From positions 11,481,568-11,545,567 of the forward strand of contig NC_057925.1 in NCBI RefSeq assembly GCF_018873765.1: a stretch of DNA of 64,000 bases. Direction: 5' to 3'. Below the pieces are notes generated by a model that was not told the DNA's origin, ran no database searches, and saw nothing but the letters and a program-made list of their open reading frames with translations. Both the position numbers and the translations under genes were made by a program. The stretch is from Telopea speciosissima. Taxonomy: Eukaryota > Streptophyta > Magnoliopsida > Proteales > Proteaceae. Positions within the stretch are counted from its first letter, which is position 1. Every line of letters starts with the position of its first letter. Positions 1-64,000 of the stretch are shown here, one piece after another.

Positions 1-178
1 TTATTCGAAACCCCCAGGTATCTGCAGTAGGAATGCATGACTTGGGCTTGATGATTTTGAAACACACCCCCCACGCCTGCCCTTCCTGGGTTCCTGATCG
101 AGCTGCCATCGATGTTGAGCTTGATCCACTGCCTAACCGGCCTGCACCAAAAAAACCTCCAAGACATCATGAGATTTG
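1..178 (-). mobile_element. LINE (L1-type) RNase H fragment, left copy
   Basis: On the minus strand this encodes part of a plant LINE RNase H domain, including the IDGSS..NPG start of the fold. It is cut by the window edge. It corresponds to 53483-53659, where the same LINE is seen down to its poly-A end. The right-hand target duplication is at 179-194, with one substitution relative to the copy at 53660-53675. It is not a host gene. Confidence 0.75.
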
Positions 179-195
179 AACCAGGAACCAAGTTA

Positions 196-622
196 CCATG
201 TTGGATATTGTTTATATTGGTCAATAGATTTAGTTTGATCAAAGTTGAATTTTTGGAGTCTGATTTAGTAAATTGGTTAAATTTCTAAACATATTATCTT
301 GACCAATAATTGATGGGCAGTCAGAGAGAGTGACTCAGATTTCGAGAAAACACCTATTTACTTTGGATCACAAAGGGCAAGTCCTGTATAACCATACTAA
401 TTCAATTGTGACGATTCTCTGGAGGAATCATGATATTCAAATGATTGTGGGAGAAAGAAGATGACATGCGATCCAAGTATCTGCAACTGTTTAGAGATCT
501 TGATATGTAAATTTCGAGGACAAAATTTCTTTAAGGGGGATGGACTGTAATATCCCGCATTTATTCAGCGATCCAGGTAAGTTTAAATTTTGAGGACGAA
601 ATTTTGTTAAGGGGTGGAGAAT
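196..622 (+). mobile_element. Ty3/Gypsy chromovirus-type polyprotein 3' end (fossil)
   Basis: Around 360-520 the + strand resembles the chromodomain-side end of Tekay/Del-type Gypsy polyproteins (residues such as VLDHKGQVLYN and LWRNHD). It is followed by the 'aatttcgaggacaaaattt' and 'aggggg' polypurine signature that precedes the 3' LTR in this lineage. The signature occurs twice (about 515-545 and 590-620). Most of the internal region is absent and the element is a broken remnant. The tract continues straight into the LTR at 623. Confidence 0.65.
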
Positions 623-3383
623 TGTAATACCCTAATTTTGGACTAGGGGTAATTTGGTCTTTTTACTTAATACAGGATTGACGCAAGTTGAAGTGTAGGA
701 TCTTGGACTTGCTAGGGTGCACACATGATGGTAAGTAGTGTGTCCTAGTGTAACACCCTTAATTTGAATTATTCCTTACCTAAGTATAGAATTAGGGTTT
801 TATTTATAACATATATAATTTGATTTGGAAAATAGTTCATAGTTAGTAACCTAGCCTAGTGCTCAAACATTTAATTTAATTTGTTAGAGGTCTAAAGTTC
901 TATTCTTTAGAAGTGCAATTAAACATTTTATTTCTTATAATTTTATAGGGCTTAAAAAGGGACTTCCACGATTTCTAGCCTGGGAGGTCTTTGAATTTTG
1001 TAAGAATTTAATTAGGGAAAGTATTATGGATTGATAAGGAAAGGTGAGGTGGCAATTTCCAATTGGCTGAAAAACTCAATCTTAGAAAAAGAAAGTCTTC
1101 ATAAAATAAAATCTCAACAAAAAAGGAATTTAGCTAAAATTAAACTACCTAATCTAAAATTTTAATTTAAAAAATCTTAAGTCAAGATTCCTTTTAAAAT
1201 ATTTTCATTAGAGGAAAAGTAAAGAGATCTAGTTAGAGACTAAATAGAATTCTTCTCATCTGTTTCTTTTTTGTTAGGATTAAATCCCAATAACCAAATC
1301 TCAAACCCCATTCCCTTTATCATAAATTTGAGAGAGAAAGAGAGAGCAAGAGAGGAAAATTCGTGGACTATAGAGAGGAAGAGAAGAAGAAGAAGAGAAG
1401 AAGAAGAAGAAGAAGAAGGAAGGAGAAGAAGAAGGAGAAGAAAAAGAAGGAAAGAGAAGAAGGAGATTCAGATTATATAGAATCAGCCATTTGACGTCCA
1501 ATTTCGACCCTTTTGGGGCCAAATTGAGAAAATCTTATTTCACAATAAAACGTAGCCTCATCTCTTATTTTAGAAACCCAACTTGAATCAGTCCAAACGA
1601 ATATTTAAGAAGAGAGATATCGCTGATTTATTGAAGGTAGGTCATTCTGTCAAAAAATCTGTGTTTCCCAAATCCGAGTTTAAGCAATACCTTGAAATTG
1701 ATTTCATCATTACCTTACTCATGGGACTCCATTAAAGGGATTCTGAACTAGGAAAATGTAGATCAACATCATTGAAGCATTGATTTGAGGTCACCTATAG
1801 AAACCCTAGTCGCTTCACACAATGTGAGTAGATCTTCAACCATTATACTTGATATTTTCCTTACATATAAAATTTATTTTGATACATTGTTTTAAATCTG
1901 AAATTTAGTTTTAGATTGAGATTTATCATGCCAAAAACATATTTCATTCATGCTTTTACTCAATTAAATTGTTCACACATGATTGCTTGCAAGGAATGAT
2001 GATATCCTTATGATTTAATTCACATATGTGTGTGTAGAATTTTTAATAATATCATGTTTATAGACTAATGAATCCAATGCTTATTTGTTGATAGTATGAT
2101 GAAGGTCTTTGAATGATTCTTCATGATTATAACCTAATGCATGATGTTTGTGGATGATGCATAAAAAACTGATTTTGTTTTGGGTTTATCTTTTAATTTA
2201 CATTGATGTTATTGTTGGATATGTGATTGTGAAGATTTTGCCCAATCTTCCCTATTATTGTTCTTCACTTTATGCATTAATATGTTGATGAAAGTTACTG
2301 TTTTTAAACTTTATTTTCATTCTTTTCAATAATATGTGTTAGGGTGGAATTGGGGAGTCATGACCCTAAGTTTCGAACTTGGATGTATAGCCCTAAATTA
2401 TAAGTAAATCCACGATTGTTATTTTGTTGTTTATCTAACCGACATTGGTGAATATGTTGGGGTAAAGATAAGTTGGCGAGTTTTTGAGCTACGGGTTTAC
2501 CCTTATTGGAGCTATATGGACACTACTAGAAAGAGGGAGATGATAAAAAACTCTCCAGGAGGGCATTGCTGGTAAAACCTTAAGGGGCTCTGACTCGGTC
2601 TGGGGCAAGTTTGGTCACTAGTTTCTCTATTAGTTTCTTGATGTTGAGAGGGAACAGTGGTGTTGTAGTTGATCATAGCTGGAGTTCATAAGCCGCTATC
2701 ATGAGGGCCTTGACCAGTGTATGGTAACTAGTTCACACTAATCCATTAGGGAGTGATGTGTTTGTTATTTTACATTCTTTGAAACTATCTTTTGTTGATT
2801 GTTGTCATATATACTTTTCATTATGGTAGTGGTGATAAGCAAATACGGTTATGATCATTTTGTTTTGTTTTTTTTTTTCGGATCTAGATACACATATTAT
2901 TGTATGTCTTTATATTTTGTATTACTTGTGCATGTTTTCACACCTGTATAGTTGTTGTGGATTTATTTGCTAATATTTTTTCGAAGCTTACCCTCACCGT
3001 TTTTCAGATGAACAACTTTATGAATGCGAACCTGGATGTGAGGATGTACTAGAGGAGGAGGTCCAAGAGGACGAAGCGTTTGGATTAGAAAAGGACGACT
3101 ACTATTAGACACTTGACACTTCCTTTAAATTTTAGAAGAACTCATAGTTTGTTTGAGTTTAATTTAATTTTGGAGATTGTAACCTTTATTTAAGGTTTTT
3201 AAGTTTAATTTAAAAGTTGTAATAACTTAGTTTGACTACCCTACTTTAGTTGAAGTCTTAATCTATACATTTTAGACTTATGTTTGTATTTTGGTTCTAC
3301 TCCGGTTCATATCTCCTTAACATAAATGATCTTGTGGACCGTCAATGTCCCTAAACCGCTTGGGTGGTTTTGGAGGCGTTACA
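623..3383 (+). mobile_element. Ty3/Gypsy long LTR (about 2.76 kb), left copy
   Basis: The LTR starts TGTAATACCC right after a polypurine tract and ends GGCGTTACA, so its ends form the TGTAA/TTACA inverted pair expected of an LTR. Its length, 2.76 kb, is large. It includes a purine-rich GAA tract near 1380-1460 and a short conserved coding-looking stretch near 3008-3110. No second LTR of the same element is in this copy, so this is a 3' LTR of a truncated fossil. The matching LTR is at 54104-56867. Confidence 0.75.
1379..1465 (+). repeat. GAA/GAG purine tract
   Basis: An almost pure purine stretch of agaag/gaagaa units lies inside the Gypsy LTR. It produces false Arg/Glu-rich and Ser/Phe-rich reading frames on the two strands. 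The copy at 54860-54945 is one GAA unit longer. Confidence 0.9.
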
Positions 3384-3393
3384 GTGTGTGTGT

Positions 3394-3395
<2 letters not shown>

Positions 3396-3424
<29 letters not shown>
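3396..3424 (+). repeat. (GA)n microsatellite
   Basis: A pure GA run directly follows the Gypsy LTR end and a short GT run. The partner at 56880-56914 is longer, so the locus is length-variable between the two duplicate blocks. Confidence 0.9.
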
Positions 3425-3426
<2 letters not shown>

Positions 3427-3428
<2 letters not shown>

Positions 3429-4689
3429 AGGGACGTAAGAGGAAGTCATGGGGAAGGAAAATAGCAACTGATAAATATTTGTTCATCCTGACAGTTTATT
3501 CAACAAGGCCTACTAAAATATATATGTTGAATCAAGATTCAGCCTAACTAAGTATATATAACACATAAACATGTTTTTGGGCATATTTCTTTCTAAAATT
3601 CAATTAAAACAAATTTATCATTACCATGTTCAGATCAAGAAAATAAGAACCAGTGAAATGCTATTTATCTTGTTGAAGATAAACAAATCAGATCATTCTT
3701 TAAATACTCCCATGTTACTTTTTGAGTATGGAATTTATAACTACTTTATATGTTTAAATAAAATTTCTGTGCAAGTTAATACAAGAACTTAGAAGCTGCT
3801 AGTACAAGCATAACTAGATCTGTTTAAGAGAAGAAGAAGACAGATGTTTATACATATTCAATAGATGGGATTGATAGGGCTACCAAAATGGTAGACTACT
3901 ATTATTTCCTCAACGGTGATAATTACTGCCCCTGTGTAGCATTAGTTTTGTAGTGCCATTTGATATGATTATCGTGACCCAATCACTATCCACTCACATA
4001 TGCTTTTACATGACCATATATTGTGTATTAAGAGTATCTCTTAGGTACCAGGGCAACTAGGTGTGGCAATAGGTCATGTCAGGACATCTTCGTGTTGTGT
4101 TGGAATCTCTTCACCCCTAATGAACAGGATATGATAAATGAGTCATGTTTGTGTCAACAAACAACAATATACTATATTCGTATGATCTTAATTTTTGGTA
4201 AATAGTTTGTCTTAGATCACATTAAATTCATCTCATACAAGCCGTTTTGGGTAAAATTGAATTAAGATATCCTTACAAAATGACAAAAATAGTCTCTTTC
4301 GAGCCCAATGCACAAAAATAAATAAATTGAAACACCAAGTTATAACTTCATCCATGTTTAGGTATCATATAACATATATACATAACTTATTTAATTTTCT
4401 AGTTCTTTTATATTCAGAAGTTATAATACCCAACAAGTACAACACCACGTATCCTTAACCGTGTTGTGTCATGTATGTAGTTTGGCTATTCATATTTGAA
4501 ATTGACACCCAAGAGGCACTGAATCATATACTTCACTTGTACAATTTTGTTTGGTAGAGAAGAAGATTAGATTAGTTATTATTTGTTAATTTCCTCCCAA
4601 AACTTGTTTATTTGTAAATTAAGGATTTAACATACTTGTTTTTTGAGGTTCCACCCCATTGTAAGTCGATGTATAAACTAAACCTTGTA
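3427..4689. other. AT-rich intergenic sequence upstream of CML-A
   Basis: I see no gene, RNA or recognisable transposon here. Short open frames are conserved in the second copy (56915-58178) only because the whole block is duplicated; none has a domain or codon signal. Confidence 0.6.
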
Positions 4690-4982
4690 TTTGTATGACT
4701 TTTGAATGTGGAATCAAGAATGCTCATCATCACTCAAATCTGGGACCCAATCCATGCATACACTTTTTACAACAACCCGTCCTTTTTAAGCTCTGGATAC
4801 TTATTCTTTCTCACACTGAAAATGATTTGTCTTTAAGCAACACTCCCATGAATGTTTATATAGGCAAATATTCCAACAATTCAATATTGAGGAACTTTTA
4901 ACCTAGACCAGTCCTTTTTAAACTCTAGAATCTGATTCTTTCTTTTTTACTTACCATGAAGTCTCCATCCTCTCAAAGTCTC

Positions 4983-4989
4983 TATATAA
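4983..4989 (+). promoter_or_regulatory. TATA box of CML-A
   Basis: TATATAA lies 90 bp before the CML-A ATG at 5079, in a ~300 bp upstream region that is also present before the intact CML-C (TATA at 47968-47974). The promoter of the broken copy therefore looks preserved. Confidence 0.7.
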
Positions 4990-5078
4990 GTCTCTTTGCA
5001 TGCTCTTTCATTTCCATCACAGCAAAGAGCAACAGGCAACAAGAAAAGAAATAGTACTCAACGTTCCTAGCTACTCTA

Positions 5079-5276
5079 ATGGCAACTGCTATTGTTTCCA
5101 AGACAACATTATCCAAATGGTTCTCCAACAAGAGCTTTATGCTAAGTGTCCATCGCCTTCAGCATTCCAAAAAAAAATCAAGAAATGATGAACTCCAACA
5201 AATATTTCGTCACTTGGATGCTGATGGTAAGAGAAACTATACAAAGAATACAAAAAACAAGAGAAGAAACAACTAA
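5079..5276 (+). pseudogene. CML-A: 5' fragment of a calmodulin-like EF-hand gene
   Basis: The frame begins MATAIVSKTTLSKWF and is close to the first ~50 residues of the intact CML-C (48072-48572). It runs through the entering helix of EF-hand 1 (DELQQIFRHLDADG) and then changes to unrelated Lys/Asn-rich sequence that stops after 65 residues. From about 5230 to 5505 a ~275 bp foreign stretch replaces the rest of the coding region, after which the CML 3' flank resumes near 5505. The switch falls exactly at GATGGTAAGAG, a good 5' splice-site sequence, with a pyrimidine-rich TTTTTCCCAG at about 5453-5462. A spliced product would still stop within a few codons. Calcium binding is not expected because the EF-1 loop is incomplete and EF-2 to EF-4 are missing. 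TATA and 5' leader are intact, so it may still be transcribed. Confidence 0.8.
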
Positions 5277-5504
5277 AGAAGTCTCACACGGACAGACCCA
5301 TGAAAGAGAGACAAAGCCAACAAGACAACTACTCACTTAAGGATAAACAAACACAAATCTCATAGTGGATCGAGAAAGAAAGAACCAAAAAGATCTCATC
5401 AATGGTTCGACCATGAGACAACAATACCCTAATTTTGAACCAAGAAGCAATTTTTCCCAGAGTCGGTGGAGTATTGATACAGCTCACAAGGGTATTTTGG
5501 ATAT

Positions 5505-5987
5505 TTGGCACCTATTCGATGTGTGCGTGGCAAATAAGTTTGCAAAAATAAAAATAATGAGGTTAGGCACTAGGAATGTAAGTCAAGTGTGAACCACATA
5601 ATTAATAATTAAGAACAGGTTTGCTATGTACTAACTTTGAATCTCAAGCTTGGTAATGTCTTTTCTAATATCGGTAAATCTAATTTAATTATTGAGAAAG
5701 AAAAAGAGATCGATTTATTACAACCAAAGGACAGCAGCCCTATAACATCTCATGGGCATTCCCGAGAGAAGAAAGGCACCTCCAACACTAAAACGAACAT
5801 ACACGCTCCAAACATCGCCCAATTTGCTAATTAGTTGTTATCCCTTTAGACCAAGACTTGCTCTGGCAGTCTGGCATAGCTTGCTTAAAAGCATGCATGT
5901 GGCTTGTTCAGTGAATCAAGTACTCCTCATTGCATTGGTGTTTGGTATGCACCTTCCATGCTTTCCAACCCCACCCAATGTATTATT
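5505..5987 (+). repeat. CML downstream flank, unit A
   Basis: This flank is shared with the downstream side of CML-B (9236-9654) and, with an interruption, of CML-C (about 48600-48930 and 49545-49770). It contains the conserved 'aaaggacagcagccct' block. No coding gene is supported here. Confidence 0.8.
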
Positions 5988-6708
5988 TGTTAGGATTTAA
6001 ACACCAATCTGGTTAACCGAATGGGCAGCGGAATCGGATTGGATATTTACCTTTGCATTCAAGTTTGAGATCTCTTCTCATAACAAAAATTAAGCGGGAA
6101 ACATAGGATACCTGAGAACCATAAATGTAGTTCCTGCTTCAGATAATAGCTCTTCCATACTCGAGCAACAATGGGGATTGAAAGTTGTTTTATTTTTCAA
6201 GCTTCAATCCAAAGCAAAACCAACATGAACGTTCACTTGATATTCCCCAATTAAGGATAGTGGATTTCATATTGAGCATCTCTTTCGTTCACGATGCGAT
6301 ATCACGAATCCAACACACTAATATATAGTCCACATGACATCAACCATTAGTGTACGAAAACCCATAATGAAACACCATAATGATACGATCTCTTAGGTCA
6401 AAGGACTGGTGATGGGTACGCATCTCTCCTTAATATGGCAGGTAGTAACACATGTGAGAATTTGTATTAGATTTTTTCTATTTATAGAAATAATGTGTGG
6501 TTACATTTATGCTCTGAAAACAACTTTTCTAGTGACATACAATCTAACGACCATATGAATGGGATGTCCAGTCCTATTCTTAGTAGAGAACTATTTTGGG
6601 TGAAAACCCATGGAACAAACATTTAAGTCCGTAAATAAATTCATGCAATAATTAATATTAAATTTATTTTTTTCAAAATAATCCAGGTTTGATGGACACA
6701 CTCCAACA
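5988..6708 (-). mobile_element. Copia-type LTR, unit A (internally shortened)
   Basis: It begins TGTTAGG and ends CTCCAACA, matching the LTR at 9655-11017 at both ends but about 640 bp shorter in the middle. The CML-C flank near 49765 reads straight through the equivalent point, which gives an empty site. The left 5-bp flank is TTATT and the right flank is only similar (TTCTC). Internal layout resembles the 1.7 kb LTR family at 24236, read on the minus strand. It is a solo LTR fossil. Confidence 0.65.
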
Positions 6709-8475
6709 TTCTCCCCCACGTCGGGCTTCTCCCTCGGTTTCCACCTGGCCCCTGGCTGTCCTCAAAGCATGACCACCAGACCCCCCTATAAAAAAAGTCG
6801 TCTTATCCCCAACAGTTACTATTTGCTTTTGTAATACAGAGAGAATGACCAACTAACCATACATATGTATCTCATGCAAGAAGCTAGTTTTATTCCATCT
6901 ACCGATTTTTTATTTTATACATACATACATACATATTTATAAGAACAAAGTTTCTCGGCCGGGAGTGTAGCCTTTGCGCTAGCGCCATAGTGTCTTGTCT
7001 CTCTCCTCCTCCCTATAAATGACCTCCCTACTAAATAAAAATAAATTAAAATCCCCTTGTCAAATTATCCCTCCAAATAATTGGGTTGCCCGCCCATTGC
7101 TAAATGACTTAAATTGTAGCAATAATAAAAACTATTGCTATGTATACCTTTTCAGTGGGTTTTTTATTACCATTGATATATTCTATTTTTTATTGAGAAA
7201 AAATTGTTTCAAACATTACTGCTATTACTTCTAATATTTTGATACTATTTATAGTCTTTATAATTATATCATAATTTTGTTGTATTTTTTGCAATATTTG
7301 TCACAAATAATTAACTTCAACTCAATTTGTACTATTTACTGGATTTTTTATGTTTTAATTTTATTTTTTCTGATTGATTCACGATCGATATTTGAGTTGA
7401 TACCAAAAATATATATTTTTTCAATTTTATTATTTAAGGGATATTTTCTTTTCTTTTTTTATTTTGAATGTTAATTCTGAACACATGGATGGGTACGTAT
7501 ACATATATTTATATATTTAATAATTAAATAGACATGGTCTATATTACAAAAGTTATAGAAAACTGTTGCTTTATATGTTTTATTTTTTATTATTTTATAA
7601 TCATCGCTTCACCATTATTATTGGTATAATAATTACTAATAATAAATTTTATTTCTTGGATTTCTATAGTTTAGGCTGATCTTCCCAAATCTATCTGATT
7701 CCTACTAAATTGAGAAGTGTTTACCAAATTCATATATTACCGTGTATGACAGCTTTCGCCAAAAAAAAATTTGAATATTTAGTTTAATTAAAAGTAATTG
7801 GTTGATTTACACATTTAGTTTCGATTACTATTACAAGTTTAGGGTTTAGGGTTTAGAGTACTAGTTAATAAGGTTATAGGCAGTCAATAATTTTTTTTTC
7901 TTTAAACTGCTTATAAGTTTCTTGCTCCTCTTACTCCTCCAACAGTTCACTCCACCTCCTCATGGCTCTTGTTTTACAAAAGCACACTAACCTTTATTGC
8001 CTCCATTTGTGCAATATTCACCGATCAATGGTGAATTATGTAGTTCTAGCTAACTAATTTATTACTTTTTTTATAAATTTGTTTACATTTTGAGGATTTT
8101 TTTTGGACATTTACTGTTTTTTACATATATAATGCAAGAAATATATCATTTTATGCAATAGTTTAAAAAAATTTACATTTTTATTTCCAATGTATATTTT
8201 TATATTGGTTTGGATTTTATTGTATTTTTATAAATTTATTATAATTTTGATTGCAATTTTTGTAATATTTCAGACAAAAATGTTTAATTATAGTACCTAC
8301 CGCCACTAATTGTAGTACGTTTGGAATTTTTTATTGATAACAAAGGTTATTCAACAATGTAATTATTGTTGCTAATAGTTTGTAAATAGAAGCGATTAAA
8401 CTTTACCATTGCTAAATACAACTATGATGGTCAGATTAAACAATTATCGGGGTTAAACAACCGCAAAATATTTTG
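6709..8475. other. AT-rich spacer between CML-A and CML-B
   Basis: The first ~600 bp (6709-7310) are shared with 11018-11620 as part of the A/B duplication. Around 6945-7010 is a degenerate copy of a MITE-like repeat ('cgggagtgtagcc'), recurring in diverged form at 28526 and 52346. The segment 8361-8450 is homologous to sequence flanking the LINE-B insertion at 50130/51622. I see no gene. Confidence 0.6.
7838..7858 (+). promoter_or_regulatory. Telo-box-like TTTAGGG run
   Basis: Two complete TTTAGGG units plus a partial third lie in tandem. In plants such short interstitial runs act as telo-box elements in promoters or are chance remnants. It lies about 950 bp upstream of CML-B and is repeated near 61316-61336. 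Confidence 0.4.
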
Positions 8476-8499
8476 TGGTAGATTTCCAAAATATTTTTC

Positions 8500-8645
8500 T
8501 TTTGGAAAATTACGTTCCCTCCCCTGTACTTTGCCCTAATTACACATTCCTCCCCTTGGTTTTTTTCACCTTACATTTTGACCCCTTATGGCTAACAGTG
8601 TTAGGGTGCTGTTAGTTAATGGTTTGAAAAGATAATATTACCCTT
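8500..8645. repeat. Dispersed repeat before CML-B
   Basis: The ~150 bp 'ggaaaattacgttccctcccc' region matches 46500-46725 in inverted orientation and 62000-62110 in the duplicate block. It reads like a common plant dispersed repeat with a 'tttgccctaattacacattcc' core. I cannot place it in a family. Confidence 0.55.
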
Positions 8646-8715
8646 TACTAACAAATTAAAACTGCATTTCCAATTCTACCCTTTCATCATCTGTAAAATT
8701 GTTTAGGGCTTCCAA

Positions 8716-8794
8716 GCTTCTCCAACGACAGCAACCTCCAAGCTTCTTCGGCGACAGCAACCTTCAAGCATCTCCGGCGACAGTCAACCTTCAA
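8716..8794 (+). repeat. Three-unit 26-27 bp tandem repeat fused to CML-B
   Basis: Three imperfect units start at 8716, 8742 and 8768, each of the form gcttct-ccggcgacag-caacctt-caag. The last unit runs into the CML coding sequence at TCAAG, so the CML-B front end has been replaced by this repeat. Confidence 0.75.
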
Positions 8795-9207
8795 GAAATG
8801 ATGAACTCCAACGAATATTTCGTCACTTGGATGCTGATGGTAATGGGAAAATCTCAGGATCTGAACTCAGATCCTACCTTGCCTCTAAAAGGGAGTTCAT
8901 GTCACCTGAGGAAGCTCAAGGTGTGACCAATGAACTCGATGCAGCTAGCGGTGACAGTTTGATACTCAGCTTTGATGATTTTGCAATGTTGATGGAGCGT
9001 GAAGGTGGGGATGATGATCTGAAAAGAGGCTTTCAGATGTTCGCTGCGAAGAGTTCTGGGTCCATTACATTGGAGGGCTTGCAGAGGATATTTGGTCGCC
9101 TTGGAAACAAAATGTCGAATGAAGAGTGCAAGAGCATCATACAGGCATTCGACTGCAACGGCAATGGTGTGATTGATTTTACCGAGTTCCAGCAGATGAT
9201 GGCTTAA
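8791..9207 (+). pseudogene. CML-B: calmodulin-like gene lacking its native 5' end
   Basis: From SRNDELQRIFRHLDADGNG to the stop, this encodes the EF-hand body of the CML seen intact at 48072. EF-1 loop (D-A-D-G-N-G-K-I-S-G-S-E) and EF-4 loop (D-C-N-G-N-G-V-I-D-F-T-E) are canonical; EF-2 and EF-3 are degenerate as in CML-C. It keeps the GRLGN linker between EF-3 and EF-4 that CML-C lacks, so B is ancestral-like there. The N-terminal ~34 residues and the native promoter are gone. In frame upstream is tandem-repeat sequence with a stop near 8705 and no ATG, so the first usable ATG would be after EF-1, within REFMSPEEAQ. Either it is dead, or it starts from an unseen upstream exon. The EF-hand frame is undamaged, which suggests recent loss or residual use. 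Confidence 0.75.
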
Positions 9208-9654
9208 TCGTATCAATGTTTGCACCTGTTCTATTGTTTGCAAAAATAAAAATAATGACGTTAGGCACTACGACTGTAAGTCAGGTGTGAACCACATAAT
9301 TAATAATTAAGAACAGGTTTGCTATGTAATGACTTTGAATCTCAAGCTCGGTAATGTCTTTTCTAATATCGGTAAATCTAATTTATTGAGAAAGAAAAAG
9401 AGATTGATTTATTACAAACAAAGGACAGCAGCCCTAGAACATCTCATGGGCATTCCCGAGAGAAGAAGGGCACCTCCAACACTAAAAAGAACATACGCGC
9501 TCCAAACAGTACACAATTTGCTAATTTGTTGTTATCCCTGCAGACCAAGACTTGCTCACATGTCTGTGGCTTGTTCAGTGAATCAAGTACTCCTCATTGC
9601 ATTGGTGTTTGGTATGCACCTTCCACGCTTTCCAACCGCACCCCATGTATTATT

Positions 9655-11017
9655 TGTTGGGATTTAAACACCAATCTGGTTACCCGAATGTGCACCGGAA
9701 TCGAATTGGATATTTACCCTTGCATTCAAGTTTGAGATCTCTTCTCATAACAAAAATCAAACGGGAAACATAGGATACCTGAGAACCATAAATGTAGTTC
9801 CTCCTTCAGATAATAGTTCTTCCATACTCAAGCAATAATGGGGATTGAAAGTTTTTTATTCTTCAAGCTTCAATCGAAAGCAAAGCCAACATGAACGTTC
9901 ACTAACGAATTAGGGTTTCTAAAATCTTAACCACACACCATCACTCAAAGGGAGCAAGAGAGAGGAGAGAGAAAAAGTTTGCCAAGGGGGAGGCCAGAGA
10001 AATTCAACCAAGCCAGTGAGTGCCCCCGCCCCCTTTGTGGTGTGTTGTTATAACTCTCAACACCTTAGGATTGGGGTGGATTCCCTTATTCACTTTCCTA
10101 ATGTGAAAAGGAAACTTGACTAGCTACCCAACTTGCTTCTAAAGAGGGAAGATGTAGAATCTAAAAGGGATTTTGTGTTCTCTTTAATTAGTCAATATTT
10201 TATTTAATAAAATACTATAATTAAATGGCCAACAACCTCTTATTTTTCCAATTAAATGTCATGCATAATTAAACTCTTTAATCTGCATATAAGACCCTCC
10301 ACTAAACAATATCTCATGATGGACTATAGAGTATTTAATTAAATATTGTCAAACCCCAATCCATCATACAAGTCTTTAATTAGAGATCCTGTGTTCACAG
10401 TAGGATGACCAAAAATGCGTTTAAACATTGTTTGAAATAATATACTGATATACTTAATAAATTGAAAATAAATTTTGTAAACAATTTATAAGAATGCCAC
10501 TGGATCTGCATTCCAGTCCAATTGATCATAGACATTCTTTCTACTTGATATTCCTCAATCAAAGGTAGTGGATTTCATATTGAGCATCTCTTTCGTTCAC
10601 GATGCGACATCACGAATCCAACACACCAATATATAGTCCACATGACATCAATCATTGGTGTACTAAAATCCGTAATGTAACACCGTAACGATACAATCTC
10701 TCAGGTCAAAGGACTGGTGATGGGTACGCATCTCTCCTTAATACGACAGGCAGTAACACATGTGAGAATTTGTACCAAATTCTTTTCTATACGCACAAAT
10801 AATGTGTGGTTACATTTATGCTCTGAAAACAACTTTTCTAGTGACATAAAATGTAACGACCATATGAACAAGATGTCCGGTCCTATTCCTAGTCAAGAAC
10901 TATTTTGGGTGAAAATCCATGGAACAAACATACAAGTCCGTAAATAAATTCACGCAATAATCAATATTAAATTTATTTTTTCCAAAATAATCCAGGTTTG
11001 ATGGACACACTCCAACA
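9655..11017 (-). mobile_element. Copia-type solo LTR, unit B (1.36 kb)
   Basis: It begins TGTTGGGA and ends CACTCCAACA, with ends pairing as TGTTGG/CCAACA. It is present at the same position in unit A and absent from unit C, so it inserted before A and B separated. The 5-bp flanks are similar but not identical (TTATT/TTCTT). No internal coding region accompanies it. Confidence 0.7.
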
Positions 11018-12359
11018 TTCTTCCCAACGTCGGGCTTCTCCCTCAGTGTCCACCCCTGGCTGTCCCCGAAGCATGACCACCAGAACCCCCTATAAGAAAA
11101 GTCTTCTTACCCCAACAGTTACTATTTGCTTTTGTAATACTGAGAGAATGACCAACTAACCATACATATGTATCTCATGCGAGGAGCTAGTTTGATTCCA
11201 TCTACCGATTTTTTATTTTATACATACATACATATCTATAGGAAGAAAGTTTCTCGACCGGGAGTGTAGCATTTGCGCCACCGCCATAGTGTCTTGTCTC
11301 TCTCCTCCTCCCTATAAATGACCTCCCTACTAAATAAAAATAAATTAAAATCCCCCCTGTCAAATTATCCCGCCAAATAATTGGGTTACCCTCTCATTGC
11401 TAAATGACTTAAATTATAGCAATAATAAAAACTACTGCTATTTATACCTTTTCGGTGGGTTTTTTTATTACCATTGATATATTCTATTTTTTATTGAGAA
11501 AATATTGTTTCAAACATTACTGCTATTACTTCTAATATTTTGATATTATTTATAGCCTTTTTACAATTATATCATAATTTTGGTTGTATTTTTTGCAATA
11601 TTTGTCACAAATGATTATCTTTAACTTCACATGCTAAGTTTCATCCCTATCAAAGTAGTTCATGTGGCGAAATAGAAGTTTGAAAACCCAGGTTTTTTAA
11701 CTGCACAATAGTGCTCAAAGGAACATATACGTATATGGAAATACATAGGGATGTGTTCCAATACATGAGACGAATATTTGATTGATTAAGCTAAAAAATT
11801 TGATAAATAGTAATATAAACCATGATCTATCTATCCAACGGTTAAAATAGCTACACCATCAATCCATGAAACAACATTTAAAAGGTTCCTACCGTGGGTT
11901 TGTAGGAACTATTTTCTCATTGAGTTGGACCACCAAAGTGTAGAGTTCCTTGTCCAAGTAATCCAACCAAGCATTTGGTAGATCTCACATCTTTCTCCAA
12001 GTGCATAAAACCCGTGCCCTCGTTCGGCCATAACATCTCTCCCAAAGCATTAAAAATTTCTATTACTCCCTTGAACTTGCACCTTATTTACTTAAACTCC
12101 CTTATCAGAAGTTTCACCTTTGATTCCCCCTAAAAAGTGAACTTTTACCTCTTTTTCTCTCCAGCTATATTGAAATGACTAAATTACCCCTCCTATCAAC
12201 CTATTAATCAGTTCTCATCACCTGTCTTTCTCCCTCTTTATTTTAAAATTTTTTTCTTCTTCTCCTACCTCGTCCAAGAATGCAGCCACTCATCCAGATG
12301 GTCCAACCCCCTACTCCCAAGCGATACGGCTCTTTCTAATGAGATCATGAAGGCACCTC
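11018..12359. other. End of the CML-B unit and unassigned sequence
   Basis: 11018-11620 repeats 6709-7310. The similarity ends near 11620, which is the right edge of the A/B duplication. From 11620 to 12359 I recognise nothing. There is no significant open frame and no repeat partner elsewhere in the window. Confidence 0.55.
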
Positions 12360-12880
12360 TGTTAGAATTTTAGTTCTAATAAAACTCTATATGGACATAA
12401 TTAAATCCCTAAACCAGGCTAATTAGGGTTTTGGTCTAATAAAGTGGGGTCATTAAGTTATATTAGAAGTCTAATGTGGACTGGCTTAGTGTGGGCCAGA
12501 TAGATTCCTATTGGGACTGTGATGAGTCAGACCCTATAGGGATTACTATATAAAGAGAGCTAGGTCCCCCCTCTACCCATCACAACTTATTATTCTCAAT
12601 TACTATTGAGGAGTGCATTCTTGAAAGAGAGGGAGATATTCAGTGTTCGTCGTCCCTGCGCATTCGGTATTCTCATCAGGCCAGTTACTTTGGGAATAGA
12701 GGGGAAGCACCTAGATCTTTGTTCTTTATTTTTTGCTGCAAGCATCATCACTATGGATGCGAAACAAGGTCAGTGGTTCTATCCCTATTTTCTGTTATTT
12801 ATTTGATTGTGTTCTTGAACGCCCTATGGAGATCCTGGCTTTTGGGATTTTGTCCCTATTCGGATCAATTTAATCTAACA
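12360..12880 (+). mobile_element. 5' LTR of Copia element 1
   Basis: It starts TGTTAGAATT and ends CTAACA just before the primer site. The TATATAAAG near 12548-12556 is a probable LTR promoter TATA. The first 261 bp recur at 19029-19289. Confidence 0.85.
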
Positions 12881-12882
12881 TG

Positions 12883-12894
12883 TGGTATCAGAGC
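12883..12894 (+). other. Primer binding site, initiator-Met tRNA type
   Basis: TGGTATCAGAGC, complementary to the 3' end of plant initiator methionine tRNA, lies two bases after the LTR end. This is the standard Copia arrangement. Confidence 0.9.
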
Positions 12895-14189
12895 CTCCAT
12901 AGATCCGTTCTTGAACCTATATGGATTCAAAATAATAGAACATAATGAGGGAATCGAAAATTTTTCGATTCGAATCAAGGTTTATAGGGTTTTTTCCAGT
13001 TTTCCAAAAACCCGTACGGACACTGGCATTCTGCCGATTTCTTTAGCCGGCGAAAACAGAATCTGATCACATGGGGGCGTAGAACTCGAAAAATCAGAAT
13101 TTTCGGTGGGTGGATCACCGTCGGCGGCTGCCGGATGCGGTCCCACGCACCGGCGGCAGCCGCGGGTGATCTTCACTCGCCGGCAGAAGTTAAAAAAAAA
13201 AAAAAAAAAAGAATCTGGGTTTTGCTATCGTGCGCCTGATGCTATTTATAGGCGATGCTAATGTGCGCATCTCGGGTCGGGTCGACCCGGGTTCTAATCC
13301 GAAAACTCGGCCCGCTAACCCGGTTACTGACCCGTTTTGGGTTGGCCCGAACCCGGTTGGACCGGGTCTGAACCGGTTCACTCGAACCGGGGGCTGAGCC
13401 AAATTGATTTGGTTTGACTTTTCGGACCGGTTTGACCAGTACAGTCAATCGGATTTGGACCTGAACTTTGACCGGGCTTTCTGGGGGCTACGGGACTCTG
13501 TTTGGGGTCCCGTTTTTTGCGTTGGCTCTGTTTTTCTGTTCTCTACACAGTGGTGCCCTCTGTTTTGATCAGATATGAATATTTTTAAATATTCTTGGTA
13601 TTCTTTTGATGCATGCCCTTATGTAATTTATCGATTCGTTCTATTGGGAACCGAACCAATTTCTGAATTGCTGGAATACCTACCTTGATGAACAGTATTA
13701 TTATTATTTTTGTGTTAATTTTAAGACATTTAAAGCCCCTTGTCAAAAAGTATAAACTAACACAATTTGCTTAAGGATGTCAGTAATTTTGGAATATCCC
13801 AAGAGAGGGTTCTATGGGTTCGACAGGATGCAGCTGCCAAAGCGACCTTCCTTGTTGGATTTGTGAAACACCGGTCTCATACAGTTGTGGGGTGTCCTTC
13901 AACTCTAATGTGTGGTCATACACCCAAAGGTGGTGGTCATGTATTGGTACTTGAAGGGGTACATATACAGTATGCATGTGAATAGGTTGACCCTAGAATT
14001 CTGCACACCCAAAGGTGGTGGATTTTGAAAGTTGAGCTGTATTCCCATGGCCACTGGTATGTAGGGATTTTTACAATTGCATATTGAGAATTCAGCCCAA
14101 AGGTGTTTTCACAATGATGTGTGTAAAATTCTCATTAGCTTATAAAGTTTTCAAGCTATACTTGCATCATTTTAATTATTATACTGTTC

Positions 14190-15010
14190 ATTGTTTAAAA
14201 TTTCAGTCACCTTCTCTGTCAATAATAACATGGTTACTATTGAGCTCCTCACTGGGTCAAACTTTAAGAAGTGGAAAGAGGGCATTATGTTTGCTATGGA
14301 AATGGCAGATGTACACACGTCCCTTGTTATGGATACACCAATGGAACTAACTGGTGATAATACTAAGGATGAAAAGTCTGTGCATGCTGCATGGCAAAAG
14401 AGTAATCGACTCAGTATACTGTCCATAAAGAGGTCGATACCGGAATACCTAAAAAGTGGTCTACCTGAGAAATGTACTGCCAGGGAATTGCTAGATGCAA
14501 TGTCCAAGAGATACAAAGTTTCATCGAATGCTGAGATTGGGACACTTCTGCAAGGGTTATTTAATATGGAGTATGATGGTTCTGGGGGTGTTAGGGATTA
14601 CATTATTAGGATGGTTGATTACCAACTAAACTCAAGGCCTTAGACATTCCTCTTCCAGATGCCCTAATTGTCCATCAAGCCTTAAATACCCTACCTTCTG
14701 AATTTGGCATCATAAAAACCAACTACATTTCCCAAGATGGAGTCTAGAGCATTAATGACCTAATTTCTAGGGTTGTGTCTGAGGAAGAGAAACTGAAGAA
14801 AGAGAAAAAGCCTACTGCCCTATTTACTTTCAAAGCCCGTAAGAGTAAAAAGTTTAAAAACCATACTCATAAGTCTGCCAATAAATAGTCCGATCAGACT
14901 AACAATTAACAATTTGGGACCCAAGAAAGACTCTTTGAAGAAAGAGAGTGATCGCTGCATCTTTTGCAAGAAGAAGGGTCACATGAAGAAGGACTGCGAC
15001 AAATACAAGG
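14190..15010 (+). mobile_element. gag region of Copia element 1
   Basis: The Copia gag (UBN2-type) fold region is recognisable from FKKWKEGIMFAMEMADV onward. It ends in a CCHC zinc knuckle (C-I-F-C-K-K-K-G-H-M-K-K-D-C) at about 14955-15000. The region is fossil and broken. Confidence 0.85.
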
Positions 15011-16530
15011 CTTGGTTACTCAAGCCCAAGCAGCCATCAGGTAATGATTCTTTGGCTTTTATTTGTGAATCCAATCTACCAGAAGCCCCATCCAGTTCTT
15101 GGTGGCTAGATAGCGGTGCAACTAACCATGTTGCTTTTACCATACAGGGGTTCATAAATCGGAGGAGGCCAAACAAGGATGAATCAAGGCTGGTCGTAGG
15201 AAATGATGGACATTCTGACATAGAGTTCGTGGGAGATGTCATTTTATTATTAGATTCTGGTTTTAAATTGACTTTAAAGAACACTTTTTATATACCGTCC
15301 TTTAGGCGGAATTTAATTTCGGTTTTAGTTTTGGACATTAGTGGTTTCTATTTTGAAATAAAGAATACTATGGTTAATTTATTTTTTAATTCAACTAAAG
15401 TTGGTTCTTGCTTTATGTCCAACGGATTGTACAGATTGTGTTTGTCTCCCACTGATATCTACGTCTTCTGCAATGTTGAAAGTGTTGTTTCTAAAAGACC
15501 CTTACCTAAAGAATGGTCTTTCACATTGTGGCATAAGAGGCTAGGTCATATTTCTAAGGCAAGAGTGGAAAGGCTGATAAAGTCTGACATCCTGCCTACT
15601 CTTGAAAGTGATCTAGAAACTTGTGTAGACTGTTGTAAGGGAAAGATGACCAAAATAAAGAAGAAAACTGCAGTCCGTAGTTCTGACCTATTAGAGGTCA
15701 TTCACACTGACATCAGTGGTCCCTATTCAGCCACATTGTGTAAAAAATTTTATTTCATCACTTTTACAAATGACTATTCCCGATATGGATACCTGTACTT
15801 AATTAAAGAAAAGTCTGAATCTCTTGACAAGTTCAAGATTTTTAGGACTGAAGTTGAGAAACAGTTAGGAAAAGTTATTAAAATTGTTAGATCTGATCGT
15901 GGGGGTGAGTATTATGGCAGACATGGCGATGCTGGATAGCTTAAGGGCTCATTTGCCAAATACCTTGAGGACTCTGGAATAGTTAGTCAGTTTACTATGC
16001 CAGGAAGTCCTGAACAAAATGGGGTCGCCGAAAGGCGTAACCGTACCCTTATGGACATGGTGAGGAGTATGGTTAGTAGGACAAATTTACCTAAGTTCTT
16101 ATGGGGTGAAGCCTTGAAAACTGCTCTTTACATGTTTAACCGTGTACCTACTAAAGCCGCTCCTCTTACACCTTTTGAATTGTGGACCGGCCGTAAACCC
16201 AGTTTAAACCATCTTAGAGTTTGGGGGTGCCCTGCAGAAGTGAAGTTGTATAATCCGACTTTAAACAAGTTGGATCCCAAGACTACTCGTTGCTACTTTG
16301 TCAGCTACCCAGATCATTCGAAGGGATATAAATTTTATAATCCCTGCGGAGGCACTAGGATTGTGGAGTCACAGACAGCGAAGTTTCTGGAATTTGATGT
16401 GGCCGAAAAGAATGACTGTTCTCAGACTGTTCAAGATAGTCACATGGTTGGTACATCGGTACCTATTCTTCTACCTATTCAGACTGATGTGGGGCATACT
16501 GTGCCATTGGTTACACCTACTGGAGTTTAG
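15010..16530 (+). mobile_element. Protease and integrase region of Copia element 1
   Basis: The WWLDSGATNHV protease active-site motif lies near 15100. The integrase HHCC zinc finger is near 15530-15650 (WHKRLGH and CVDCCKGK). The DDE core region follows (HTDISGP, SDRGGEY, and PEQNGVAERRNRT near 16005-16040). Part of a fossil element. Confidence 0.88.
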
Positions 16531-16599
16531 GAGCCTGATATTGATACCGTCCCCGACATTCATGTAGCACTTAATGAGATTCCTCTTATTCAGGATGCG

Positions 16600-18345
16600 G
16601 TTGAGGATCCTATCATTGATACAGTTCCAGCTGAGATTCCTCAGATTCAGGTTGAGGCAGTAGTGGCACCATTACGGAGATCCACTAGGGAGAGAAGGTC
16701 AGCTATATCACCTATCTATGAGGTCTATTTGGGAGAACATGACTATGACATTGGTTGTGTGGTCGATCCAGTTACTTATTCAGGCGCTGTTTCTAGTCCT
16801 CAGTCAGATTTGTGGACAGATGCGATGAGAGATGAAATGCAATCAATGAAACATAATGATGTTTGGGAGCTTGTTGATTTACCTAAAGGTTGTAAGCCCA
16901 TTGGTTGCAAATGGGTGTATAAAACCAAAAGAGATTCCAAAGGAAAAGTTGAGAGGTTTAAAGCCAGACTGGTAGCCAAGGTATTCACTCAGAGAGAGGG
17001 AGTAGACTACAATGGGACCTTTTCTCCAGTCTCCTCGAAGGATTCCTTCAGGGTGATCATGGCATTGGTAGCTCATTTTGATATGGAGCTGCATCAGATG
17101 GATGTTAAAACCGCCTTTCTCAATGGCAATCTTGATGAGGAAGTATATATGATTCAGCCTGAGGGTTTTGCAGTGGATGATTCAGATCATCTTGTGTGTA
17201 GACTCAAGAAGTCTATCTACGGTCTCAAACAAGCTTCTAGGCAGTGGTACCTAAAATTTGACAGTGTTGTGACTTCGTTTGGTTTTATGGAAAACAAAGT
17301 GGATCAGTATATATATCACAAGGTCAGTGGGAGCAAATTCTGTTTTCTCATTCTGTATGTGGATGACATCCTGCTTGCAAGCAGTGACCTAGGGATGTTG
17401 CATAATACAAAGCAACTTTTATCTAGGGAATTTGACATGAAGGACCTTGGTGAGGCCTCTTTTGTTCTTGGGATTGAGATCCATAGGGATCGTTCTCGCC
17501 GTTTATTAAGTCTTTCTCAGAGGGTTTATGTTGATCGTGTTCTGGAGAGGTTCAGTATGCTGGATTGCAAACCTAGGAATGTTCCTATTCTCAAGGGTGA
17601 CAAACTGAGTTCGACACAGTGCCCAAAAAATAAAGCTGAGAGGGATGAAATGAAGAAGGTGCCTTATGCTAGCGCACTTGGTAGTATCATGTATGCTCAG
17701 GTCTGTACCAGATCGGATATTGCTTTTGTAACGGGACTTCTTGGCAGGTATCAGTCAGATCCTGGTCTTGGTCACTGGGTTGCTACCAAGAAAGTATTGA
17801 GGTACTTGAAGGGGACAAGAGATTATATGCTGACTTACAGACACGTTCCTGAACTCAAGCTAGTGGGGTATACAGACTCTGACTTTGCTGGCTGTGAGGA
17901 TGACAGGAAATCTACATCAGGTTATGTTTTCTTGATGGCAGGAGCGGCAGTATCATGGAAGAGTAAAAAGCAGACATTGGTGACCACTTCGACTATGCAG
18001 GCAGAGTTTGTAGCATGCTATGGGGCTGCTACTCGGCTATTTGGCTCAGAAATCTCATAAAGGAGTTGACTATTGTAGATTTTGTGGATAGACCCATCCG
18101 GATATCTTGTGATAAACTCTCTTGTGTTGGTTATAAACAACAATAAAGGACTTAGAGGGTCTAAACACATGGAGGTCAAGTATTTGACCATAAAGGAGAG
18201 AGTAAGGGAATGTGACATTACAGTGGAGCATATTAGTACAGATGATATGGTTGCAGATCCCCTAACCAAAGGTCTTCGCCCTTTTGTTTTTGAGAGACAT
18301 GTCATGGGCATGGGCTTAGTTGCATCATGGGATGTGGTTGGTTAG
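16600..18345 (+). mobile_element. Reverse transcriptase and RNase H region of Copia element 1
   Basis: RT motifs are present: KWVYKTKRDS, the QMDVKTAFLNG motif, IYGLKQASRQW, and the catalytic YVDDIL near 17357. RNase H follows with YTDSDFAGCEDDRKSTSGY near 17870 and the usual Copia C-terminal motif ADPLTKGL near 18255. This is part of a fossil element. Confidence 0.9.
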
Positions 18346-19028
18346 TGGGAGTTTGTTTTATTTTGCTTCATTGTAATTTAAAGTTTCTTTTCATCTGTAT
18401 TTTTACCTTATGGTAAACTTTGATTTATATATATATCAGGTGTCATTGCATGCAGTTTCTTTTAAACACATGAGTGTTTTATTTATTGATATGATGTATA
18501 TATTTCTGATTTTAAAGTCTTAAGGAATGTGTTAACCTTAAGCAAGGCTGGGGCATTAAGTTGTTAGCCTAAAGGTATGTCTTGTAACACATAAAGTATA
18601 ACTCGAGTTATTTCTGATGAGACATACAGATTCGTTAGAATCATAAAGTTTATTTCTCTAGTGAGCCTGTGCCACTTAAAGAAGAGAAATTTTGGACTGA
18701 TAAACGAATAATACATAAGAAATCACTACGTGAGTATTATCTCATTGTCACACTACCACATTGTATCCATGTTAGTAGAGTTGAGGGCTCTCGTGACCAT
18801 GGAAGGCTCTGTGTCGCTTGATCATAGATGCAGTTACCGCCATGATTCGGTGTCTAAAACTCTATGGGATAGGATTGACTTTCTAATATGACCTCTAGAC
18901 CAATTTATTTTAAAAATTGTGCACATAAAGTTTTCTTAAAGAGTTGTTAGCCTGTGATTTGTTTTGGTCAAAACTGTTTTTAAATCCTTTTAAAAATAAG
19001 GAATTTAATGTAAGTTCAAGTGGGAGAA

Positions 19029-19289
19029 TGTTAGAATTTTAGTTCTAATAAAACTCTATATGGACATAATTAAATTCCTAAACCAGGCTAATTAGGGTTT
19101 TGGTCTAATAAAGTGGGGTCATTAAGTTATATTAGAAGTCTAATGTGGACTGGCTTAGTGTGGGCCAGATAGATTCCTATTGGGACTGTGATGAGTCAGA
19201 CCCTATAGGGATTACTATATAAGGAGAGCTAGGTCCCCCCTCTACCCATCACAATTTATTATTCTCAATTACTATTGAGGAGTGCATTC
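19029..19289 (+). mobile_element. Truncated 3' LTR of Copia element 1
   Basis: The first 261 bp of the 521 bp LTR are present. The LTR then stops at 19289 and minus-strand Copia 2 RT sequence begins at once. No target duplication can be read on this side. Confidence 0.85.
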
Positions 19290-20592
19290 CATCCTTTTCT
19301 GGCGATCTCTTACGAGTTTGATCCCAAGGATATAGCTAGCTTCACTAAGGTCTTTCATCGAAAACATTGTGGATAACCACTGTTTTACTGATGAAAGGAA
19401 TCCTACATCGTTACCAATCAGCAATATGTCATCTATGTATAAAACAAGAAAACATACTGCCCTCCCACTGATCTTCTTATAAACGCATGGTTCATCCATG
19501 TTTTGATCAAAACCAAATGATTTGATTGATTGATCAAACCTGATGTTCCAGCTCCTGGAAGCCTGCTTCAGCCCATAAATGGACCTCTGCAATTTGCACA
19601 CCTTTCTTTCTTCCTCCAAGGAAGAGAACCCCTCTGCTATTCCATGTAGATTTCCTCTTGAAGGAACCCATTTAGAAATGCAGTCTACACATCCATCTCG
19701 CGGATCTCATAATCAAAGTGTCTTGCGATAGCCAATAAAATCTCGATGGATTTCATCATCGCCATCTTGGTGAAAAGGTTTCCTCATAGTCTATACCCTC
19801 TTTCTGGGTATAACCCTTTGCCACCAGTCTCGCTTTGAATCTCTCGACCTTTCCATCTGCGCCCTTCTTCCTCTTGAAGATCCATTTACATTCAATCGGC
19901 TTGACGCCAAGTGGTGGATCGACTAGAGTCCAGACCTTGTTGGAATGCATCGAATCGATTTCAGAGTGCATTGCTTCTAGCCACCTAGTGGCATCAACAT
20001 CCTTTAGAGCCTCAGAGTATGTCATCGGATCATCATCCGATTCAACCGATACCATGTGGAACTCTTCCACTGTTTCCTCTAAGGTTAGAAGAGTTAGCCT
20101 GGTGGGTGGTCTAACAGTCCTCCCACTGCGTCGAGGTTCCTCAGGTGTTGGTATTTCAGCGGGTATGTCAGTTGGTCTCACTTCTAGAAGTGACGTTTCT
20201 GAGCCATCTGATAGCTCTTTTATGACTACTGGTTCGGACCTCTGGGTCATCATTTCTTCCTCCAAAAATGTGACATGTTTACTTACAATGACCTTTTGGT
20301 CAACTGGGTCATAGAAATAATAGCCTATCGTGCCTTTGGGGTAGCCTAAGAAATAGCATCTCGAAGTCCTGGATTCTAACTTGTCTGTCTGTTGCTTTCG
20401 CACATGTGCTATGCAACCCCTTACCCTAAGGTGTTGAATACTGGGCTTTTGCCCTTTCCACAACTCAAAGGGTGTCTTGGCTACAGACTTAGATGGAACC
20501 CTATTCAAGATATATATCGCCGTCTCTAAAGCGTACCCCCAGAAAGAAAGAGGCAGCTCACTATAAGTGAGCATCGTCCTGACCATATCCAA
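19290..20592 (-). mobile_element. Integrase end and partial RT region of Copia element 2
   Basis: Minus-strand coding remains include the post-integrase region, [30 protein letters not shown] and the catalytic YIDDIL motif. The region stops in the thumb-side RT segment at the junction with Copia 1. Confidence 0.85.
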
Positions 20593-20599
20593 TAGGGTC

Positions 20600-21770
20600 C
20601 GATTGCGTCGTTCGGATATACCATTTTGTTATGGTGTGCCTAGATTAGTTAGTTGACTAACTATCCCTTGGGATATGAGATGTTCTTTAAACTCATCCGA
20701 TAGATACTCCCCTCCACGATCTGATCGTAAGGACTTGACGCGTTTATCGAGCTATCTTTCGACCTCGGCTTGGAATTCTTTGAATTTATTAAAGGCTTCC
20801 GATTTCCTACGCATCAAGTATATGTAACCATATCTAGAGTAATCATCGGTGAACATGATAAAGTACTCATACCCATATCTTGCTTGCATGTTTATGGGTC
20901 CACACACGTCAGTGTTTATCAACTCCAACAGATCTGTGGCTCTAGCACCTTTATTGCTAAAGGATTTCTTGGTCATTTTGCCCTGAAGGCATGACTCACA
21001 GGTGGGGAATGGTTCCACCCTCAGACTCTCTAAGGACGCATCCCTCACCAATCTACTGATTCGGTCCATATTAATGTGATCCAATCTTAGATGCCACAGA
21101 TATGTTGAGTTCACTGGAGCTGCTTTCCGTTTCAAATCAACATTTGAAACAACATTCGTTCTAATAGGGCAATCTAGAAAATACAAACCACTTTGCATAT
21201 ATCCAGATGCCACAAAGGAATTATTAAAACGAATAATCAATTTAGAATTAAAGGAAAAACTATATCCGTCCAAAACAAGTTTTGAAACTGAAATTATCTT
21301 CCTCTTGAAAGAGGGTACATAATAGCAATCCTTTAAAACTAAACTAGCAGAACTAAAATTTAAAATAAAAGTTCCCACAGCCAACGCCATGGTCTCAGCT
21401 CCAGTGCCCATCCAAAGACGCACTTCATTTCTTTTCAGGTTCCTTGTCTCCTTGAACCCCTGCAAATCATTACAAATGTGAACAGTGGATCCACTATCCA
21501 CCAACCAAGAATTGGTCTGTTCAAAAGACAAATTAGACTCATAAAGAACGTGAACATTACATGTACCTTCTTTAGCAGCCTCTGTTTCATCTGGCTTCTT
21601 GTCTTTCAAAGTTGCCAGGTAAGCACGATAGTTTCTTTTCCAGTGACCCTCCTTCTTGCAATACAAGCACTTGCCTTTGCCTTTATTGCCAGACTTCCCA
21701 CCCTTGGCTTTCAGGATCTTGCCCTTACTTTCCTTTTTCTTCTTCTTCCCATTTGAAGAAGGCTTTACCT
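20600..21770 (-). mobile_element. Zinc knuckle, protease and integrase region of Copia element 2
   Basis: A CCHC-like knuckle (C-K-K-E-G-H-W-K-R-N) is followed by the protease motif WLVDSGSTVHI and the integrase zinc finger and core (WHLRLDHINMDRI, CESCLQGKMTKK, NTDVCGPI, FTDDYSRYGYIYLM). Part of a fossil element. Confidence 0.87.
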
Positions 21771-22394
21771 CAGTTGCATTGACCTCAGCCTTGTCTTTTT
21801 CAAGGACACTTCAGCCTCTACCAGTACATTAGCAAGCTCGGTGAGCTCCATCTCCTTCTCGGACATCTTGTAGGACATCCTAAAAGGTGCGTAGGCAGAA
21901 GTGAGTGACGCTAAGATCGCATCAGTCTTGTATCGCAGGCTGAAATCAGTTCCCATGGATTCCAGTTTTTCAAACAGATTAATCATTTTCATTACATGAT
22001 CCATCACTGGAGTCCCCTGAGACATCTTGGAGTTATGGATTTGACTCACCGCATCAGAATGTGCATGTGTCAACTGCCTGTTGAACAATTCAGCAAGCTT
22101 ATCCATTTTACCCCCAGCAGTGCGTATATCCTTGACTGAGTCTACAACTGATTTTTCCAACAATCCTAGGATATAGAGTGATGCCTTGGAATCCCTCATG
22201 AGGAACCATTGCATCTCTTCATGTGCCTCAAAATCGTTTGGGTCGGGTTGAGGAGGAACTTGTTCATCTAGAACTGTGTACAGTCCTTCAGCAGTCAGGA
22301 GTAACTTAATGTTCCGGTACCAATCGACATAGTTTGTACCATTAAGTTTGTATTCACTAATGAGTGTTAACAGGTTGGAATTAACGGCAGCCAT
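21765..22394 (-). mobile_element. gag region of Copia element 2
   Basis: The frame begins MAAVNSNLLTLISEYKLNG and matches Copia gag of the UBN2 type (YKLNGTNYVDWYRNIKLLL, FNRQLTHAHSDAV). It directly precedes the zinc-knuckle region on the minus strand. Confidence 0.88.
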
Positions 22395-24220
22395 CGTATA
22401 TTAATCTACACATGCACAAGTAAATAACCACATGCTAATTAATGACCATTGAAAATAATAAATTGAGCACACACACATCAATGGTCTTTCATGATTTGGG
22501 TTTCCCTCATAACCCAAAAGATGAATTGGATACCTACAACCCTTGCATGCATAACTTACCCTGTCGGGAGTCACTATACACACCATGGTAGTGTGGACTA
22601 AGCTGTCTAACTCATGGGCTTCCAATATTTTCGACCACCTGGGTGTCATGTCCAGATCCTGTCGGTTGACATACACCCAAGTCATGTACTTACCTATCGC
22701 ATTAGTTAGAATCATGGAATCATGAAAGATGGCCCACTGTTGCAGCGCCCTCTCACTATCCATACCCTAACGTATCTAGATGGAGGTAAATATAGATAAA
22801 TGCGTGACAGAGGTCTTGGCAATGTCCTGTCGGCTTATGCGGGGTCATGTCACACATTTTTTATATTTATCTTCAATAGGAGGCCATGGACATGTCTACC
22901 GATTAAGACTAGTCCATATCATACATGTATTGTGAATAAAGAGGGATTAATTAACTCTCAGATACATGGATAGATTTAAACAACATAATTAATCAACATT
23001 AATTAAAAGTGATTATGGGATGGCGGCATTTTTATCAGAAGCAATTAAAGAACCCTCCCAATAAAAATAAAACTAATAACTTTGGGTGCATTTATCATGC
23101 CATGGATGCCATGCCTCGATCATCTCCTCCGCCCGATCACGTCTTCAAAGTAGGTGACTTGCATCTCCATAAGCTTTGAGCACCACATGTGAATCACCAT
23201 CTACATGCCCTGGGAGTCCTAACTCCTCTAAAATTACAATGGAAACCTAGAAAAATTCTACACACTTTCCTTTTCATAATAATAAAGAAACCCTGCATGG
23301 AGAAACCAATCCACCATTTGGGTTGCCCATGGGGTGGAGTACATTTGTTTCTAAAAAAGAAAGGGGGAGAGAGAGAAAGAGAGAGAAGCATCACATCCAC
23401 CCATAACCCCATGTATCACATACATAAACAATCCATCCATTTATTAGAATGCCATTCCCATAATCACATCATAATATAATTTCTTGCATGGGCATTAAAG
23501 CAAGTGAACCAAAAATTAAAACATGGATTCCTTCAATTATTGAACCACCACATCGCATGTGATATCATGTATCCAAGCCCATAAAATTAAAATCGCATTT
23601 TAATTGCAAGTGGGTAAAGAGGGAATCTCTTCACCCATCATCATCCTCCAAAAACAAAACAAAATAATAAAATTCTGTTTTGAAAAATCTGTTTTCTTTT
23701 TTTTTTTTTTTTTTTGTTAAACTGGAGGGAAAACAAGGGGGGTGCATGCAGCCCACTTGCGCAGGTTGCAGGCACTCCCTGCGTAGCCCATAGGCACAGG
23801 GCCCACGGACAGCAGCCTTGGGCTGTAGGCCGCAGGCCTGCTGCCCATACGCTAAAGCCCACGGACAGCAGCCCACAAAGGGATGCGCACAAGGGTAGGT
23901 TCATGGGGAAAGGCGTGCACAGAGGCATGGCAGTGTGCGCTCCCCCCCCCCACATATAGAACATGATTAAAAAATTTTAAAATAAAAATTAGTAATCACA
24001 ACCTAATTGGATACATGCTTCAATAATTGGAATAAACAAAACAAACCAAATCCATCATCACATGGGTAAGTTGTTACACTAACAACCTTGTAACTACCCA
24101 TGTGCACATGGGAAGGTTGTTACAACAACCATATCCTAACCACCCATATTCCAACTTGCATCCCACTCATGATAATCATATTAACCATTAATTATCTAAT
24201 ATTCATGGGTGGAAAAGGTG
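22395..24220 (-). other. Leader of Copia element 2
   Basis: This ~1.8 kb untranslated leader lies between primer site and gag. It contains a T-run near 23696-23716 and a GC-rich stretch at 23740-23940 that gives false open frames. An open frame at 22401-22763 has no recognisable domain. Confidence 0.6.
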
Positions 24221-24232
24221 GCTCTGATACCA
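24221..24232 (-). other. Primer binding site of Copia element 2
   Basis: On the minus strand this reads TGGTATCAGAGC, the initiator-Met tRNA primer site, three bases inside the LTR end at 24236. Confidence 0.9.
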
Positions 24233-24235
24233 CAC

Positions 24236-25943
24236 TGTTGGCCAAACAACGGTCCAGGGATCAAACCATGGTTCCCTAGGGAGACCAAGATATTTATCTT
24301 TAGGGTTTTGCGCGCCCTGGGTTAGCCCATTGTGTCCCATGGGTGCCCCATTTTTATTTTAGGGTTTCCCATGGTCGCCCATGGGAACCCTGGTGCATCC
24401 CTATTAGGGTTTCTCCTTCCCTATTGCATTTCATAAAATTAATTATCACAATAGGGACGGAGAAACTCGTCTCTAGTCCATCACATGGCAAGAGGGATCC
24501 ATCCCATACTCGAATGCGCAGCGGAAAATAATCGATTCGAGTTTCTTTCGCATCCCATAAATATTAATAATCAATTAATGAAGGAATTAATAAAGAACGC
24601 TAACCTGGTGAGCCTCAAGTGTTGCTCCTCCAATAGGCAGTGGTTCTTCCTCCAATGAGCGCTCCAAGCAAGCAGATCGAACCTCCAATGGTGCTACCAA
24701 GGTTCTACACGCCAATCCCAGATGCCCTCAAACTCCTCAGCACAGATCTAGGGTTTCACAAACCCTAACTCTCAAACACAAGTGAGAGAAGCAAGAAGAA
24801 GAAGAGAGATCACAAGAGGGAGAGAGAGAAACCAAAAACAAAGGAGAGAGAGTGTCTGCTCCAAAAACGTGGAGAGCTTCTCTTCTGCGTATTTTTGGTC
24901 CCCTATTTATAATAATAGGGTTTAATTAAATCCTAGATAGATTTAATAGAGCCCTAGTGAGAGTCTGACTCTCTCTCTCTCAGTCTGGCAGTTCTGTTCA
25001 AACTCAAAGTGCTACACAGGTGAAGAAGCAAAATCTAATAGGGAAAGTATTAATTAGATTCTTTATTTAATTATTAATGAATAATTACAATTAGCACCAA
25101 ATCCATTAATTAAATAAAGAGCCAATGAAATTAGCAAATTCCAAATAACTCCCTATATGATAACAATTTATCATATACAACCCCCCCACTAATCAACACC
25201 ATCATTATGGAATCTAGGGCATGTACACATGTACTGCCAAACCCCAATCCATAGTACATGTCCATATAAGAGCGTCTATGCATCCGATCGGGTCCCGCAA
25301 AACTCGATAAAATACTTTATTTGAAATAACTATAAATAATGTATCATTTTATGTAAAATAAATTTTGCAAAACCATTTCCAAAAGCAGATCTTGGATCCA
25401 GTTCGATCCGACCATGCACGAGCAGTCTCTATCTTGGTGTTCCCCAATCGGGCGTGGTGACCGTGTTGGATAACTCCTTCACTCACAAAGTGTTCACGCA
25501 TTCCCAGAACACCGGCTTTGACTCGCTTGAGTCTCAGTCATTGATGAACCAAAGAATGCGATCACACTTTGTAGTGACAAGGTTCCCTCAGGTACAGGGT
25601 GTCGGTGACACATGTCTATCCCTTCCTACATCTGGTAGTAATTCATGAGGGAATCGACAAAGTAGATTCTTCGCCAATGCACACATCAAACATGTGAGCA
25701 CTCGCATTCGTACCCTGACATCACATGTCTAGGCATACCCAATGCGAAGACCATATGATAAGGGTGCCCAGCCCAAACCCTAGTCGTGACTACCATTTTA
25801 AGTATAACTTACGGACACATAATGCTCAAAAAGTTTATATTTCATGTGACAATATTAAACTAAAATGTATAAATGTCCAATACAAAGGTGAACCGGGTTG
25901 AACCGGACCGAACCGGGTTTGATGGACACACACTTGTCCAACA
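24236..25943 (-). mobile_element. 5' LTR of Copia element 2 (1.7 kb), left palindrome arm
   Basis: On the minus strand it begins TGTTGGACAAGTG and ends GGCCAACA. It is the reverse complement of the solo LTR at 26370-28067 over its whole length, with scattered differences. It abuts TATCT (25944-25948), the reverse complement of the AGATA target duplication seen on the other arm. Confidence 0.92.
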
Positions 25944-26090
25944 TATCTCAGCACCACAGGGAGTACAGAGCTCACTAGCCTTCTTGAAGAGTCCTGCTCG
26001 TCGTTTAGAGAAAGTGACCTGTCGAGAAAATTCACAATTGATCCTCTTGATCTCAATCTTCTGCCGACCCATGCTTGGTTTCCTTGCCAT
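25944..26090 (-). pseudogene. MADS-box 5' fragment, left palindrome arm
   Basis: Reading leftward from the ATG at 26090, this encodes 49 residues of a type I MADS domain, from [17 protein letters not shown] to [10 protein letters not shown]. It differs from the right-arm copy by Leu to Pro at the LCTLC position. It then meets the Copia 2 LTR at exactly the insertion point used on the right arm. The rest of the gene is absent on this side. It is one half of a potential hairpin with 26223-26369. Confidence 0.9.
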
Positions 26091-26155
26091 CTCACTGAAA
26101 CAACAATTTCTCTATTTATTATCGAGCTTTGAGAGATATTGAAGGAAAGAAGGCC

Positions 26156-26161
26156 TATAAA
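26156..26161 (+). promoter_or_regulatory. TATA box in palindrome centre
   Basis: TATAAA sits in the context ggcctataaat, the same as before the intact MADS gene (38922-38928), 67 bp before the ATG at 26223. It points rightward into the interrupted MADS gene. Confidence 0.55.
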
Positions 26162-26222
26162 TTGAGTCCAAAGAAACAACAATTTCTCTATTATCTCTTT
26201 CTTTCCCTTGATGGGTGGTGAG

Positions 26223-28489
26223 ATGGCAAGGAAACCAAGCATGGGTCGGCAGAAGATTGAGATCAAGAGGATCAATTGTGAATTTTCTCGACAGGTCACT
26301 TTCTCTAAACGACGAGCAGGACTCTTCAAGAAGGCTAGTGAGCTCTGTACTCTCTGTGGTGCTGAGATATGTTGGACAAGTGTGTGTCCATCAAACCCGG
26401 TTCGGTCCGATTCAACCCGGTTAACCTTTATATTGAACATTTATACATTTTAGTTTAATATTGTCACATGCGATATAAACTTTTTGAGCATTATGTGTCC
26501 GTAAGTTATACTTAAAATGGTAGTCACGACTAGGGTTTGGCGGCACCCTTATCATATGGTCGTCGCATTGGGTATGCCTAGACATGTGATGTCGTGGTAC
26601 GAATGCGAGTGCTCACATGTTTGATGTGTGCATTGGTGAAGAATCTACTTTGTCGATTCCCTCATGTATTACGCGCGATGTAGGAAGGGATAGACATGTG
26701 TCACCGACACCCGCACTGAGGGAACCTCACACGCAAAGTGTGATCGCATTCTTTGGTTCATCAATGACTGAGACTCAAGCGAGTCAAAGCCGGTATTCTG
26801 GGAATGCGTGAACACTTTGTGAGTGAAGGAGTTATCCAACACGGTCACCACTGCCCGATTGGGGAACACCAAGATAGAGACTGCTCTGTGAATGGCCGGA
26901 TCGTAACGGATCCAAGACTGCTTTTGGAAATGGTTTTGCAAAATTTATTTTACATAAAATGATACATTATTTATAGTTATTTCAAATAAAGTGTTTTATC
27001 AAGTTTTGCGGGACCTGATCGGATGCACAGACGCTCTTATATGGACATGTACTATGGATTGGGGTTAGGCAGTACATGTGTACATGCCCTAGATTCCATA
27101 ATGATGGTGTTGATTAGTGGGGGGGTTGTATATGATAAATTGTTATCATATAGGGAGTTATTTGGAATTTTTTAATTTAATTGGCTCTTTATTTAATTAA
27201 TGGATTTGGTGCTAATTGTAATCATCCATTAATAATTAAATAAAGAATCTAATTAATACTTTCCCTATTAGATTCTCGCTTTTCACCGTAGCACTTTGAG
27301 TTTAAACAGAATCCGCAGATCGAGAGAGAGAGAGTCGACTCTCACTAGGGCTCTATTAAATCTATCTAGGATTTAATTAAACCCTATTATTATAAATAGG
27401 GGACCAAAAATACGCAGAAGAGAAGCTCTCCACATTTTTGGAGCAGACACTCTCTCTCCTACATTTTTGGTTTCTCTCTCTCCCTCTTGTGATCTCTCTT
27501 CTTCTTCTTGCTTCTCTCATTGTGTTTGAGAGTTAGGTTTGTGAAACCCTAGATCTCGTGGCCGAGGAGTTTGAGGGCATCCGGGATTGGCGTGTAGAAC
27601 CTTGGTAGCACCATTGGAGGTTCAGACTGTTTGCTTGAGCGCTCGTTGGAGGAAGAACCACTGTCTATTGGAGGAGCAATACTTGAGGCTCACCAGGTTA
27701 GCAGTTCTTTATTAATTCCTTCTGTTCATTGATTATTAATATTTATGAGATGCGAAAGAAACTTGAATCGATTATTTTCCGCTGCGCATTCGAGTATGGG
27801 ATGGATCCCTCTTGCCATGTGATGGACTAGAGACGAGTTTCTCCGTCCCTATTGTGATAATTAATTTTATGGAATGCAATAGGGAAGGAGAAACCCCAAT
27901 AGGGATGCACCAGGGTTCCCATGGGCGACCATGGGAAACCCTAAAATAAAAATGGGGCACCCATGGGACACCATGGGCTAACCCAGGGCGTGCAAAACCC
28001 TAAAGATAAATATCTTGGTCTCCCTAGGGAACCATGGTTTGATCCCTGGACCGTTGTTTGGCCAACAAGATAGCCATTCTTGTCTTCTCACTGCAGGTAA
28101 GGTCTTCTCCTTCGCCACCCTAGTGTGGAATCCATCGTTGATAGGTTCCTTAATGAAAACAATTTGCCACCGGAAACCACTGCATTGCCTCTTGTGGAGG
28201 CTTTCCGTGGAGCTAGTGTTTGCGAGCTCAACCAACAGTACACACAAGTGCTTAGCCTAATGGAAATCGAGAAGAAGCGAGCTGAGACACTCTACCAATC
28301 GACCCCAGAAGCAAAGCAGGGTGAGCCCTGGTGGGAAGCACCCATTGAAAATATGGGATTGCATGAGCTTCAGAAGTTGATGATTTTCTGGAGGAACTTA
28401 AGAAGAATATGAAGAAACGTGTTGATGCTTCTTCAATCATCCCTTATGGAGATGGTTATGGTTTTAGTATTGGACGTGGTCTTATCTGA
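26223..28489 (+). pseudogene. AGL62-like type I MADS-box gene split by an LTR
   Basis: Part 1 (26223-26369) encodes MADS-domain residues 1-49. Part 2 (28068-28489) resumes at once after the LTR with AGATAGCCATTC, so the gene was one piece before insertion. Downstream it keeps the M-alpha features IVDRFLNEN, ELNQQY, the EPWWEAPIE motif and the C-terminal GRGLI. It is close to the intact paralogue at 39009 but with a shorter C-terminal region. Apart from the 1.7 kb LTR it has two single-base deletions just after the insertion point (near 28088 and 28110) and another frame disruption near 28375. AGL62-type proteins are transcription factors acting in the endosperm and female gametophyte. This copy cannot give a full protein. 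Confidence 0.9.
26370..28067 (+). mobile_element. Solo LTR (1.7 kb Copia family) inside a MADS gene
   Basis: It begins TGTTGG and ends CCAACA, and is flanked by a perfect 5-bp duplication AGATA (26365-26369 and 28068-28072). The intact paralogue has a single CGAGATAGCC at this point. No internal region is present, so LTR-LTR recombination has removed it. Confidence 0.95.
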
Positions 28490-28525
28490 ATTACTCTTCT
28501 TCTTCTTTCAATGTGTATACGGGAA

Positions 28526-28684
28526 GTAGTTTTCTGTCTGGTAGTGTGGCCTACGCCAAAACTCTTATGTATCTATCTCTCTCCTCCTCAAAACAAGGGG
28601 GTATCGGTGTCTTTTCATATGGGGAGGAAGCGATAGACTCATGAGAGGTTGCGTTGGCTATACTCCCGGACAGAGTTCTTTTTC
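28526..28684. repeat. MITE-like element
   Basis: About 160 bp long, with imperfect terminal inverted repeats TCTGTCTGGTAGTGTGGCC and (opposite strand) TCTGTCCGGGAGTATAGCC. It lies just past the end of the broken MADS gene. Relatives are seen near 6950, 31525 and 52346. Confidence 0.6.
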
Positions 28685-28900
28685 CCAATAATGTGTGGAT
28701 TTTTTCAGTTTTTTTTAATTGAAATAAATGGAGAAATAATGATTGAAATTGACAAAAAATGGGCGTTCCTTGGCAAACGATTAAAAGAAGAATCCAGATT
28801 TAAATTAATTCATACCAATTAAGTTAATATAAAATGTATGTGCTTGGGTTGGCCTCGATACCGATTCTCTTAATAGTTCTTTGTTTTTTATTAGAATTAT
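28685..28900. other. Unassigned AT-rich spacer
   Basis: The short spacer between the MITE-like repeat and the Copia 3 remnant shows no feature. Confidence 0.5.
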
Positions 28901-29412
28901 TGAATGAATAACTTCTCTTGTTCAATGGTAATCCAATTACATTAGGTATATATATATTTGGTGAAGCCTGATCTTAGTCCAAAAAGTGCAGTGGGAAATC
29001 TTCAGAGGGCCATTTCGGCCTCGAAATGCATCTGGATGGCCTTAAAGGTGCATACATTAATGCCAAAGACAATGAATCCTATAGAGCTCATCGAAATCTT
29101 TGATTTGATATGTATATCAGCATAGTTAGGTTCAGGTGCGACCCTAATCGAGTGGGTCTTTTTGGCTTCTAAGGGCATTTATGTACTTGTTTGGGTTAGG
29201 GCTTTTCTATATAGTGTCCTTATCTCGTTGAGAGATGTAAGTGAGATCTGAGGATTTGTAACTTGCTTCAGAGAAATAGTGGAAACCAGTTCTGTTGTTG
29301 GCTGTAGATGTAGCCTACCTTCTTGGGGGTGAACCACATAAAATCCCTGTGTTGTGTGTTTGTTCTTCTCTTCTTTTTCGTTTTCAAGAGAGTCCTTGAG
29401 TACATAGAGTGT

Positions 29413-29493
29413 TATCACATGTGATACAAGGAGTCCTGGATTATTATCACATGTGATAGTCCTGAATCAAATAGGTTGTTATCACATGTGATA
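29413..29493. promoter_or_regulatory. Three perfect 14-bp palindromes in Copia 3 left LTR
   Basis: TATCACATGTGATA occurs at 29413-29426, 29445-29458 and 29480-29493. The right LTR has two copies (30926-30939 and 30967-30980). The core CACATGTG is E-box-like, so this could be a repeated LTR enhancer site; that is inference. Confidence 0.5.
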
Positions 29494-30716
29494 TAAAGAT
29501 TATCGACAGCTATCATGTAGGAGGTGATCACCATCCAATCTTTTCTCTATCGATAAATTTTCACTTTGAGTTGCACTTAGAGTAGAAATAAGTAGGTGAG
29601 TGACTGTAAAAGATCAGGTTAGTTGACTTTGTAGGAGAATGGCTAGATGTGGATAAGCACGGTTGATAGGTATTGCTAGGGCCACGACCATTACCGCGAC
29701 CACACGGAAGGAGTGGGCAACCATGACCACTGTGTTGAGTCACATTAGTGGAAGCATGTGTAGAGGGATCTATCATAGCACGACGTGACTGAAGCAAATG
29801 CTTATGACTTACAAGTAGACCATGAAGTTCGGTGAAGGATATCAGATCAGAACGAGCCATCATAGTAGGAACCAGTGATTAATATTCATCACGTAGGGCG
29901 CGAAAGATGTGAATATTAAGATCTTCAGTGGGCAAGGGCTTGCCGGCAGCAACTAGTTCATCTGATAGAGACTTTGCACATTGGAGAAATTGGACAATGC
30001 TTTTATCATGTTTGTGTATGACGTTTTGCAGTGCAACATTGAGAGATAAAATTCAGGTAGTAAAAGCCAAGCTGTAGGCAGCATGACAGGCGTCCCATAA
30101 CTCCTTGTTGGTGTTGTGACCAACTAAGGGTGGCCGTTAGGCTGCCCGTCTGACCCTTTCAACACCTTGTCAACCCATTTACACGTTACGGTCTTTAGAT
30201 CTTTAGGACAGAGAAGGAGTTCCCACATCTCATTCTTGTTCAAGGCACTCCTCGCGCTTTTTCTCTAAGCTTATGTCAGGGGGCACTCAAGAAGACTAGG
30301 TTAGGTATGCAGCTTTTTCTCTTTTCCTGAACCCCTGACTGCTGCCCTGATCTTAGCAAATCCGAGAGCGCCCTTAGGTGAACTCTGCTCCTCTCACGAG
30401 AAGAGGGCTAAGGCTGAGGTACTCTTCAAGGGATATAGTATCCTCAGAAAGAGATGCGATCAAGAGACTCTTCACAAAGGCATCATGTTCACACCAGGTG
30501 GCGCCAAGAGTTGGATCTTAAGGGCGCGGCTTGTGACCAATTACATAATCATAGAGTCGTTGCCCAATGAGATAGGGCTCAATTTGAGTGTGCCAATAAA
30601 CATAATTCTTAGATGATAATTTGAGGTGCAAAAAATGAGAGGCACCTGAGAGAGTGACGGGAGGAGCAGGAATGGCAGAAGCCGTGGGCATGGAGGAAGG
30701 AGGATCGGCCATGGAC

Positions 30717-30720
<4 letters not shown>

Positions 30721-30754
<34 letters not shown>
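30721..30754 (+). repeat. (GA)n microsatellite
   Basis: A pure GA run of 34 bp lies in the Copia 3 leader just before gag (minus strand). Confidence 0.9.
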
Positions 30755-30759
<5 letters not shown>

Positions 30760-31130
30760 AAATAAAAATAAAAAAAATATTTTAGATGTGCTCATTGGAG
30801 CGTGTAGCTCTTTATACCATATTGAATGAATAACTTCTCTTATTCAATGGTAATCCGATTACATCAAGTATATATTGATAGGGTAGAGTTTTACAAGTAG
30901 AAGAGTCCTTGAGTACATAGAGTGTTATCACATGTGATATCAAGAGTCCTAAGTCAAATAGGTTGTTATCACATGTGATATGAAGATTATCGACAACTAT
31001 CTTGTAGAAGGTCATCATCATCCCATCTTATCGTTGTCGATAGAGTTCCACTTTGAGTAGGAATGAATTAGGTGAGTGAATGTAGGAGATCGGCTAGATG
31101 TGGATAAGCACGGTTGATAAGAAGGTAGTT

Positions 31131-31854
31131 GAGCTGTTCCCACTGATGGCAATGGCGTAGATGGGTTAGTTCTCATTTTCTTTTGTTTCTCTGTATTCGT
31201 CTTGGTATGCCTAGACGTTAAATACTTGTTTAATCTTTTTCTTCTTAATATATCTTTGCTGACATTTAACAAAAAATACCTCAGCGTGCATGTGTACAAT
31301 TCCGAACACAATTGTAACCACTAACTTTCTGCTAGTTGAGGGAAGGCCATTCATATTTGTGGAGAAAACAGTTTACAAAGAATTTTAAATACTACAGCTC
31401 CCTTGGCTCCGTTTGGTTGCAAGGGGAATCAGAGGAAAGAAAGTGAACATTTTTAAACCTAAAAATAGGACTTTGGTAATCATTATCCAAAATGATTGTA
31501 TAAATTACTTAAAGGGAAAAAGAATGCAGCTCGGTTGTGTGGCCCCTGCGCTAGACACAGGAGCGCCCTAAATTACCACCCGCCCCCTATGAAACCAAAA
31601 ATCCTATCTATGTTGATGCTCCTGTGTGGAGTCTCATTGGTCCCCACGCAGGTGCAAGAGTCATGCGACCTTGCAATGATCCCTTGCCGATTACTTAAAT
31701 ATCGATCTTATCATATTTCATAACGGTATTTTTTTAATGAAATTTTTATTTTAATTTTCAAATTCAAGGAATTCAAGGGATTGCGATTCAAAGTAAAGTG
31801 AGTTTTTATAACTAAATATGGAATGATTTGAAGTTAGTAATATAATCATGTGGG
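31131..31854. other. Unassigned spacer with a MITE-like stretch
   Basis: The stretch at about 31525-31690 ('gtgtggcccctgcgctagacacagg') resembles the MITE-like family at 28526 and 52346. The rest shows no gene. The left target duplication of the LINE is at 31844-31854. Confidence 0.5.
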
Positions 31855-32078
31855 ATTTTTTTTTTTTGCTAAAGATCAGCAATGTGTATTAAATATAGAA
31901 GAAAAACTTACAAGGATTGACTGAAAACTTCAAAAAAGATAATCCAGAGAACTAACGTGAACCCTTCGGCCTAGCCCTTAGGTAAACGTTAGAGCCAGGC
32001 GATCAAGTCAGTTACAAATTAGGTGAATCTATAGAAAGGCCGTTCAAGCGCTTCCCAATAGACAATCTGCCAGATAAA

Positions 32079-32600
32079 TTACGGTGGAGCAGGCCAACAA
32101 GAGGTGTTTTTCCTTTTCGCCGCGTAGGTGGCAAGAGCATCCGCAGCCAAATTTGCTTCTCTATAGCAATGGGTCATACGCCACTGGATGGAGCCAAGAA
32201 AGTTAGAGGCTTTCCACCACTTATACATTAGGTTCCAAGGAATCTTATTAGAGAGAATTGAAGAGACAACTGCTTCCGAGTCGCACTCAATCCAAAGATT
32301 TCTTGCGCCCATTTCTCTAGCGGGGTCAACTCCTGTAAAGAAAGCCCCCAGTTCAGCCATGTAATTCGATCCCACACCCTGGTGCTCAGAGAAGCATCTT
32401 AACACAGCTCCCAAGTGATCATGAAGTACCCCTCCTCCTCCTATCGATCTAGGATTACCCAAGGAAGAGCCATCAATGTTCAATTTCCACCACCCAAGTG
32501 GTGGTTGCCTCCATCGCACTTCTACCATCCTTCTAACAGGTGGCCTTGAAATTGTCACCTTCAGCATACGTGCCAAGGTAAGATCATTCACTGTTTGCAC
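32079..32600 (-). pseudogene. LINE RNase H domain
   Basis: This is an RNase H-like domain with LNIDGSSLGNP near residue 40, YMAELGAFF, WIECDSEAV and HCYREANLAADALA, i.e. the D-E-D-D catalytic set. It ends shortly before the 3' end and poly-A tail of the LINE. Not a free-standing host RNase H, because zf-RVT precedes it. Confidence 0.88.
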
Positions 32601-33365
32601 CTACACCCCTTTCAGCCTTATGCAGTCCCCAACTTCCCCATAGCATAGCTTTGCCACTTCAGTAGGACTCAAGTTGTCATGGCATCGTCTATTGCGCTCC
32701 CACCAAATATTTTTGCAACAGATAATCAGTATAGCATCCCATGCCTTAGGTAGGGGAACAGTCTTGGCCTTTCTGTGCCACCATGAAAACAATAATTCAA
32801 TGGTTGGGAAACCACTCCAGCTCTGATTGAAGACATATAGCACCGCCATCCAGATTTGACGTGAGAAGGCATAGTCAAGAAATAGATGCTTGATCGTTTC
32901 GCAGTCCATGTAGCATAGATCGCACCTTGAAGCTAGAGGAACTGCTTTGTGACATACCATGTGGTCGGTGGGAAGTACTCCATGCGCAGGCCTCCATCTG
33001 AATACAGCAGCGCGTGGATGAAGGTCACGGTTCCAAACAGTCGATACCCACTCAGGTGAGGGTGCCTTTATGCGCAGGGTCTCCCAAGCAGTCTTGACCG
33101 TGAAGCGGCCAGTGGTTGCAAGCTCCCAAAATCTCATATCCAGTCTGTTGTGACAAGTAATTCCACTGCCTTGAATCACCGTGAAGGCCCTTTGGAGTTC
33201 AGGTTCTTGGACTGCCGGCATATCCCAGCTACCTTCTTTCCAAAAGTCCGTCACCATTGCCGATAAATTGCGTGGAATGTGTAGGGGATAGACGAGGTCC
33301 TCAATGCTTTGGTTGTGAACCGACTTGTCATACCAAAAACTTACTGAATTTCCATTTCCAATCAC
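32601..33365 (-). pseudogene. LINE zf-RVT domain
   Basis: The frame carries the C-terminal zinc-binding segment of plant LINE reverse transcriptases (CDLCYMDCETIKHLFLDYAFSRQIW) preceded by the usual WNRDLHPRAAVFRWRPAHGVLPT linker. An apparent stop separates it from RNase H. Confidence 0.85.
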
Positions 33366-33608
33366 CCATCTCTCTGCAAATCAAATAAAATCCCAAACTC
33401 TTCTTAGCCTAGGTAGAAGCGTGGAGGTATCAGCAGTCTTCTTGAGTGACCCATCTGCCTTCACTAGTCGACCTCTCAAAAAAGCTGCCAGGGTAGACTG
33501 ATTTGTGTATATAGTCCAGGAGAGTTTAGCAATCAGGGCCAAATTTAAATCTCATAATCGAAGAATTCCGAGTCCACCTTCCTTCTTGGGCTTACACAGC
33601 CTATCCCA

Positions 33609-35390
33609 TCAAATAGTGATGGCCCTAGAGCTGTCAGCCTCCCTTGACCAAATAAAGTAACGTATCCATCTCTCCATAACCTCTATAGTGCCCAATGGCC
33701 AGAGATATACAAAGAAGTTGTGGACTGGGATACTACCCATGATAGTACGAACCAGCTCAATCCTTCCGGCCATGGCAGAAGGCGTCCCTTCCAAGACGCA
33801 AGTCTTAGCTTGAACTGATCTACTAGAGGCTTAATCATGTCGCGTTTCACCCTGCCCTTCATCAATATAACTCCTAGGTACCTTGTTAGGAAGGTACACA
33901 CTGGGATTTGGAGCACTGATAAAATTCTCCATCTTCTAGCAGCTGAGACACGACCAAAATAGACCTTGCTTTTAGCGAGGTTGATCACATGTCCTGAATA
34001 ATCTCCATAGGCCTCCAGAAAGTGCTTGACACTCCTAACATTAGCCAGCTCTGCCTTCATAAAGATAAACAGGTCATCAGCATAAAAAAGGTGGGAGGGG
34101 GTTATCACCTGGCGTGGTCCTGCAAGAGCATTATGCCATCCTCTATGTCGCATGTCCTTCAACCCTCTGCATAGTACCTCTTCAGAGAGAATAAAGAGGA
34201 GAGGGGACAGTGGGTCACCTTGTCTCAATCCTCATTCCATCCCAAAAAAGCCGACCAGTCCACCATTAATCAAAATTGAGATCCGAGTTGATTGGAGTAT
34301 TTGGTGCACCCAATGAATCCACAATTGTGAGAAACCAAAGGCACTGAGCACATCGAACAGAAAACTCCACTCAAGCGTGTCAAAAGCCTTTTGTATGTCC
34401 AGCTTCATACCCATTCCACCTCCCCTACATTTAACTTCCATTAGGTTTGTAAGCTCTGAAGCCACCCCAATATTTTCATAAATAACTCGGCCTTTCTGGA
34501 AAGCCCCTTACTCTGGAGATATCAGCTTGTGCAATATGGAGGGTAATCTAGTTGACATAATTTTAGGGATAATTTTAAAAAAGAAATTCCCCATGCAGAG
34601 AGGGCGGAACTGCCCACCCTTTTGGCGTTCTCAACCTTAGGGATCAAGCAGAGAAAGTTACAGTTCACCCCTTTAGTCACAATGCCTTCGCTAAAGAAAC
34701 TCTGAATGCCTCGACACACGTCCCTACAAATGATGTCCCGACACACCCTAAAGAACGTACTAGGGTAACCATCCGGTCCAGGGGCATTAGCTGGGTCCAA
34801 GTCAAAAATAGCAGTTCTGATTTCGTCTTGCGAAGGGATCTAGACAGCATGACATTATCTTGATCTGTTACCAGGGTAGGGATCGCTGTCAGAAGAGCTG
34901 CATCTCTAATCCTCCCCCCACTCTTGAAGAAGCTCTCATAGTGAGCTACTAAATGATCATCAATCTCCTTAGGATCAATCAAGGCCGAGCCATCATCCCT
35001 TAATATTTCTCGAATGGTGTTCTTGGTGCACCTCATTCTAGTTGAGAGATGGAAATATTTAGAGCAGCGATCACCAAATTTCAACCATTTTTCTCTTGAT
35101 TTTTCACCCCAAAGCCTCTCTTGTAGCTCAAGAGCTTGGTTATAATCAGGACGAGCCTGCACCTTTCTCTCAAATAATGCTTCAAAGAACCCTTCCGCAT
35201 CTAATAGACCGTGTACCTGGTCAAGTTCAGCCTTAGAGCGGCTGATTTCATGATCAACGTGGGGGAAAGTCTCCCTAGCCCACTCCCTCAATGGTCCTTT
35301 AAGTCTTTTTAGTTTGGTATGAACCACAAAAATTGGAGAGCCCAATACCAGTTCCACCTGAGCTCTGCACCACTCTACAAAAATCCCCAT
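33609..35390 (-). pseudogene. LINE ORF2 reverse transcriptase region
   Basis: Several minus-strand frames cover the linker (SKAELDQVHGLLDAEG, WLKFGDRCSKYFH) and the RT core (PGPDGYPSTFFR, LDIQKAFDTLEW, MRQGDPLSPLLF). The catalytic FYADDLFIF motif is near 34070-34100. The pieces lie in different frames, showing at least three frame shifts. The catalytic aspartates are still present. Confidence 0.88.
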
Positions 35391-35505
35391 GATCTACCCA
35401 AAACCTTTGCATGCGGAAAGGGATATTATTAGGCCGCGACACCGCTTCACTTCACACCACTAGAGGTGCATGATCAGAGGATCCACGAACTAAAACTCAC
35501 TGAAC

Positions 35506-36141
35506 CTACCTTGCATAGTGCAGATCCCAAATATCATTACAGAAACTTCGGTCAAGCACTACTTGCACATTCCCCACCCTCCTATTATTTATCCATGTGT
35601 ACTTGTTGCCTATTGAGTGAATCAGAATCAGAGCTGCCGCCTCTAACATGGCTGCCAACTCCTCTACAGAGCCTATGTTGAAAATACCCGGGCCTCTTTT
35701 ATCTCCTGCATAAAGGTAAGCATTGAAATCACCAATAACTAGCCAAGGGCAAGCCATACCTGCAATCGATGCCAGGTCAACCCATAGCTGGCTTCTAGCT
35801 GCCCTAAAACAGCTCGCATGAACCACTAAGATAATATTACTCAACCCATTTAATTCTACTCTCATGGAGATATGTTGCTCAGATTTCTTGATCACCACTG
35901 GCCGATGCAGTCCCATCTTCCATAGGCACCAAATATTGCCAGGGTCCTCTTCACGTTCATTTGAAATAAGGTCCGAGTACATCCCCAACGAAGTGATAAA
36001 ACGACGAGGAAATCTCTCAGCACCAATCTTAGGCTCAGCCAAGCATAAAAAATCCGGATTATGTTCCTTCACTAAAGCTCGCAGATGTGCTCTAGCTTTA
36101 CTGTTACCCGCCCCCCTGATGTTCCAAAAGAGGCAACGCAT
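35506..36141 (-). pseudogene. LINE ORF2 endonuclease domain
   Basis: The frame begins MRCLFWNIRGAGNSKARAHL, with the apurinic-type endonuclease signatures WNIRGAG near residue 6, AEPKIG near 36 and VIGDFN near 135. It would nick target DNA for target-primed reverse transcription. The frame is lost after about 211 residues. Confidence 0.88.
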
Positions 36142-36143
36142 GT

Positions 36144-37532
36144 TCAGAACTCTTTAGAATTTTCCTGGCTCTGAGATACAACAGAGTTGGCTTCAAGTGC
36201 ACCTTTCCCTCTACGTCGTGCGCCTATGATGATATTGCCCTGTTCAATATGTCTTTCCCTTACTTGGCACCTGCGTGGGGCCTCCAAGAAAAGTTCTGTT
36301 CCTTCACTTTTATCCTCTTGTGAATGATCTACATGAACTACCACAGCTGTCCTACCATTGTCGCGACATTCAATTTGAATAGGAGTGGGCCGGTTCACAT
36401 CATGTGAAGCCTTAGCCTGGTCCAAAGAACTAGATCGGGGAGTAGAATCTACTCTCAAACTAATCCCATCTGAACCACCATGCACATCTGAACCACCATG
36501 CACGGTGGTCTCAACTACCACCGTGTTTGAACGTGATGCCGAAGTAGGCATGCTAGGTTGAACTCCCTGAAAATTCTCCTTCCCAGCTGCCAAAACCACA
36601 ACAGTTTGCACCAAATCCGTAGCCTGCATCATTGTTTCCTTATTAGAGTCCAAAACCAACTTTGCTTCCCCCACCGCCCTGACCCCTGCCGGCGAGCTCC
36701 CTGAAACACCCTCGACTGCCGCCGATGATTCTCTAGGACGCCACTCCTGTTGGTGTGAAATGCACTGGCCTTGCCTCTCGTCATTAATGGCATCAGGCAT
36801 GCCATCATCATGCTCCATCTCGCGGCTTCTGCAATGTTCCTCTCGATCCCCATACCGATGACATCGATGACATCGAGTTGACGGATCCTCAAACACAACT
36901 TTCTGCTTGAAGACATACATCTCCATGGACCCCTCCTGTTCCCGTTCAACATAAACTTCCTCGACCTGAGGCACAGAGTCATCTACATCCACACACACTC
37001 TCGCATAATGCCCAAAGTGCAAATTCTTAGTTCTTCTGTCAATGGCGATCGGCCTCCCCACCGCCTTTGCGATCAATAGAATAATATCCTCATGCCAGTA
37101 TTCTTGCGGCAAGCCTGGAAAACGAATCCAGGTTAATCTGTTTGTGATAGCCTGATCATCAACCATGAAGTCTTTTCTCCACTGCTGGAACCTCAGGGTT
37201 TGTCCATCCACGCGAATAGGACTTCTTCTCCAGATGCATGTCATGTCCTCTGCGTTGTGAAATCTGAAGATAATGAATCCCTTGCTTAACGACTTCATTG
37301 AAACTCCTTCTTTCAAACCCCAGTTCCTCACTACATCTCGAACCTTGTCCATCGTGGTAAACCTAAAGTTCAGCCTTCCCAGGTGCGCGAACTTAAGCAT
37401 GTTCAACTGTTCCACGTACGCAGCTTGGGGAATCTTGATCCTCGTGAGTAACCCATCTAGAACTGGGGCCGGCAGACTCTCAATCTCAGGTAGCAAAGGT
37501 CGTGTCACATTCGCATAAGACCTTGCAATCAC
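36144..37532 (-). pseudogene. LINE ORF1 (DUF4283 and zinc knuckle)
   Basis: A 462-codon frame has the plant LINE/DUF4283 fold near its start (LNFRFTTMDKVRDVVRNWGLKEG and WIRFPGLPQEYW). A zinc-knuckle-like C-H-R-C-H-R-Y-G..H-C follows near residue 215. The C-terminal half is low-similarity linker. The frame opens at a GTG with a stop codon immediately before it and no ATG until residue 45, so the natural start is probably lost. ORF1 proteins bind LINE RNA. Confidence 0.82.
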
Positions 37533-37701
37533 CTATGCAACCTTAGGCTGATGCAGGAAAGTAGGAAAACCTAGGAAGCCCCCAATGTCAAACACAGCTG
37601 GTCCTGGGCATCCCCCAATCTCTCTCTGCCTGTCATGCAAAATGCTCCACCAATTGCAGCCATCCAAAAATTTCCCCCTTCAATCACGTCAATCATGTGG
37701 G

Positions 37702-38890
37702 GTAATGATTACAAAAATTCCTTTTTTAAGCTTAAAATTTCTCTTCCATTCCTATCTTGGCTAGGAGGGGTTTGAAATAGTAATATGATACCTGGAGAAC
37801 TATGAGTTTTTGCAAGAATGAAATGTATAAACAAGTTTCGAGGAAACTGAATTAGCAACCAGATCGTCCTCAGCCAATTCCAGCCAAAATCAATCAATTT
37901 TTTGAATCGGGAAGTGAATCCAGCCGATTCCAATCCAATTCGACCGAAATCGGAGATAATCCAATTCCTCAAACAATGTGTGTACACATTGCACCAAATC
38001 AAAACTTCATCCTAAGGGTGTCAATTCAGTACCGAAACCATTTACGAAACCAGTACCGTACCATATTACCCCACCCTACGATATAGAATACAATTCGGTA
38101 TGGTTTTGGTATGAGAAAATGGTATCGTACTCAGCACAAGATTGGCATGGAGGTTGATACCGGCGGTACATACCGATATCGTACCGAATTATGTAATACC
38201 GGTACCGTACCATATTATCGGCATATATTCTTATATATATACTAATTTATGTATAATAAATAATATATATAAGTATATAAGTATTAAATATATAAAACAG
38301 TTGCCAACCCAGAAGTCATATATCTATTAAAATAAATATAAGATAAAATCAAAAGTAAAAAACGTAAGAAAATCAAAGACTAAGAATAGTAGAAGAAAGG
38401 ATTGTTGTTGAACTCTCAAGTCTCAACCCTAACCCTCATCAACAAAATGGTAAAAAAGTCAACGGATAGTCAAAAATTCGTATTCGATCCGCGTTTATAT
38501 CCATTTAAGAGAACCCATATTTAAAAAGTCACTATCCGAAAAATATCTGAATCCGACCGAAAACTAATAGGATATCATCCGAATATGTCCAAATATAATC
38601 AGATACGAATGTGATAATGTCACTATCCAACCGAATTCGATCTGTTTACATCCTTAACAACAAATACTATTCCTCTTATTTTTCATAACACCACATCATA
38701 TAAAAGGAAATTAATTTGAGCTTGGCTTTCGGATTTCAAGTCGACAATGGAGATCAAACTGGAGAAATAACATTGCACCCAGAAATCTAGATCTCATAAG
38801 ATATTTGAATCTAAATTTTCCTAATTAGTGGCTAAAGCTTCAAAGATGGAAATAAGAGGATATAGAGGCAAGAATTTTAAATATTTGGAT
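37702..38890. other. Upstream region of the intact MADS gene
   Basis: The sequence is AT-rich with degenerate 'ggtaccgtaccg'-type low-complexity stretches near 38020-38220 and 'gatccgcg/atccgaccg' ones near 38460-38650. Both are common in plant intergenic DNA. I see no gene here. Confidence 0.5.
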
Positions 38891-38921
38891 AGATTAAATG
38901 AAATTGGAGGAAAGAAAGGCC

Positions 38922-38928
38922 TATAAAT
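38922..38928 (+). promoter_or_regulatory. TATA box of the intact MADS gene
   Basis: TATAAAT in the context ggcctataaatcc lies 87 bp before the ATG at 39009. The same context occurs in the palindrome copy at 26156. Confidence 0.7.
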
Positions 38929-39008
38929 CCACCTTCTTTAACCTCAATTCTGTGTCAATTGAGTCCAAAGAAGAACAGTTTCTCAATTTCTCTTATTTTT
39001 TCAGTGAG

Positions 39009-39680
39009 ATGGCAGGGAAACGAAGCTTGGGTCGTCAGAAGATTGAGATCAAGAGGATCAATTGTGAGGCTTCTCGACAGGTTACCTTCTCCAAACGCCG
39101 GGCAGGCCTTTTCAAAAAAGCGAGTGAGCTCTGTACTCTGTGTGCTGCCGAGATAGCCATAATTGTCTTTTCTCTTGCAGGGAAGGTGTATTCCTTTGGC
39201 CACCCAAATGTGGGGTCCATCATTGAAAGGTTCCTCACTGTAAACAATCCGCCACAGGAAGCCGTTGTGTTGCCTCTTGTGGTTGCTCACCGTGCAGCCA
39301 GTGTTCGAGAGCTCAACCGAAAGTATACAGAGGTGCTCAACCGAAAGGAAACAGAGACGAAGCGAGCCGAGGCATTCAACCGATCGACCGCAGAAGCGAA
39401 GCAGAGCGAACCATGGTGGGAAGCACCCATTGAAAATATGAGATTGCTTGAGCTGCATCAGTTGCAAATTTGTATTGAGGAAATTAACCAGACTATGACG
39501 AAACGGGTTGAAGAGCTTTTGGCCAAAGCTGCTGTTACCTCCCCTTTCTTATCTATCAATCCAATGGGAATGGTGGATCATTTTCCAGCAACAAGAGCTA
39601 CCCCAAATCCAAATAATGCTTCTTTAATCATCCCTCATGGACATGGTTATCGTCTTAGTCTTGGACGTGGTCTTTTCTGA
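39009..39680 (+). CDS. AGL62-like type I (M-alpha) MADS-box transcription factor
   Basis: A single uninterrupted exon of 223 residues, as usual for type I MADS genes. The MADS domain spans about residues 8-66 ([47 protein letters not shown]). It is followed by the M-alpha features [17 protein letters not shown] and, at residues 134-142, EPWWEAPIE, typical of AGL62/AGL61 relatives. A short C-terminal tail ends GRGLF. There is no K domain. The ATG at 39009 is chosen because the MADS domain starts eight residues later and the 5' leader (ttcagtgag) matches the paralogue. A further 37 in-frame upstream codons overlap the TATA region and are leader. The family binds CArG-like DNA in the nucleus and acts in endosperm and central-cell development; that role is inferred. 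A broken paralogue lies at 26223-28489. Confidence 0.92.
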
Positions 39681-40742
39681 ACTACTCTTCTTCTTCTTCT
39701 TCTTATTCTTCTCTCTCTTTCTGTCTATCTGTATAGTTCCCTTATAGGTCATCTATGTAAACAAAGGATCGACTTATGAATAATATTGCATGGATTTTTA
39801 ATCTCGAATCCTGATATATATGGACTCTTATCTCCAATGGCATGAGGACATGCATAACAAGGTTAGACCAGAGAGTGGTCTAAGAAGTAAGAACCCTCAA
39901 TCCGGTCGGACCCTCGGCTGTAGCCTCATGCTAGAATCATGCCTAAGGAACTTTGTGTTGGCTTTATGTGTCCATCAAACCCGGTTTGGTACGGTTCAAT
40001 CTGGTTTATTTTGTATTGAACTTTTATACATTTTGGTTTAATATCATCACATGCGATATAAACTTTTTTGAGTGTTATGTGTCCTTAAGTTTTACTTAAA
40101 ATGGTAGTCACGACTAGGATTTGGGCTGGGCACCCTTATCATATGATGGTCACATTGGGTATGCCTAAACTTTTTGATGTCAGGGTACGAATGTGAGTGC
40201 ACATAATGTTGTGCATTGGAGAAGAATCTACTTTGCCAATTACCTCATGTATTACTGCAAGATGTAGGATGGGATAGACATGTGATAGACATGTGTCACC
40301 GAGGCCCTGTACCTGAGAGGACCTTGTCACTGCGAAAAGTGACTGCATTCTTTGGATCATCAATGACTAAGATGCAACAGAGTCAAAGCCAATGTTCTGG
40401 GAATGCATGAGCATTTCGTGAGTGAGAGTGTTACTCAACATGGTCACCACTGTCCAATTGGGGAACAATATCAAAATAGAGATTGTCTGTGGATGGTCGG
40501 ATCAGAATCTGGATCCAATGCCATTTTAGAAATGGTTCTTGTAAAACCTATTTTAGGCTAAAAGGTCGCAGTACGTACGCAAAAATAATTTGACAGTTCG
40601 TTCTTCCATTGATAACCATTGATTTAACTTATCCAATCACAGGCGTTGAACTATTTACCTGAAACCGGCTACAACCTGATCTCTCCCTCCTTCCCCAAAG
40701 ATGACAGCCCAATTCCTACAGTCCCCTTCCCCACCTCCCTCT

Positions 40743-40745
<3 letters not shown>

Positions 40746-40791
<46 letters not shown>
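40746..40791 (+). repeat. (TC)n microsatellite
   Basis: A pure TC run of about 46 bp lies inside the nested TIR element. Confidence 0.9.
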
Positions 40792-40794
<3 letters not shown>

Positions 40795-41859
40795 TCTTAC
40801 AGTGAACAACAAGGAAGCATTATGACTCTTCAGTGACATGAAAAGGAAGCAGATATCTTCTTCTATCTATACCTATAGATCGTTGATTTGTAATTTAAGA
40901 GAGTTGGGAAGTTGGGGTTGGCACAGATTTCTCTGTCTTTGCCAAGTTGCATAGCTTGAGGGAACCGAGAACAAATTGATTTCATGAGAAATGGTGCGAA
41001 AAGGAGACGATTTCTCATGAAATCAATCTATTGTGGTGACCTTCGGGCTACTACTCCTCCAAAAAAGTGATGTGATATTTTGAGCTTGTGCTCCGAAGCA
41101 GAGGTAGGTGGATGAAATGCAACTGAGTTCAGAGGCTACTGGCTCCTATCCTCTCCCATCCTACTATCAATCCATTAGTTATCTTTGGTTCAATTGAGAG
41201 TACAAGGACATCTTCTTCTTCACCCTTTATTGAGCAGCCCCAAGGCATACATCTACGAATCACAAACATTAATTTTAGAAAATTCAATCGAATGATAAAT
41301 TGTTTTATTTGAAGGCTCTCTCAAAGTTCATCTGCCTCTTATTTGGCCAACCCCCCTTGTTAATGAGAAGGGGCAAATCAATCACTAGCTGTTGCTTTGT
41401 TGTCTGGTAGATAGCAATTAACATCTTCCCCTGTTTTCTCCTTTTCATCTATAAAACATCTTTACCCTAGTTAGATCATTATTGTGAAATGTAATGTGTT
41501 TCTCTGTTCAGTTTGGTTGTTCGATTTGATTTCAGGAACTCCGAATCGACAACGCTACCATCTATTGCAAGCAAGAATAGAATGCCATCTTTCCATCTTA
41601 CTAAAATGGAAAAGAATCGACCAGCCACTTGAATTTGCCTGGGAGAGATGCAAATAAGTGGGATGGGAGGGGATGCAAAAGCATAAGGTGGGAGGGAATG
41701 CTGAGGCACAGAGCGGGCAGAGAGGTGTTTCTGGCTTTCTGCAAGGTTCATGGCTAAGGTAAGGAGGGAGATGTAGAGAGCTAGGGTTGGGAAGGGGGAG
41801 AGACAAAGAGAGAAGGCTGGGAGAGAGATGCAAATAGGTCGATGGGAGGAGAAGGGTTG

Positions 41860-41864
<5 letters not shown>

Positions 41865-41890
<26 letters not shown>
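41865..41890 (+). repeat. (AG)n microsatellite
   Basis: A pure AG run of about 26 bp lies inside the nested TIR element, opposite in sense to the TC run at 40746. It generates Ser/Leu-rich false frames on the minus strand. Confidence 0.9.
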
Positions 41891-43144
41891 CACGAGGCTC
41901 TCACTGTAAGAGCCAAGAACCTGTCACTAAGTGAAACTTCATGAACGGTTGAGATCAACTTTATACCTAATCTATGATTACAGTATAAGAACGCAAGAAT
42001 TAGTTGGCAGAATGTACGTACTGCCACCGGTCACCCTAAATTATATGTAGTTTTATTTGAAAATATTTTATCGTGTTTTGCGAGATCTGATAACGTACAC
42101 AAATGCTCCCATATGGACATGTTCTATGGAATTGGGTTTGGCAGGACATGTGAACATGCCGTAGATTCCATAATGATGATGTTGATTAGTGGTGGGTTGG
42201 TACATAATAATTTATTATTATGTGAGGGTATAATTGGAATTTGCTAATTAATTAATTAATTATTTAATTTAGTTGATGTGGTGCTAATTATTATTTATCT
42301 ATTAAATATAAAATAAATAATTAATTAAATATTTCCTATTAGATTCTGCTTCTTCACCAATTAGAAGCCCATCAGGTTTAAACAGGTTCAAGTCAATGTG
42401 GAGAGAGAGTGTCACTCTCACTGGGATTTCAAAGATAGGGTTTTGGAAACCCATATTATAAAAACACACCAAAAGGGGGGGGGGGAGGGGGCGAAAAAGG
42501 CTTGTACGTTTCTGGCTCCCTTCCCCCTTGGATGGTTTTGGCTCCCTTTCTCTCTCTCCTTCTTCTTGCTCTCTAGCTTTTGAGAGTTAGGGTTTTGGAA
42601 ACCCATATCGATGCTTGAAGATTTGAAGAAGAAGATTTTGGATTGACTTGGAGAACCTTGGCCGCACCATTGGAGGTTCAAGTTTGTTTACCTAGTGTGC
42701 TCATTAGAGGAAGAACCACTATCTATTGGAGGAGCAACACTTGAGGCTCAACAGGTTAGTAAGTTCTTGTTAATTTCTCTTGTTTTTAATTATATGATAA
42801 TCTAGGATGTGAAAGAAACCTGAATCAATCTCTTTATGTTGCGCATTCGGGTATGGGATGGATCCCTCTTTTCATGGGATGGAAAAGAGATGAGTTTTCT
42901 CTCTCTTATGGATCCCATAATTTTATGGGACAAGAAAGAGAAGGATTGGGTATTGGTTTTTCATACCAAACCCTAAATGGGTTACACCAGGGTTCCCATG
43001 GGCAACCGTGGGCAACCCTAAAATTTAATAGGCACCTGCGACCATGGGTTAACCCAGGAGGTATAAAACCCTAATTGTTTTATAATTGGTTTCCCAGGGA
43101 AATTAGGAGATGATCCCATGGACTGCTATTTGACTAACACTTTG

Positions 43145-44342
43145 CATGTGGTATGCCAAGAGCACAATCACTGACATTACTGACAAATTCGGTTAACAGT
43201 TCCCTTAGGATCTCCCGCCTAATGTAAGGAATACGCAACCCTAAAGGAGGGGAAGGACAAAGTAGCATAAGTAGAAGAAACGAAGGAGAAAGAAAAGGTC
43301 TTTGATTACTATTCTATAGGTTAAGATGCTGAAGCTTTAGAGCCAAGCTTTCCGGCCTAGTTAACTTCTGTTTTGCTCTGAGATCTAACTTAGGCATCAG
43401 AGAGTCCCCCCTAGAACCCATTCTAAGGCACTCACCTGCTCTGTCTTCTGGTTCTATTTGTGTAGGACGGAGCTGAATCATGAAGGGAAGATTTCAACAG
43501 CAACAGATTGGCACCTACTGTGGGGCTAGAAATTGGCTACGGAGCAATATTACCATCAAGTAGAAACGAAGGAAGGAAAACAATATTAACATCAAGGAAT
43601 GTAGATCCTAGTTTGACGACCATCGACTTGCAACTGAATGCTCTGCCATCCGCAATCTCCCCCAACCACAGTGATAGTCGCCGTGAACATCCAAGAGAGG
43701 CACTTCCTCGCAATGAGGGAGTAGATCCCAATGCTCCGATCACCCAAAGTCAATTTGCTGCCATGGGAGAGAGACTGGAACTATTAATGAGGATAATGCT
43801 ATAGAATGGTGAACAACAGAGACACAAGACTCACGATCCTCAACACCATCGCGACCAACTTCAAGTGGAGGGAAACAACAACTCAAATTCCAGCAGATAT
43901 GGTGGAAACCAGTAAACCACCACCCCTCCCGCATGAGCAACCACATCTAGGAAATCAATCGGATCGAGCCAAGCATCTTCAACAACATCCTCATCCACAA
44001 GAACTACCTAGGAACAATCAACAACCGGGCAACCAAAAAGAGATCCTCCAACGTAGAATTCCAGGGATAGGAAATCAACACAACTTCGCTGAAAAAATAG
44101 AAGAACTACAAAAACAAATGAAAAGATCCGAAGGGACCAAGATCCCCAACCGAAGGGAGCTACTAATCTAAATTTCTCCAATGAGACAACACTCTCCGAC
44201 AAAATAATGAGGGCTCCCCTTCCTCGAGGGTTCAAGATGGCCTCGATCGGAAGTTATGACAGAACCTTAGATCTAATGGAACACCTCAAAAATTTCAAGA
44301 CCATGATGCTGCTCCATGGCACTCGAGAGATAATGCTAACCG
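43145..44342 (+). mobile_element. Ty3/Gypsy Tat-like 5' fragment with gag start (fossil)
   Basis: At 43505-43525 the leader reads GATTGGCACCTACTGTGGGG, like the primer-site region of Tat/Athila-type Gypsy elements. Near 44210-44335 the plus strand resembles Tat gag (LPRGFKMASIGSYDRTLD, HLKNFKTMMLLHG). The element stops where the small LTR element begins. Only the 5' portion is present, and it is broken. Confidence 0.6.
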
Positions 44343-44363
44343 AACCTTTAAGCTTTGATACCA

Positions 44364-45185
44364 TGTTAAGTTTATGATATTAGACATAAACAATAGAAGA
44401 GAGTAAAGGAAGAAGAAGATCACAAGTTTTACATGGTTCAGGCCATAAGCCCTACATCCACGGATCCAAGGCCTACACAGCCATATATTTCATTATGATC
44501 GAATGAATTTTACATCAATTGGCACCCAAATATATAGAGGGTGAATGCACAATTACAGGAGGTAAGTATAGTAGGATATTTTAGGATATCACCAACAATT
44601 TTGGTGATCAAATCAGGAAACATATTTCGTAGAATATCTTAGATATAGGAGATAATTAGGGAAGCTTTATCACCAACGAATCTTGGTGGCCCGGTCATAG
44701 ACCCGGTCCACCCTTATCTTCAATATACACGTTAACATCCCCCCGCAAGCGAAACTGGGGATCGTCCTCAGTGAGCTTGACCCGGAAAACTTCAAAACGT
44801 GAAACAACAATATGCTTGGTGCGGTGGTGACAGTTTTGCATTGAACCAGCGTTGCACAAAGCTGATGAGGAACATCAGTATTGCATAGAACCAACGTGTT
44901 TGGAGGCCATGATGAAGCCCTCAACCTGAGGCACGCCCCAATAAGGGACCTCAACTCAGGGCACGACTCAAGGACGGTAGGAACAAAACAGAAAGAGAGG
45001 GATAAAGTGAATAAGTTTCGTTTTGTGGCCCAAATGGGAACCAAAGAGAAGAAGATATGGTTAGGAGTGCTACAGTAGCACATCAATGAGCCAGGAATAT
45101 GGGTACGGGTGAGATGGGAAAAGAAAATTAAAAAAAAAAAAAAAGAAGAGAGTAAAGTCCGTTTCAAACGTTGGGTTGGGTATCC

Positions 45186-45229
<44 letters not shown>

Positions 45230-46085
45230 TGTTGGATGGATTTTAGACTGGGATTAGAGGGAATTTAGGGGGGAAAAAAAAGAAAGAAAAAGAATTAAAG
45301 TCAATTTGGGTGGGATGGGCGGTTTCAGTGGGAGGGATTTTAGAGAAAAAAGACATAAATATATGTGAAAAGCAAAAAAAGGAAAAGGAGAAGAATGGCT
45401 AGATGGGTTGAGGAAACTAAAAGATAGAAAAAAATAAAAAACGTTGAACGTGGGTGGGGGATTAGAAAAGGAATAATGGAATTAAATAGGGAAGGGAAAT
45501 TGAAATGGAATTTGCGGTGGGACTGACCGGGGTATTTGGGTAGGAGCAATTTGCGAACAATTGCAGTGGTGCGATGAAGACAGCGGCGACTGCAAAGGCA
45601 GAGGGCTGCAATTACAACCTCAGGCAAGATAGTGCGATCAAGACCAGAAACCAGCAGCAACAAGTGGAAGACAAAGATCGAAGAGGACCAAACCTTTAAG
45701 CTTTGATACCATGTTAAGTTTATGATATTAGACATAAACAATAGAAGAGAATAAAGGAAGAAGAAGAACACAAGTTTTACATGGTTCAGGCCATAAGCCC
45801 TACATCCACGGATCCAAGGCCTACACAGCCATATATTTCATTATGATCGAATGAATTTTACATCAATTGGCACCCAAATATATAGAGGGTGAATGCACAA
45901 TTACAGGAGGTAAGTATAGTAGGATATTTTAGGATATCACCAACAATTTTGGTGATCAAATCAGGAAACATATTTCGTAGAATATCTTAGATATAGGAGA
46001 TAATTAGGGAAGCTTTATCACCAACGAATCTTGGTGGCCCGGTTATAGACCCGGTCCACCCTTATCTTCAATATACACGTTAACA
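44364..46085 (-). mobile_element. Small non-autonomous LTR element (TRIM-like)
   Basis: Two 374-bp direct LTRs (44364-44737 and 45712-46085) start TGTTAAG and end GTTAACA. They differ at about three positions (~1%), so the insertion is recent. On the minus strand a TGGTATCAAAGC primer site (45699-45710) adjoins the right LTR. A GGGGGA polypurine tract adjoins the left one. The 974-bp interior has no gag or pol, only long A-rich and GA-rich stretches, so movement would need proteins from another element. The same primer-site sequence also lies left of the left LTR (about 44344-44363), hinting at a further tandem unit. I see no clear flanking duplication. Confidence 0.8.
45188..45227 (+). repeat. 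(GA)n microsatellite
   Basis: A pure GA run of about 40 bp lies in the interior of the small LTR element. Confidence 0.9.
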
Positions 46086-47639
46086 TATACATATATTTAT
46101 GTATTTAATAATTAAATAGACATGGTCTATATTGAATTAAGAACTGATGAAGAAGAATAAGATGCATCATGCCAGAACTCAGGAGGTTATGAAAGTGAGG
46201 TATCCTTTGATTTGCTCTACTATAATTTTAGCATATGCGTATCCATCGCCGTTCACCAGTGCAGTGATCGTTGGCGTCAACATCTGGTCCTTAACAACTG
46301 ACACTAGCAGCCAACACCTCTGCATTTTGCTCTTCAGATACCTTGAAGATTCGAATTGGAACTGAGTTTAAACCCTACTCAAGCAATGGTAGGGGTATCG
46401 CCACCGGGGATTTCACGCCTCAAAGGTTGAAGATGAAGCTTGGAGATGGAAGATAGGGCAAGTCATTCTCCCTTTCCCTTGTTATTTTGGCTTTTTATCA
46501 AAAGGGTAAATGGGTCATCTCACAATGGTCAAGGGTTAATTTGGGTATTATAAAAAATCTAACTACGCCATGTCAGCACATAACAGACAGATGCTAACGG
46601 CAGGGGAGGAATTAGTAATTTTTCGAAAACTATAGGGGAATCGAATGTAAGGTGGGAAAAACAAGGGGAGGAATGTGTAATTAGGGCAAAGTATAGGGGA
46701 GGGGGACATAATTTTCCCTTTTTCTTATATCTAAGGTTGCTATTTGGTTTTGCAATATAGAGAGAATGACCAACTAACCATAGATACGTATCTAAAGCTT
46801 CTTTTCAATTCTTATAAACTTGATTGATTGATTAAAAAAAAATTCACTGTAATAATGGATCGAAGAAAGATTTGCCCAACAACAGCTGCAATAGATACAT
46901 TGTGGATGGGAAGGCCAAAGTGACAGTGTGATTTTGACTATCTCTTCGTGAGTCTTATTTTTTTTCCCTTAATTTTTCATGTTGAACACGTAGTGCACAT
47001 GGTAGTGTCTATGTGTTGGTTATCATTGTTGTCAACACAGTGCATGTGTGTTGTTTTTGTGAACACAGTGCATCTTGTTTTAGTACAGTGATAGTGGCAG
47101 TCCATGGTAGTTACAAAGGTCAGTCAATTACAGGCAACACTCTAGATGAGTTGTCAGACATCTAGCAGTGACTAGAAAGTGTTCCTAGCGTTCCTAGCAG
47201 CTCTGACTGTATTTACAATGGCAGTGACACCAATTACAGGAAACTGTAAAGTTTGGGCCGATTCTAAAGTCATTTAGCTAGTGAAACCCTACCAAGGGAA
47301 ATTTTGTCATTTTAGGGTAGTTTGTCCGAATCTCTCCGGGTATAGGTTCCACTTTGTTAGGTTCAAGGTTGGGAGAGGCTCTCCAATCAAAATCAGGCCT
47401 CACACACCACCACACACCATTTCAAAATAAAGTATCATCCTCGTAGACTAAGCTAGCTCAAGTATGTCTATTCACAAATTCCTTTAAATTTCCTTAGACT
47501 CATAGGTATATATACTGCCACTGTCACGGCAGAAACAGTGGTTTATGCTTCTCTCCTAAGAATGGATGCAGTTAATTCTTCCATGTTTAGCGAGTAAATT
47601 TGGCATATAATGTTCTTTATTAATTAGTTTATGTTACAA
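46086..47639. other. Upstream region of CML-C, patchwork of shared segments
   Basis: 46083-46135 matches 7497-7548, and 46740-46790 matches 6825-6870. 46500-46725 is the inverted counterpart of the dispersed repeat at 8500-8645. The rest, including GTG/CACA-rich sequence at 46990-47110, is unassigned. No gene is supported; a 72-codon frame at 46147-46365 has no recognisable domain. Confidence 0.5.
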
Positions 47640-47967
47640 TGTTACCTATAATCAAAATTTTAGGAATGTGGATGCAAGAATGTTCATCATCACTCAAATC
47701 TGGGACCCAACCCATGCATACACCTTTGGGATTGTTGGGCGAATATGACAATAATTTGGGAACTTTTTTCAACAACCAGTCCTTTTTTAAGCTATGGATA
47801 CTTATTCTTTCTCACACTAAAAATGATTTGTCTTTAAGCAACACTCCAATGAATGTTTATCTAGGCAAATATTCCAACAATTCAATAATATGGGAACTTT
47901 TAACCTAGACCAGTCCTTTTTAAGCACTAGAATCTGATTCTTTCTTTGGTACTTACCGTGAAGTCTC

Positions 47968-47974
47968 TATATAA
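47968..47974 (+). promoter_or_regulatory. TATA box of CML-C
   Basis: TATATAA lies 104 bp before the ATG at 48072. The surrounding ~300 bp (47665-47990) is shared with the upstream side of CML-A, with small indels. Confidence 0.75.
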
Positions 47975-48071
47975 GTCTCTTTGCATGTTCTTCCATTTCC
48001 ATCACAGCAAAGAGCAAGAGGCAACAAGAAGCAACAAATACTACTCTCGACGTTCAATCCTAGCTACTCTA

Positions 48072-48572
48072 ATGGCAACAGCTGTTGTTTCCAAGGCCAC
48101 ATTATCCAAATGCTTCTCCAACAAGAGCTTTGTGCTAAGTGTCCATCGCCTTCAGAATTCCAAAAAACAATCAAGAAATGATGAACTCCAACAAATATTT
48201 CGTTACTTGGATACTAATGGTAATGGGAAAATTGAAGGATCTGAACTCAGATCCTACCTGGCCTCCAAAAAGGAGTTCATGTCACCTGAGGAGGCTCAAG
48301 CTGTGACCAATGAACTCGTTGCAGCAGGCGGTGACAGTTTGACACTCAGCTTTGATGATTTTGCAATGTTGATGGAGCGTCAAGGTGGGGATGATGATCT
48401 GAAAAGAGGCTTTCAGATGTTCGCTGGGAAGACGTCTGGGTCCATTACATCAGAGGATTTGCAGAGGATATTCAAAATGTCAAATGAAGAGTGCAAGAGC
48501 ATCATAAAGGCATTCGACCTCAACGGCGATGGTGTGATTGATTTCCCTGAGTTCCAGCAGATGATGGCTTAA
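48072..48572 (+). CDS. CML-C: intact calmodulin-like EF-hand protein
   Basis: An intronless frame of 166 residues. The N-terminal ~35 residues (MATAVVSKATLSKCFSNKSF...) are Ser/Lys-rich without acidic residues and could be a targeting extension; this is inference. EF-1 loop at residues 47-58 (D-T-N-G-N-G-K-I-E-G-S-E) and EF-4 loop at 149-160 (D-L-N-G-D-G-V-I-D-F-P-E) are canonical calcium loops. EF-2 (about 84-96) and EF-3 (about 118-129) lack key acidic residues. Compared with CML-B it lacks five residues (GRLGN) in the EF-3/EF-4 linker. It is a probable calcium sensor of the plant CML family; targets are unknown. The ATG at 48072 is chosen over an in-frame upstream start because it follows the TATA by ~100 bp and matches CML-A. 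It is the only complete copy of the locus. Confidence 0.9.
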   Translation: MATAVVSKATLSKCFSNKSFVLSVHRLQNSKKQSRNDELQQIFRYLDTNGNGKIEGSELRSYLASKKEFMSPEEAQAVTNELVAAGGDSLTLSFDDFAMLMERQGGDDDLKRGFQMFAGKTSGSITSEDLQRIFKMSNEECKSIIKAFDLNGDGVIDFPEFQQMMA

Positions 48573-50133
48573 TCCGGTAACAGTGTTTGGACCTGTTCTA
48601 TGTGCGTGTGTGTGTGGCAAATAAGCAGTTTACTAAAATAAAAATAATGGCCCTTCCCCTGTTTAGTTGTTTTGAAAGATGCAATGCAAGTGGGGGTTAG
48701 GCACTAGGACTGTAAGACCGGTGTGTACCACATAATTAATAATTATGAACAGGTTTGCTATGCACTGAGTATGAAGTTCAAGCTTGGTTATGTTCTTTTT
48801 TTTTTTTTTTTGTTTTAATTTATCGATATATCAAATTTACTGAGCAAGAAAAAGAATAATTACAACCAAAGGACAGCAGCCCTAGAGCATCTCAAGGGTA
48901 TTCCTGAGACAAGAAGGGCACCCCTACCGAAGTCACAAATGGTTGTTGGAATTTGGAACATCCAATCCAACCAAGAATAGGAGTGTGGCTCTAACTAATA
49001 GCGGCATATTAAGAATAGGATTAGTCAATTCCCATGTGATGGATAATCCCCTTATGTAATTGAATCCTTGATTCCAGGTCGATTGGCGCAGACGTGAGTG
49101 TGGCTCGGTGGGCTTTTATCCATCGGACCATCCCTGACAATAGTGACGTGGTGTGACATCATGGGGTGGCTATATTTAGGTATATCAAAATTAAATCACA
49201 AAATTTACCTCCATTGAAAGAAAAAAAAAAAGAAAAAAAGGCACGTTATACGAAAAATGCCAAAAAAATGTAAAGTAATAAAATTATTTGACAGAAATGT
49301 CAATAAGAAAATCTTTCTTTTTTTCTTTGCCTTCTTGAAAAAGAAGATTTCAAGAAGAAAAAAAATAAAAAAATACAAGATATAATTTTGTATTTCGAGT
49401 TCCCTTTGCTTTTTTATTTTTCCAATCCACACTCAAATTTGCTTCTCCATCTTTGTCCAACTCATTGTTCCTCCCATAAATTTTTTTTTTAAAAAAAAAA
49501 GTGTAATCCAAAATCATTGAACAAGATTACACATGCCCGGACGAGTGGGCACCCCTTCTCAAGGGTATTCCTGAGAGAAGAACAAACACGTTTCTAACGG
49601 CACCCAGTTTGTAATTTCTTGTTATCCCTACAGACCTAGACTCCCTCTGGTTGGTTTGGCACTGCTCGCTTGAAAGCATGCCCGATGCTTGGTCAGTAGA
49701 TCAAGTACTCATCATTGCATCGGTGCTTGATATGCACCTTCCACCCCTTCCATCCCCAACCAATGTACTCTCCTCCACATCAAAGGCTGACCCCCTTGGT
49801 GCCCATCCCTTGGCTGCCTAGTAGCGGGTCCCACTGAACCAAAAAAAAAAAATCTTCTTATACTTAAAGGTCGCTATTTGGTTTTGCAATATATAGATAA
49901 TGATTAAGGGCCTGCATGATAACACGTTTGTTTCTCTATTTCTCTTTTTTTTTTTTTTTTTTTGGGAACAGAAAAATAAGAGAAATCTGTTTCTTAAGAC
50001 CGGTTCATTTTTTGGTTCCTGGAAATGAACCGGAACAAAAAAGTTGCTAAGAAATAGGAAAAGAAAAAAGAAACTCCAATTTGTAGCTTCTCTGTCCCAA
50101 AAATAATAGGAATGATTCAACAATTGTAATTAT
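48573..50133. other. CML-C downstream flank with insertions
   Basis: 48600-48930 and 49545-49770 together match the CML-A/B downstream flank, so ~600 bp of unrelated sequence (about 48935-49540) interrupts it. At 49760-49790 the flank continues straight through where units A and B carry an LTR. From 49855 to 50133 it matches other segments of the A unit in part. No gene. Confidence 0.6.
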
Positions 50134-50148
50134 TGTTGCTAATAGTTT

Positions 50149-51606
50149 TTTTGGATGAATACAAACTGTTAATAAAGAAAGCAAAGAAGATACAACAACT
50201 CAAATGGATCAAGAGGCCAAGCCTCAAACAAAAAACAACAAAGCAGCAAAAGGTTTAATAGAGCCTGATCTGAAGACCCCAAGAAATAGCAATATGATGA
50301 TTCTTGAAGCAATCTAAGTCCGAAGCATGAAGATTGATCTTAGTTCTGACATCAAACTCAATGGCACTCTGAATCTACATATGAGACCGAGAAAAGGAGG
50401 TCCGTCTACGTTGATGATAAATAGTAGCACAAAAAATCATCTTTACAGCCCTATAACATATCGACTTTCCTTTAAACTCTTGTCTAATCCAACTCCACTC
50501 TCTGGCAAAGGAAGAGAGGGGCACATGAGAAGGGCAACACTTGCGAATAACTCCAGCCCAAATAGCCTTGGAATAAGGGCAATTAAAGAACAAAAGATCA
50601 ATATTCTCCATATCATTCCAACAGAGACAACAATTGGGGATAGAGATGTTCCTGTGGGAAAGGAACTCCTGAGTGGGGAGGGAACTAGTGAGGGCACACC
50701 ATGTAATGAAGCTATGTCTGGGGATGTGGTGAGTCAACCAAATCAAGTTCCACCAAGAAACAATGGTTCCTTTAGATCTAATAAGCTCCCACGCCGACGC
50801 TGAAGGGAACATCTTATTGGTAGAGGGGTTCCATTTAACAATATCACCGTTGCCGGAGGCCTTCTACCAATATGCTGAAGTTGCTCCAAGACAAATTAAA
50901 GATCTGAAGAAATTAAAGGACTGGGTCTCCAAGACCCATTATAGATGATCGAAGAGACAAGTGCCATCCTTTTAGCGCCGGTCATACTTAATTCTATCTC
51001 CAAACACTGAGAGAAGGACTCCACATGGGTGCCAATTGTCTAACCAAAGTCTTGTGGACATTCCATCATCAATCTTGAAAATTAACTATGTGATCTTGAA
51101 CCAAATGTCTCAACTTTAGAATCTTTTTCCAAACCCAAAAAGCATCAGAACCGCATTTGACTGTCCAAATAGAGTCTTTCTTGAAGTATTTAAAATAAAT
51201 CCACTGAGTTCATAAACCTTCTCTCTTTTTAACAATTTTCCAAAGAAGCGTAAGAAGACCCGCTTTATTTACATCTTTCACTCTCTTTAGACCTAGTCCT
51301 CCCTCCTTCTTTGGAAGGAAAACTGACGTCCAGCTGATGGTGTGAAGGAATTTATTATTGTCACTTCCCTTCCACAACAAGGCACACATGATGGACTCAA
51401 TCATCCAAATCACATAGCCGGGAAGGCCATATATTCTAGTCCAATAAAGATATGAAGCCTGCATCATAGCTCGAACTATATCCAAACGGCCTGTGAATGA
51501 ACGGGCTTTGCTCTTCCACAACTGAAGCCTTTTCTTGAGCCTATCCAAAATAGGAGAACAATGATGGAGAGAAAGCCTGGAATAAATCAAAGAGAGTTCA
51601 AGATAA
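50149..51606 (-). mobile_element. LINE-B: 5'-truncated L1 fragment
   Basis: It is flanked by a 15-bp duplication (50134-50148 and 51607-51621, one mismatch). On the minus strand the RT C-terminal part (LKKRLQLWKSKARSFTGR, WKGSDNNKFLHTISW, PKKEGGLGLKRV) spans about 51614-51210. The zf-RVT part (LPTQEFLSHRNISIPNCCLCWND, LFFNCPYSKAIW) spans about 50812-50375. RNase H is missing and the A tail is very short. The target sequence is homologous to 8361-8450, so it inserted into the CML-C unit. Confidence 0.85.
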
Positions 51607-51697
51607 TGTTGCAAATAGTTTGTAAATAGAAATGGTTAAACTTTACCATTGCTAAATGCAACTATGACAGTCAGATTCAGAAATTGTCGAGATTAAA

Positions 51698-52202
51698 GTC
51701 ATAGTTGAAAAACCGGGTTTTGATTTGGCCGAGTTTCCTGAGTCGAGTCAAAATTTTGGAAAACTTGGTCAACAGTCGAGTAAACTATGTTAGGGTAAAA
51801 AATGATGAGACTCAGTCATAAGTTATCAGACTCAGTATTTTTACCCGAGTCATGATAGACTTTGCGATTTTAGTCATTTAAAAAAAAAAGCCATAAAGCC
51901 GATTCACTTAGAAATTGAGTTGAGTAAAATAGTAAATTTGTGTTGTAAAACAGTAAAAAACCCTTAGCTCCTCGTCTCCCTTCTATTGTTCAATGGAATA
52001 AACTCAAAATGCATTGATATGTGATTACTTTTTTTTCCATAATTTTTCTATGTTTTTGTAATTTTTATTAATTTATTCATATTTATTGCATAAAAAATAA
52101 GAAAAAAAAAAAGTGAGTCACCATGATTGGGTTTGACAAGGCCGAGTCACCAAGGTTTTTTGAAAGGCGAGTTGAGTCAGAAAACCTGGTTTTCCAACTA
52201 TG
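51698..52202. mobile_element. MITE, about 505 bp
   Basis: The ends are long inverted repeats (left CATAGTTGAAAAACCGGG; right, reversed, CATAGTTGGAAAACCAGG), flanked by the 7-bp duplication GATTAAA (51691-51697 and 52203-52209). The unit-A counterpart at 8438-8470 gives the empty arrangement. No transposase. A Mutator-like origin is possible. Confidence 0.8.
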
Positions 52203-52345
52203 GATTAAACAGCCACAACACATTTCGAATGCACAAGTGAGGTGCACCGTCCAATGCACTTTAACAGTGCATTGGGTAGTGCAATGCACTTGAGAGGATA
52301 ACAATGGTTCCTTTAGAAATATATATATATATATATATAAGGTGA

Positions 52346-52592
<247 letters not shown>

Positions 52593-52998
52593 ATACCCTA
52601 AAAATATTTTGAAAACTTATCAATGGAACATGCTAAGGTAAAAACAATTTATATTCTGAGGTGCATGTATGCGAGATTAGGTGATTTATGATTCTAGTTG
52701 GTTCACACAAAAGAACTTAAATGGTTTGAGCTTGAGTGATTCTATATGGATAAATGTCGAATGGTTGAGGACCAAGTCAATTATGGGTCAATTTATTGGT
52801 CAGTCTAACTCAAGTGTGAGTGGTTCAGCTATAGCAAAGTTTATTTTGGACCTTTGATATAGACTATGATTGAATAAATAAAGATATAGAGATAATGTCC
52901 AGGAAGTTTAAAGACTTATTTGGCCAGGTTTGCATATTACATCAGTAGTGCAAGAATAATAAGATTGATTTTGGTTTAGTTTAGTGATACAACGTTTT
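52593..52998. other. Unassigned sequence, possibly Gypsy LTR material
   Basis: It starts TGATACCCTAAAAATATTTTG, reminiscent of Gypsy LTR starts, and runs into the LINE-C insertion. No gene is seen. The corresponding region of the left copy lies outside the window. Confidence 0.4.
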
Positions 52999-53014
52999 AA
53001 CCAAGAACCAAGTT

Positions 53015-53659
53015 TTTTTTTTGCTAGAAGATCCTTGTGTTAAAGAAAAGGCAAAAGAGTCACAACTCCAAAAACAAGAAGAAACCGAAAGCAAAACACA
53101 AACACAGACTGGACCAGCCAGCCAGCTCCCCTAAATCATAACAAATCTATATCTAGGCAAGCCCATAGCATCACGAGCCAAATGATCTACAATATGACTA
53201 GGAAAGAGCAAGTTAGTAGAAGACACTCCGTTAATCGCCGCATGCTTTGCCAAATAGTCTGCGATAGTATTTGCTTCCCTAAAGCAATGCGAGATTTTCC
53301 AATTGCAGGAGTCAAGGAAAGGCTTGAGAGCCTACCATCTTTGGAGCGCAAACCACGGAATGTTTGAGTGTTGAATGGCCAACACCAAAGCTGCCGAATC
53401 ATATTCAATCCAAAGGTCCATGAAGCCACTCTTCCAAGCAATTAAAAGCCCGTCTAACAGAGCCTCAAACTCCGCCACAAAGCTATTCGAAACCCGCAGG
53501 TATCTGCAGTAGGAATGCATGACTTGGGCTTGATGATTTTGAAACACACCCCCCACGCCTGCCCTTCCTGGGTTCCCGATCGAGCTGCCATCGATGTTGA
53601 GCTTGATCCACTGCCTAACCGGCCTATACCAAAAAACCTCCAAGACATCATGAGATTTG
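53015..53659 (-). mobile_element. LINE-C: 5'-truncated L1 with RNase H only
   Basis: It is flanked by a perfect 16-bp duplication AACCAAGAACCAAGTT (52999-53014 and 53660-53675), with the poly-A tail next to the left duplication. The minus strand encodes an RNase H domain: LNIDGSSIGNPG near the start, FVAEFEALL, WIEYDSAALV, then HCFREANTIADYLA and a C-terminal tail to about 53143. One frame shift lies near 53335. It is the source of 1-178 in the other duplicate block. Confidence 0.92.
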
Positions 53660-53675
53660 AACCAAGAACCAAGTT

Positions 53676-54103
53676 ACCATGTTGGATATTATTTATATTG
53701 GTCAATAGATTTAGTTTGATCAAAGTTGAATTTTTGGAGTCTGATTTAGTAAATTGGTTAAATTTCTAAACATATTATCTTGACCAATAATTGATGGGCA
53801 GTCAGAGAGAGTGACTCAGATTTCGAGAAAACACCTATTTGCTTTGGATCACAAAGGGCAAGTCCTATATAACCATACTAATTCAATTGTGACGATTCTC
53901 TGGAGGAATCATGATATTCAAATGATTGTGGGAGAAAGAAGATGACATGCGATCCAAGTATCCGCAACTGTTTAGAGATCTTGATATGTAAATTTCGAGG
54001 ACAAAATTTCTTTAAGGGGGATGGACTGTAATATCCCGCATTTATTCAGCGATCCAGGTAAGTTTAAATTTTGAGGACGAAATTTTGTTAAGGGGTGGAG
54101 AAT
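53676..54103 (+). mobile_element. Ty3/Gypsy chromovirus-type 3' end (fossil), right copy
   Basis: Counterpart of 196-622: chromodomain-side polyprotein end and doubled polypurine signature leading into the LTR. Confidence 0.65.
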
Positions 54104-56867
54104 TGTAATACCCTAATTTTGGACTAGGGGTAATTTGGTCTTTTTACTTAATATAGGATTGACGCAAGTTGAAGTGTAGGATCTTGGACTTGCTAGGGTG
54201 CACACATGATGGTAAGTAGTGTGCCCTAGTGTAACACCCTTAATTTGAATTATTCCTTACCTAAGTATAGAATTAGGGTTTTATTTATAACATATATAAT
54301 TTGTTTTGGAAAATAGTTCATAGTTAGTAACCTAGCCTAGTGCTCAAACATTTAATTTAATTTGTTAGAGGTCTAAAGTTCTATTCTTTAGAAGTGCAAT
54401 TAAACATTTTATTTCTTATAATTTTATAGGGCTTAAAAAGGGACTTCCACGATTTCTAGCCTGGGAGGTCTTTGAATTTTGTAAGAATTTAGTTAGGGAA
54501 AGTATTATGGATTGATAAGGAAAGGTGAGGTGGCAATTTCCAATTGGCTGAAAAACTCAATCTTGGAAAAAGAAAGTCTTTATAAAATAAAATCTCAACA
54601 AAAAAGGAATTTAGCTAAAATTAAACTACCTAATCTAAAATTTTAATTTAAAAAATCTTAAGTCAAGATTCCTTTTAAAATATTTTCATTAGAGGAAAAG
54701 TAAAGAGATCTACTTAGAGACTAAATAGAATTCTTCTCATCTCTTTCTTTTTTGTTAGGATTAAATCCCAATAACCAAATCTCAAACCCCATTCCCTTTA
54801 TCATAAATTTGAGAGAGAAAGAGAGAGCAAGAGAGGAAAATTCGTGGACTATAGAGAGGAAGAGAAGAAGAAGAAGAGAAGAAGAAGAAGAAGAAGAAGA
54901 AGGAAGGAGAAGAAGAAGGAGAAGAAAAAGAAGGAAAGAGAAGAAGGAGATTCAGATTATATAGAATCAGCCATTTGACGTCCAATTTCGACCCTTTTGG
55001 AGTCAAATTGAGAAAATCTTATTTCACAATAAAACGTAGCCTCATTTCTTATTTTAGAAACCCAACTTGAATCAGCCCAAACGAATATCTAAGAAGAGAG
55101 ATATCGCTGATTTATTGAAGGTAGGTCATTCTGTCAAAAAATCTGTGTTTCCCAAATCCTTGTTTAAGCAATACCTTGAAATTGATTTCATCATTACCTT
55201 ACTCATGGGACTCCATTAAAGGGATTCTGAACTAGAAAAAGGTAGATTAACATCATTGAAGCATTGATTTGAGGTCACCTATAGAAACCCTAGTCGCTTC
55301 ACACAATGTGAGTAGATCTTCAACCATTATACTTGATATTTTCCTTACATATAAAATTTATTTTGATACATTGTTTTAAATCTGAAATTTAGTTTTAGAT
55401 TGAGATTTATCATGCCAAAAACATATTTCATTCATGTTTTTACTCAATTAAATTGTTCACACATGATTGCTTGCAAGGAATGATGATATCCTTATGATTT
55501 AATTCACATATGTGTGTGCAGAATTTTTAATAATGTCATGTTTATAGACTAATGAATCCAATGCTTATTTGTTGATAGTATGATGAAGGTCTTTGAATGA
55601 TTCTTCATGATTATAACCTAATGCATGATGTTTGTGGATGATGCATAAAAATCTGATTTTGTTTTGGGTTTATCTTTTAATTTTCATTGATGTTATTGTT
55701 GGATATGTGATTGCGAAGATTTTGCCCAATCTTCCCTATTATTGTTCTTCACTTTATGCATTAATATGTTGATGAAAGTTACTGTTTTTAAACTTTATTT
55801 TCATTCTTTTCAATAATATGTGTTAGGGTGGAATTAGGGAGTCATGACCCTAAGTTTCGAACTTGGATGTATAGCCCTAAATTATAAGTAAATCCACGAT
55901 TGTTATTTTGTTGTTTATCTTACCGACATTGGTGAATATGTTGGGGTAAAGATAAGTTGGCGAGTTTTTGAGCTACGGGTTTACCCTTATTGGAGCTATA
56001 TGGACACTACTAGAAAGAGGGAGATGATAAAAAACTCTCCAGGAGGGCATTGCTGGTAAAACCTTAAGGGGCTTTGATTCGGTCTGGGGCAAGTTTGGTC
56101 ACTAGTTTCTCTATTAGTTTCTTGATGTTGAGAGGGAACAGTGGTGTTGTAGTTGATCATAGCTGGAGTTCATACGCCGCTATCATGAGGGCCTTGACCA
56201 GTGTATGGTAACTAGTTCACACTAGTCCATTAGGGAGTGATGTGTTTGTTATTTTACATTCTTTGAAACTATCTTTTGTTGATTGTTGTCATATATACTT
56301 TTCATTATGGTAGTGGTGATAAGCAAATACGGTTATGATCATTTTATTTTGTTTTTTTTTTTCGGATCTAGATACACATATTATTGTATGTCTTTACATT
56401 TTGTATTACTTGTGCATGTTTTCACACCTGTATAGTTGTTGTGGATTTATTTGCTAATATTTTTCCGAAGCTTACCCTCACCGTTTTTCAGATGAACAAC
56501 TTTATGAATGCGAACCTGGATGTGAGGATGTACTAGAGGAGGAGGTCCAAGAGGATGAAGCGTTTGGATTAGAAAAGGACGACTACTATTAGACACTTGA
56601 CACTTCCTTTAAATTTTAGAAGAACTCATAGTTTGTTTGAGTTTAATTTAATTTTGGAGATTGTAACCTTTATTTAAGATTTTTAAGTTTAATTTAAAAG
56701 TTGTAATAACTTAGTTTGACTACCCTACTTTAGTTGAAGCCTTAATCTATACATTTTAGACTTATGTTTGTATTTTTGTTCTACTCCGGTTCATATCTCC
56801 TTAACATAAATGATCTTGTGGACCGTCAATGTCCCTAAACCGCTTGGGTGGTTTTGGAGGCGTTACA
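54104..56867 (+). mobile_element. Ty3/Gypsy long LTR, right copy
   Basis: TGTAATACCC to GGCGTTACA, 2.76 kb, equivalent to 623-3383. Differences between the two are scattered substitutions and a few indels. They measure the age of the block duplication, not of the LTR insertion. Confidence 0.75.
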
Positions 56868-56877
56868 ATGTGTGTGT

Positions 56878-56879
<2 letters not shown>

Positions 56880-56914
<35 letters not shown>
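56880..56914 (+). repeat. (GA)n microsatellite, right copy
   Basis: A pure GA run, slightly longer than its partner at 3396-3424. Confidence 0.9.
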
Positions 56915-56918
<4 letters not shown>

Positions 56919-58178
56919 AGGGACGTAAGAGGAAGTCATGGGGAAGGAAAATAGCAACTGATAAATATTTGTTCATCCTGACAGTTTATTCAACAAGGCC
57001 TACTAAAATATATATGTTGAATCAAGATTCAGCCTAACTAAGTATATATAACACATAAACATGTTTTTGTGCATATTTCTTTCTAAAATTCAATTAAAAC
57101 AAATTTATCATTACCATGTTCAGATCAAGAAAATAAGAACCAGTGAAATGCTATTTATCTTGTTGAAGATAAACAAATCAGATCATTCTTTAAATACTCC
57201 CATGTTACTTTTTGAGTATGGAATTTATAACTACTTTATATGTTTAAATAAAATTTCTGTGCAAGTTAATACAAGAACTTAGAAGCTACTAGTACAAGCA
57301 TAACTAGATCTGTTTAAGAGAAGAAGAAGACAAATGTTTATACATATTCAATAGATGGGATTGATAGGGCTACAAAAATGGTAGACTACTATTATTTCCT
57401 CAACGGTGATAATTACTGCCCCTGTGTAGCATTAGTTTTGTAGTGCCATTTGATATGATTATCGTGACCCAATCACTATCCACTCACATATGCTTTTACA
57501 TGACCATGATATTGTGTATTAAGAGTATCTCTTAGGTACCAGGGCAACTAGGTGTGGCAATAGGTCATGTCAGGACATCTTCGTGTTGTGTTGGAATCTC
57601 TTCACCCCTAATGAACAGGATATGATAAATGAGTCATGTTTGTGTCAACAAACAACAATATACTATATTCGTATGATCTTAATTTTTGGTAAATAGTTTG
57701 TCTTAGATCACATTAAATTCATCTCATACAAGCCATTTTGGGTAAAATTGAATTAAGATATCCTTACAAAATGACAAAAATAGTCTCTTTCGAGCCCAAT
57801 GCACAAAAATAAATAAATTGAAACACCAAGTTATAACTTCATCCATGTTTAGGTATCATATAGCATATATACATAACTTCTTTAATTTTCTAGTTCTTTT
57901 ATATTCAGAAGTTATAATACCCAACAAGTACAACACCACGTATCCTTAACCGTGTTGTGTCATGTATGTAGTTTGGCTATTCATATTTGAATTGACACCC
58001 AAGAGGCACTGAATCATATACTTCACTTGTACAATTTTGTTTGGTAGAGAAGAAGATTAGATTAGTTATTATTTGTTAATTTCCTCCCAAAACTTGTTTA
58101 TTTGTAAATTAAGGATTTAACATACTTGTTTTTTGAGGTTCCACCCCATTGTAAGTCGATGTATAAACTAAACCTTGT
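56915..58178. other. Intergenic sequence upstream of CML-A'
   Basis: Duplicate of 3427-4689. I see no gene in it. Confidence 0.6.
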
Positions 58179-58472
58179 ATTTGTATGACTTTTGAATGTG
58201 GAATCAAGAATGCTCATCATCACTCAAATCTGGGACCCAATCCATGCATACACTTTTTACAACAACCAGTCCTTTTTAAGCTCTAGATACTTATTCTTTC
58301 TCACACTGAAAATGATTTGTCTTTAAGCAACACTCCCATGAATGTTTATATAGGCAAATATTCCAACAATTCAATATTGAGGAACTTTTAACCTAGACCA
58401 GTCCTTTTTAAACTCTAGAATCTGATTCTTTCTTTTTTACTTACCATGAAGTCTCCATCCTATCAAAGTCTC

Positions 58473-58479
58473 TATATAA
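58473..58479 (+). promoter_or_regulatory. TATA box of CML-A'
   Basis: TATATAA lies 90 bp before the ATG at 58569, as in CML-A and similar to CML-C. Confidence 0.7.
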
Positions 58480-58568
58480 GTCTCTTTGCATGCTCTTTCA
58501 TTTCCATCACAGCAAAGAGCAACAGGCAACAAGAAAAGAAATACTACTCAACGTTCCTAGCTACTCTA

Positions 58569-58766
58569 ATGGCAACTGCTATTGTTTCCAAGACAACATT
58601 ATCCAAATGGTTCTCCAACAAGAGCTTCATGCTAAGTGTCCATCGCCTTCAGCATTCCAAAAAACAATCAAGAAATGATGAACTCCAACAAATATTTCGT
58701 CACTTGGATGCTGATGGTAAGAGAAACTATACAAAGAATACAAAAAACAAGAGAAGAAACAACTAA
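58569..58766 (+). pseudogene. CML-A': 5' fragment of a calmodulin-like gene, right copy
   Basis: It has the same 65-codon structure as CML-A: N-terminal extension, entering helix of EF-1, then the same switch to a Lys/Asn-rich tail at GATGGTAAGAG. It reads KKQSRNDELQ where CML-A has KKKSRNDELQ, so here it agrees with CML-C. The replacement of the coding body therefore predates the block duplication. Confidence 0.8.
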
Positions 58767-59477
58767 AGAAGTCTCACACGGACAGACCCATGAAAGGGAG
58801 ACAAAGCCAACCAGACAACTACTCACTTAAGGATAAACAAACACAAATCTCATAGTGGATCGAGAAAGAAAGAACCAAAAAGATCTCATCAATGGTTCGA
58901 CCATGAGACAACAATACCCTAATTTTGAACCAAGAAGCAATTTTTCCCAGAGTCGGTGGAGTATTGATACAGCTCACAGGGGTATTTTGGATATTTGGCA
59001 CCTGTTCGATGTGTGCGTGGCAAATAAGTTTGCAAAAATAAAAATAATGAGGTTAGGCACTAGGAATGTAAGTCAAGTGTGAACCACATAATTAATAATT
59101 AAGAACAGGTTTGCTATGTACTAACTTTGAATCTCAAGCTTGGTAATGTCTTTTCTAATATCGGTAAATCTAATTTAATTATTGAGAAAGAAAAAGAGAT
59201 CGATTTATTACAACCAAAGGACAGCAGCCCTATAACATCTCATGGGCATTCCCGAGAGAAGAAAGGCACCTCCAACACTAAAACGAACATACACGCTCCA
59301 AACATCGCCCAATTTGCTAATTAGTTGTTATCCCTTTAGACCAAGACTTGCTCTGGCAGTCTGGCATAGCTTGCTTAAAAGCATGCATGTGGCTTGTTCC
59401 GTGAATCAAGTATTCCTCATTGCATTGGTGTTTGGTATGCACCTTCCACGCTTTCCAACCCCACCCAATGTATTATT

Positions 59478-60192
59478 TGTTAGGATTTAAACACCAATCT
59501 GGTTAACCGAATGGGCAGCGGAATCAGATTGGATATTTACCTTTGCATTCAAGTTTGAGATCTCTTCTCATAACAAAAATTAAGCGGGACACATAGGATA
59601 CCTGAGAACCATAAATGTAGTTCCTGCTTCAGATAATAGCTCTTCCATACTCGAGCAACAATGGGGTTGAAAGTTTTATTTTTCAAGCTTCAATCCAAAG
59701 CAAAACCAACATGAACGTTCAGTTGATATTCCCCAATTAAGGATAGTGGATTTCATATTGAGCATCTCTTTCGTTCACGATGCGATATCACGAATCCAAC
59801 ACACCAATATAGTCCACATGACATCAACCATTAGTGTACGAAAACCCATAATGAAACACCATAATGATACGATCTCTCAGGTCAAAGGACTGGTGATGGG
59901 TACGCATCTCTCCTTAATATGGCAGGTAGTAACACATGTGAGAATTTGTATTAGATTTTTTCTATATATAGAAATAATGTGTGGTTACATTTATGCTCTG
60001 AAAACAACTTTTCTAGTGACATACAATCTAACGACCATATGAACGGGATGTCCAGTCCTATTCTTAGTAGAGAACTATTTTGGGTGAAAACCCATGGAAC
60101 AAACATATAAGTCCGTAAATAAATTCATGCAATAATTAATATTAAATTTATTTTTTTCAAAATAATCCAGGTTTGATGGACACACTCCAACA
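59478..60192 (-). mobile_element. Copia-type LTR, unit A'
   Basis: Counterpart of 5988-6708, with the same ends and the same internal shortening. Confidence 0.65.
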
Positions 60193-62196
60193 TTCTCCCC
60201 CACGTCGGGCTTCTCCCTCGGTTTCCACCTGGCCCCTGGTTGTCCTCAAAGCATGACCACCAGAACCCCCTATAAAAAAAGTCGTCTTATCCCCAACAGT
60301 TACTATTTGCTTTTGTAATACAGAGAGAATGACCAACTAACCATACATATGTATCTCATGCAAGAAGCTAGTTTTATTCCATCTACCGATTTTTTATTTT
60401 ATACATACATACATACATATTTATAAGAACAAAGTTTCTCGGCCGGGAGTGTAGCCTTTGCGCTAGCGCCATAGTGTCTTGTCTCTCTCCTCCTCCCTAT
60501 AAATGACCTCCCTACTAAATAAAAATAAATTAAAATCCCCTTGTCAAATTATCCCGCCAAATAATTGGGTTGCCCGCCCATTGCTAAATGACTTAAATTG
60601 TAGCAATAATAAAAACTATTGCTATGTATACCTTTTCAGTGGGTTTTTTTATTACCATTGATATATTCTATTTTTTATTGAGAAAAAATTGTTTCAAACA
60701 TTACTGCTATTACTTCTAATATTTTGATACTATTTATAGTCTTTATAATTATATCATAATTTTGGTTGTATTTTTTGCAATATTTGTCACAAATAATTAA
60801 CTTGAACTCAATTTGTACTATTTACTGGATTTTTTATGTTTTAATTTTATTTTTTCTGATTGATTCAGGATCGATATTTAAGTTGATACCAAAAATATAT
60901 ATTTTTTCAATTTTATTATTTAAGGGATATTTTCTTTTCTTTTTTTTATTTTGAATGTTAATTCTGAACACATGGATGGGTACGTATACATATATTTAAT
61001 AATTAAATAGACATGGTCTATATTACAAAAGTTATAGAAAACTGTTGCTTTATATGTTTTATTTTTTATTATTTTATAATCATCGCTTCACCATTATTAT
61101 TGGTATAATAATTACTAATAATAAATTTTATTTCTTGGATTTCTATAGTATAGGCTGATCTTCCCAAATCTATCTGATTCCTACTAAATTGAGAAGTGTT
61201 TACCAAATTCATATATTACCGTGTATGACAGCTTTCGCCAAAAAAAATTTTGAATATTTATTTTAATTAAAAGTAATTGGTTGATTTACACATTTAGTTT
61301 CGATTACTATTACAAGTTTAGGGTTTAGGGTTTAGAGTACTAGTTAATAAGGTTATAGGCAGTCAATAATTTTTTTTTCTTTAAACTGCTTATAAGTTTC
61401 TTGCTCCTCTTACTCCTCCAACAGTTCACTCCACCTCCTCATGGCTCTTGTTTTACAAAAGCACACTAACCTTTATTGCCTCCATTTGTGCAATATTCAC
61501 CGATCAATGGTGAATTATTTAGTTCTAGCTAACTAATTTATTACTTTTTTTTTATAAATTTGTTTACATTTTGAGGATTTTTTTTGGACATTTACTGTTT
61601 TTTACATATATAATGCAAGAAATATATCATTTTATGCAATAGTTTAAAAAAATTTACATTTTTATTTCCAATGTATATTTTTATATTGGTTTGGATTTTA
61701 TTGTATTTTTATAAATTTATTATAATTTTGATTGCAATTTTTGTAATATTTCAGACAAAAATGTTTAATTATAGTACCTACCGCCACTAATTGTAGTACG
61801 TTTGGAATTTTTTATTGATAACAAAGGTTATTCAACAATGTAATTATTGTTGCTAATAGTTTGTAAATAGAAGCGATTAAACTTTACCATTGCTAAATAC
61901 AACTATGATGGTCAGATTAAACAATTATCAGGGTTAAACAACCGCAAAATATTTTGTGGTAGATTTCCAAAATATTTTTCTTTTGGAAAATTACGTTCCA
62001 CTCCCCTGTACTTTGCCCTAATTACACATTCCTCCCCTTGGTTTTTTCACCTTACATTTTGACCCCTTATGGCTAACAGTGTTAGGGTGCTGTTAGTTAA
62101 TGGTTTGAAAAGATAATATTACCCTTTACTAACAAATTAAAACTGCATTTCCAATTCTACCCTTTCATCATCTGTAAAATTGTTTAGGGCTTCCAA
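60193..62196. other. Spacer between CML-A' and CML-B'
   Basis: Duplicate of 6709-8715. It includes the telo-box-like run near 61316-61336 and the dispersed repeat at about 61985-62130. No gene is seen. Confidence 0.6.
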
Positions 62197-62275
62197 GCTT
62201 CTCCAACGACAGCCACCTCCAAGCTTCTTCGGCGACAGCAACCTTCAAGCATCTCCGGCGACAGTCAACCTTCAA
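62197..62275 (+). repeat. Three-unit tandem repeat fused to CML-B'
   Basis: Same three-unit 26-27 bp repeat as at 8716-8794, again running into the CML frame at TCAAG. Confidence 0.7.
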
Positions 62276-62688
62276 GAAATGATGAACTCCAACGAATATT
62301 TCGTTACTTGGATGCTGATGGTAATGGGAAAATCTCAGGATCTAAACTCAGATCCTACCTTGCCTCTAAAAGGGAGTTCATGTCACCTGAGGAAGCTCAA
62401 GGTGTGACCAATGAACTCGATGCAGCTAGCGGCGACAGTTTGATACTCAGCTTTGATGATTTTGCAATGTTGATGGAGCGTGAAGGTGGGGATGATGATC
62501 TGAAAAGAGGCTTTCAGATGTTCGCTGCGAAGAGTTCTGGGTCCATTACATTAGAGGGCTTGCAGAGGATATTTGGTCGCCTTGGAAACAAAATGTCGTA
62601 TGAAGAGTGCAAGAGCATCATACAGGCATTCGACTGCAACGGCAATGGTGTGATTGATTTTGCCGAGTTCCAGCAGATGATGGCTTAA
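62272..62688 (+). pseudogene. CML-B': calmodulin-like gene without native 5' end, right copy
   Basis: It encodes the EF-hand body as in CML-B, with the frame open to the normal stop. Three differences stand out: EF-1 loop position 12 is Lys (GSKL) in place of the Glu that chelates calcium, KMSYEE replaces KMSNEE, and DFAEF replaces DFTEF in EF-4. Loss of the position-12 Glu should disable EF-1. As in CML-B there is no in-frame ATG ahead of the EF-hands. The changes fit relaxed selection after duplication. Confidence 0.75.
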
Positions 62689-63135
62689 TCGTATCAATGT
62701 TTGCACCTGTTCTATTGTTTGCAAAAATAAAAATAATGACGTTAGGCACTAGGACTGTAAGTCAGGTGTGAACCACATAATTAATAATTAAGAACAGGTT
62801 TGCTATTTAATGACTTTGAATCTCAAGCTCGGTAATGTCTTTTCTAATATCGGTAAATCTAATTTATTGAGAAAGAAAAAGAGATTGATTTATTACAAAC
62901 AAAGGACAGCAGCCCTAGAACATCTCATGGGCATTCCCGAGAGAAGAAGGGCACCTCCAACACTAAAAAGAACATATGCGCTCCAAACAGTACACAATCT
63001 GCTAATTTGTTGTTATCCCTGCAGACCAAGACTTGCTCACATGTTTGTGGCTTGTTCAGTGAATCAAGTACTCCTCATTGCATTGGTGTTTGGCATGCAC
63101 CTTCCACGCTTTCCAACCACACCCCATGTATTATT

Positions 63136-64000
63136 TGTTGGGATTTAAACACCAATCTGGTTACCTGAATGTGCAGCGGAATCGAATTGGATATTTACCC
63201 TTGCATTCAAGTTTGAGATCTCTTCTCATAACAAAAATCAAACGGGAAACATAGGATACCTGAGAACCATAAATGTAGTTCCTCCTTCGGATAATAGTTC
63301 TTCCATACTCGAGCAACAATGGGGATTGAAAGTTTTTTATTCTTCAAGCTTCAATCGAAAGCAAAGCCAACATGAACGTTCACTAACGAATTAGGGTTTC
63401 TAAAATCTTAACCGCACACCATCACTCAAAGGGAGCAAGAGAGAGGAGAGAGAAAAAGTTTGCCAAGGGGGATGCCAGAGAAATTCAACCAAGCCAGTGA
63501 GTGCCCCCGCCCCCTTTGTGGTGTGTTGTTATAACTCTCAACACCTTAGGATTGGGGTGGATTCCCTTATTCACTTTCCTAATGTGAAAAGGAAACTTGA
63601 CTAGCTACCCAACTTGCTTCTAAAGAGGGAAGATGTAGAATCTAAAAGGGATTTTGTGTTCTCTTTAATTAGTCAATATTTTATTTAATAAAATACTATA
63701 ATTAAATGGCCAACAACCTCTTTTATTTTTCCAATTAAATGGCATGCATAATTAAACTCTTTAATCTGCATATAAGATCCTCCACTAAACAATATCTCAT
63801 GATGGACTATAGAGTATTTAATTAAATATTGTCAAACCCCAATCCATCATACAAGTCTTTAATTAGAGATCCTGTGTTCACAGTAGGATGACCAAAAATG
63901 CGTTTAAACATTGTTTAAAATAATATACTGATATACTTAATAAATTGAAAATAAATTTTGTAAACAATTTATAAGAATGCCACTGGATCTGCATTCCAGT
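63136..64000 (-). mobile_element. Copia-type LTR, unit B' (cut by window end)
   Basis: It starts TGTTGGGA as at 9655 and follows that LTR to the window end. The right end is outside. Confidence 0.65.

Follow-up and report, generated by a model that had tools for sequence, protein, structure and literature searches.

An inverted copy of a Copia-interrupted MADS gene start in place of native upstream sequence: a palindrome in a tandem array of Telopea speciosissima

Type I (AGL62-like) MADS genes occur in plants as tandem arrays, and in the locus described here intronless MADS genes likewise stand in clusters. One of them is interrupted by an element, here called Copia-1, which shares with the Ty1/copia retrotransposons the TG...CA long terminal repeats (LTRs), the 5-bp duplication, the gag and pol domains and a primer site of presumed type; no difference from these retrotransposons was noted, only its carriage into a palindrome. 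As in solo LTRs produced by LTR-LTR recombination, the right-hand LTR of the palindrome stands alone within a matching duplication. For complex rearrangements the MMBIR model has been put forward (PMC2621351). Compared with this model, the locus is alike in having a deletion and an inverted duplication close together, with microhomology and a short templated insert; it is unlike in its blunt outer joint, and the mechanism is here deduced from the joints alone.

The window, the whole stretch of 64,000 nucleotides that was analysed (G000:C10:11481568-11545567), was interpreted from the assembly sequence alone. Genome searches were performed on the assembly of 822.9 Mb in 1287 contigs, which was presumably built with nanopore reads. 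Comparison of the window with itself returned the palindrome described in an earlier note on this DNA, an inverted pair at 24236-26095 (−) and 26218-28067 (+) with 95.455% identity over 1870 columns, and a repeat finder recovered the same pair as eight ungapped pieces. Each arm, as had been stated there, joins 147 nt of MADS sequence, here the beginning of a reading frame, to one and the same Copia LTR at the identical base, the two arms standing in opposite orientation (Table 1). A 201-aa open frame on the minus strand (25835-26440) spans the palindrome centre and is probably a by-product.

Table 1. Features of the palindrome and its surroundings (positions in the window).
Feature	Position	Strand	Remarks
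el2, second Copia	12360..19289	+	5' LTR 12360-12880; 3' LTR to its middle only, 19029-19289
Outer junction	19289..19290		middle of el2 3' LTR joined bluntly to inverted Copia-1 pol
Copia-1 interior, 5' part (PBS, gag, pol to mid reverse transcriptase)	19290..24235	−	Pfam; colinear with L009, L010 and L011
Left-arm LTR	24236..25943	−	1708 nt, ends TGTTGG...CCAACA
Left-arm MADS frame start and 5 nt of 5'UTR	25944..26095	−	ATG at 26090; 1 of 152 columns unlike the right arm
Inner junction	26096..26124		7-nt microhomology, 20-nt direct copy, 8 further nt
Native promoter and 5'UTR of the right gene	26125..26222	+	93 nt (26125-26217) match the sister units
First 147 nt of MADS frame, AGATA at end	26223..26369	+	Pfam SRF-TF
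Right-arm solo LTR	26370..28067	+	1698 nt, ends TGTTGG...CCAACA
AGATA duplication and remainder of MADS gene	28068..28489	+	three single-base gaps
Paralog B, unbroken 223-aa MADS frame	39009..39680	+	AGATA once, 39151-39155
Older solo relative of Copia-1 LTR, TSD CTTTG	39956..43139	+	about 80% alike, 1.5-kb interruption

Four further close copies of the gene, all on the plus strand, were found on C10 at 11.354, 11.423, 11.560 and 11.634 Mb and are called units 1, 2, 4 and 5, the window being unit 3. Units 1, 2 and 4 (L009/L020, L010/L021 and L011/L022) carry a full Copia at the same base and in plus orientation, in the order gene start, LTR, interior, LTR, AGATA and gene remainder. Unit 5 (L012) has an empty site, with AGATA once inside an open frame of 188 aa. 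The palindrome is absent from all four sister units. With the site empty in one of the four and filled by a full element in three, and the inverted duplication present in the window copy only, the order given in the earlier note, insertion before inverted duplication, is borne out.

The successive units of the array also share an EF-hand gene block (calmodulin-like by eye), seen in the window as a direct duplication of 10.5 kb (2-10517 and 53484-64000, 98.6% identical) that touches both window ends. Over 6.3 kb of this block, unit 5 (L012, L026) is 99.0% like the window, while units 1 and 2 are about 95-97% like it. That unit 5 lies so close to the window and yet has an empty MADS site suggests that the array units are mosaics swapped by recombination. 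Elsewhere in the window, minus-strand frames at 32079-37532 resemble a non-LTR retrotransposon (endonuclease, reverse transcriptase and RNase H, by eye), and a 400-nt direct repeat, 99% identical, lies at 44339-44738 and 45687-46086.

The 147 nt of the right-hand gene match Pfam SRF-TF with an E value of 2.5e-17. They had been taken for an exon in the earlier note, a view refuted by the empty sister copy L012: since this copy is one open frame with AGATA inside, the 147 nt are the part of an intronless frame that lies 5' of the insertion. The MADS region of the L012 frame matches MEF2, MCM1, SRF and SEPALLATA3 chains in the PDB. In paralog B, SRF-TF (E 2.7e-24) is the only Pfam family up to an E value of 0.01, and no NCBIfam family was matched. 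With SRF-TF, a single-exon frame (188 aa in L012, 223 aa in B) and no K-box, the genes have the features of type I MADS genes, and an AGL62-like identity is plausible. The right-hand gene had also been called intact, which holds in so far as its remainder is present; aligned with units 1, 4 and 5, the three sister copies compared, it shows three gaps of one base each, one of them being CTG in units 1 and 4 and CG in the window. These gaps may be either real frameshifts or base-call errors.

Upstream of the right-hand gene, a TATA-like stretch is visible by eye at 26156-26162. The 93 nt of native sequence at 26125-26217 are 100% identical to units 1 and 5 and 98.9% identical to units 2 (L010) and 4 (L011). 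The 5'UTR of the right arm has a private deletion of 39 nt ahead of GTGAGATG, falling between two GTGA repeats, with a length of 245 nt where the sisters have 284 nt.

The two LTRs of the palindrome differ in their setting, much as the earlier note had it. On the right, the LTR stands solo within its duplication, with AGATA at 26365-26369 and 28068-28072 and an empty site known from L012. The left LTR has AGATA on one side (25944-25948) and, on the other, GTGTGGTATCAGAGCC, which we take to be a primer-binding-type site (tRNA type); gag and pol frames follow. When four frames of this interior were searched separately, Pfam matches to Retrotran_gag_2, Pol_BBD, gag_pre-integrs, SH3_retrovirus and RVT_2 were obtained; the integrase core was not among the matches listed. 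Copia-type gag and pol domains thus lie behind the LTR and primer site, as in Ty1/copia elements. The full Copia of unit 4 measures 9252 bp; the left copy in the window is cut off within RVT_2. Behind paralog B, the older relative of the Copia-1 LTR begins after CTTTG in all three other B copies fetched (L013, L014 and L015), and two of these also have the CTTTG at the far side, while the third extends beyond the fetched stretch.

The surroundings of the palindrome are best understood from unit 4. Up to 12360, where el2 starts, the window and units 1, 2 and 5 are colinear; the el2 LTR pieces of the window are 98.9% alike. In unit 4 (L027/L025), el2 is whole, at the same native site as in the window, with an LTR of 521 nt and a complete 3' LTR. 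It is flanked there by ACCTC on the left and ACTTC on the right (four of five letters alike), and native TTCCCC follows the right flank, whereas in units 1, 2 and 5 TTCCCC comes directly after ACCTC. Nesting of el2 in Copia-1 was considered and rejected, as the flanks mismatch, the 3' LTR is halved and unit 4 has the whole element in native sequence; on the same grounds, recombination between two el2 copies was rejected as an explanation of the missing 3' end.

Unit 4 continues from el2 into about 5.8 kb of native upstream sequence, the promoter and the gene with its full Copia. The stretch from the middle of the el2 3' LTR to the promoter (11554338-11560144 in unit 4) amounts to 5807 bp, and in its place the window has an inverted segment of 6814 bp made up of the gene start, the 5' LTR and a portion of the Copia interior. 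Native upstream sequence is present in all four sister units; in the window the matches are limited to two pieces, 115 and 143 columns long, about 80% identical and both upstream of paralog B. The earlier note had proposed that the left copy lost its 3' end afterwards. There is, however, a single blunt joint at 19289/19290, which together with the palindrome centre bounds one replaced segment. Because the inverted segment stands in place of the native stretch between both joints, a 3' end was probably never part of the left arm, which would have been cut at 19289/19290 when it was made.

At the outer joint, el2 runs to ...GTGCATTC and is followed directly by pol (CATCC...), with microhomology absent. 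Both halves belong to repeated, high-copy elements; of the 40 candidates scored, out of 1917, one spans this joint, the others matching one half. At the inner joint, the inverted 5'UTR ends in the 7-nt microhomology GAAACAA (26097-26103). The same letters open a 20-nt stretch (26097-26116) that repeats, in direct orientation, positions 26173-26192 of the 5'UTR; when the spacer was shuffled 1000 times by single nucleotides, direct repeats reached at most 13 nt. The next 8 nt (26117-26124) have no assigned source, which counts against template switching, and at 26125 the native promoter resumes. The inner joint therefore bears both a microhomology and a templated insert, as looked for in template switching, while at the outer joint there is no microhomology. 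Blunt joints are also known from template-switch (MMBIR-like) events, and the outer joint neither favours nor rules out such a mechanism.

To assess the kinship of the arms, shared and private differences were counted. The gene parts of the arms differ by 0.7% and the LTR parts by 4.4% (75 differences in about 1691-1693 compared bases). Both arms have A at gene column 94, where the five other genes (units 1, 2, 4, 5 and B) have C, and the arms agree in seven LTR columns, five of which form one cluster, where none of the six unit LTRs has their state; by these shared states the arms look like sisters. An LTR tree gave support only to units 1 and 2 (5' pair and 3' pair), with no supported grouping of the two arms, a point against the account given below. 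Over 2 kb of the interior, the window differs from unit 4 by 2.49%, from unit 1 by 2.64% and from unit 2 by 4.25%. Six copies elsewhere (of 16 positions listed) differ by 3.10, 3.30 (608 nt only), 4.01, 4.60, 5.57 and 6.78%; the first three of these (L030, L028 and L031) are closer to the window than unit 2, a second point against that account. The left arm is most likely derived from the window's own unit, as judged from a few columns. The interior of unit 2 (L010) contains, in the homologue of window 19650-21500, 61 private columns, 21 of them gaps, a density far above that of the other units; this patch may be an error patch, conversion or local mutation.

The whole account put forward here, with a probability of about 0.74, comprises an insertion, unit duplication, a template-switch replacement and a separate solo-LTR collapse. 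Copia-1 would have entered an intronless MADS gene of the tandem array, making the 5-bp AGATA duplication; the insertion site and the empty and full sisters are there to be seen in the assembly. The interrupted gene would then have spread through duplication of its unit. In the window unit, the DNA may have broken, or a fork stalled, between the el2 3' LTR and the gene promoter, and the damage would have been repaired by template switching, with the loss of about 5.8 kb of native upstream sequence. In its place a 6.8-kb segment would have been copied inverted, running from the gene start through the 5' LTR into the Copia interior as far as the middle of pol, with the short templated insert left at the inner joint. 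Both junctions and the replaced stretch are observed; that repair went by template switching is suggested by the deletion, inverted duplication, microhomology and templated insert occurring together, and it would have been a single event. The rearrangement would work like MMBIR, and membership in that class is not claimed. Separately, the right-hand element became the solo LTR that is seen, before, with or after the inverted copying. The earlier note was right about the collapse and the duplication around it; its placing of this step after the inversion is one of these three possible orders. Of the 30 columns that distinguish the 5' from the 3' majority, the right arm agrees with 5' at 10, with 3' at 15 and with neither at 5; its LTR could be assigned to neither type, which counts against our account.

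Three other histories of the palindrome were weighed against this account. The order in the earlier note, with the whole interrupted locus duplicated in inverted form and the left 3' end lost later in a separate deletion into el2, fits the window taken by itself, and a later deletion may also end blunt. It is nevertheless improbable, since it requires two events and a larger insertion, and the native upstream sequence expected to remain after a simple inverted insertion is gone, its absence bounded by the joints. Far less credible still is an inverted pair of empty genes between whose arms gene conversion later carried the LTR. The near-identity of the gene parts would agree with it; against it, each of the four close sister copies stands alone, all of them facing the same way, and the left arm has a primer site and interior that the right arm lacks. 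The third possibility is that the assembly wrongly joined a solo and a full copy, alleles or sisters of each other, head to head. Near-identical units in an array, and an outer junction between two high-copy elements where assemblers err (a point against our own account too), make this conceivable, as does the excess of private differences in the arms, which number 90 over 3406 nt, compared with 90 over 7686 nt in four flanking pieces. A wrong join would require two false connections at a distance of 6.8 kb, neither with a long overlap and one with a 20-nt templated insert. Private states are common to both arms, unit 4 has intact the stretch that the two joints of the window delimit, and among the 40 centre matches listed, all on C10 and C4, one is end to end. 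From this evidence an assembly join is unlikely as the source of the palindrome.

The extra differences in the arms may themselves be nanopore base-call errors linked to methylation or a hairpin. For comparison, the LTRs of the three other units contain 80 private differences over 10257 nt, and the corresponding flanking pieces 202 over 23052 nt. By columns, 41 are private to the right arm and 22 to the left, against 4-15 in the six other LTRs. Some look like CAG or CTG read as CG: where a CAG or CTG is privately lost, a CG results in 6 of 6 cases in the right arm, in 2 of 6 in the left and in 3 of 13 in the six others together. Inverted duplicates are reported to be poorly called in nanopore reads (PMC7229812). 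On the other side, the dense patch of unit 2, with its 61 private columns in one piece, lies outside any palindrome, and the left arm shows little of the CG signal; the numbers are small. Passages of PMC7501810, PMC8514461 and PMC13352677 do not settle the CHG point.

Dating of the palindrome by arm divergence was dropped, the LTR parts (75/1693) and gene parts (1/152) being discordant and the right LTR fitting neither type cleanly. Inside the three other units the two LTRs differ by K2P distances of 0.0227, 0.0270 and 0.0294, and part of the divergence between the arm LTRs may therefore predate the palindrome.

The right-hand frame has 76 codons, 49 from the gene, and stops inside the LTR; with the gene frame cut after 49 codons, a function of the interrupted gene is not likely. 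As the LTRs point away from the centre, transcripts started in them form no hairpin, and a transcript from outside crossing the centre would fold into one. That such a hairpin gives small RNAs silencing the four sister and B-type MADS genes, or, in a second reading, that the palindrome raised the mutation rate of its arms, is very doubtful.

No publication describing the palindrome locus was found in a literature search, which is not proof of absence. Each step is of a known kind, and the mechanisms are ordinary, though unusually well documented. The divergence of palindrome arms need not give their age, as the same arms differ by 4.4% in the LTR and 0.7% in the gene. The palindrome can be traced to what was probably a single replacement, the two joints of which are located to the base. 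One site is preserved in four states, empty, filled, before the rearrangement and after it, within about 300 kb of one chromosome, so that most of the order of steps can be read, not guessed.
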